Source: JAWOFN01 sp046497505 [NCBI: bacterium] (lineage in GTDB: Bacteria > Blakebacterota > Blakebacteria > Blakebacterales). From it: a stretch of DNA of 42,009 nucleotides. The notes below the pieces were generated by a model. The model had not been told where the DNA came from. It was given only the letters and a program-made list of their open reading frames with translations, and searched no databases. Location: NCBI GenBank assembly GCA_046497505.1, contig JAWOFN010000124.1:1-42009 (forward strand), given 5' to 3'. The first letter of the stretch is position 1. Each line of letters begins with the position of its first letter. The translations under genes were made by a program, and so were the position numbers. Below, piece after piece: positions 1-42,009 of the stretch.

Positions 1-1161
1 CTGGACCAGCAGCCCCCCGTAGACCCGCTTGTAGTCGGCCGAGCCCTCCAGGCTGCGCTGCGTGCCCCCCCGGTAGCGCATGATGCGCAGGTTCTTCCTG
101 GTCCGGAGGATCTCGAGGGCCTCCTCGTCGTAGTCGGGGGCGATGACCGCCTCCCAGAACCGTTCCGCCATCTTCTCGGCCAGCTCCTCGGTGACGGTCC
201 GGTTGAACCCGGCCAGCCCGCCGAAGGCGGAGATGGGGTCGGTGGCCAGGGCGGCGTCGTAGGCCGCTATGAGGTCCTCACCGGTGGCCACGCCGCACGG
301 GTTGGTGTGCTTGATCATGGCGCAGGCGGGCTCGACGAAGTCCAGCGGGATACCCAGGGCGGATTCCAGGTCGATGATGTTGTTGAAGGAGAGTTCCTTC
401 CCCCCGAGCTGGTCCGCATCCGCCAGGTTGGGACCCCGGCGCACCGGGTCGCGGTAGAAGGCGGCCCGCTGGTGAGGGTTCTCCCCGTACCGCAGCACGT
501 CGACCCGTTCCAGGGTGGGCGAGAGGACGGCCGGGAAGCCGGTGTCCTTCTCATCGCCCAGGGCCTGCAGGTAGGAGGCGATGACCGCGTCGTAACGCGA
601 TGTGCGTACGAACACCTGTGCCGCCATGCTGCGGCTGAGGGTCAGGGGTATCGCCCCCCCTTCTTCCAGCGCGGAGAGCACCTCCGCGTAGTACATGGGG
701 TCGGGCACCACCACCACACCCCGGGGGTTCTTCGCGGCCGAGCGGAGCATGGTGGGACCGCCGATGTCGATGAAGGAGGCAGCCTCTTCTGCGTCCAGAC
801 CGCCCTCCACCGCCTTCTCCTCGAAGGGGTAGAGGTTCACCGCCACCAGGTCGATGGTCCCCCACCCGGCCTCGGCCATCTCCTGCTCGTCCCCCTCGTG
901 CCCCCGGCGGGCCAGCAGGCCGGCGTGGATCTTCGGATGGAGGGTCTTCACCCGACCCTCCATCATCTCACCGCTGCCGGAGTACTCCGCCACGTCCACC
1001 ACCGGGATCCCCTCGTCCTCGAGTACCCTCCGGGTGCCGCCGGTAGAGAGGATCTCGATGCCCAGGGCGTCCAGACCCCGGGCGAAGTCCACGATACCGC
1101 TCTTGTCCGATACACTCAGGAGCGCTCGGCGAACGTTCACGGCGTCAGGGGAGGTGGCCAT
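1..1161 (-). CDS. purH: Bifunctional AICAR transformylase / IMP cyclohydrolase PurH, C-terminus missing
   Basis: Catalyses the last two steps of de novo IMP synthesis: formylation of AICAR using 10-formyl-THF, then ring closure. The first 387 residues are present (the family is usually about 510-530) and the reading frame runs off the left edge. The N-terminal cyclohydrolase (MGS-like) part covers about residues 1-140, with RRALLSVSDKSGI near the start, ILSTGGT and KTLHPKIHAGLLARR. The transformylase part follows, with LRYGENPHQRAAFYR and the Lys-His catalytic motif IKHTNPCG. The ATG at 1161 shares its A with the purN stop in a TGATG junction, so translation is probably coupled to purN. Identification is secure; only the end is unseen. 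Confidence 0.96.
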   Translation of the reverse strand, partial: MATSPDAVNVRRALLSVSDKSGIVDFARGLDALGIEILSTGGTRRVLEDEGIPVVDVAEYSGSGEMMEGRVKTLHPKIHAGLLARRGHEGDEQEMAEAGWGTIDLVAVNLYPFEEKAVEGGLDAEEAASFIDIGGPTMLRSAAKNPRGVVVVPDPMYYAEVLSALEEGGAIPLTLSRSMAAQVFVRTSRYDAVIASYLQALGDEKDTGFPAVLSPTLERVDVLRYGENPHQRAAFYRDPVRRGPNLADADQLGGKELSFNNIIDLESALGIPLDFVEPACAMIKHTNPCGVATGEDLIAAYDAALATDPISAFGGLAGFNRTVTEELAEKMAERFWEAVIAPDYDEEALEILRTRKNLRIMRYRGGTQRSLEGSADYKRVYGGLLVQ

Positions 1162-1802
1162 CAGGTCGCACTCCGGTCAGGGGCTTCAGGGTCTTCTGCT
1201 TGGATGATCACGTGCCGCCCGTCCAGGCGGGCCCTCCCCTCGGCGAACCACTGCAGCACGCGGGGATAGAGCCGATGTTCCTGTTCCAGCACCCGCTGCT
1301 GGAGTTCCTCCGGGGTGTCGCCCTGCAGCACCGGCACCGGCACCTGGGCGGCGATGGGGCCCCGGTCGTACTGCTCGTCCACCAGATGTACGGTCACGCC
1401 CGTCACACGGACCCCGTACTCCAGAGCAGCCTCATGCACGTGGATCCCGTACATCCCCTTCCCCCCGAAGGATGGGAGCAGCGCGGGATGGATGTTGAAC
1501 ATCCGGCCCCGGAAGGCCTGCACCGTCTGGGGTGCGATCAGCTTGAGGTAGCCGGCGAGAGCCACGTAGTCGGGGTCGGCGCCGGCAAGGAGTTCGTGGA
1601 GGCGCTGGTCGTAATCGGACCCCTTGGGTACGTGCACGGCGCGTACCCCGGCGACGCGGGCACGCTCGAGCGCACCTGCCTCCTCCCTGTTGCTGGCGAC
1701 GAGGATGCATTCCAGGTCGAGGCGGCCCTGGGCGATAGCGTCGAGTATCGCCTGAAGGTTGGAGCCCCCTCCCGAAGCGAGTACTGCCAGGGTCTGGGAC
1801 AT
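1161..1802 (-). CDS. purN: Phosphoribosylglycinamide formyltransferase PurN
   Basis: Transfers a formyl group from 10-formyl-THF to GAR, the third step of purine synthesis. The 213-residue product matches the usual 190-215. The phosphate-binding LASGGGSNLQAI sits at residues 8-19. The catalytic Asn103 and His105 lie in NIHPALLPSFGG, and the catalytic Asp142 in HLVDEQYDRGP, by analogy with Asn106/His108/Asp144 of E. coli. An in-frame ATG at 1835 would add 11 residues before the first strand. The start at 1802 is preferred because it matches the family N-terminus, although neither start has a clear Shine-Dalgarno. First gene of a purN-purH pair. Confidence 0.95.
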   Translation of the reverse strand: MSQTLAVLASGGGSNLQAILDAIAQGRLDLECILVASNREEAGALERARVAGVRAVHVPKGSDYDQRLHELLAGADPDYVALAGYLKLIAPQTVQAFRGRMFNIHPALLPSFGGKGMYGIHVHEAALEYGVRVTGVTVHLVDEQYDRGPIAAQVPVPVLQGDTPEELQQRVLEQEHRLYPRVLQWFAEGRARLDGRHVIIQAEDPEAPDRSAT

Positions 1803-1840
1803 AGAGCCTACGATGTCTTGGGGAGCGAATCCCATCCGGC

Positions 1841-1875
1841 GGCCGACAGCCGCCGCGAACCCGCGGCGGCAGGCC
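1841..1875 (-). other. GC-rich hairpin upstream of purN
   Basis: Perfect 9-bp inverted repeat, GCCGCCGCG (1849-1857) with CGCGGCGGC (1862-1870), four-base loop. GGCC at both outer ends could add four pairs across a small internal loop. It lies about 45 nt before the chosen purN start. There is no T-tract, so it may be a leader structure for purN or a Rho-type 3' end protecting glnB mRNA. Confidence 0.5.
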
Positions 1876-1919
1876 GTAGACTACTTGTCAGCCCTTTCTC
1901 TTGCAAGGGGTATCTAGGC

Positions 1920-5301
<3,382 letters not shown>

Positions 5302-5304
5302 CCT

Positions 5305-5340
5305 CCCCGGCGGGACCGCTCCGTCGGCGGATCCCCGGGG
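5305..5340. terminator. Possible bidirectional terminator between glnE and glnD
   Basis: Nested inverted repeats fill the 44-nt convergent gap: outer CCCCGG (5305-5310) with CCGGGG (5335-5340), inner CCGC (5316-5319) with GCGG (5327-5330). There is no T-tract on either side, so function is uncertain; position between two convergent stops is the main support. Confidence 0.35.
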
Positions 5341-5345
5341 ACCCG

Positions 5346-7970
5346 TCATCCGCCCTCCTCTTCCTCCAGGATCCCCCTGAGCCGGGTCTCCAGTAAACCA
5401 CGGGAGCCGCGGTCGAGGGGAGCGCCCAGGGGGTCGGTGACGTAGAAGGCGTCCACGGCCCGCTCTCCCTCGGTGGTGATGAACGCCTGGTGGATGGCTG
5501 CCCCGGTCTCGGAGATGCAGCTTGTGATCTCATGGAGCAGCCCCACGTGGTCGGCGGCCCTCACCTCCAGCACGCTGTAGCGCTCCGAGGCGTCCTCGTC
5601 CCAGGTCACCCGCACCGGGTACCGCATCCGGGGACGGTCCCGCATCCGCCAGCGGTCCCGGTGCGCCTCGATGAGGGGCTCCACCTCCCGCTCACCCTCC
5701 GCCACCGGCACGATCAGCTCCCGCACCTCCGACTCCTGCCGTGGACCCATGGGCCCGCCGCCCTCCGCGTCGGATACGGTGAAACGGTCGAACACCACAC
5801 CGTCGAGACGGGTGAAGATCCGCGCCCTCCGTATCGTGAGGTCGCGGCTGGCCAGCAGACCGCACACCCGGCTCAGCAGCCGGGGGCGGTCCCGGGCCGC
5901 CAGGGTGAGCTGGCTGGTGGCCGCCCCGTGACGGATCTCCGCCCGGGGTCTCCCCGCCCCCTCTGCCAGATACTCCTCCAGCAGTCCCCGGTCGGCCCGC
6001 AGCCGGTCGAGGTCCAGGCCCTGGAGGTATTCGCCGGGCATCCCGGCCAGGAAGGCCTCCAGCTCGGGGAGCTCCCCCGCCGGGGCCCCTTCCAGCAGCC
6101 GCTCCCGCTCCCGCTCCGGACCGGGCACCCCCTCCCCGGCGAGCCGGGCCGCCACCCTGCCCGTGAGGTCGCTGATGAGCCGACCCTTCCACGGGGTGAG
6201 CACCCCGGGACCCACCGCCGCCAGGTCGCATACGGTGAGCAGCCCAAGCAGGCGCAGTCTCCGCGGGGTGCGTACGATGCGCACCAGCCGCTGGATGAGG
6301 GCTGGATCGGTCAGGTCCCTCCGCTGGGAGGCGGCGCTGAGGGCCAGGTGGTGGCGGACCAGGAACGCCGCGTCCGCCAGCTCCTCCTCCGCCAGTCCCA
6401 GGCGCTCTCCCGCCTTCCGGACCAGCCGGGCCCCGCGCTCCGCGTGACGGCCGCTCCCCGTACCCTTCGCCGCGTCGTGGTAAAGGATGGCGAGCCGCAG
6501 GATCCCCTCGTCCTCCCGGTCGACCTCCCAATCCTCCAGGGGGAGTTCGGAAAGGGTACGCTCCAGCCCCGGACTGCCGGGGTGAGCGAGGCCGCCCGGC
6601 TCGAGCCCTCCGCCCCTCACGACCCCGCACAAATCCTCCAGCACATCCACCATCCTCAGGGTGTGTTCATCCACCGTGTACCGGTGGTAGGGATCGTACT
6701 GCACGAGGGCCGCGATGCGTTCGAACTCCGGGAGCAGCCCCCCCAGGATCCCCAGCTGATGCATCCCGTGCAGGGACCAGGCGGCGTGCCGGCACCGGAG
6801 CAGGTCGAGGAAGGCAGGGCCGTGTGAGGGGTCCCGGGAAGCAGCCCGCCCCAGGGTCCGGCCCTTCCGATGCAGCCAGGAGGCGGTGTCGGGATGCAGG
6901 GTCCCCCGGGTCCGCGCCAGTTCGGTGAAGCGCCGTACCACCTCGACGGGATCCCTCTCCAGCTCCGAGACGGGCCAGGGCCCCGCCCCGCTGGTGTCGG
7001 GGTGCAGCACCGTGAGCATGGTCCTGCGTCCCTCCTCCAGGGGCCAGTCCGCCCGGGCCAGTTCCAGCCGCGCGAAGGTGAACACCTCCCGCGCCGCCCG
7101 ATAGTAGTCCCGCATGAAAACCTCCACCGGCAGGCGTCCCCGCTCCTCCTCGTAGGCCAGGGAAGAGGCTGCGGCGACCTGGCTCCGATGATCCAGCCGG
7201 TCCCAGGGCCGTCCCTTCAGCAAATGCAGGGTGTTCCGGACCCGCCAGAGGAGGTCCCACGAACCCCGGAGCCTGCGGTAGAGGGGTGCTTCGATGTCCC
7301 GCTCCTCCAGGTAGTCCCGGAATATCCGTGCCTTACCGGAGGCGTTGGAGAGCCAAAGGAGGGTGTGCAGGTCGCGGAGGCCCCCCGGGCCCTCCTTCAC
7401 CTCCGGTTCCGCCAGGTAGACCGTGTCACCCGACCCCGCGTGCCGCCGCTCCAGTTCCCGTACCTTCGCCTCCAGGAAACCATCCCGTCCCGGAGCGAGC
7501 ACCTCTTCGCGGACCCGGCGGTCCAGTGCTTCCGTCACCTCCTCCGCTCCCCAGACGTGGCGCAGTTCCAGGTACGCGGTGAGGGTCTGGATATCCTCGC
7601 GGCAGCCCTGGAGGGCCTGGTCGGGTGTCACGACCCCGTGGCCGACCTCCCAGCCCAGGTCCCAGAGGGACCGGATGAACCCCGGCGCTTCCTCCGGCGG
7701 CTCCTCCGCGGTGTGTACGAGGTGGAGGTCCACATCGGAGGCGAAGGCGAGCTCCCCCCTCCCATACCCTCCGACCGCGGCGACCGCGACCCCGGTGCCC
7801 GATGGCAGCCAGATGCCGGCCAGGGTCCGGACCGCGCCGTCCACGAGCCGGCTGTAGGCCCGGACCACCGCTCCTCCCGGATCCCCCCTCCGGTGCCGTT
7901 CAATGACACGGGCCCGGTCCTCCTGGAACCGGGCCCGAACGTCCCTCGATCTTCTGTATCCTTTTGTCAC
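5346..7970 (-). CDS. glnD: [Protein-PII] uridylyltransferase / uridylyl-removing enzyme GlnD
   Basis: Senses glutamine and adds or removes UMP on GlnB. It has 874 residues (E. coli 890) with the full domain order. The nucleotidyltransferase carries GGYGRGELAFASDVDL at residues 67-82 (Asp79, Asp81). The HD hydrolase region has DEHT (His436), LYHDAAKG (His498-Asp499) and RHH (539-541). Two ACT domains lie at about 693-735 (DRPRLLSRVCGLLASRDL) and 802-848 (AADHVGLLHEITSCISETG). The start is GTG at 7970, 8 nt after the glnA stop, without a clear ribosome site, so translation may be coupled to glnA. Last gene of the prfA operon. Confidence 0.96.
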   Translation of the reverse strand: MTKGYRRSRDVRARFQEDRARVIERHRRGDPGGAVVRAYSRLVDGAVRTLAGIWLPSGTGVAVAAVGGYGRGELAFASDVDLHLVHTAEEPPEEAPGFIRSLWDLGWEVGHGVVTPDQALQGCREDIQTLTAYLELRHVWGAEEVTEALDRRVREEVLAPGRDGFLEAKVRELERRHAGSGDTVYLAEPEVKEGPGGLRDLHTLLWLSNASGKARIFRDYLEERDIEAPLYRRLRGSWDLLWRVRNTLHLLKGRPWDRLDHRSQVAAASSLAYEEERGRLPVEVFMRDYYRAAREVFTFARLELARADWPLEEGRRTMLTVLHPDTSGAGPWPVSELERDPVEVVRRFTELARTRGTLHPDTASWLHRKGRTLGRAASRDPSHGPAFLDLLRCRHAAWSLHGMHQLGILGGLLPEFERIAALVQYDPYHRYTVDEHTLRMVDVLEDLCGVVRGGGLEPGGLAHPGSPGLERTLSELPLEDWEVDREDEGILRLAILYHDAAKGTGSGRHAERGARLVRKAGERLGLAEEELADAAFLVRHHLALSAASQRRDLTDPALIQRLVRIVRTPRRLRLLGLLTVCDLAAVGPGVLTPWKGRLISDLTGRVAARLAGEGVPGPERERERLLEGAPAGELPELEAFLAGMPGEYLQGLDLDRLRADRGLLEEYLAEGAGRPRAEIRHGAATSQLTLAARDRPRLLSRVCGLLASRDLTIRRARIFTRLDGVVFDRFTVSDAEGGGPMGPRQESEVRELIVPVAEGEREVEPLIEAHRDRWRMRDRPRMRYPVRVTWDEDASERYSVLEVRAADHVGLLHEITSCISETGAAIHQAFITTEGERAVDAFYVTDPLGAPLDRGSRGLLETRLRGILEEEEGG

Positions 7971-7978
7971 GTATCTGG

Positions 7979-9397
7979 TTACACGTCGAAGTAGAGGTGG
8001 AACTCGAAGGGATGGGGCCGGAGCCTCATCTCGTTCACCTCCCGGGCCATCTTGTAGTCGATCCAGGCGTTGATCACGTCCTCGGTGAACACGTCCCCCT
8101 TGAGGAGGAACTCGTGGTCCGTTCTCAACTCGGTCAGCGCCTCCTCCAGGGAGCCGGGTGCCGAGGGGATGCCGGCCAGCTCTTCGGGAGGCAGGTCGTA
8201 GATGTCCTTATCCATCGGCTCACCCGGGTCGATCTTGTTCTGGATCCCGTCCAGTCCCGCCATGAGCAGAGCACTGAAGGCCAGGTAGGGGTTGCAGGAA
8301 GGATCGGGGAAGCGCACCTCGATCCGCTTGCTCTTCGGGCTCTGACTGTACACCGGGATCCGGATCGCCGCCGAGCGGTTGCGCTGGCTGTAGGCCAGGT
8401 TCACGGGGGCCTCGAAACCGGGTACCAGCCGCTTGAAGGAGTTAGTGGTGGGGTTGGTGAGGGCAACCACCGCCCGGGCGTGCTTGATGATGCCCCCGAT
8501 GAAGTGGAGGGCCGTCTCGCTCAGGTTCGCGTAGTTCTCCCCGTAGAAGAGAGGCTTGTCCCCCTTCCAGAGGCTGAGGTGGGTGTGCATCCCCGATCCG
8601 TTGTCGCCGTAGAGGGGCTTGGGCATGAACGTGACCGTCTTGTTGTTCTTACGGGCGACGTTCTTCACCACGTACTTGTAGAGCATCATCTTGTCGGCGA
8701 TCTCGAGCAGCGGTCCGAACCGCATGTCGATCTCCATCTGGCCCCCGGTCGCCACCTCGTGGTGCGCGGCCTCCACGTCGATACCCAGGATCCGCATGGT
8801 CATGACCATCTCGTTCCGGATGTCCGCCATGCTGTCGTGGGGAGGGACGGGGAAATACCCCTCCTTGAAACGGGGCTTGTTCCCCAGGTTGGGGTTCTCG
8901 TCCTGTCCCGTGTTCCAGCGTCCCTCCTTGCTGTCGATGACGTAGAACCCCTGGTTCTCCCGCAGGTCGAAGCGCACCGAGTCGAGGAGGAAGAACTCGG
9001 CCTCCGGACCCACGAAGGCGGTGTCCGCGATGCCCGTGCTCTTGAGGTACGCCTCCGCTTTCGAGGCGATGTAGCGGGGACAGCGGGCGTAACGCTCCCG
9101 GGTGACAGGGTCGTAGATGTCGCAGATCAGGCTGAGGGTCTTCGTGTCGTAGAACGGGTCCAGCATGGCGGTGTCGGGGTCGGGAACCACCAGCATGTCG
9201 CTCTCGAAGATCTTCTGCCAGCCCCTCATGCTCGACCCGTCGAAACCGTACCCCTCCTCGAAGGAGTCCTCCTCGAGCTTGCTGGCGGGGACCGTGAAAT
9301 GCTGCCACAGGCCCGGGAAATCCATGAACTTCAGGTCGATGAGTTCCACCGAGTTCTCTTTGACGATATCCAGTACTTCTTTCGGGGTGAACGGCAT
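7979..9397 (-). CDS. glnA: Type I glutamine synthetase GlnA
   Basis: ATP-dependent synthesis of glutamine from glutamate and ammonium; forms a dodecamer in the cytosol. It has 472 residues, typical of GSI-beta. Motifs seen: [12 protein letters not shown] and FDGSSMRGW near the N-terminus, [23 protein letters not shown], the ATP-binding [19 protein letters not shown], and [20 protein letters not shown]. The adenylylation site is [10 protein letters not shown] with the Tyr at residue 400 (Tyr397 in E. coli), which fits the presence of glnE. ATG 9397 is chosen: upstream in-frame codons to 9550 are not GS-like. GAGGAG lies about 13 nt upstream. It follows the GWxTD gene by 38 nt and precedes glnD by 8 nt. 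Confidence 0.98.
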
Positions 9398-9435
9398 GGG
9401 CCCCTCAGCTCCTCTCGATCGGATGGTCAGCTTCA

Positions 9436-10767
9436 CTACTCGTTCCCTGATCCCGGGGGGGGACCTGTGGAGAGGTCCCTCCGCAGCACCCACTCCCCGT
9501 CCCGCTCCAGCTGGAAGGTGAATACGGCCGCCGGGTCCCGGTAGACCCACCGCTTCCTCAGGACCTCCCTGGGCTCGTCCAGCGGCCCCCGGGGCGCGAT
9601 CACCGCCCGTTCCTCCAGCTCCTCATCGGGAGCTCCGTAGGCCACGTAGACACGGCCCGGGTCGCTCTCCCATCCGACCCGCCCCCGGGCTCCCCAGCGC
9701 TCCTCAGCATGGCGCAGCCGCCGGACGAACTCCTCCTTCGCCTCGTTCCGTTCCGTGGTCGGGGTGGGATCGAGGCTCTTCCAGAGGCTGTCCACGAAGG
9801 CGATGCGGGCCCCCTCGTCCCCTTCCCGGAACCGTTCGACCGTCTCCCCGGAGGCATACAGCGTCATCTGGCGGGCCGAAGCCGGTCCATCCCTCCCCGT
9901 CTCCAACAGGGGGCGCTGGACCCGGAACCCCTTCCTGGACTCCAGGGGACCGGCCCGGCTCTCCAGCCTCACGGTCAGGGTCCAGGACCCGGGCTCCATC
10001 CCGGTGATGTCGACACGGTCCGTGACGGTCCCGCGACGACCTGCGGGGACCCTGCGGGAACCGAGGTCGATGCGCTCCCCGGAGGGTCCCGTGGCGCCGT
10101 AGCGGGCGGTTGCCTCGACCTCGAGCCCGTATGTCTCGAAGCGGAACCCCAGGAGATCGGTCCCGGGGGGCAGGTGTGCCCCGATCCGCACCCGCTCCCC
10201 GTCCCGGCGGCCCCCTTCCAGCAGCTCGATATCGCTGAGACCGGGACCGCCTTCGGCACCGGGGGGCGCGGAGGCCTCCGCCGCTGCACGCCCGGTGCGT
10301 ATGGAACCCTCATCCTCCACGGTGACCTCGACCGACCATCGCCCCTCGGGGGGGCGGAAGGCCCGGGAGAACCGCACACGGGCCGTGGGGTCCTCCCGCC
10401 CGTACCCCGGCGGGAGCACGACCCTCCCACCATAGCTGCCCCCCCCGACTTGTCTGCCTCCCCGGTCCCTGATCACCGCCCTCCACCGGTAGGATGCAGT
10501 CCACCGGGCATCCCGACCCATCTCCGTCTCCCGCTGGAAGAGGAGCCTGCTGCGGGGGAATGAACCGCGGACCCGGAGGAGAGGGGCCCCTTCTGTGTCC
10601 CGGAACGCAGCGACCTCGAGTTCCACCTCGATGCCCCCGGCGGGACCGAAGTCCCCACCTTCGGCTCCGGGGGCGAGGTCCCCGGCAGCGGCACATCCTG
10701 AGAGGGCGGTCCCGACGGCCAGAAGCAGGGTGCCCACCCGCCTCGACGGCCGCGGTGTCCCTACCAC
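9436..10767 (-). CDS. GWxTD-domain lipoprotein of unknown function
   Basis: 443 residues. The N-terminus has a basic start, a hydrophobic stretch and a lipobox-like LSGC, with Cys25 as the probable lipidated residue. The middle (about 40-280) is beta-rich with no recognised motif. The C-terminal third holds the GWxTD domain: [18 protein letters not shown], with Ser where Thr is usual, then [20 protein letters not shown]. These proteins are known from Gemmatimonadota, Bacteroidota and Acidobacteriota, often as outer-membrane or periplasmic proteins; their role is not established. GTG at 10767 overlaps the lptE stop by 7 nt. Placement between lptE and glnA suggests an envelope role. Confidence 0.85.
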
Positions 10768-11279
10768 CCCGCCACCACCCCGTTCAGCACCTCCTGGACC
10801 ACCTGGCCGATGGCGCGTTCCAGCCCGGTCCTGCGCTGGTCGGGGCCGGTGTTCTCATAGGTCGCGCTCCCGAACAGCCGGGAGGATTCCCACAGCACCT
10901 CCTCCTCGACCCTGTCCACGAAGCGCACGTCCACGATGATGGTGATGTTGAAGCGCTCCACCCGCTCCTCCCGGCTGAAACCCGCTGCTTCCTCCGAATA
11001 GGTGCGCACGGTGCCGTGGAGCACACTGCTCGCCTCGTTCTCGTCCGTCACGACCCGGAGGGTGCCGTCCCGGACGAAGGCGGTTGAGAGCTGGTCGGTG
11101 ATCTCCTCGGCCACCCCGAACTCGCCGGTCTCGTTGGCAAAGAGGGGGATGGCTATGGTCCGGATATGGCCGGGGAGCCCGGAGGTGAAGGAATAAGCAC
11201 ACCCGCCCAGGAGGAACAGCAGGGCTGGGAGGAGTCCCCGGAGGAGGATCCGCTGCGTTTCAGGCCGTGATCCAGACAT
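10761..11279 (-). CDS. lptE: LptE-like LPS-assembly lipoprotein
   Basis: 172 residues. The signal peptide is LLRGLLPALLFLLGGC, with Cys27 as the lipidation site, followed by AYSFTSGLPGHIRTIAIPLFANETGEFG. That is the hallmark start of the LptE family in FCB-type bacteria (IxTIAIPxFxNxT). LptE plugs and helps assemble the LptD barrel that inserts LPS. The rest includes EEITDQLSTAF and a C-terminal helix ending near ERAIGQVVQEVL. ATG 11279 lies inside dnaE (20-nt overlap), with GGGAG just upstream; in-frame codons further upstream are dnaE antiphase sequence. No lptD is in the window. Confidence 0.85.
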   Translation of the reverse strand: MSGSRPETQRILLRGLLPALLFLLGGCAYSFTSGLPGHIRTIAIPLFANETGEFGVAEEITDQLSTAFVRDGTLRVVTDENEASSVLHGTVRTYSEEAAGFSREERVERFNITIIVDVRFVDRVEEEVLWESSRLFGSATYENTGPDQRRTGLERAIGQVVQEVLNGVVAGW

Positions 11280-14200
11280 TCTCGTCTCCCAGGATCTCCT
11301 TGAGTTCTGTGAGCACCGGCCCTTCCGGGTCCACCCTCGATGCACCCGAACGCAGGCGCAGTGTCGTGGACTCCCCGTAATCCAGATGGATGTAGACGGG
11401 CACATCCCCGGGATAGCGGTCCAGCACGCCGCGCGCCTCTGCTGCCAGTTCCGCACCCTCCTCCCCCACCAGGAGCAGATGGACCGCTCGGGTGAGCCTG
11501 CCCCGCACCTCCGGCAGCGGGATGTATTCATCTGCGACCACCTTCGGGGCCTCTCCCTCCCTCTGGGAGAGCCGTCCCCGGACGAGCACCATGCCGTCCT
11601 CTGCCAGCAGATCCGCATGGGCCTTGTATGCGTCGCTGAAGGTGAGCACCTCGGCGGAGCCGGTGAAATCCTCCAGCGATACGAAGGCGATGGGGTTCCC
11701 CCGCCGGTCGGTCTTCCTGCTCACATCGGTGATGATCCCCGCCACACACACCGCCGTGTTGTCCCCGATCTCCTCCAGGTCCCCCAGCCGGGCGGAGGCG
11801 AAGGAACTCACCTCGTCGCGGTAGCGCTCCAGCGGATGTCCCGACACGTAGAAACCGAGGGCCTCCTTCTCCCGGGTGAGCATATCGTGGAGGCTCCAGG
11901 GCTCCAGGTCCGGCAGGTCGAGACGTCCGGCCTCCAAGACCTCGCCGCCGCCCTCCGCATCGAACATGCTCACCTGTCCCCGGTCCCGTTCAGCCTGCCG
12001 CTTCTGCGCCCCCTCCAGTTCCCGGGCCACCGCGGCAAGGAGCTGGGCCCGGTGACCGCCGAGGGAATCCATAGCCCCCGCCATGACCAAGCTCTCCACC
12101 ACACGCTTGTTCACGCTCTTGAGGTCGACCCGTTCCAGGAAATCCGCGAGGTCCTGGAAGGGCCCCCCCTCCTCCCGCGACTCCAGGACCGCCTCGATGG
12201 CGGAGTGCCCCACGTTCTTCACCGCGCCCAGGCCGAAGCGGATCACTCCCTCCCCGGTGACCGTGAACTTCTCCTCCGACTCGTTCAGGTCGGGGGGAGC
12301 CACCTCGAGCCCCAGCCTGCGGCACTCCTCGATGAGGATGACCACCCGGTCGGAGTTGTTCATCTCGCTGGAGAGGTTGGCCGCCATGAACTCGGCCGGG
12401 TAATGGGCCTTGAGATAGCCGGTCTGGTAGGCGAGCAGGGCATAGCCGGCCGAGTGTGAGCGGTTGAACCCGTATCCGGCGAAGTAGGCCATCAGTTCGA
12501 AGACGTCCTCGGCCGTCCTGCGGTCGATCTCCCGCTCCACCACCCCGGCCACGAACTTCTCCCGCTGCTCCTCCATGACCTCGGCCTTCTTCTTCCCCAT
12601 GGCCCGGCGGAGGAGGTCCGCCTCCCCCAGGCTGAAACCCGCCATCTCCGAGGCGATCCGCATGACCTGTTCCTGATAGACGATGATCCCGTAGGTGGGC
12701 TGCAGGATCGGCTTGAGCATGTCGTGCGGGTATTCGATGGGCTTGCGGCCGTGCTTACGGTCGATGAAGTCGTCCACCATGTTCGAGCCCAGGGGCCCCG
12801 GACGGTAGAGGGCGTTCATGGCGATGAGGTCTTCCAGCGCGGAGGGGCGCAGCTTGCGCAGGTAGTCCCGCATCCCGGTGGACTCGAACTGGAAGATGCC
12901 GATGGTCTCGCCCCGGCTGAACAGCTCATAGGTCTTCTCGTCGTCCAGTGGGAGTTCCTCGAGGTCGACCTCGACCCCGTGCCCCCTCCTGATCAGCTCG
13001 CCTGCGTCGTGGAGGACGGTGAGGGTGCGCAGACCCAGGAAGTCCACCTTCAGCAGTCCCACCTGCTCCACGTTCGTCATGCTGTACTGGGTGGTGACCT
13101 CCCCCTTGCTCCCCTTGTAGAGGGGCACGTAGTCGGTGAGGTCTCCGGGGGCGATGACCACACCCGCCGCGTGGGTGGAGGCATGCCGGCTGAGCCCCTC
13201 CAGCACCCGGGCGTGCTCGAAGAGCCGCTGGTAGCGTTCGTCCTCCTCGATGGCCTCCTGCAGGGCGGCCCCCTGCTTCATGGCGGTCTCCAGCTCGATA
13301 CCCAGCTCCTCCGGGACCAGCTTGGCCAGGCGGTCCACCTCCGAGTAAGGGAGACCCATGACCCTGCCCACGTCCCGTACCGCGGCACGGGCCTTCATAG
13401 TCCCGAAGGTGATGATCTGGCTGACGCTCTCCTCGCCGTACTTGTCGACCACGTACCGGATGATCTCCGGCCGCCGCTCGTAGCAGAAGTCGATGTCGAT
13501 GTCGGGCATGGTGACCCGCTCGGGGTTCAGGAAGCGTTCGAAGAGCAGGTCGTACTTGATGGGGTCGATGTTGGTGATGCCCAGGCAGTAGGACACCAGG
13601 CTCCCCGCCGCCGAACCCCGCCCCGGTCCCACCGGGATACCGATCCTCCGGGCCTGCTTCGTGAAGTCGGCGACGATGAGGAAGTATCCGGCGAAGCCCA
13701 TCTGCTTGATGATGCCCAGCTCGTACTCCAGCCGCTGCTCCACCCCCTCCACATCCCCCCGGTACCGCTCCTTCGCCCCTTCGAAGGCCAGGTGACGGAG
13801 GTATTCGTAGAGGGTCTTGAATCCCGGCGGCAGGGGGTAGTCGGGCAGGTGCATCTCGCCGAACTCGAGCATGAGGTTGCACTGCTCGGCGATGCGGACG
13901 GTGTTCTCCAGCGCCTCCGGGATCCCCCGGAATCGCTCGGCCATCTCCTCGGGCGTCTTGAAGTAGAGCTGGCTGTTCGACTTCATGCGGTCCGGGTCGC
14001 TGAGTGTCTTCCCGGTCTGCACGCAGAGGAGCACCTCGTGGCTGGTGGCGTGCTCCCGCTTCATGAAATGGATGTCGTTGGTGGCCACGAGCGGGATATC
14101 CAGCTCGCGGCTCAGGGCGATCTGGGCCTCGATATCCCGTTTCTCGTCCTCGATGTCGTGGTCCTGGACCTCCAGGTAGTAGTTCCCCTCCCCGAAGATC

Positions 14201-14697
14201 TCCCGGTGGGCCAGGGCCGTCTCCCGAGCCTTCTCCTCACGCCCCTTGACGTTGTGGACGGTGACCTCGCCCTGCAGGCAGGCGCTCAGGGCGATGAGTC
14301 CCTCGCTGTGCCTGCGGAGCAGTTCCCGGTCCACCCGGGGTTTGTAGTAGAAACCCTCGAGGTAGCCGAGGCTCGAGAGCTTCATCAGGTTGCGGTAGCC
14401 GGTCTCGTTCTTCGCCAGCAGGACCAGGTGGTAGGCGTTCTCCCCCTGGCGGGGACGGCGGTCCCGGCGGTCGCCGGGTGCCACGTACACCTCGCAGCCT
14501 ATGATGGGCTTGATGCCCGTTTTCATGGCGGCCTGGTAGAACTCGATCACGCCGTGCAGGACCCCGTGATCGGTCAGGGCGAGGGCACCCATCCCCTGGG
14601 ACCTGGCCTCCTCCACCATGTCCCGGGTCCGGCAGGCACCGTCCAGCAGACTGTACTCACTGTGGTTGTGAAGATGGACGTAGTTCGTCCCGCTCAC
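11260..14697 (-). CDS. dnaE: DNA polymerase III alpha subunit DnaE
   Basis: Replicative polymerase of the C family, 1145 residues (E. coli 1160). The N-terminal PHP domain has VHLHNHSEYSLLDG (His8, His10, His12) and LTDHGVLHG (Asp43, His44). The palm has GPGRGSAAGSLVSYCLG near residue 357 and PDIDIDFCYERR with catalytic Asp401 and Asp403. The helix-hairpin-helix region follows, then a C-terminal OB fold with AVCVAGIITDVSRKTDRRG, the DnaE1-type order. No PolC-type exonuclease insertion is present. GTG at 14697 overlaps the murA stop by 4 nt (GTGA). Housekeeping gene inside the long prfA operon. Confidence 0.98.
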   Translation of the reverse strand: MSGTNYVHLHNHSEYSLLDGACRTRDMVEEARSQGMGALALTDHGVLHGVIEFYQAAMKTGIKPIIGCEVYVAPGDRRDRRPRQGENAYHLVLLAKNETGYRNLMKLSSLGYLEGFYYKPRVDRELLRRHSEGLIALSACLQGEVTVHNVKGREEKARETALAHREIFGEGNYYLEVQDHDIEDEKRDIEAQIALSRELDIPLVATNDIHFMKREHATSHEVLLCVQTGKTLSDPDRMKSNSQLYFKTPEEMAERFRGIPEALENTVRIAEQCNLMLEFGEMHLPDYPLPPGFKTLYEYLRHLAFEGAKERYRGDVEGVEQRLEYELGIIKQMGFAGYFLIVADFTKQARRIGIPVGPGRGSAAGSLVSYCLGITNIDPIKYDLLFERFLNPERVTMPDIDIDFCYERRPEIIRYVVDKYGEESVSQIITFGTMKARAAVRDVGRVMGLPYSEVDRLAKLVPEELGIELETAMKQGAALQEAIEEDERYQRLFEHARVLEGLSRHASTHAAGVVIAPGDLTDYVPLYKGSKGEVTTQYSMTNVEQVGLLKVDFLGLRTLTVLHDAGELIRRGHGVEVDLEELPLDDEKTYELFSRGETIGIFQFESTGMRDYLRKLRPSALEDLIAMNALYRPGPLGSNMVDDFIDRKHGRKPIEYPHDMLKPILQPTYGIIVYQEQVMRIASEMAGFSLGEADLLRRAMGKKKAEVMEEQREKFVAGVVEREIDRRTAEDVFELMAYFAGYGFNRSHSAGYALLAYQTGYLKAHYPAEFMAANLSSEMNNSDRVVILIEECRRLGLEVAPPDLNESEEKFTVTGEGVIRFGLGAVKNVGHSAIEAVLESREEGGPFQDLADFLERVDLKSVNKRVVESLVMAGAMDSLGGHRAQLLAAVARELEGAQKRQAERDRGQVSMFDAEGGGEVLEAGRLDLPDLEPWSLHDMLTREKEALGFYVSGHPLERYRDEVSSFASARLGDLEEIGDNTAVCVAGIITDVSRKTDRRGNPIAFVSLEDFTGSAEVLTFSDAYKAHADLLAEDGMVLVRGRLSQREGEAPKVVADEYIPLPEVRGRLTRAVHLLLVGEEGAELAAEARGVLDRYPGDVPVYIHLDYGESTTLRLRSGASRVDPEGPVLTELKEILGDENVWITA

Positions 14698-15962
14698 GCG
14701 CCGTCCTGCTCCCTGGTGATGTCCGCACCCAGATCCCGAAGACGATCCTCGAGGTGTTCGTATCCCCGATCCACATGATAGACACGGTTCACGACGGACT
14801 CACCCTCCGCGGCCAGGCAGGCCAGGACCAGACCGGCCCCGGCGCGGATATCGCTGGCCATGACCGAGGCGCCGGAGAGCTGCTCCACACCCACGATGGT
14901 GGCCTCGTTGCCCACGGTCCGGATCTCCGCCCCCAGTCGTCCCAGTTCCGCGACATGCAGGAATCGGTCCTCGAAGACGGTCTCACGGACGATGCTGGTC
15001 CCCTCCGCTGTGGCGGCCAGTGCCATGACGGCGGCCTGGAGATCGGTGGGGAAACCCGGGTAGGGATAGGTGGTGACGCTTGTGGCCCGCGGACGTGCGG
15101 GAGCGGCTGCCCGCATGCCTTCGGCGGTCGCCTCCACCGTGATCCCCATCTCCCTCAGTTTGTCCGTGACGATGGCAAGATGCCCCGGACGGGCGTCCCG
15201 GACCGTCACGTCTCCCCGGGTGATGGCCCCGGCGATGAGGAAGGTGCCCGCCTCCAGCCGGTCCGGCATGACCGTGTGGTCCAGGGGACCCAGCCCTTCG
15301 ACCCCGCGGATCAGCATCTCGCTGCTGCCGGCTCCGTCGATGTCCGCCCCGGCGCGGTTGAGGGCCTCGGCCAGGTCCATGATCTCCGGGTCGCAGGCCG
15401 CGTTGACGATGCGCGTGACCCCGTCCGCAGTGGCCGCACCCATCATGACGTTCTCGGTCCCCGTGTGACTCGGCCGGTCGAAGAAGACCGTGGCCCCCTT
15501 CAGCGGGTCCGCCCGGACGTCGATGTACCCCGCCTCGTCCTGGATGGAGGCACCCATCGTCCGGAAGGCCTTCCGGTGCTGGTCCACCGGGCGGGGCCCG
15601 ATGGCGCAGCCCCCGGGCAGACTCACCCGGGCGTGCCCCCTCCGGGCCAGCAGGGGCCCCATCACCAGGAAGGAGGCGCGCATCTGTTTCACCAGGTCGT
15701 AAGGTGCCTCGTGGCCGGTGAGCCGGGAGGCATCGAGCCGCACCTCACCCGCCTGTGGGTCGAACTCGTATTCCACGCCCAGGTGCCCCAGCACCTTGAG
15801 GCAGGTGTGGATGTCCCTGAGGTCGGGGACGTTGCGGACCACGCTCTCCCCCTCCTCCACCAGCAGGGCGCTGATGAGGACGGGAAGGGCCGCGTTCTTG
15901 GCACCGGAGATGCCCACCTCACCCTCCAGAGGACGGCCGCCCCGGATACGGAAGAAGTCCAT
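14694..15962 (-). CDS. murA: UDP-N-acetylglucosamine 1-carboxyvinyltransferase MurA
   Basis: First committed step of peptidoglycan synthesis: transfer of enolpyruvate from PEP to UDP-GlcNAc. It has 422 residues, the family length. The UDP-GlcNAc-binding GAKNAALP has Lys22-Asn23, and the active-site loop is LPGGCAIGPRPVDQH with Cys119. The Cys is the residue attacked by fosfomycin; Asp at this position gives resistance in some phyla, so a Cys predicts sensitivity. ATG 15962 forms a TGATG junction with prmC; a TTG one codon upstream is less likely. Lies between prmC and dnaE. Confidence 0.97.
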   Translation of the reverse strand: MDFFRIRGGRPLEGEVGISGAKNAALPVLISALLVEEGESVVRNVPDLRDIHTCLKVLGHLGVEYEFDPQAGEVRLDASRLTGHEAPYDLVKQMRASFLVMGPLLARRGHARVSLPGGCAIGPRPVDQHRKAFRTMGASIQDEAGYIDVRADPLKGATVFFDRPSHTGTENVMMGAATADGVTRIVNAACDPEIMDLAEALNRAGADIDGAGSSEMLIRGVEGLGPLDHTVMPDRLEAGTFLIAGAITRGDVTVRDARPGHLAIVTDKLREMGITVEATAEGMRAAAPARPRATSVTTYPYPGFPTDLQAAVMALAATAEGTSIVRETVFEDRFLHVAELGRLGAEIRTVGNEATIVGVEQLSGASVMASDIRAGAGLVLACLAAEGESVVNRVYHVDRGYEHLEDRLRDLGADITREQDGA

Positions 15963-16843
15963 CAAGCGCCTCCCGTGCGCTGCCTTGCGATGAGGTATCG
16001 GGGCCGTCCGCTCAAGTCGGGGGCCGTGCGCACCTCCTGGAAGCCCAGGCTCCGGGCCGTCTCCTGGACCGGTTCCGACTGCGTCTCACCGATCTCCACG
16101 ATGATGTGCCCGGAGGGCTTGACCCGCATGCTGGCGCCCTCCAGGAGGGGTGCGATGACATCCATGCCCCCGGGGCCCGCCTCCAGGGCCTCCCTGGGCT
16201 CATGCTCCCGGATCTCCCTGGGCAGGTCCTCCCACTCCCCTGTCCGCACATAGGGAGGGTTGCTCACCACCAGGTCCAGGGGAGGGATCATGCGCCAGAA
16301 GGCGAAGCTGGTCACGTCCGCCTCGAGCCATTGTACCCGCGCCATCTCATACCGCTCATGGTTCTCCCGGGCCAGTTCGAGGGCGGCCGGGCTGGCATCC
16401 GCAGCGAGGATACTCCACCGGGGAGCCTCCATGGCCATGGCCAGCGCGACCGCTCCGCCTCCTGTGCAGGCGTCCAGCACCTCCAGGGGTGCATCCCGAT
16501 CACCCAGCCTCAGGGACAGGTCCACGATGCCCTCGGTCTCGGGCCTGGGGATCAGGGCCCGCCGATCCGCGGTGAGGGTCAGCATCCGGAAGGCGGCTTC
16601 GCCGGCGATGTACTGGAGGGGCTCGCCGGCCAGGCGGCGAACGATCATCTCATCCAGGTGTTCCGACTCCTCGGAAGTGAGGTCGCGGTCCGCCTGGTAG
16701 AGGGCGTGGCGGTGCGGGATGCCGGTGACCGCTTCCAGCAGCGCCTCGGCCTCGGCCCGGGGGGACTCCAGGCCGGCCTCTTCCAGGCGGGCCGCGGTCT
16801 CATCGATGCGCTGGCGCAGGGTGGCGGAGACCAGGGCGGTCAT
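15962..16843 (-). CDS. prmC: Release factor glutamine N5-methyltransferase PrmC
   Basis: SAM-dependent methylation of the Gln of the GGQ motif in release factors. 293 residues. The N-terminal helical substrate-binding part contains [16 protein letters not shown] and LIPRPETE (98-104). The Rossmann methyltransferase has [14 protein letters not shown], where DxGTGSGxI is more usual, and the catalytic NPPY at residues 195-198 in [12 protein letters not shown] 16843 overlaps the prfA stop as ATGA, so PrmC is coupled to its own substrate. The in-frame region upstream to 17497 lies inside prfA and is not family-like. Confidence 0.96.
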
Positions 16844-17925
16844 GGTGCGGCCCCCAGCGTGCGTGCGATATCCTCCTCGCCCGAGAGGGCCAGGCGGAGC
16901 TCCTCGATCACTTCCTCCAGGTCGCCGTCCATGATGTCGTCCAGGTTGTACAGGGTGAGCTTGATCCGGTGGTCCGTCATGCGATTCTGGGGGAAGTTGT
17001 AGGTGCGGATCTTGGCCGACCGGTCCCCGCTCCCCACCATGCTCCTCCGTTCTGCGGCCTCCTCGGCCGCCTGTTCCGCCCGGGCCTTCTCCAGGAGCCG
17101 GGAGCGGAGGATCTTCATGGCCTTCGCCTTGTTCTTGTGCTGGCTCTTCTCGTCCTGGCAGCTTACCACCAGGCCGGTGGGGACATGCGTGATGCGCACC
17201 GCGGAATCGGTGGTGTTCACACTCTGCCCTCCCGGTCCGGAGGATCGGAAGACGTCGACCCGGAGTTCGTTCGGTTCGATCTCGACGTCCACCTCCTCCG
17301 CCTCGGGCAGGACCACGACGCTGGCGGCCGAGGTGTGGATGCGCCCCTGCGTCTCGGTCTCCGGCACCCGCTGGACCCTGTGGACACCGCTCTCGTAGCG
17401 CAGCTTCCCGTAGACCTCCTCCCCGCCCACCAGGAAGATGACTTCCTTGTAGCCCCCCATGCCGGACGGGTTGGAGGACATCACCTCCACCCTCCACCCC
17501 ACCCTCTCCGCGTAGCGGGTGTACATCCGGTACAGGTCGCCGGCGAAGAGGGCGGCCTCATCGCCCCCCGTCCCGGCCCGGATCTCCACGATCGTGTTCC
17601 GGGAGTCATCCGGGTCCCGGGGGATGAGGAGCCCCCGGAGCCTGCGCTCCAGCCTGCCCGCCTCCTCCTCGCTCTCGGCCATCTCGGCCCGAGCCAGTTC
17701 GATGAACTCCTCGTCCTCCGACTCCTCGATCATCTCTTCCGCCTCGGCATAGGCGGTCCGGGCCGCCTCCAGCGCCTTCCAGGTCTCCACGACCTCCTCT
17801 ACATGGCTGTGCTCTCTGCCCAGCGACTGGAGCCGCGAGGAGTCGGAAAGGACCTCCGGGTCCGCAAGGAGCCGCCGCAGTTCCGCCAGCCGATCCTCCG
17901 CTTCTTTCCGTGATGTGAAGGTCAT
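16840..17925 (-). CDS. prfA: Peptide chain release factor 1 (RF1)
   Basis: Recognises UAA/UAG and triggers peptide release. It has 361 residues (E. coli 360). The GGQ motif in [17 protein letters not shown] has Gln234, the target of PrmC. The stop-codon-reading loop is [19 protein letters not shown], so the PxT tripeptide is PET (188-190) rather than the common PAT. The long N-terminal helical domain and the C-terminal [20 protein letters not shown] are intact. ATG 17925 lies only about 26 nt after the rpmE terminator, with weak ribosome-site similarity. First gene of the prfA-prmC-murA-dnaE-lptE-GWxTD-glnA-glnD run. Confidence 0.97.
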
Positions 17926-17950
17926 CGAACGTCCGGGTCACGAGGGGTAC

Positions 17951-17996
17951 ATACGAACAAAACGGGTGATGCGCCGCACACGCAGCCCATCACCCG
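17951..17996 (-). terminator. Intrinsic terminator or attenuator after rpmE
   Basis: Minus-strand RNA forms CGGGTGATG pairing with CATCACCCG (17988-17996 and 17963-17971), one mismatch, then GCTGC with GCGGC and a GTGT loop, followed directly by TTTTGTTCGT. This is the most convincing intrinsic terminator in the window. The prfA ATG is only about 26 nt beyond the T-tract. Confidence 0.85.
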
Positions 17997-18030
17997 GTCA
18001 CGGGATCCTTAGCCGCGGGGTCGAGGCGCC

Positions 18031-18255
18031 TTACTCGCTGTCCTTCTTCCCCGTACCCGTCTGTCCGTAACGGCGGCGGAAGCGCTCCACGCGTCCCGCG
18101 GAGTCGACGAGCTTCTGCTTGCCCGTGTAGAAGGGGTGGCACTCGGAGCAGATCTCCAGCTCGATCTTGTCCGCCGTGGAGCGGGTCGTGAACTTGTTCC
18201 CGCACACGCAGGTGACCGTGACTTCCCTGTACTCTGGATGGATATCAGGCTTCAT
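18031..18255 (-). CDS. rpmE: 50S ribosomal protein L31, zinc-binding type
   Basis: 74 residues, typical of L31. Begins [20 protein letters not shown] and keeps all four zinc cysteines (Cys16, Cys18, Cys36, Cys39) in CVCGNKF and [13 protein letters not shown], so it is the C+ type rather than the zinc-free paralogue. The C-terminal tail is basic. ATG 18255 has GAAGAGAG about 6 nt upstream. It lies between rho and prfA with its own intrinsic terminator downstream. The upstream 107-nt gap holds two inverted repeats that may control it. Confidence 0.96.
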
Positions 18256-18284
18256 GCCGACTCTCTTCGTGCTGGTACGCTGGG

Positions 18285-18302
18285 CGGGGGGAACGCCCCC
18301 CG
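18285..18302 (-). promoter_or_regulatory. G6/C6 hairpin in the rpmE leader
   Basis: Perfect inverted repeat C-GGGGGG-AACG-CCCCCC-G: 7-bp stem, 4-nt loop, 30 nt before the rpmE ATG. It could be a ribosomal-protein leader element or a rho mRNA 3' end; no T-tract follows. Confidence 0.5.
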
Positions 18303-18306
18303 GGCA

Positions 18307-18322
18307 GACTTAACAATAAGTC
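18307..18322 (-). promoter_or_regulatory. Palindrome overlapping a possible rpmE -10 element
   Basis: Minus strand reads GACTTA-TTGT-TAAGTC: 6-bp arms, 4-nt centre. TATTGT inside it could be a -10 box, since the same hexamer occurs in the pilM promoter. A TTGCGG lies 19 bp upstream, which is long for a -35. An operator over the promoter is possible. Confidence 0.35.
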
Positions 18323-18362
18323 GCCGCGGAGCCCGTTCCGCAAGGCCCTGGTGGTACGCGGC

Positions 18363-19610
18363 CTACTGGTTCATGCTGTCGAGGAACTCGTCGTTATCCT
18401 TGCTGTGGGACATCTTCTCCAGCAGGAACTCCATCGCCTCCACCGGGTTCATCTCGTTCAGGAACTTCCGGAGGATCCAGATCCGGCTGAGTTCCTTCTC
18501 GGAGAGGAGGAGCTCCTCCTTGCGGGTGCCGGAGCGGTTGATGTCGATGGCGGGCCAGATCCTGCGGTCCGCCAGGCGCCGGTCGAGCACGATCTCCATG
18601 TTGCCCGTCCCCTTGAACTCCTCGAAGATCACCTCGTCCATCCGGGAACCGGTGTCGATGAGCGCGGTACCCATGATGGTGAGGCTGCCCCCCTCTTCGA
18701 TGTTCCGGGCCGCTCCGAAGAAGCGCTTCGGGCGCTGCAGAGCGTTGGCGTCCACACCGCCGGAGAGGATCTTGCCCGAGTGGGGCACCACGGTGTTGTG
18801 GGCCCGGGCCAGCCGTGTGATGGAGTCCAGGAGGATGAGCACGTCATGCCCGTGCTCCGTGAGACGCTTCGCCTTCTCCAGGACCATGTCCGCCACCACG
18901 ACGTGCCGCTCGGCGGGCTCATCGAAGGTGCTGCTCACCACCTCGCCCTTCACCGAACGCTGCATGTCGGTGACCTCCTCGGGCCGCTCGTCGATGAGGA
19001 GGACGATGATCTTCACGTCCGGGCTGTTCTCGGCCACTGAGTTGGCGATCTGCTGGAGCAGGACCGTCTTGCCGGCGCGGGGAGGAGAGGTGATCAGACC
19101 CCGCTGCCCCTTACCTATGGGCGAGAGCAGGTTCATGATGCGCATGGAGAAGTTGCCGTCGCCCGTCTCCAGGTCGAGGCGCTCCTCCGGATAGAGGGGC
19201 GTCAGGTTGTCGAAGAGCGTGCGGTGCTTCGCCGCATCCGGCTGCCCGCCGTTGATGGCCTCGACCCGGAGCAGCGCGAAGAACCGCTCGCTCTCCTTCG
19301 GGGGACGCACCTGTCCGGACACCGTGTCCCCCGTCATCAGGCCGAACCGCTTGATCTGACTGGGAGAGACATAGATGTCGTCGGGACCGGGAAGGTAGTT
19401 GTAGGAGACGGAACGGAGGAACCCGTATCCGTCGGGGAGGATCTCAAGGACCCCTTCGGCGAATATATTGCCGTTCTTCTCGGTCTGCGCCTCCAGGATC
19501 TTGAAGATCAGGTCCGATTTCCTGAGACCCGAGGCGCCTTCGATGTTCAGCTGGTTCGCCAGCTCGGCGAGTTCGGTGATGTTCTTCGACTTCAGTTCTG
19601 CTATGTCCAT
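18363..19610 (-). CDS. rho: Transcription termination factor Rho
   Basis: Hexameric RNA helicase that ends transcription of untranslated RNA. It has 415 residues (E. coli 419) without the large N-terminal insertion seen in some phyla. The N-terminal helical domain begins [18 protein letters not shown]. The RNA-binding cold-shock-like fold has [11 protein letters not shown]. Walker A is SPPRAGKT at 175-182, followed by [15 protein letters not shown], the Q-loop region [10 protein letters not shown] and the R-loop [23 protein letters not shown] 19610 has GAGG about 9 nt upstream. A promoter at 19828-19855 gives a 5' leader of about 210 nt, consistent with autoregulation as known for E. coli rho. 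Confidence 0.98.
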
Positions 19611-19821
19611 TCCGTAAACCTCATGGTGAGTCTGGAGGTCGTCCTCCGGGGGATCGCACCGGCTGGTTGGATAGCTTGAGGGCTGTTCGGATTCCGAACC
19701 CCTGCAGACCGGTGGGACGCGTGTTCAGATGGGTGTGGTTGATCGAGCCTTGGAGAATGTAATCCGGGATGTCTTGGACCGGGTGTCGGCCGGCGGCCAT
19801 GCCGCCCGCCTGACCGGACTC
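19611..19821 (-). promoter_or_regulatory. Long rho leader with upstream ORF
   Basis: About 210 nt between the predicted start point and the rho ATG. It contains a GGCGGC-ATG-GCCGCC hairpin with an ATG in its loop. That ATG (19800) opens a 59-codon frame ending at 19621, 10 nt before rho. A palindrome follows near 19692. No ribosome site clearly serves the upstream frame. In E. coli, rho has a leader with a short peptide and is autoregulated by attenuation; a similar role here is inferred. Confidence 0.45.
19685..19699. repeat. Perfect palindrome in the rho leader
   Basis: GTTCGGATTCCGAAC: 7-bp arms around one base. As RNA it folds into a 6-bp hairpin with a 3-nt loop; as DNA it would suit a dimeric regulator, although it lies about 120 bp inside the transcript. 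Confidence 0.5.
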
Positions 19822-19827
19822 AGCCGA

Positions 19828-19855
19828 AGGATAGGTCTCCCCCATCCGAAGTCAA
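19828..19855 (-). promoter_or_regulatory. Promoter of rho
   Basis: Minus strand TTGACT (complement of 19850-19855), 16-bp spacer, TATCCT (complement of 19828-19833): 5/6 and 4/6 matches. It lies directly after the priA hairpin, so it starts a new transcription unit. Confidence 0.65.
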
Positions 19856-19878
19856 GTTTATTCACTCCCGGGGGTCCG

Positions 19879-19902
19879 GGCGTCCCGGTCTGCCGGGACG
19901 CC
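19879..19902 (-). terminator. Terminator hairpin after priA
   Basis: Perfect 10-bp stem, GGCGTCCCGG with CCGGGACGCC, 4-nt loop, 12 nt after the priA stop. No uridine tract follows (CGGACCCCC), so it is either a non-canonical terminator or a 3'-end stabiliser with Rho-dependent release. Confidence 0.6.
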
Positions 19903-19914
19903 TGGCGCCGGTGC

Positions 19915-22221
19915 TTACAGTACATCGACGGGATCCACGTCGACCGTGACCGCCAGTCCCGGCCTGCCCCGTTCCAGCAGCCGGGAGGCCTCCACACACT
20001 TCCGGAGCGTGGCCCCGGACGGTCCTCTGAGGAAGAGGTGGACCCGGTACTGCCGGTTCACCCGGTAGAGGGGCGCCGGGGCCGGACCCAGCACCAGCAC
20101 CGAGTCGGGAGCCACCATCCCCAGCGCCTTCGCCGCGGCCGCCGCCTCCTCCGCCACCGCCTCCTCCTCCCGGCCGCGCACCAGGACGCGGACCATGCGT
20201 CCGAAGGGGGGATAGCCCAGGGCCTCCCGGGAAGCCAGTTCCGCCTCCATGAACGCCCGGAAATCCCCCGCGGCGGCGTGGAGGACCCCCGGGTTCTCCG
20301 GGGCATAGGTCTGCACGACGACCTCTCCCAGCCGCTCCCCCCTCCCTGCCCGGCCGGCCACCTGCGTGAGGAGCTGGAAGGTCCGCTCGTTGGCACGGAA
20401 GTCGGGGAAGTGGAGTTCGGCGTCGGCACTGATGACACCCACCAGGGTCACATCCGGGAAGTGGAAGCCTTTCGCCACCATCTGGGTCCCCAGCAGGACC
20501 TCCCCCTCCCCACGGGCGAACGAGCGGTACAGCCGCGCGTGGCTCCCCCGCTTCCGGGTACTGTCGGAGTCCATCCGCAGGACACGGATCCCCGGGAATC
20601 GCTCCCTTGTCAGGGCCTCCACCCTCTGGGTCCCCAGCCCCTGGTAGTAGAGGCGGTCGCTCCCGCACTCCGGACACGCCCGCGGAGATCTCCGGACCGA
20701 TCCGCAGTAGTGGCAGCGCAGATGCTCCTGCTGGGCGTGGAAGACCATGCTGACGCTGCAGTTGGAGCACTCCTCCACATGACCGCAGTCGGCGCAGGTC
20801 AGGAAGGGGCTGAACCCCCGGCGGTTCAGGAAGAGGATGGCCTGCTCCCCCTGCTCCAGCCTGCTCCTGAGGGCCTCCTCCAGCTTCCGGCTGAAGACGA
20901 TGCCTGCCCCTACCTCCCGGCTCGGCCCCTCCTCTTCCTCCTCCTCCCGTCCCACCTCACCTCCCTCATCCTCCCACGGTTTCGGCTCGGCGGCCAGGTC
21001 CACCAGTTCGATCCGGGGAAGCGGCCGGTCGTCTATCCGCTCGGGCATCTCCAGCAGCAGGTACTTCCCCTCCCGCGCGTTCCTGTACGACTCGGCGCTC
21101 GGGGTGGCAGAACCCAGCACGCACACCGCCCCGACCTCCCAGGCCCGGTAGATCGCCACATCCCGTCCGTGGTATCGGGGCGCCGGCTCCGACTGCTTGT
21201 AGGAGGGTTCGTGTTCCTCGTCCACCACCAGAACACCCAGTTCGGGGACCGGGGCCAGCACGGCCGATCGGGGCCCGATGACCACCGGCGCCTCACCCCG
21301 CAGGACCCTCCTCCACTGTGCGTGCCGGTCTCGCGCCTTCAGCCTGCTGTGGAAGAGGGCCACGCGTTCCCCGAAACGGGCCCGGAAGAGCCGTACCATC
21401 TGGGGAGTGATGGCGATCTCCGGCACCATGACGATGGCACCCTTCCCCTGTTCCAGTGCATCGGCCACCAGGGCCTCGTACACCGCCGTCTTGCCGCTGC
21501 TCGTGACGCCGTGGAGCAGCGCCGTCAGGAACCTCCCCTCGGAGAGGGCCTCCCTGAGGGGGGCAAGGGCCTCTCTCTGGGAAGGGGTCAGATCGTGGTC
21601 GGGGGGCTCATCCCCTTCCGCATCCAGCTCCCCGGGAAGGGGGACCTCCTCCAGCTCCCTGCTGTAGCCGCTCTTCCGGACCTCCTCGAAGACCTCCACC
21701 AGGCCCCGCTCCTCCAGGCGTCTCAATACGGCGTGGGGCGAGGAGACCCGGGCGCTCCGTCCCAGGTCGGTGGCGTCCCCCTCCTGCCGGTCCCGGAGGA
21801 GCCCCAGCAGCTTCCGCCCGCTCTCGGAGAGACCTGCGGCGGCGTCCTCCGAAGCCCCCGCCGGTGTGATGCGTGCCCGGAGTTTCGAGCGGATCTGGGC
21901 CCCTTCCGGTACCGCGGCTCGGAGCACCTCCCCCCAGCCGCAGAGATAGTAGTCGCTCATCCATCGTGTGACGGCCAGCAGCTCGGCGGGGAAGAGGGGT
22001 CCGGGGTCGAGGACGTCCTGCACCCCCTTGAGCCTCTCGGGAACCTCCTCCCCCGGCTCCTCCAGCAGGCCCACCACGTAGCCCGTCACGGTCCGCCGTC
22101 CGAAGGGGACCACCACCGCGGAACCCACCACGGTCTCCTCGACCAAGTCGTCACCGAGGCGATAGGTGAAGGTCTGCCGGATGGGAAGGGGCAGCGCCAC
22201 CTCCGCGTACAGCCTGCTCAC
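19915..22221 (-). CDS. priA: Primosomal replication-restart helicase PriA
   Basis: 3'-5' helicase that reloads the replisome at stalled forks. It has 768 residues (E. coli 732). The N-terminal DNA-binding domain begins RLYAEVALPLPIRQTFTYR. Walker A is GVTSSGKT (238-245) and the DEEH box VVDEEHEPSYKQ (334-337). The zinc module has all eight cysteines in four pairs: Cys476/479, 485/488, 503/506 and 516/519. The late helicase motif is LLTQVAGRAGRG. An acidic insertion at about 416-437 includes a run of six Glu. GTG 22221 overlaps the rodZ stop as GTGA. Last gene of the tamB operon. Confidence 0.97.
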   Translation of the reverse strand: MSRLYAEVALPLPIRQTFTYRLGDDLVEETVVGSAVVVPFGRRTVTGYVVGLLEEPGEEVPERLKGVQDVLDPGPLFPAELLAVTRWMSDYYLCGWGEVLRAAVPEGAQIRSKLRARITPAGASEDAAAGLSESGRKLLGLLRDRQEGDATDLGRSARVSSPHAVLRRLEERGLVEVFEEVRKSGYSRELEEVPLPGELDAEGDEPPDHDLTPSQREALAPLREALSEGRFLTALLHGVTSSGKTAVYEALVADALEQGKGAIVMVPEIAITPQMVRLFRARFGERVALFHSRLKARDRHAQWRRVLRGEAPVVIGPRSAVLAPVPELGVLVVDEEHEPSYKQSEPAPRYHGRDVAIYRAWEVGAVCVLGSATPSAESYRNAREGKYLLLEMPERIDDRPLPRIELVDLAAEPKPWEDEGGEVGREEEEEEGPSREVGAGIVFSRKLEEALRSRLEQGEQAILFLNRRGFSPFLTCADCGHVEECSNCSVSMVFHAQQEHLRCHYCGSVRRSPRACPECGSDRLYYQGLGTQRVEALTRERFPGIRVLRMDSDSTRKRGSHARLYRSFARGEGEVLLGTQMVAKGFHFPDVTLVGVISADAELHFPDFRANERTFQLLTQVAGRAGRGERLGEVVVQTYAPENPGVLHAAAGDFRAFMEAELASREALGYPPFGRMVRVLVRGREEEAVAEEAAAAAKALGMVAPDSVLVLGPAPAPLYRVNRQYRVHLFLRGPSGATLRKCVEASRLLERGRPGLAVTVDVDPVDVL

Positions 22222-23162
22222 GGAAGGGGAGGGATGTTCAGGCGGTCCGGCGGGGACTCCGCGGACTGTTCCGGAGGCAGGCTCCAGCGGCGGCGGGCCA
22301 CGCCGTCCCGGGTAAGGAGCAGGGTGAGGACGCGGCCCTCCGGCCAGACCGGGGTGATCTCCTCACCGTCGAAGTAGTAGCGCATGCCGCCACTCCGACC
22401 GCTCTTCACCTCCAGGGTGTCGGAGACGGGCACACGGACACGACCCCCGGGGGGTACCACGCGGCTCACGTAGATCGTCTCTCCCCACGAGACCTGCAGC
22501 CAGGTGCTGTCCACGCCCACCGCCTCGAAGACACCCCTCCCAGCCGCCGGTCCTGCTGCCGCCCGGGCCTCTTCCGCCGGTCTCTCCTCAGGTCCCGGAG
22601 CAGGCGCGGCCTCTGTCTCGTCCGGCGGGATGACCTCGGTCACGGGGGGTGAGGCCTCTTCCACCGGCGCCTCCGCACTCACCTGCCCTCCGGCAGCGGG
22701 GAGTTCCTCGCTCTTCCTGGTCAGCGTCCAGGCCAGATAGCCCGAAGCGGCGAACAGCACCACCACGGCCAGGGCCCACAGCCAGGCCGAGCTGTTACCC
22801 CGCTCCGTCTCCCGCGTGGTCTGCGGGACCGGCTCGTGGGGGAGGGGCGCGGGGCCGTACCTCCGGCTGTCCTTCTCCTTCACGGCGGACCGGACCTTCT
22901 CGTCCCGTTCCCGCTGCTCCTGGACGAAGGACTCGAAGCGCCGGGAGGCCTCCCCGGCATCCAGCCCGAGGAAGGATGCGTAGGTCTTGAGGAACGCGCG
23001 CATATACGGTTCCGGGAGCAGCGCGATGTTCCCCCTCTCCAGGGCCCGGAGATACTTCGCGTCGATGCGGATCCGGCCGGAGACCTCCTCCAGGGTGAGG
23101 TCCCTCTCCTCCCGGCGTTCCCGTATCCATGCCCCGTAGTGTGTCGATCCGTTCTCGCTCAT
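22218..23162 (-). CDS. RodZ-like membrane protein (HTH + TM + DUF4115-like)
   Basis: 314 residues with the RodZ architecture. A cytoplasmic Cro-like helix-turn-helix domain spans about 8-75 (YGAWIRERREERDLTLEEVS, KYLRALERG, PYMRAFLKTYA). One transmembrane helix lies at about 125-147 (WLWALAVVVLFAASGYLAW). A Pro/Glu/Ala-rich periplasmic linker follows, then a C-terminal beta domain (about 225-300, WLQVSWGETIYVSRVVPPG). RodZ links MreB to the cell-wall elongation machinery, but no mreB is nearby, so a role in cell shape is only inferred. ATG 23162 forms TGATG with maf; 14 upstream in-frame codons lie inside maf. Confidence 0.85.
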   Translation of the reverse strand: MSENGSTHYGAWIRERREERDLTLEEVSGRIRIDAKYLRALERGNIALLPEPYMRAFLKTYASFLGLDAGEASRRFESFVQEQRERDEKVRSAVKEKDSRRYGPAPLPHEPVPQTTRETERGNSSAWLWALAVVVLFAASGYLAWTLTRKSEELPAAGGQVSAEAPVEEASPPVTEVIPPDETEAAPAPGPEERPAEEARAAAGPAAGRGVFEAVGVDSTWLQVSWGETIYVSRVVPPGGRVRVPVSDTLEVKSGRSGGMRYYFDGEEITPVWPEGRVLTLLLTRDGVARRRWSLPPEQSAESPPDRLNIPPLP

Positions 23163-23785
23163 CAGCCGCTTTCGGTTCCTCGTTCGTCCTCGGGACCGAG
23201 CCACTCCCTGACCGGGTCCCAGCCGAGGTCGGACAACATACGCGCCAGCCTGACAAGGGGCAGGCCGACCACGTTAAAGTAACACCCCTCGACCCTCTCC
23301 ACCAGCAGCCCTCCCCGTCCCTGGATCCCGTAGGCCCCCGCCTTGTCGAGAGACTCCCCGCTGGCGGCGTAGCGGACCGCCTCATCCCGGGTATAGGGCC
23401 GCATCGTGACCCGGGTGGACTCCGCACAGGTGAGCGGCCCCGGGCGGGCGGGATGGACCAGGGCCAGGCCGGTGATCACCCGGTGTGTGCGACCCGAGAG
23501 ACGCATCAGATGTCCCGCGGCTTCACCCCGGTCCGCCGGTTTGTCGAGGATATCCCCTTCGGGGGTCACCACCACCGTGTCCGCACCCAGCACGAGGGCG
23601 TCGGGGCGCCCCACGGACACCGCAGCGGCCTTCCGCAGCGCCACATCGACCGCCGCGTCCTCCGGTTCGGGGAGGGCATGGTCCTCGGGTACGCCGCTCA
23701 GAACCTGCTCGAAACGGACCCCGAGGCCGCGGAGCAGTTCGGCCCTCCGGGGCGAGGCCGATGCCAGGACCAGGGGCGGTGCCAT
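23162..23785 (-). CDS. maf: Maf-family nucleoside triphosphate pyrophosphatase
   Basis: House-cleaning enzyme that hydrolyses dTTP/UTP or modified pyrimidine nucleotides to the monophosphate. 207 residues. Key motifs: LASASPRRAELL at 7-18, GADTVVV with catalytic Asp69, LDKPADRGEA, LSGRTHRVITG and DKAGAYGIQGRGG. The last motif with YFNVVGLPL favours the YhdE (dTTP/UTP) subgroup over YceF (7-methyl-GTP), but the specificity is inferred. ATG 23785 shares its A with the tamA stop (TGATG), and its own stop shares a base with rodZ. Confidence 0.95.
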   Translation of the reverse strand: MAPPLVLASASPRRAELLRGLGVRFEQVLSGVPEDHALPEPEDAAVDVALRKAAAVSVGRPDALVLGADTVVVTPEGDILDKPADRGEAAGHLMRLSGRTHRVITGLALVHPARPGPLTCAESTRVTMRPYTRDEAVRYAASGESLDKAGAYGIQGRGGLLVERVEGCYFNVVGLPLVRLARMLSDLGWDPVREWLGPEDERGTESG

Positions 23786-25695
23786 CAGAACGCGTGGAGC
23801 ACGGTGAAGTGGAACTGGCCCGGGGGAAGGCTGAATCCCGGCGTCGCACGTTCGGTGGGCGACTTGTTCAACCGCCAGCCGTAGTTGACCCGGAAGGGCC
23901 CGATCGGAGTGTCAAGGAAGATGCCGACACCGGCGGTCAGCGCCAGGTCGAATCCCACGTCCCCCGTCCGCGCCCAGACGTTGCCGGCGTCCACGAACAC
24001 CATGCTCCCCACCGGCCCCAGGATGCCGGGCCGCCGCATCTCGGCGTTCAGCAGGAGGAGCGCCCTCCCGCCGCGCGCCTGGAAACTGGTGCGTCCGGTC
24101 GTGGTGTCCACCGAGGTGGTCACCGGCCCCAACCTCCGCTCCGAGTACCCACGCACCGAGTTGGCCCCGCCTGCGAAGAAGCGGTCGAAGATCAGCACTT
24201 CGTCCGTCCCTCCATACGGCTGGGCCAGACCTGCCCGGACGCGGGTGGCCAGCACGGTGCTCGACCCCGTCAGCTGATAGCGTGACCAGGTCGCGCTCAT
24301 GATGGCGTAGCTGGGGCCGCCCAGCACCTTGCCGCCGTATCCCCGGACCATCGCCTGGGTATAGCTCCCGCTCACCGGGCTGAAGAAGTTGTCCCGGCTG
24401 TCCCGTTCCGCCCAGAGCGACCCGCCCCGCAGAGCGTCCCGGCTGGAGAACGCCTCGACCGGCACTTCGGTGTCGACGAGCCGGTAGGTGAAGTCGAGCC
24501 GCCCCCGTGAGCGCGGCGTGAACTCCCTGCTCAGCCCTATCTCGGCGGTGATCTCCTGCACGTTGTAGATCCCGTAGGACTGGGGTCTGAGGGCGAGGGT
24601 GAGCGTGCCCGGCATCCGGGTCCCGAGCAGCCACGGCTCGACATACCGCATGCTCAGCTCTCTCCGCACCAGTTCCCAGGCCGTGACGACCTGGAAGTCG
24701 GCACTGGCCCGCAGTTCCAGCACGCGGCCGGTACCGAAGAGGTTTCGATGCCCCCAGTCGCTGGAGGTATGCAGGTTCAGGTCGAGCTGTTCCCGGTCGT
24801 CTCCCGCCACACCGGCGCCGAAGCCGAAATAATGGAGGGGGCGCTCCCTGACCGTCACGAGGACGTTCACGCTCGTGGTGTCCTCGTTCACCCCGCCCAC
24901 AGTGACGTTCGCAGTCCGGAATATCCCGGTGCCGTAGAGGCGCCGCTGACTCTCCCTGCGCTGGGTCTCTTTGAGGAGGTCCCCCGGATCGAGCGTGACC
25001 TCCCGGGTGATCACGAAGTCCTTGCTGTGACGGGCCCCTTCCACCGTGACATCGGTCACGCGGACCTGGTTCCCCTCCCGGACCCGATAGGTCACCGGTG
25101 CCGCACCGCTGGTCGTATCCCGCTGCCCGATCCGGGGGCTCACCTCGACGAAGTAGTACCCCTCCTCCAGGTAGAGCTGCCGTATCCGTTCGGCGCCGGC
25201 CTGCAGGGCCGATTCGCTGATCGGGGCTCCCTGGCGGAGCCGGTACCCGCGAAGCCCGGAGAGGAGCCCCCTCAGTGCTTCGTCCCCGAAGACCTCGTTC
25301 CCTTCGAATCGCAGCTCCGAGAGGGTGTAGCGCGGGCCTTCCCGGATCGTATAGTGGACCACCAGCCGTTCCTCACCCAGCGGCTCCACACGGTCCTCCA
25401 CGCTGCACTGGAGGTATCCCCGGTTCCGGTAGAAGGCACGGAGTATGGTGGTGTCACGCCCCATGACCAGGTAGTTGAAGGTCGGTCGACCCTTCCCGAG
25501 GAACTGGAGGATGTTCCGGTTCTCGACCCGGGTCACATCAGCGAGCCGCTCAGCCGGGAAGGCCTCGTTCCCGTGGAAGACCACATCCTCCACCTTCCGC
25601 TGGCCATACGCCTCCCCGGACCCTGCCGCTACGCCGAGCAGGGCGATGAACGCCGCGAGAAGACCGTATCTCGGATTCAGTATTCGATGCGCCAT
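23785..25695 (-). CDS. tamA: Omp85-family outer-membrane protein, TamA-like
   Basis: 636 residues. A signal peptide (about 1-30, LLAAFIALLGVAAGSGEAYG) is followed by about three POTRA-type repeats up to residue 310 (VEDVVFHGNEAFPAERL, LSELRFEGNEVFGDEAL, RVTDVTVEGARHSKDFV). A 16-strand-type barrel follows, with the Omp85 signature FAGGANSVRGYSERRLGP and a terminal Phe (VLHAF). BamA also belongs to Omp85, but it usually has five POTRA domains and about 800 residues; the adjacent tamB makes TamA the better call. ATG 25695 lies 19 nt inside tamB. The protein is predicted to act with TamB in outer-membrane protein or lipid handling. Confidence 0.85.
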   Translation of the reverse strand: MAHRILNPRYGLLAAFIALLGVAAGSGEAYGQRKVEDVVFHGNEAFPAERLADVTRVENRNILQFLGKGRPTFNYLVMGRDTTILRAFYRNRGYLQCSVEDRVEPLGEERLVVHYTIREGPRYTLSELRFEGNEVFGDEALRGLLSGLRGYRLRQGAPISESALQAGAERIRQLYLEEGYYFVEVSPRIGQRDTTSGAAPVTYRVREGNQVRVTDVTVEGARHSKDFVITREVTLDPGDLLKETQRRESQRRLYGTGIFRTANVTVGGVNEDTTSVNVLVTVRERPLHYFGFGAGVAGDDREQLDLNLHTSSDWGHRNLFGTGRVLELRASADFQVVTAWELVRRELSMRYVEPWLLGTRMPGTLTLALRPQSYGIYNVQEITAEIGLSREFTPRSRGRLDFTYRLVDTEVPVEAFSSRDALRGGSLWAERDSRDNFFSPVSGSYTQAMVRGYGGKVLGGPSYAIMSATWSRYQLTGSSTVLATRVRAGLAQPYGGTDEVLIFDRFFAGGANSVRGYSERRLGPVTTSVDTTTGRTSFQARGGRALLLLNAEMRRPGILGPVGSMVFVDAGNVWARTGDVGFDLALTAGVGIFLDTPIGPFRVNYGWRLNKSPTERATPGFSLPPGQFHFTVLHAF

Positions 25696-28600
25696 CTCAG
25701 CTCGAGCAGTGTGCGTCCCAGGAGGTTGTTGCGCGTGCCGCTGATGGTGAATCGTCGCGAAAGGCGGTACTCCACCGCCCACTCCCCCAGACTCGTCAGG
25801 CCGGTCTGGCCCCCCACGCTCCCCCGGAGGTAGAGCTGGTTGGTCAGGTACTTGCCCACCGTGACCTGGGTGTTCTCCCCGGTACTGCCCGCCATCCCCT
25901 CGATCTCGAACGTGTCCACCCCGAGCTGCTGACCGGCGTAGCGGTTCACCGTGCTCTCCAGGAAGTTGGTCACCGCGTTCCCCCCCTGTCCGCTGCGCTG
26001 CCCGAAGGGACTCGTACCCAGGGCCAGCAGCTCCCAGATGTCGCTCTCGCTCGTGAGCGCCTCGCTGTCGGTGGAGAGCTGCGTGATCGGTTCCCGGGCG
26101 GTCCCGGTCAGCGTCATGGTCACCCGCACGTCCTGCACGTTGGTGGTCAGCAGCACGTTCAGGTTGGGGTTGACCTCCTCGATGTTGCCGAAGGTGATCT
26201 CCCCCTCTTCCACCTTCCAGCGCCGTCCCACGAACGAGACCTCGCTCTTCCCCGGCCGCGCGTTCAGCGTGCCCAGCACATAGAGGGAGCCCATCGGTTC
26301 CTTCCTGATCAGCAGATTACCCTCGAGTTCCACGTCCACGTCCTGTCCAAGGGTCCCTCCCACCACACGCAGCCTTCCGGGCACCTCGAGGTCGGTATTC
26401 ACCTCGAAAGCGGCCCGTTCCCCCTCTTCCACGTGTCCGGCCGTCTCCGGTCCCCCGGTCAGTTCCAGGAGCAGCCCCACATCGGCGATCCCCCGCTGGA
26501 CCACGACGTCCCCAGTGAGGACGGGGTGCCCGCCGTTCACGTCACTCGCGAGGGCCAGGTCGGTATCCACCTGGAGGCTCAGGCTCGCGGTGGGGTCGCT
26601 GAGTCCCATGCCCCTCCCCGTGAGGGCCAGGTCGAACCGGGGACGCCCGTCAACGAGGCGGACCTGGCCGGTGAGCGCGAAGTCCCCCTGCGGGGGGTCC
26701 CTGGAGAACACGCCGAGCGTCACCGTGTCGAGGAGCCAGTTCACCGCCCGGGCAAGACGGCCCTGTCGTTCCACCAGCACCGCGGGTAGACGGCCCGTGA
26801 ACTCCTCCACCCGTATACGCTCCCGGTCCAGACGCAGGTCCACCTGGAGGTCCTGCGTCTCCTGCCCCAGGACCGAGGCCTTAAGGGTCCCGTCATGCAG
26901 CTGGATCCGTCCCTGGAAATCCGGTCTCTCCAGCGTCCCGTCCACCGTGACGTCCGCCTGCAGGTTCCCGCTCAGACGCTCGATCTGTTTGCTGAAGGGC
27001 TGCCGCAGGATCGAGGGATTCCCGTCCCCCTGGAAGAGTGCCGTGAATCCCGCCGTCCGGTCCACCGCGAAGGTGAAGGGTTCGAATCGGAGTGTGACCG
27101 GCACATCCGCCTGGAAGGAACCGATGAAACCCATCGCGCGGAGAGAACCGTCCTCCACCCGCAGCCGCGCCCCGTCATAGCGCACGCGCCCACGTGCTCG
27201 ATCGACCTGGAAGGTGTCCACCTGGGCACCCTGCAGGTCGAACCGCCCCTCAAGCCGCGGGTCCTGGAAGGTGCCCCGCGTGGTTACCCTGCCGGCCAGG
27301 GTCCCCTCCAGGGTCCTGCCCAGATAGGAGGCGAAGGGGCCGAGCTGGACACCGCCCAGCTCCAGGTCCATCTCCAGACGGCCGCTGGCCTCCGCGGCCT
27401 CCGCCCCCGGGAGATGGACCGTGCCGCTGATCCGGGCATATTCACCCCCCTCACCCTGCACGTCCAGCGTATCCAGGGACACGGTACCCTGGCGATATAC
27501 CCCGGCCACCAGCATGTTCTCATAGACGTGCTCATAGATGCCGGGGCCGTCCACCCGGATACGGGCGTCCATCTCCTCCACATGGGCGGCGATCCGCCCC
27601 TCCAGCTTCCCCGTGACCACACCGGTGGGCGCCCCGGGCAGGTCCAGCGAGGACCCGAACCGTCCCAGGTCCAGGGTATCCACGGAACCGCTGACGAACA
27701 GCATCCCCTCCTCGTCCCGGTATCCCGCCAGTCTCGCATTCCCTCCCGGGGTCTCTGCCGATATCTCGAAGTCCCCCGCGCCGGTGGATGGTTCCACGGC
27801 CACCTGCCCGTTCAGGCCCCTCACGTCGATCTCCCGGTGGCGGATCCTGCTCTCCAGCAGTCGTGCCCGCAGGGAATCCGCGCTCACGAGGATGTCGCCC
27901 CTCAGCGTGGCCTCCCCTTCCGTCCAGCGTCCCGTGATGGTCTGGAGTGTGATCCTATCCCCCCGGACGCGTCCTTCCAGGTTCCCTTCGGGGAGACGGA
28001 ACCGCTCACCCACGCTGAGACTGTCCAGCCTCCCCTGGAAACTCCCCACTCTTCGGCCGACCACCTCGTCCACATCCAGTCGGACCTCTGCCGAACCCGC
28101 CCGGAGTCCGTTGCGCACCAGTTCGCGGACCTGGAACAGTCCCTCCACGTCAGGATCGGTGACCTTCCCGGTGAGCCGGATGTTCAGGTCCACCTCCCCG
28201 CTGTCCGCCCGCACTCCCGCCAGACGCAGGGGCAGGCTCGGCTCGCGGGTCCCTCCCAGGACCCGCACATCCATCAGGTCCCGGTCCACATCGACCCGAC
28301 CCGAGGTGTTCAGTGCGAACCCGTGACCCCATACCTGGAGGGGCTCGCGCGTCAACAGCAGCCCGTCCCCGGCGGTCACCTTCGCCCGGAGGGAATCCGC
28401 CTCGAGATCCCAGGCGCTGGCACCCAGCACCTGCAGGGAGACCTCACCCCCGGCGTGGAGGACATCGTATCCCTGTGAGGAGAGGTCGAGTGCGACCCTC
28501 CGCAATCGGATGGGTTGTCCGAGAGGTGAGATGTCGAGCCGCAGCGAGTCGGCTCGAGCGATGAGGGTGCCGACACCGCTCTCCGGGTCCATCTCCACAC

Positions 28601-29588
28601 GGGCGAAGAGCGAGTCGGCGCCGGGGCCGCTCGCCCTGAGCACACCATCCACCCGATCCGGATGGTAGCCGCCTTCGAGCGTGAAACGCTCCATGTCCAC
28701 GCCTGCCAGCGAGCCGTACCCGCGGGCACGGAATCGCGGGCGGGTGAGCCGCCCTGTCATCCGTCCCTCGAACGCGAGCGGCCCGGACCCCGCCCACTCG
28801 CCCCCCACGATCGGCCACCATTCCCCCAGGTCCCGGATGTCGAGCCGCACCCGCAGGTCGGTGTCGGTCCCCTGCTCGAGGTCCAGCCGGCCGTTCGCCC
28901 GGACCTCGCCGTTCGCGGTGCGCAGACGGGTCCCGAGCACCCAGAGGCGGCCCCGGTGGAACACCACGGTGCCCTCCACGTCCGTGATGGCAAGACCCCA
29001 TCCCTCCAGGTCACCGTGGAGGTGGTCCACCGGGATCTCCAGCCCCCCTTCCGGTCCCATGCGGAAACCGCCCCGGAAGCGGATGTTCTCCACGACCTCG
29101 AAAAGACCGCCCTCCAGGATCTGTACCTTCCCGTCCCGCAGCACCACCCGCCCCACACTCAGCCGCGGCATCCCGCCACCGGCAGATGTGTCCGCGGCCG
29201 CCCTCGCGGCACCCTCCGTCTCGGCTGCGAGCCCGCCCCGCAGGGCGGACACCGAGAAACGCGGGCGGTCCGCCTCGACCCGCATCAGGTCGATCGATCC
29301 CCCCAGGACCGACCACGGCAGGTAGCGGACCCGCAGCAGGTCCGCCTGGAAGACCGTGTCCCCCGCCGCGGAGGTCAGGACCGGTTCACGCACCGCCAGG
29401 TTGAAGAGATAGGAACCCTTCGCATCCCGCCACCGGAGGCTCAGTCCCGCCTTCTCCAGGGCAAAGCTGTTCACCAGGGAGAGGACATACCGGCTTCCCA
29501 GGGAGGTGTTCAGGGTCACCAGGGCGGTGCCTGCCGCCACGATCCCGAGGATGAGGAGCAGGATGCCTATGAGGGCGGCTCGTCGCAT
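25677..29588 (-). CDS. tamB: Translocation and assembly module protein TamB (DUF490)
   Basis: 1303 residues, usual for TamB (E. coli 1259). One N-terminal transmembrane helix (about 5-27, ALIGILLLILGIVAAGTALV) anchors it in the inner membrane. The long middle is repetitive beta sequence with many LxxxDSLRAR and GRLDLE-type strands, as in the hydrophobic-groove beta-taco of AsmA-like proteins. The C-terminal DUF490 region covers about the last 350 residues and ends with VGKYLTNQLYLRGSVGG and NNLLGRTLLELRWRIEY. These proteins bridge the periplasm and are implicated in phospholipid transport and in assembly of some outer-membrane proteins. ATG 29588 has CAGGA upstream and a TATAAT 52 nt before it. 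First gene of tamB-tamA-maf-rodZ-priA. Confidence 0.93.
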   Translation of the reverse strand: MRRAALIGILLLILGIVAAGTALVTLNTSLGSRYVLSLVNSFALEKAGLSLRWRDAKGSYLFNLAVREPVLTSAAGDTVFQADLLRVRYLPWSVLGGSIDLMRVEADRPRFSVSALRGGLAAETEGAARAAADTSAGGGMPRLSVGRVVLRDGKVQILEGGLFEVVENIRFRGGFRMGPEGGLEIPVDHLHGDLEGWGLAITDVEGTVVFHRGRLWVLGTRLRTANGEVRANGRLDLEQGTDTDLRVRLDIRDLGEWWPIVGGEWAGSGPLAFEGRMTGRLTRPRFRARGYGSLAGVDMERFTLEGGYHPDRVDGVLRASGPGADSLFARVEMDPESGVGTLIARADSLRLDISPLGQPIRLRRVALDLSSQGYDVLHAGGEVSLQVLGASAWDLEADSLRAKVTAGDGLLLTREPLQVWGHGFALNTSGRVDVDRDLMDVRVLGGTREPSLPLRLAGVRADSGEVDLNIRLTGKVTDPDVEGLFQVRELVRNGLRAGSAEVRLDVDEVVGRRVGSFQGRLDSLSVGERFRLPEGNLEGRVRGDRITLQTITGRWTEGEATLRGDILVSADSLRARLLESRIRHREIDVRGLNGQVAVEPSTGAGDFEISAETPGGNARLAGYRDEEGMLFVSGSVDTLDLGRFGSSLDLPGAPTGVVTGKLEGRIAAHVEEMDARIRVDGPGIYEHVYENMLVAGVYRQGTVSLDTLDVQGEGGEYARISGTVHLPGAEAAEASGRLEMDLELGGVQLGPFASYLGRTLEGTLAGRVTTRGTFQDPRLEGRFDLQGAQVDTFQVDRARGRVRYDGARLRVEDGSLRAMGFIGSFQADVPVTLRFEPFTFAVDRTAGFTALFQGDGNPSILRQPFSKQIERLSGNLQADVTVDGTLERPDFQGRIQLHDGTLKASVLGQETQDLQVDLRLDRERIRVEEFTGRLPAVLVERQGRLARAVNWLLDTVTLGVFSRDPPQGDFALTGQVRLVDGRPRFDLALTGRGMGLSDPTASLSLQVDTDLALASDVNGGHPVLTGDVVVQRGIADVGLLLELTGGPETAGHVEEGERAAFEVNTDLEVPGRLRVVGGTLGQDVDVELEGNLLIRKEPMGSLYVLGTLNARPGKSEVSFVGRRWKVEEGEITFGNIEEVNPNLNVLLTTNVQDVRVTMTLTGTAREPITQLSTDSEALTSESDIWELLALGTSPFGQRSGQGGNAVTNFLESTVNRYAGQQLGVDTFEIEGMAGSTGENTQVTVGKYLTNQLYLRGSVGGQTGLTSLGEWAVEYRLSRRFTISGTRNNLLGRTLLELRWRIEY

Positions 29589-29639
29589 GACAGGTCCTGC
29601 TCGTTCCCTTCCCCGCGGTCGTTTCCGCTAAGTCCTTGT

Positions 29640-29645
29640 ATTATA
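29640..29645 (-). promoter_or_regulatory. -10 element of the tamB operon
   Basis: Exact TATAAT on the minus strand in a local AT-rich patch. No good -35 at 16-18 bp (CGGGAC is the nearest), so it may need an activator. The start point would be near 29633 with a UTR of about 45 nt. Confidence 0.45.
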
Positions 29646-29764
29646 AAGGAATATATGCCGGAGTCCCGTCGCTCCCCACCTCCGTCCCCGACCCGCCCTC
29701 ATTCAACGTGCGGACGGCGCCGCGGTTTCGGTCCTCCGGGTCCGTGATCCCTCCCAATGTACGA

Positions 29765-29798
29765 ATGCGGGTGCGGGGGAACACCCCCGCACCCGCAT
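29765..29798 (-). terminator. 15-bp perfect hairpin ending the pilus/Ig operon
   Basis: ATGCGGGTGCGGGGG (29765-29779) is perfectly complementary to 29784-29798, with a 4-nt loop. It starts 29 nt after the Ig-lipoprotein stop. The following bases, TCGTACATTG, lack a uridine run. Strength and position support a 3'-end structure for the operon. Confidence 0.75.
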
Positions 29799-29827
29799 CG
29801 CATCTGTTCCGTCCGACCGCTGCCGGG

Positions 29828-32800
29828 TTACGGCAGGTTGAACGAGAGGGTCGCACTCACCCCGTTGGCCGTGCTCGCCTCGATGGTGATAAGCGTGCCG
29901 CTCTCGCCGTCGGGATAGGAGAGCGTGGCCTGGGCCAGCCCCGCGTCATCCGTCGCGGCGCTCCCCGTGATCAGAGCCGATGTGCCGCCGGCCGTGATGG
30001 TGAAGTAGAGGAGCGTGCCCTCCAGCACCGCGTTGTTGGCCGCGTCGGAGACCAGGGCGCTGATGGGCAGGCTCGTGACGCCGTTGGCACTCGTGGCGTC
30101 CGTCGGGTCGTAGGTGAGCAGGATCTGAGCCGGCGGGCCCGCGGTCACGTTGATCAAGCCGGCTACGCTCTGGGCCCCGCTCGCTACCGCCGTGGCGGTG
30201 AACGTCATCGTGCCCGACGTGCTGCCGCTCTGGTACTCGAAGCTGACCTGCCCGTTGCCGTCGGTCAGCTTGGTGATGTCCGCCTGCCCGTTCGAGAAGG
30301 TCCCGTCGGGCGAGACAGCCAGGTTGACCTCGGTACCGGCCGGCATCGGGTTGTTGTTGGCGTCCCACACCGTGACCGTGATGATCGAGCGTTCGGTGCC
30401 GCCGGTCCCGAGGACCTGCAGCTCGGTCTCGCTCGCCTCCATACCGAGCGTGGTGCTGGTCGTCCCCAGGAGGGTCACAGTCGTGGAGACCGGCGAGAGA
30501 CCACCGTAAACGGCGCTCACTGAGGCCGCGCCGGCAGTGCTCGGCGAAGTGAAGGTGGAGATGGCCTTGCCCGAGGCATCGGTGGTGCCCGAACCGCTCA
30601 CGGTCCCCACATCCGTCGCGAAGCTGACGGTCCTGCCGTCCAGGGCCACGTTCGCCGTGGTCTCCTTCAGGGTGGCCGTTATGGTCGAGGTCGCGGACCC
30701 GTTGGCACTGATGCTGTCGGGCGAGGCCTCCACGCTCAGCGTCACGCCGCGGAGCCCGATGACCACCGAGTCGGAGAGGCTAAGGAAGGAGACGTTCACG
30801 GTCTCGGTCTCGTCCGCCGTGTTGGCGTCGGCGGTGAAGACGTTGGCCGCCTCCCCATCCTGGTCGGTGCCCACCGCTGCGGAGGCGAGCGTCCCGTTGG
30901 CACCGGACAGGCTGAATCCGATCCCCGACTGGGCCACAGGCGTCCCGAAAGCGTCGGCCAGGGTGGCCGTCAGAGCCGTGGAGTCCACCCCGTCCCGCAG
31001 GATGCTCGAGGAATCGGAGACCAGTGTGAGCGAACCCAGTGGCACGGCCAGGGTGCTCGTGACGCCCTGGTTGGTGGCCGAGTAGGTCACCGCCAGGACC
31101 TCGTAGCCCCTCGCGTAGGTGAAGAAGGTCTGGGCCACGCCCTTCTCGTCGGTTGTGCTGTTGGCGATGATACCGCCCACCGTGTCCGGGGAGGCCGTCC
31201 ACAGGACGTTGGCGTCCGGTATCGAGTTGCCGTACGTATCGCTCAGCACCGCGTGGAGTTCCCGCTCGTACTGGCCGGTGTCCTGACTGAAGACGATCTC
31301 CACCCCGCTCACGTCGATGTTGGCGGTGGGACCCGCCGAGACGGTGAGCAGCGATTGACTCGCAGTGATGCCCGTTCCAACGGCCTCGGCTGTAACGGTC
31401 ACGTCCGTGGCCACCGTGCCGCTCTGGAACTGCACCTTGGCCTCACCGTTGTCGTCGGTCTCGACCCGTACCGAGTCGGCGGTCCCGTTGAAGAGACCGG
31501 CGGTCCCACCGGCGGGGCTCATCTCGAAGTCCACCAGTACACCCGGAGGCACCGGCTTGTTGTCGCCGTCCAGGAGGGTCGCGGTGATGGTGGCGGTCTC
31601 GGTGCCGCCTGTTCCCTTGACCTGCAGGTCCGTGGTGGAGGTGCTCAGGCCGATGGACGCGGTGGTCGGCGCCTCGAGCGTCACCTGCGTGGTAGCGGTG
31701 ATGCTGCCTCCCGCCACACCGTTGGTCGCCGTCACCGTGGCCGTGCCGGCCGTCAGGCCGGAGGTCAGGGTGGCGGAAGCCTTGCCGTCACTGTCCGTGC
31801 TGACCGAGCCGGTGATGGTGCCCAGGTCGGTGCTGAAGACAATGGTCTCGTCCGAGACGCCCACCTTGGCGGTCGTCTCTACCAGCTGGACCGTGATCTC
31901 GCTGGTGGCCACGCCGTTCGCGCTGATCCGGGTCGGGATCGTCTCGGTGACGTCCAGGGTCAGGCCCACCAGGTCCACGTCCTGCGTGTCGGTGCTGCCG
32001 TTCACGTCGGCCGTGACCGTCGCGGTGGCATCCGCGCTCCCGTCGTCACCGGTGAGCGTCACCGAGGCCTGCCCGGCGTTGTCGGTGGTGGAGGTGGTCT
32101 TATCCAGGCTCCCTGTGCTGGTGCTCCAGTTCACCGTGGCGTTCGGCACCACCTTGCCCGCGTTGTCGGTGACCTCGACGGTCAGGGTCGTGGCATCCTC
32201 CCCGTTCCGCAGGATCCGGGTCGTCGCCCCGGAGGTGAACTCAGGGATAAGGGTCTGCGGCAGGATGTAGACCGCGACGCTGTCCCCCAGCGTCGTGGAC
32301 GGGTCGCTGCCCAGGCGGGCCTTGACACTGGCGTCCACTGCCGCGGTGGTGTCCGCGGTCAGGGTGGCGGTGGCCACACCGCGGTCGTTGGTGATGGCCT
32401 GGGCATCGATGGTGGCGAAGTCGCCCGGCGCGAACGAGAAGTTCACGATCCGCCCCTCGAGCGGCACGTTCGTCTCCGCCTCCTTCACGGTCACTTCGAT
32501 CAGGCTCTCTTCCATCCCGTCCGCCACCAGGGTGTCAGGAGTGGCCTTGATGGAGAACCGCACCCCGTAGAGGGGGATGACCACGTTCTCGGAGACCGTG
32601 CTCACCGTCGCGGTCACGGTCGCGCTGGAGACGGTCGTCGCCACGTCCGCCCGCAGCTTGGTCGTGGCCACGCCGTCCTCGTTCGTCTCGGCATACGGTT
32701 CGAGCAGCTCCCCGTCGCCGGTGAGGCCGAACTGCACCAGCTGGCCGTCGATCGCCTGGTTGAAGCGGTTGCGTACCTCGGCCCGGATCGTGGTCTCGTC

Positions 32801-34936
32801 CTGCCCGTCACGCAGCAGGCTGCCCTCATCGGCGCTGAGGCGGATGCTGATCTGGTCCTGCAGCAGGTGGATGGTCTCGGTATCGGTGATGACCCCGCCG
32901 CCCATGGCCGCCTGCATGACCAGGTCGCCGGCGTTGGAGCTGGTGAAGCTGAAGCTGGCCGTGCCGTCGTCCGAGGTGCTGGTCGGCACGTCGTTGAGGA
33001 TCACGCTGGGCCCGGAGACCTTCGAGATGGCGATGGGGTGGTTGCCCACCTGGATACCGCTGGAGGTCTCGGTGGCCCGGAAGGTCATGGTCCCGCTCTG
33101 CTCGCCGTTGGCGAGGAGGGTGTCCGGGCTCACGTCCGAGGTGATGGTGATCCCCTTGAAGAGCATGTCCAGGGTCCGGGTGCTGTCCCCCACCGCGGCC
33201 GTCACCGTGGCGGTCTGGTCCGCGGTGCCGGCGTCGGCCTTCAGGGTCGCGGTGTGCTGACCGTTGGTGTTCGTCGAGCCGCTCGTGGGAGAGATGCTGC
33301 CGGCCGTGGTGCTCCAGGTCACCGGGAGGCTGGAGACCTTCTTGCCCGCCGGGTCCTGCACGCTGATGGTCAGATCGACATCGTCGGCGCCGTCCCGGAG
33401 GATCCCCGTGGTCGTCGCCGCTTCGAGGGCGATGGTGAGGTCCTTGGGCAGCATCTCCACGGTCGTGGTGGTCGAGTTCGGCCCCACGGTCGCCGTGATC
33501 GTTGCCGTTCCGGGATTCGTATCCGCTGCGAGTGTGACAGTAGCTTCACCGCTGCTGTTCGTCGTCGCCGTGAGGGGGATGGAACCGAGGGTGGTGGTGA
33601 ACTGCACACTGACGCCGCCGACCCCTGTGTTGGTTGAAGCAGTCTTCACTAAGACACTGATCTGGGAGGTGTTCGAGTCGTCGGCGAGGATCTGGTTCGG
33701 GCTGGCGGTCATCGTCAGCTGAAGATCCTGGATGTTCACGGTCGTGCTGGTCGTGAGGCTGCTGAAGGTGGCGGTGACCGTCGCCGTGCCCGAGGCCTGG
33801 CCGGCACGCAGCCGGGCCGCTGCCTCACCGTTCGTGTCCGTCCGGCCGTTGTCCACCAGGGTCAGGACCGCGTCGGAGACCCCCGCGAGGCTGAAGTCCA
33901 CCTGGGCGTCCTCCACCGGGGTCCCGTTGGGACCCAGCAGGCGCGCGGTGATCTGGGTCGTGCTGCTCCCATCGGCGGGCAGGACCGTCTCGGCCGCCGA
34001 GAGGGTGAGGTCCGGCTGGTCGTAGGGGATGGCCGTCTGCGCCTCGATCCCCGGGACCAGCATGGCGTAGACGGTGTCCGCCGGCGAGGTGGTCAGCACC
34101 GAGGTGAAGGTGGCCGAGGCGATGCCGAACTGGTTGGTGTTCGAGGCGGGGGTGATCTTCCCCTCGATGGCCGACCAGTCGATCTGGCGGCCCGTGAGGT
34201 TCTGGCCCCGGGTCACGGTACGGACACGGGCCTCCACCGCAGTGGAGGAGGTACCGTCCGCGACCACGCTCGTCTTATCGGTGGAGAGGGTGATCTGGAT
34301 CCCCTCGAAGATCACGGTCAGCTGGTCGGCCTCGGCCTCGTCGGAGCCGGCGGCCTGACCCCTCTCCTGTGCACGCGGCTCGCCCAGGATGGAGGAGGCA
34401 CCCCGCTCGCGGGAGCGTGCGTTCTCCCGTGCACGGTCCACCAGGATGGCGTGCAGCCGGGCATCCATCTCCTCTTCGGTCATCGGGCCGACCGAGACCA
34501 GGGCCACCGACTCCTCGGGAGCCGGCTGGACCTGGGTCTGGCTGTTCGTCCTCGGGTTCAGGATGTAGCCGCTGGTGTCATAGACCGTGGCGTCTACCTG
34601 GGCCGTGATGTCCGTGGTGCTGATCACGCTCATCAGCGTGGTGCTGGCCTCACCGCTGGCGTTGGTGATCACGCGGTCCTGCGTGAGGGTCCCCGCCGTG
34701 GTCGTGAACTCGATGACCACGTTCTCGACACGCTCGCCATCATAGGTGATGGCTGTGACCTGGATGTCCAGCTCCGACTCCCCGTCCGCCGGGAGGTACT
34801 GGGTGGCGTTGGACCAGTCGTTGAATGGCCGGATGTCGATCGGCTCTTCATCCGTCACCGAATCACATGCGGTGAGGATGGCCGCGGCGGCTACGACGAA
34901 CAGCCCTATACGTACGAGGGGATGGAAGCGACGCAT
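29828..34936 (-). CDS. Giant Ig-like (Big_1-type) repeat lipoprotein in the pilus locus
   Basis: 1702 residues. The signal peptide has an AAAAILTAC lipobox, so Cys24 is probably lipidated. About 16 tandem beta domains of 90-105 residues follow, each with the invasin/intimin Big_1 pattern: ADG or RDG with (T/S)xIT near the start, VxFxTxxG in the middle, TDxxGxAxxTL, then TATVTA. Domain 1 (about 47-122) is separated from the rest by a charged helical segment at 150-205 (EEEMDARLHAILVDRAR). The last eight domains form two copies of a four-domain block. No catalytic domain or cell-wall anchor is seen. It begins 54 nt after pilQ with a GGAGGAGAGGG ribosome site, so it is probably co-transcribed. 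An adhesive or scaffold role is inferred from domain type only. Confidence 0.88.
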   Translation of the reverse strand: MRRFHPLVRIGLFVVAAAAILTACDSVTDEEPIDIRPFNDWSNATQYLPADGESELDIQVTAITYDGERVENVVIEFTTTAGTLTQDRVITNASGEASTTLMSVISTTDITAQVDATVYDTSGYILNPRTNSQTQVQPAPEESVALVSVGPMTEEEMDARLHAILVDRARENARSRERGASSILGEPRAQERGQAAGSDEAEADQLTVIFEGIQITLSTDKTSVVADGTSSTAVEARVRTVTRGQNLTGRQIDWSAIEGKITPASNTNQFGIASATFTSVLTTSPADTVYAMLVPGIEAQTAIPYDQPDLTLSAAETVLPADGSSTTQITARLLGPNGTPVEDAQVDFSLAGVSDAVLTLVDNGRTDTNGEAAARLRAGQASGTATVTATFSSLTTSTTVNIQDLQLTMTASPNQILADDSNTSQISVLVKTASTNTGVGGVSVQFTTTLGSIPLTATTNSSGEATVTLAADTNPGTATITATVGPNSTTTTVEMLPKDLTIALEAATTTGILRDGADDVDLTISVQDPAGKKVSSLPVTWSTTAGSISPTSGSTNTNGQHTATLKADAGTADQTATVTAAVGDSTRTLDMLFKGITITSDVSPDTLLANGEQSGTMTFRATETSSGIQVGNHPIAISKVSGPSVILNDVPTSTSDDGTASFSFTSSNAGDLVMQAAMGGGVITDTETIHLLQDQISIRLSADEGSLLRDGQDETTIRAEVRNRFNQAIDGQLVQFGLTGDGELLEPYAETNEDGVATTKLRADVATTVSSATVTATVSTVSENVVIPLYGVRFSIKATPDTLVADGMEESLIEVTVKEAETNVPLEGRIVNFSFAPGDFATIDAQAITNDRGVATATLTADTTAAVDASVKARLGSDPSTTLGDSVAVYILPQTLIPEFTSGATTRILRNGEDATTLTVEVTDNAGKVVPNATVNWSTSTGSLDKTTSTTDNAGQASVTLTGDDGSADATATVTADVNGSTDTQDVDLVGLTLDVTETIPTRISANGVATSEITVQLVETTAKVGVSDETIVFSTDLGTITGSVSTDSDGKASATLTSGLTAGTATVTATNGVAGGSITATTQVTLEAPTTASIGLSTSTTDLQVKGTGGTETATITATLLDGDNKPVPPGVLVDFEMSPAGGTAGLFNGTADSVRVETDDNGEAKVQFQSGTVATDVTVTAEAVGTGITASQSLLTVSAGPTANIDVSGVEIVFSQDTGQYERELHAVLSDTYGNSIPDANVLWTASPDTVGGIIANSTTDEKGVAQTFFTYARGYEVLAVTYSATNQGVTSTLAVPLGSLTLVSDSSSILRDGVDSTALTATLADAFGTPVAQSGIGFSLSGANGTLASAAVGTDQDGEAANVFTADANTADETETVNVSFLSLSDSVVIGLRGVTLSVEASPDSISANGSATSTITATLKETTANVALDGRTVSFATDVGTVSGSGTTDASGKAISTFTSPSTAGAASVSAVYGGLSPVSTTVTLLGTTSTTLGMEASETELQVLGTGGTERSIITVTVWDANNNPMPAGTEVNLAVSPDGTFSNGQADITKLTDGNGQVSFEYQSGSTSGTMTFTATAVASGAQSVAGLINVTAGPPAQILLTYDPTDATSANGVTSLPISALVSDAANNAVLEGTLLYFTITAGGTSALITGSAATDDAGLAQATLSYPDGESGTLITIEASTANGVSATLSFNLP
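29831..31036 (-). repeat. Four-domain Ig block, copy 2 (residues 1301-1702)
   Basis: Carries in order ILRDGVDSTALT, ISANGSATSTIT, LQVLGTGGTERSIIT and AGPPAQI. Each landmark is 398-405 residues after its counterpart in the upstream copy, so the block was copied as a unit of about 1.2 kb and then diverged. Confidence 0.75.
31037..32254 (-). repeat. Four-domain Ig block, copy 1 (residues 895-1300)
   Basis: Carries ILRNGEDATTLT (about 908), ISANGVATSEIT (about 1004), LQVKGTGGTETATIT (about 1104) and AGPTANI (about 1201), in the same order and spacing as copy 2. The preceding domains alternate LRDG and ANG/ADG types (512, 607, 707, 803), which suggests an older two-domain unit. Confidence 0.75.
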
Positions 34937-34990
34937 GATCCCTCTCCTCCAGACGATACGGTGTGCCGGATGACGGGCGACGAATCCCGC

Positions 34991-36304
34991 CTACGGCCGG
35001 TTGACTCTCGTGTCGCGCTCGATGCGGGGAGTGACGAAGAGGATCAGGTCCCGCACCTGCGTCTCGGTCCTGCGGTAGCGGAAGGCCGCTCCCAGGATGG
35101 GGATGTCCATCAGGATGGGCACCCCCGTGTCTGCCGTGGTCACGGTCTCGGACTTCAGGCCGCCGATCACGGCGGTCTCACCGTCACGCACCTCGACGGT
35201 GGTCTGGGACTCCTGCGTGGTGATGATGATGCCCGCGCTCGGGTCCACCCGGAAAGATTCCCGCTTGGGCTGCAGCTCCAGGATGATGCGGTCGCCCTGT
35301 ACCACGTGGGGGGTGACGATCAGCTCGGTACCGACCTGCTGGAGCTGGATGGTCACGTTCCCCGCCACGTCCAGTTGGCGCAGGGGTATCTGCTCCCCCA
35401 TGAACACCCTGCCCTCCTGGTTGTCCAGCACGCTGATGCTGGGGGTCGCCACCAGGTTGGCGGTGCCCTGGGTCTCCAGGGCCGAGATGGTACCGTCCAG
35501 GCTCATCGTGCCGCTGGCGAAGGCCAGCTGGCCCCGGATGGCGTCGGAGGCTCCCAGGTTGGTGCTCTGGGTGATGACCAGCGGGTTGCCTCCCACCTCC
35601 ACGTTCAGGTCCCATTCCAGCCCCAGTTCCCGCAGCTTGTCGTTGTCCACTTCAAGCAGTTTCGCCTCGATGCGGATCTGCGGGACGGTGATATCCACGT
35701 TCTGGATGACCTGCTGGATCAGGTCGATGTTCTCCGGATAGTCCCGGACGATGAGACTGTTGGTCCGGGTGTCGATGTTCAGCACGCCGTCGGTGCTCGC
35801 GAGCGGCTGAACGGCGGTCTGGATCTCCTGGGCCCGGCTGTTTTCGAGCCGGATGATCCGGGTCACCAGCGGCTGGGAGGTCTCGATGTCCCGCTGCTGC
35901 TGGAGCTGCTGCTGCTGCCGGGTGTTGTATGCGGATCGGGTCAGGAGCAGCGCGAACTCGGTGCCGGCGGGCAGGCCGTCGCGGATCACCTCGACACTGG
36001 GTATGCTCACCAGGTCCTGCTGGGCCATCACCGCGGCCAGAGCGTCCGCCCAGTGGACCTCCCGGAGCGAGAGGGTGACCGTCCCCGTGACCCCCGAATC
36101 GGTGACGATGTTGATGTCCCCCCATTCGGCGATGAAGTCAACCGCCGACTTGACCGCGGCGTTCTCGAGCTTGACCACGGGGATGACATCCCCGGCGGCC
36201 GCCCTCTGCTGAGCGAGCGCCTCGGAGGGCGCCGCCGTCATCAGCAGCGCCGCGAGGACCAGGATGCTCCGCTGTGTGCTTCCCACGGTTCTCACCTCGC
36301 TCAC
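34991..36304 (-). CDS. pilQ: Type IV pilus secretin PilQ, short form without AMIN domain
   Basis: Outer-membrane pore through which the pilus exits. Only 437 residues, whereas PilQ is often 600-900. A signal peptide (about 1-32, LVLAALLMTAAPSEALAQ) leads into an N0/STN domain (43-97, VKLENAAVKSAVDFIAEWGDI), a Gln-rich linker (QQQQLQQQ, about 130-137), an N1 domain (145-205, ENSRAQEIQTAVQPLAS) and the secretin core (about 285-430, VGTELIVTPHVV, GETAVIGGLKSE, GVPILMDIPILGAAFR). No AMIN domain precedes N0; that domain is on the neighbouring gene. GTG 36304 overlaps the upstream stop as GTGA. The pilMNOP context supports PilQ over a type II secretion GspD. Confidence 0.93.
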   Translation of the reverse strand: MSEVRTVGSTQRSILVLAALLMTAAPSEALAQQRAAAGDVIPVVKLENAAVKSAVDFIAEWGDINIVTDSGVTGTVTLSLREVHWADALAAVMAQQDLVSIPSVEVIRDGLPAGTEFALLLTRSAYNTRQQQQLQQQRDIETSQPLVTRIIRLENSRAQEIQTAVQPLASTDGVLNIDTRTNSLIVRDYPENIDLIQQVIQNVDITVPQIRIEAKLLEVDNDKLRELGLEWDLNVEVGGNPLVITQSTNLGASDAIRGQLAFASGTMSLDGTISALETQGTANLVATPSISVLDNQEGRVFMGEQIPLRQLDVAGNVTIQLQQVGTELIVTPHVVQGDRIILELQPKRESFRVDPSAGIIITTQESQTTVEVRDGETAVIGGLKSETVTTADTGVPILMDIPILGAAFRYRRTETQVRDLILFVTPRIERDTRVNRP

Positions 36305-37206
36305 GGCACCGGGAGGCGCACCTCGATGCGCCGCCCGTACTTGTCCAGGGTGAACACCACCTCGGTCGCGGTGATCCGGGTCAGGTACCCGAACCGCACG
36401 CGGTCCCCCACCTTGAGTCGGTAGGTCAGCCCCTGGGCGTCCCGGAACAGTGCCGTGCTCTGCCCCGGGTCGTCCTCACGGTAGACGACCCCGGTGAGGG
36501 TGAGCGCCTCCGCGTTGGGCAGGGGACGCTCGAGTACGTTCGTCATGTCCGCTTCCGAGGGCTTCAGGAGCGGATCGAAGGGGTTCTCGCGCAGTCCCCG
36601 TTGATACCTCGCCCCGGGGGGCTGGTCCACCTGCTCCCGCTGCTCTCCGGATGCTGCGGCGGCCTGCTCCGCCGGCCGTTCCCGGGGGACGCCGACCTCC
36701 GCCGCCGGAGGCCGGGTCCTTCCCGTACCCCGGAACTCCGGGCTCCCCGGTGCGAACCGCACATCCAGGCTGCTCCCGCTCCACGCCGCCTCGGCGCTCT
36801 TCGAACCGGCCACGTCGATCTCGATCCGTGCGATGTGTCCGTCCCGGTCCAGGAACTGGCTGGCACGGACCGCCTGCACGTCCGGGGTCTCCAGGGCCCC
36901 CACGTTCTGGCCCCGGTAAGGTGTGTAGGTGTCCCGCAGGTCCACGACGAAGGTGCTCCCGCTCACCCAGTAGGAGACGTACTCCCGGGGCTCGTCCACC
37001 CGGATACGGAGGGCGAAGGTCCCGGGATCGGATCCCGGATAGAGCTCCACCGCCGTGACCTCCGCGGTCCCCTGCGGGATGCGCCGGGAGGCGGCGTCCT
37101 CCTGGGCAGAGACACGCCCCGCCCCGAGGACGAGCACGGCGCCCGCCAGGAGCGCCGAGCGCAGGGCCCTGCTGTCTGCCAGCTTCCTAGTTCTCGCGTA
37201 CCACAT
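36301..37206 (-). CDS. pilP: AMIN-domain and PilP-like fusion protein
   Basis: 301 residues with an unusual order. A signal peptide (about 1-35, ALLAGAVLVLGAGRVSAQ) has no lipobox Cys, although PilP is normally a lipoprotein. Residues 47-152 look like an AMIN domain (VTAVELYPGSDPGTFALRIRV, STFVVDLRDTYTPY, IARIEIDVAG), the peptidoglycan-binding module usually found at the PilQ N-terminus. A Pro/Glu/Gln-rich linker (153-205) leads to a PilP-type beta domain (207-300, NPFDPLLKP, LTLTGVVYRED, YRLKVGDRVRFGYLTRITATEVVF). ATG 37206 overlaps pilO by 20 nt. It should join the PilMNO platform to the secretin and may fix it to the cell wall. The AMIN assignment is by eye. Confidence 0.85.
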   Translation of the reverse strand: MWYARTRKLADSRALRSALLAGAVLVLGAGRVSAQEDAASRRIPQGTAEVTAVELYPGSDPGTFALRIRVDEPREYVSYWVSGSTFVVDLRDTYTPYRGQNVGALETPDVQAVRASQFLDRDGHIARIEIDVAGSKSAEAAWSGSSLDVRFAPGSPEFRGTGRTRPPAAEVGVPRERPAEQAAAASGEQREQVDQPPGARYQRGLRENPFDPLLKPSEADMTNVLERPLPNAEALTLTGVVYREDDPGQSTALFRDAQGLTYRLKVGDRVRFGYLTRITATEVVFTLDKYGRRIEVRLPVP

Positions 37207-37762
37207 AGGTCGTCACCGTGCACCGGATGATCACTTCACCCTCCTGGGGCGATGGTCCCGCCCCTCCGCCTTCGGCCGCTGAGGGGTGCAGCAGCTGGAT
37301 ACGCTGCACGCTCATCCGCCGGGGCTGGCTGGCCAGGTCCTCGATGAACCGGCCCAGCTCGTGATACTCCCCCACCATGTCCAGCTGGTAGTCCTGCTCG
37401 ATGTAGAGCGAACGGGTCCTGGACTCCCCCTTGTTCACGCTCCGGATGAACACCCCGGAGGACTGCTCCGAGACGCTCATGGCGGAGAGGACCTCCTCCT
37501 CCCTGGGTTCGGCGGGGAAGGAGATCAGGGTCTGCTGCCAGAGCGCCTGGGCATCCGCCAGCTGGCTCTCCACCTCGGGGAGCTGGTCGACTTTGGTCTG
37601 CAGGGTCCGGATCTCTCCCTGGAGACTTCCGGTCTGCTGCTCGAGCTGTGCGATCTCCTCGCCCCGGGGGGAGTAGATGTAGGTGAACCACCCGTACAGA
37701 CCGCCCAGGACACCCAGGACAGCGAGCAGGATGATCTGCGTCCTCTGGTCGCTCAGGTCCAC
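37187..37762 (-). CDS. pilO: Type IV pilus inner-membrane protein PilO
   Basis: 191 residues. A short cytoplasmic start is followed by one transmembrane helix (about 10-28, ILLAVLGVLGGLYGWFTYIY), a coiled coil (33-75, EEIAQLEQQTGSLQGEIRTLQTKV) and a ferredoxin-like periplasmic domain with SVNKGESRTRS, LDMVGEYHELGRFIEDLA and VQRIQLL. It pairs with PilN through the coiled coils and ties PilM to PilP. GTG 37762 lies 4 nt after the pilN stop. Confidence 0.93.
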   Translation of the reverse strand: MDLSDQRTQIILLAVLGVLGGLYGWFTYIYSPRGEEIAQLEQQTGSLQGEIRTLQTKVDQLPEVESQLADAQALWQQTLISFPAEPREEEVLSAMSVSEQSSGVFIRSVNKGESRTRSLYIEQDYQLDMVGEYHELGRFIEDLASQPRRMSVQRIQLLHPSAAEGGGAGPSPQEGEVIIRCTVTTYVVREN

Positions 37763-37766
37763 GTCA

Positions 37767-38357
37767 TCACCCCGGGATGTTCATGACGGCCGTTATGGAG
37801 AACTCGAACACGTCCCTGCCTTCCACCCTTACCGGCCTCAGGAAGTTGGTGGATACCCGCTGGATCAGGTCCTGGGCCTGGAGCCGGCCGATGAGTTCGG
37901 CCAGTCCCTCCTTCCGCAGGGTCCTTCCAATCATGTTCAGCACCCGCTCCGCCGGCACCGCGGCCTGCCCCCGCTGCCCCTGCGGGGGGCTCTGGTTCAG
38001 GTTCACCACCCACACGTTCTCCGGCACCTGGGTACTGATGATCTCCAGCACGCTGAGCTGCACCTGGTTGCGCTTCCCCAGTTCCTGGAGCGTGGTGATG
38101 CGCTCCTCCAGGTCCTGGATCTGCCGTCGGAAGTTATCCACCTTCTGAGCCTGCGGCTCCAGGAGCGTCTTCTGGTTCTGGAGCGTCTCGACCTCGGTCT
38201 GCAGCTCGCCCAGCCGCTGTGCCTGGTTGATCGTCAGCCACCCGATGAGGGCCGCCGCCGCCGCCCCCCCCAGCACACCCAGGACCCGGGCGTCGAGCCG
38301 GACCTTGAATCCCTTCTTGCGATACTTCTCCGGGAGCAGGTTGATCTCGAATACCAT
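37767..38357 (-). CDS. pilN: Type IV pilus inner-membrane protein PilN
   Basis: 196 residues. The cytoplasmic N-terminus VFEINLLPEKYRKK contains the INLLP motif that docks into PilM. One transmembrane helix (about 25-45, VLGVLGGAAAAALIGWLTI) is followed by a long coiled coil (48-95) and a periplasmic domain (VWVVNLNQ, GLAELIGRLQ, VFEFSITAVM). ATG 38357 forms TGATG with pilM, with GAGGTGGG just upstream; a TTG one codon earlier is less likely. Confidence 0.94.
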   Translation of the reverse strand: MVFEINLLPEKYRKKGFKVRLDARVLGVLGGAAAAALIGWLTINQAQRLGELQTEVETLQNQKTLLEPQAQKVDNFRRQIQDLEERITTLQELGKRNQVQLSVLEIISTQVPENVWVVNLNQSPPQGQRGQAAVPAERVLNMIGRTLRKEGLAELIGRLQAQDLIQRVSTNFLRPVRVEGRDVFEFSITAVMNIPG

Positions 38358-39409
38358 CAACCCACCTCCCTCAGCGCCAGCCCCACCGCGACCATCAGCA
38401 TGGGCGCGATCTCCTCCGGGTCACCTTCGGGGAAGAGCGCGGTGTCGAACTCGATCTTCCGGAGGGGGTTGGCCACCTCGGCAGGGATGTTGTTCTTCGT
38501 CTCCAGCAGGTTCGTGAGGCCCGGTATGGAGGCCCCGCCCCCGCAGAGCATGATCACGTCCAGATCGTCCAGGTCCACCGTGGAACGGAAATAGCTGATG
38601 GCCATCTCGATGGAATCGCTCAGCTCCGCCCCCACATCGGCGATGACGTCGGCGGCCCGGTTGATCTCCAGCTCCTCCGGCGGCCGTCCCTGCAGCAGGT
38701 CGAGGGCGGCGTCCTCCGGGAGGTTCAGCTCCTTCTGCAGCCGCTCGCTGAAGTGGCTCGTACTGATGGAGAGGTCGCGGGCCGAGTGGAACTGACCGTC
38801 GTATACGAAGGTCACCGACGTGGTGTTGGCGCCGATGTTCATCAGCGCCGCCCCCTTGTAGTCGGCCATGTCGTAGTTGGCCTCGAAGGCGTTGTACAGG
38901 GCGAAGATGTCCACGTCTACGATGGCGGGCTTCACACCCAGCCCGTGGAGCAGTTCCAGACGGCTCTCCAGCACGTCGTTCTTCGCCGCCACCAGGAGGA
39001 CACGCATTATGTCCTCCTCCTCGACCACGTCCATCACCTTGTAGTCGAGCGTGACCTCGGAGATGGAGAAGGGGCTGATCTTCTCGACCTCCGAGTAGAC
39101 CTCGTTCTGGGCCTCCTCCTCGGTCATGACCTGCATGGTGAGGGTGTCGTGCAGTACCGCGAAGCCGGAGAGGCTGATGACCACGTTCGCCCGCTTCAGG
39201 CCGTTCCGCTTGATGACCGTCTTCAACGCCTCGGCCACCAGGTCCCGTTCCCGGATCTCCCCCGAGACGATCGCTCCGGGCGGCATCGGTTCGATGTCGA
39301 AATCGACGAGCTCGTAGCCCCCCGACCCGTGCTGGATCCGGACCACCTTGACCGAGGAGGACCCGATGTCGAGCCCCACGGTGGCTTTGCCCCGCTTCAG
39401 CAGTGCCAT
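38357..39409 (-). CDS. pilM: Type IV pilus assembly ATP-binding protein PilM
   Basis: 350 residues, actin/FtsA-like fold. Phosphate-1 loop TVGLDIGSSSVKVVRI at 10-25; second nucleotide motif MNIGANTTSVTFVYDG; adenosine motif MLCGGGASIPGL. It binds the PilN N-terminal peptide at the cytoplasmic face and links the alignment complex to the pilus motors. It heads a tight pilM-N-O-P-Q run and is preceded by a near-consensus promoter, so the operon starts here. No pilB, pilT, pilC or pilD is in the window. Confidence 0.96.
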   Translation of the reverse strand: MALLKRGKATVGLDIGSSSVKVVRIQHGSGGYELVDFDIEPMPPGAIVSGEIRERDLVAEALKTVIKRNGLKRANVVISLSGFAVLHDTLTMQVMTEEEAQNEVYSEVEKISPFSISEVTLDYKVMDVVEEEDIMRVLLVAAKNDVLESRLELLHGLGVKPAIVDVDIFALYNAFEANYDMADYKGAALMNIGANTTSVTFVYDGQFHSARDLSISTSHFSERLQKELNLPEDAALDLLQGRPPEELEINRAADVIADVGAELSDSIEMAISYFRSTVDLDDLDVIMLCGGGASIPGLTNLLETKNNIPAEVANPLRKIEFDTALFPEGDPEEIAPMLMVAVGLALREVG

Positions 39410-39458
39410 CGCATCCCGCCGGCATGGAGGAGTACTTCGTTACGTTCGGTGCCAGCTA

Positions 39459-39498
39459 TGTCTAATTCGTCCTGATTCATCCTCAATGGTCTTAGACA
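39459..39498 (-). promoter_or_regulatory. Inverted repeat at the 5' end of the pilM leader
   Basis: TGTCTAA (39459-39465) and TTAGACA (39492-39498) are perfect complements separated by 26 nt, immediately downstream of the predicted start point (about 39501). It could be a 5' stabilising hairpin or a pair of operator half-sites. A 27-codon frame starts in the loop (39480) and ends 39397, overlapping pilM; its ribosome site is badly spaced. Confidence 0.4.
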
Positions 39499-39507
39499 AG
39501 GACGACA

Positions 39508-39536
39508 ACAATAGAATCCCTGTCTCTGGGTGTCAA
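39508..39536 (-). promoter_or_regulatory. Promoter of the pilMNOPQ operon
   Basis: Exact TTGACA (complement of 39531-39536), 17-bp spacer, TATTGT (complement of 39508-39513). Best sigma70-type promoter in the window; start near 39501, UTR about 92 nt. Confidence 0.75.
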
Positions 39537-39544
39537 GGTCCCCG

Positions 39545-39566
39545 GTCTCCGTCTTTCTCGGGAGAC
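39545..39566 (-). terminator. Weak hairpin after the PilX-like gene
   Basis: GTCTCC (39545-39550) pairs with GGAGAC (39561-39566) across a 10-nt loop, 11 nt after the stop. No T-tract; low support as a terminator. Confidence 0.3.
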
Positions 39567-39577
39567 ATGTGACGGGA

Positions 39578-40978
39578 TCAGAACACATTCGACGAGATAT
39601 CGTAGCTCGGGTTCATCTCTTTCCAGGCCAGGGAGAGGACCCGACCGGTGGTCGGGAAGGCCGGGGGGGGGCTGTCGGCCAGCCGTTGGTCGTAGACGTA
39701 GTCCTTCTCATAGCCGCTGACCAGGGCGCCGGTGGACGCATCGAACGTCCCCACCGGCCCCCTCCGCTCCTGGATCATCCCTCCGATCACCCGCAGATAG
39801 CCGCGCGGGGTCCCGCTGGCATGGTCCTCCGCGGCGAACGAGGTCCCCATGGCCATGATCACCGCCATGATCGTCTCGTCCCCCGAATCCAGGTTCTCCG
39901 GGGTATCGGAGATGTAGACGTCTCCCTCGGCCACCAGCCCCAGCAGGTCGGTACAGGTCGGGTCCACCCGGGGATCGGTCCGGTAGTGGATGTCGTCGTC
40001 GATGTACATGTCCCCGGAACAGGCCACCGTGAGCTGCCCCCCCAGCCTGCCCTTGATCCGGACGTTCCCGTCCACATAGAGGACGCCGTTCATCGGGATC
40101 TGGTAGTCGGTGACCGTCCCGGCGATGTCCACGAGCACGTTCGCGTAGCCGGTGGTGTCGTCGTAGGCCAGTTCCAGGCTCGCACTGGAACCGAAATAGA
40201 GCCCATCGGTCTCCTGGGCCTTGGTCCGGATCAGACTCGTGTCGTCGGGGAGGGAGATCGCATCCGCGTCGAAGGTGATCCCCCCCTGGAAATCGGGGTT
40301 GTTCGTGCCGGAACCGTAGTTGACGCTGCTCGCCGAGGTGGAGACCTCCTTCAGGAAGATCGGGTCTCCGTCGATGTTGAGCTGGTCGTTGGTGTGGAGC
40401 GGCCCCCGGATGATGTCCCCGGTGGTGAACCATACGATGGTCCCGTCGGGCATCCGCTCCTCGTTGGTGAAGTAGGCGTACTTGGCGAAGTTGTCCTGCG
40501 CCACCATCTCCTGGACCACCTTGGTCATGGAGACCCCCGGGATGGTGGCCCGCACCGTGATGGCCAGGTACTTGGTGGGCTTCCCGTTCAGGTTCTCCTG
40601 CTTGTCCACGTAGGAGGTGAAACGGCCCTGGACCCCTCCGGGGGCCCCGATGGGCTCGTCCAGGAAGATGTTCCTCGGGGCACTCCGGGTGGGTCCCGAG
40701 CCTTCGAAGGGGATCCCCATGCTGTCGAGGTACTTCTTGGTCTGGGCCAGTCCCGCCTCGGCCAGGTAGAAGATCTGGGCATCGGTCCGGTCGTTCCCCG
40801 AGAGACTCACTTCGGTGGTGGACGAGAAGCTGGCCGCCAGGCCTGCCAGGAGCAGCACCACCATCATCCAGAAGGCGGCCATGAGGGCCGATCCCCCCTG
40901 ATGCGCCAGGCGGCGGGGGACCTGCAAGCCCCCCGGGGACCGGCCGTGCCCGGGGTGCGGCTGCCGTTGGCTGTACAT
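39578..40978 (-). CDS. PilX-like pilus-associated protein (DUF4900-like)
   Basis: 466 residues. A basic N-terminus is followed by a pilin-like hydrophobic segment (about 28-52, HQGGSALMAAFWMMVVLLLAG), then LSGNDRTDAQIFYLAEAGLAQ, as in PilX N-terminal domains, where AEAGL is typical. The large remainder is beta-rich, with FTTGDIIRGPLHTNDQLNIDG, MNGVLYVDGNVRIKGRLGG and GDMYIDDDIHY, resembling DUF4900-type proteins from memory. It is likely a minor pilus component or pilus-assembly protein; function is not established. ATG 40978 is chosen because AAGGAGG lies 10 nt upstream. ATG 41005 would overlap the previous stop as ATGA and is possible. Confidence 0.75.
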   Translation of the reverse strand: MYSQRQPHPGHGRSPGGLQVPRRLAHQGGSALMAAFWMMVVLLLAGLAASFSSTTEVSLSGNDRTDAQIFYLAEAGLAQTKKYLDSMGIPFEGSGPTRSAPRNIFLDEPIGAPGGVQGRFTSYVDKQENLNGKPTKYLAITVRATIPGVSMTKVVQEMVAQDNFAKYAYFTNEERMPDGTIVWFTTGDIIRGPLHTNDQLNIDGDPIFLKEVSTSASSVNYGSGTNNPDFQGGITFDADAISLPDDTSLIRTKAQETDGLYFGSSASLELAYDDTTGYANVLVDIAGTVTDYQIPMNGVLYVDGNVRIKGRLGGQLTVACSGDMYIDDDIHYRTDPRVDPTCTDLLGLVAEGDVYISDTPENLDSGDETIMAVIMAMGTSFAAEDHASGTPRGYLRVIGGMIQERRGPVGTFDASTGALVSGYEKDYVYDQRLADSPPPAFPTTGRVLSLAWKEMNPSYDISSNVF

Positions 40979-41001
40979 GCTCGATGCGCCTCCTTGGAGG
41001 A

Positions 41002-42009
41002 TCATTCCGGCACCTGGACCACGACCTCCGAGGAGGTCCCGCAGGCCGTGATGAACCGAAGCGTCATGGCCGATCCCCGCATCTGCCCGGGCTGGAACTG
41101 GAGCTTGAACTGGATGGTCTCACCCGGGGCGAAGGGTACGGGCGTGTCGAATATCGCCTCCACCGGCGAGGGTTCGGACCGGGTGGCGGTCCAGACGACA
41201 CCCGGTCCGCCGCCCTGTGTCATGATCCGCTTCAGCAGGCTGTTGTCCGCCGACCAGGAGATCTCCATCCCCAGCATGTCGACGTTCGTGTCCGCCCCGT
41301 TGGTGATCTCGAAGAAGAGGTTGTTCCCCTGGTTCTCGGCCAGGGAGTCCCCCACGTAGAAGAAGTAGTCGCAGGGGCTCGGGGCCGTGTAGCAGATCTC
41401 CACGTCGTCGATGTTCCAGCCGCCGAACTGGGTGGAGTTGTTCGTCTCCAGCACGAAGGCCACACGCACCGAGGACTGGCCCAGCACGTACGGGCTGAGG
41501 TCCAGGTACTGCAGGCGCCACTCGGTATCCACCGTGTCGTCGTTCTGGGTGTTCTGCCAGATCCTCTGCCAGCCGCTGCCGGTGTTGACCTGCACGGTGG
41601 CTTCGTCCTGCGGATGCCGCTCCACCGAGAGCCAGCGGTAGTACATCATGGTGATGTAGCCCTGTTCGAAGGCGCTGAAATCGAGTGTGGGCGAGATCAG
41701 CCAGGAGGTGGTGCTCGCCCTGTACTGACCATCGCGGGAACCGTTCCCCAGGTCGGTGCCCCACACGTTGGCGCCCGAGTGGGCGAGGCTGGGGTCGAAC
41801 GACTTCCCGTTCGGGCTGCCCAGCTCCCACTCGTCGCGGTACGAGGGGTCCGCATCGTGGGTCCAGCCGGGGTTCCCCGACTCCATGTCGTCGGTGAAGA
41901 TGGGGCAGCAGTCGCAGTTGGCCCCGTACGGATCGACCGGTCCGAACTCGTTGCTGTTCTGGCTCTCGACCAGGTTCACCGCATCGTAGGCCCGCACCAC
42001 GTAGTAGTA
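41002..42009 (-). CDS. Secreted protein with FN3 end and jelly-roll-like domain, N-terminus missing
   Basis: 335 residues visible; the frame runs off the right edge. It starts with YYYVVRAYDAVNLVESQNSNE, the last strands of a fibronectin type III domain. A Cys-rich CDCCP linker follows, then a lectin/MAM-like beta domain of about 170 residues (TSWLISPTLDFSAF, YITMMYYRWLSVE, GWNIDDVEICY), as in secreted proteases and adhesins. A last beta domain ends ITACGTSSEVVVQVPE. No catalytic motif is seen in this part. It is immediately upstream of the PilX-like gene, so it may be a pilus-tip or exported adhesive protein; this is inferred. Confidence 0.7.
   Translation of the reverse strand, partial: YYYVVRAYDAVNLVESQNSNEFGPVDPYGANCDCCPIFTDDMESGNPGWTHDADPSYRDEWELGSPNGKSFDPSLAHSGANVWGTDLGNGSRDGQYRASTTSWLISPTLDFSAFEQGYITMMYYRWLSVERHPQDEATVQVNTGSGWQRIWQNTQNDDTVDTEWRLQYLDLSPYVLGQSSVRVAFVLETNNSTQFGGWNIDDVEICYTAPSPCDYFFYVGDSLAENQGNNLFFEITNGADTNVDMLGMEISWSADNSLLKRIMTQGGGPGVVWTATRSEPSPVEAIFDTPVPFAPGETIQFKLQFQPGQMRGSAMTLRFITACGTSSEVVVQVPE

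What the first reader, a model, noticed from the sequence alone, without database searches (positions are those of the whole stretch)
29828..34936. Giant Ig-repeat lipoprotein attached to the pilus alignment operon
A 1702-residue lipoprotein with about 16 Big_1-like domains follows pilQ by 54 nt on the same strand, with a strong ribosome site and a perfect 15-bp hairpin after its stop. No other promoter is visible between them. I know of no described pilus subsystem with such a subunit. It could be a surface fibre, a secretin-associated sleeve or an adhesin exported with the pilus.
Basis: partly seen in the sequence, partly recalled or inferred. Interest (0 to 1): 0.7.

Follow-up and report, generated by a model that had tools for sequence, protein, structure and literature searches.

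The report
Ig-repeat lipoprotein behind the pilus secretin
A giant, lipid-anchored chain of immunoglobulin-like domains is encoded directly behind the outer-membrane gate of a bacterial type IV pilus, and relatives or look-alikes sit in the same place in at least two bacterial phyla, which suggests a dedicated surface stalk that works with, or is exported through, the pilus gate.

Summary
ORF 29828-34936 (-) is a 1702-aa lipoprotein (its only Cys is the lipobox Cys24) with 16 Pfam Big_1 stretches, 54 nt behind pilQ, with a strong ribosome site and a perfect 15-bp hairpin (no T-run) after its stop.

In the phylum of a Zixibacteria genome, 109 of 132 genomes hold the family. It lies behind a secretin gene in 80 of the 97 genomes that can be decided, elsewhere in 17. 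In one clade it stands between a secretin and pilB-pilC, with tamB further on, close to the window's order (10 of 10 follow the secretin). In Gemmatimonadota, 17 of 35 fetched secretin loci carry a lipoprotein in that slot, 15 with an Ig-like Pfam match but little or no similarity to the window family.

Best reading: a pilus-operon stalk of intimin/invasin fold, most likely surface-displayed with help of the secretin, as InvL and PulA are by the type II system; the neighbouring AsmA-like TamB may shield the lipid (inferred). My literature searches showed no such pilus component. New variant of a known kind; surface export is untested.

The parts
29828..34936 (-). Ig-repeat lipoprotein, 1702 aa
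   Evidence: ORF and translation; Big_1 x16, Invasin_D3 x11
34865..34936 (-). signal peptide and lipobox LTAC (Cys24, the only Cys; Asp at the next position)
   Evidence: translation
34322..34522 (-). charged, Ala/Glu/Arg-rich insert, aa 139-205, near the N terminus
   Evidence: translation
31118..31822 (-). first copy of the conserved core, aa 1039-1273
   Evidence: 90 bits against the Zixibacteria-family profile, positions 217-453
29861..30589 (-). second copy of the conserved core, aa 1450-1692, near the C terminus
   Evidence: 64 bits against the same profile, positions 224-474; 100-aa windows of the two regions are 41-49% identical in the best pairs
34940..34950 (-). ribosome binding site GGAGGAGAGGG
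   Evidence: sequence
29765..29798 (-). perfect 15-bp hairpin after the stop codon, no T-run
34991..36304 (-). pilQ, short secretin (437 aa)
   Evidence: Secretin, Secretin_N
36301..37206 (-). PilP-like gene (weak)
   Evidence: PilP E 0.038, below cut-off; position between pilO and pilQ
37187..37762 (-). pilO
   Evidence: PilO E 2e-16
37767..38360 (-). pilN
   Evidence: PilN E 1e-7
38357..39409 (-). pilM
   Evidence: PilM_2 E 6e-59
39508..39536 (-). promoter-like site before pilM (TTGACA-17-TATTGT)
   Evidence: 10 of 12 consensus matches; weak
39578..41005 (-). PilX-like minor pilin
   Evidence: PilX_N E 3e-6, DUF4900 E 6e-10
25677..29588 (-). tamB (AsmA-like), next gene downstream
   Evidence: TamB E 9e-37
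23785..25782 (-). Omp85 protein with 3 POTRA stretches (TamA/BamA-like)
   Evidence: Omp85 E 1e-41, POTRA x3

Best explanation
The gene encodes a dedicated accessory lipoprotein of the type IV pilus (or pilus-like) secretin machine. A lipid anchor is followed by a variable number of intimin/invasin-type Ig domains (16 or so here, fewer in relatives) and a more conserved core that lies near the far end in the window protein. Most likely it is displayed on the cell surface beside PilQ after export through, or with the help of, the secretin, and acts as an adhesive or anchoring stalk for the pilus port. This is how InvL and PulA reach the surface through the type II secretin with the AsmA-like protein GspN; here the neighbouring TamB would be the candidate for the GspN role. 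Shown: gene order, conservation, lipobox, predicted Ig fold. Inferred: surface location, secretin dependence, TamB's role, adhesion.
For: Family A1 in 109 of 132 genomes of the phylum of G001 (E<=1e-20). By coordinates (from; same strand, match edges under 700 nt apart): 72 behind the best PilQ, 1 (G083) behind a second PilQ piece, 7 (clade B) behind another secretin, 17 elsewhere, 12 undecidable. Clade B: 10 of 10 homologues follow a secretin (7, 3); in the 7 read with their neighbours, pilB-, pilC- and tamB-like genes follow, and in 6 of 7 the start of a gene that looks like omp85 (by eye; Pfam names checked on L147 only, up to tamB). Window core: 90 and 64 bits against the Zixibacteria profile; secretin-linked clade B homologues 74-85 bits at the same place; conversely the clade B profile meets the Zixibacteria proteins in its own core, mostly at positions about 419-634; best of 249 Gemmatimonadota genomes 46 bits. 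In six large Zixibacteria assemblies the pilQ-linked gene is the only frame with a Big_1 match at E<=0.001 (3) or one of two (3), so its place behind pilQ is not chance, though the genomes are related and not independent. Gemmatimonadota: 17 of 35 secretin loci are followed by a lipoprotein, 15 with an Ig-like Pfam match. Fold: homologue model pLDDT 85, best solved matches intimin Z 14.8 and invasin Z 13.2, also FdeC Z 11.8. Precedent: InvL, a barrel-less intimin/invasin-family lipoprotein, needs GspD (PMC9245377, passages) and the AsmA-like GspN (PMC12802150).
Against: 17 genomes hold the gene away from pilQ; neighbours were read for 16 of them and no pilus gene was recognised, several stand near clpB (by eye). 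15 genomes of the phylum with a good PilQ match have no A1 match at 1e-20; four of these (G013 in fragments, G122, G123, G125) match the clade B profile instead. G118 has a further copy away from a secretin (L145). 18 of 35 Gemmatimonadota secretin loci (some may be type II loci) and 9 of 9 PilQ loci of the UBP2 phylum lack it. TamB lies next to or near it only in the window and clade B. The sorting-motif test is weak: Asp after Cys in 10 of 45 family members against 0 of 20 other lipoprotein-like ORFs (p 0.025); a G/S/N/D-rich tail in 28 of 45 against 6 of 20 (p 0.03; several of the 20 are doubtful); the window tail CDSVTDEE itself misses my 4-of-7 cut. Nothing shows surface exposure.
Confidence: 0.5

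Rival explanations
1. Periplasmic brace: the lipoprotein stays on the inner face of the outer membrane and its Ig chain clamps the short secretin or ties it to the wall or to PilN/O/P, as TsaP, GspB or the archaellum FlaF/FlaG do (those names and roles recalled).
For: Constant place behind pilQ; length 696-723 aa in 26 of the 29 Zixibacteria members; a core somewhat more conserved than the ends; window PilQ is short and shows no AMIN match; Ser after Cys in 13 of 29 Zixibacteria members, which in E. coli rules would favour the outer membrane (recalled).
Against: Length runs from 571 to 1702 aa in the family and from 150 to 1297 aa in Gemmatimonadota look-alikes that end in a stop codon; about 16 extended Ig domains would be some 65 nm (about 4 nm each, recalled), longer than a periplasm is wide; the fold matches adhesin stalks.
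Confidence: 0.28
2. An ordinary surface adhesin that uses a general lipoprotein route and merely rides at the end of the pilus operon, co-expressed but with no contact to the pilus.
For: 17 genomes keep a copy elsewhere, whole in 16; different Ig families fill the same slot in Gemmatimonadota; many secretin loci lack it.
Against: 80 of 97 decidable genomes keep it behind a secretin, next to two very different secretins (about 26% identity) and between secretin and pilB in clade B.
Confidence: 0.17
3. A bacterial alpha-2-macroglobulin-like protease trap.
For: Foldseek ranks macroglobulin and complement chains high; weak Pfam MG4 hits in Gemmatimonadota look-alikes.
Against: TM-scores to them are 0.21 or less; no CxEQ thioester motif, only one Cys; VIA-align puts intimin and invasin first.
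Confidence: 0.02

Closest known systems
InvL of Acinetobacter baumannii (PMC9245377, passages read) and other type II-exported lipoproteins, PulA (PMC12802150: abstract, passages, sections 7 and 13 and part 1 of section 10 read)
   Same: Lipobox, intimin/invasin-type Ig domains (InvL), no beta-barrel; a secretin machine; an AsmA-like protein (GspN there, TamB next door here).
   Different: Here the gene sits in a type IV pilus operon behind pilQ, is long, has no lectin cap that I could see, and export is untested; TamB is not GspN.
Intimin/invasin/FdeC inverse autotransporters
   Same: Ig fold; among the homologue's best solved matches.
   Different: Lipid anchor instead of an N-terminal beta-barrel.
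TcpF, secreted by the toxin-coregulated pilus (PMC9565799, abstract start in listing)
   Same: A non-pilin encoded in a type IV pilus operon and exported in a pilus-dependent way.
   Different: Type IVb pilus; TcpF is described there as a secreted protein; I ran no sequence comparison with it.
LigA/LigB of Leptospira (recalled)
   Same: Lipoproteins made of many Ig-like repeats on the surface.
   Different: Big_2 rather than Big_1 repeats and no pilus link (recalled, not tested).

Membership tests
Accessory component of a type IV pilus / type II-like secretin machine | Conserved gene position with secretin and pilus assembly genes | tested here: met
   72+1+7 of 97 decidable genomes; window order pilX-M-N-O-x-Q-Ig
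Accessory component of a type IV pilus / type II-like secretin machine | Needed for pilus assembly, function or export | not testable with these tools
   needs deletion and localisation in a cultured relative
InvL-type secretin-exported intimin/invasin lipoproteins | N-terminal lipobox | tested here: met
   LTAC, only Cys at 24
InvL-type secretin-exported intimin/invasin lipoproteins | Intimin/invasin Ig domains without a beta-barrel | tested here: met
   Pfam Big_1 and Invasin_D3, no barrel family; strings of beta-strand domains in both models, of a homologue and of window aa 1030-1702
InvL-type secretin-exported intimin/invasin lipoproteins | C-terminal lectin-like cap | tested here: inconclusive
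   none seen in Pfam or in the fold listings, but the C-terminal domain was not searched alone
InvL-type secretin-exported intimin/invasin lipoproteins | G/S- or N/D-rich sorting motif after Cys | tested here: inconclusive
   family weakly enriched; the window protein has Asp next to Cys but misses the 4-of-7 cut
InvL-type secretin-exported intimin/invasin lipoproteins | Surface display needs the secretin and an AsmA-like partner | not testable with these tools
   tamB is the next gene; function not shown
Intimin/invasin inverse autotransporters | N-terminal outer-membrane beta-barrel | tested here: not met
   lipobox and Ig stretches from the N terminus on, no barrel match in Pfam
Bacterial alpha-2-macroglobulin | CxEQ thioester | tested here: not met
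   no CxEQ, a single Cys

The most novel reading that the evidence does not exclude
Type IV pilus secretins in several phyla carry a fixed accessory slot behind pilQ that is filled by an Ig-repeat surface lipoprotein, exported by the pilus machine itself with a TamB/AsmA-like protein shielding the lipid: a lipoprotein-display branch of type IV pili parallel to the type II GspN route.
Probability: 0.28. Interest if true: 0.8.

Novelty: new variant of a known kind. Interest (0 to 1): 0.62.

Why it matters
If right, it adds an accessory component to the pilus machinery of phyla known largely from metagenomes, explains why large Ig lipoproteins recur behind pilQ, and turns an open question (how large lipoproteins cross the outer membrane) into a test on one operon that holds secretin, substrate and an AsmA-like candidate carrier together. 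The type II precedent dates from 2022 and 2025 (PMC9245377, PMC12802150); a pilus version did not turn up in my searches.

Tried and rejected
Chance or artefact: rejected (same place in 80 of 97 decidable genomes). Independent transcription unit: not excluded; only the sigma-70 scan was run. Inverse autotransporter and alpha-2-macroglobulin: rejected as above.

UBP2 phylum: 9 of 10 genomes have a PilQ; in none of the 9 loci is the next gene Ig-like by eye, and none has a same-strand frame of 550 aa or more within 500 nt. Profile A3 in the phylum of G005: 0 of 145 at E<=1e-8, which proves little without a positive control. A1 in Gemmatimonadota: 13 of 249 at E<=1e-8, all stretches of 46 bits or less; only 4 candidates were scored per genome. 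Sequence search of PDB: window protein nothing at 1e-3; A1 profile intimin at 4e-6 and phage tail proteins at 5e-4 and 1.5e-3. The window C-terminal model (pLDDT 77, residues 1-61 poor) matched many Ig-like strings without a clear winner. BLAST self-comparison printed nothing and was replaced. The PilQ tree puts the window outside the Zixibacteria rows, but on a long branch that meets other long branches; the window's phylum stays unknown (DnaE 54% at best among 10 genomes).

Slips: /data/P0001.fa also held P0002, so the residue composition and the last windows include PilQ letters; the single Cys24 and the quoted repeat pairs are not affected. One search did not find the secretin in L180, L183, L187 and L188; with a profile did.

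Full report
What is there. The ORF at 29828-34936 (-) is exactly as described: 1702 aa, a signal peptide ending in LTAC, Asp next, and no other Cys. Pfam finds 16 Big_1 and 11 Invasin_D3 stretches. It starts 54 nt after pilQ with GGAGGAGAGGG before its ATG, and a perfect 15-bp hairpin lies at 29765-29798, without the T-run of an intrinsic terminator. Upstream on the same strand are pilM, pilN, pilO, a weakly PilP-like gene and pilQ, with a PilX-like pilin before them. Downstream come tamB and an Omp85 gene with three POTRA stretches. A sigma-70-like site lies before pilM and none between pilQ and the Ig gene, which fits but does not prove one transcript.

A scan for PilQ relatives gave a Zixibacteria genome (L001) whose pilQ is followed after 130 nt by a 716-aa Big_1 lipoprotein. 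In the phylum of that genome 128 of 132 genomes have a match to PilQ at E<=0.001. I fetched 51 of these PilQ loci; with L001, 29 of 52 have a homologous lipoprotein of 696-1018 aa as the next large same-strand gene, similar to each other throughout. A profile of those 29 (A1) found the family in 109 of 132 genomes at E<=1e-20. Comparing coordinates (same strand, match edges under 700 nt apart): 72 lie behind the best PilQ; G083 lies behind a second PilQ piece (rows); 7 clade B copies lie behind another secretin; 17 lie elsewhere; 12 cannot be decided because the gene or its upstream side is cut, fragmentary or masked. That is 80 of 97. These genomes are kin, so they are not independent trials. 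In six large Zixibacteria assemblies (G032, G034, G041, G047, G058, G095) the pilQ-linked gene is the only frame with a Big_1 match at E<=0.001 (G034, G047, G095) or one of two (G032, G041, G058) in the genome.

A clade with nearly the window's gene order. Clade B genomes (G117-G125, G128) hold the family at a second, very different secretin (about 26% identical to the window's PilQ; tree). The order, read in 7 loci mostly by eye, is: a gene in the place of the window's PilX-like gene, pilM, pilN, pilO, a small gene, secretin, Ig lipoprotein, pilB, pilC, in some a further gene, a tamB-like gene and, in 6 of 7, the start of an omp85-like gene. On L147 Pfam confirms secretin, Big_1, T2SSE, T2SSF and TamB, gives the small gene a sub-threshold T2SSC match, and finds nothing for the PilX-place gene. 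Three more (L193-L195) also have the Ig lipoprotein directly behind the secretin, so 10 of 10. The window shows the same string without pilB-pilC. So the same kind of protein follows two distinct secretins. In clade B genomes the other secretin, the one close to the window's PilQ, is followed by what looks like an acyl-CoA synthetase gene in L089, L090, L108 and L110, the kind of gene that follows the Ig gene in L001 (Pfam) and, by eye, in most Zixibacteria loci read.

Is it the same family? Against the Zixibacteria profile the window protein scores 192.6 bits, with the two best stretches (aa 1039-1273, 90 bits; aa 1450-1692, 64 bits) on the same profile region. Secretin-linked clade B homologues hit that region at 74-85 bits, and a second G118 copy at 93; the clade B profile A3 in turn meets Zixibacteria members in its own core. 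Gemmatimonadota reach 46 bits at most in 249 genomes (four candidates scored per genome). The core thus looks homologous and is duplicated near the C terminus of the window protein, while the repeats before it are generic and vary in number. I read this as stalk and head; that is inference. In the Zixibacteria alignment the middle is somewhat more conserved than the ends.

Gemmatimonadota. Among 298 genomes 49 have a match to the window's PilQ at E<=1e-30. I fetched 35 of these 49 loci (18, mostly from the top of the ranking, and 17). In 17 of 35 the next same-strand gene is a lipoprotein by its start; 15 of these match an Ig-like Pfam family at E<=0.01, some below the curated cut-off: Big_1 in L175-L182, Big_7 in L185-L188, L198, L199, L207. 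L183 and L212 are lipoproteins without a clear Ig match; several of the 17 are cut by the end of the contig or stretch. In the other 18 the next gene is, by eye, pilB/gspE in 10, aroC in 6, and neither in 2; some of these may be type II rather than pilus loci, which I did not sort out. Of the first 18 loci only L180, L182 and L181 match the Zixibacteria profile, at 43, 29 and 24 bits (the later 17 were not tested). The slot is shared; the filler may be unrelated by descent.

Fold. The L001 homologue is predicted as a string of beta-strand domains (pLDDT 85, pTM 0.47); among solved structures intimin (Z 14.8, one domain, rmsd 1.8) and invasin (Z 13.2) rank high, with galactosidase Ig domains and FdeC (Z 11.8) close behind. 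The window's aa 1030-1702 give the same kind of string at lower confidence. A fold shows no function.

How it most likely works. Two papers supply the model. InvL of A. baumannii is an intimin/invasin-family adhesin without a barrel; it needs the type II secretin for surface display (PMC9245377, passages). GspN, an AsmA-like protein, is needed for surface transport of such lipoproteins and, as PulN, of PulA, with a G/S- or N/D-rich motif after the Cys in A. baumannii (PMC12802150, abstract, passages and sections). The window puts a secretin, an invasin-type lipoprotein and an AsmA-like TamB side by side. So I propose surface display with help of PilQ, with TamB as possible lipid carrier. Shown: order, conservation, lipobox, predicted fold. 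Not shown: location, export, partner, adhesion. The sorting-motif control is weak (10 of 45 against 0 of 20 for Asp; 28 of 45 against 6 of 20 for G/S/N/D; several of the 20 are doubtful lipoproteins). TamB is near it only in the window and clade B. A protein encoded in a type IV pilus operon and secreted in a pilus-dependent way has a precedent in TcpF (PMC9565799, title and abstract start).

Against it. The gene lies away from pilQ in 17 genomes, whole in 16 (G107 in pieces), so the operon place is not essential; 15 genomes of the Zixibacteria phylum with a good PilQ lack an A1 match, of which four match the clade B profile; many Gemmatimonadota loci and all 9 UBP2 loci do without it. A periplasmic brace fits the near-constant 700-aa length in Zixibacteria; a long surface stalk fits the 1702-aa window protein better.

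Novelty. Six searches for pilus, PilQ, secretin and Ig, lipoprotein or host-phylum terms listed no paper whose title or abstract start describes it; the listed papers were not opened, and most papers of subscription journals are not held. I rate it a new variant of a known kind: an intimin/invasin-type lipoprotein is known; one as a conserved neighbour of a pilus secretin appears not to be described.

Noticed in passing
window 25677-29588 and 23785-25782 (-): tamB and a 3-POTRA Omp85 gene follow the Ig gene; a tamB-like gene, and in 6 of 7 loci the start of an omp85-like gene, follow the clade B pilus genes too.
   Followed up: partly
window 36301-37206 (-): 301-aa protein between pilO and pilQ, only a sub-threshold PilP match (E 0.038); its counterpart in L001 (506 aa) has no Pfam match at E up to 5.
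   Followed up: partly
L089, L090, L108, L110: In four clade B genomes (G123, G121, G124, G122) the PilQ closest to the window's is followed directly by an acyl-CoA synthetase-like gene, while the Ig gene of the same genomes sits behind a second, divergent secretin.
   Followed up: partly
L186, L187, L198, L207: Gemmatimonadota secretin neighbours are 1216-1297-aa lipoproteins with Big_7 matches and long parts without a Pfam match; an aroC-like gene follows in L186.
   Followed up: partly
L129, L131, L132, L134, L135, L137: In genomes where the Ig gene is away from the pilus operon it often stands near a clpB-like gene (by eye).
   Followed up: no
window 34322-34522: Charged Ala/Glu/Arg-rich segment (aa 139-205) interrupts the Ig string near the membrane anchor.
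   Followed up: no
window 19729-22377 and 18136-19194 (+): Open frames of 882 and 352 aa without a Pfam match.
   Followed up: no
window 2170-9550: glnE, glnD and glutamine synthetase genes lie together.
   Followed up: no
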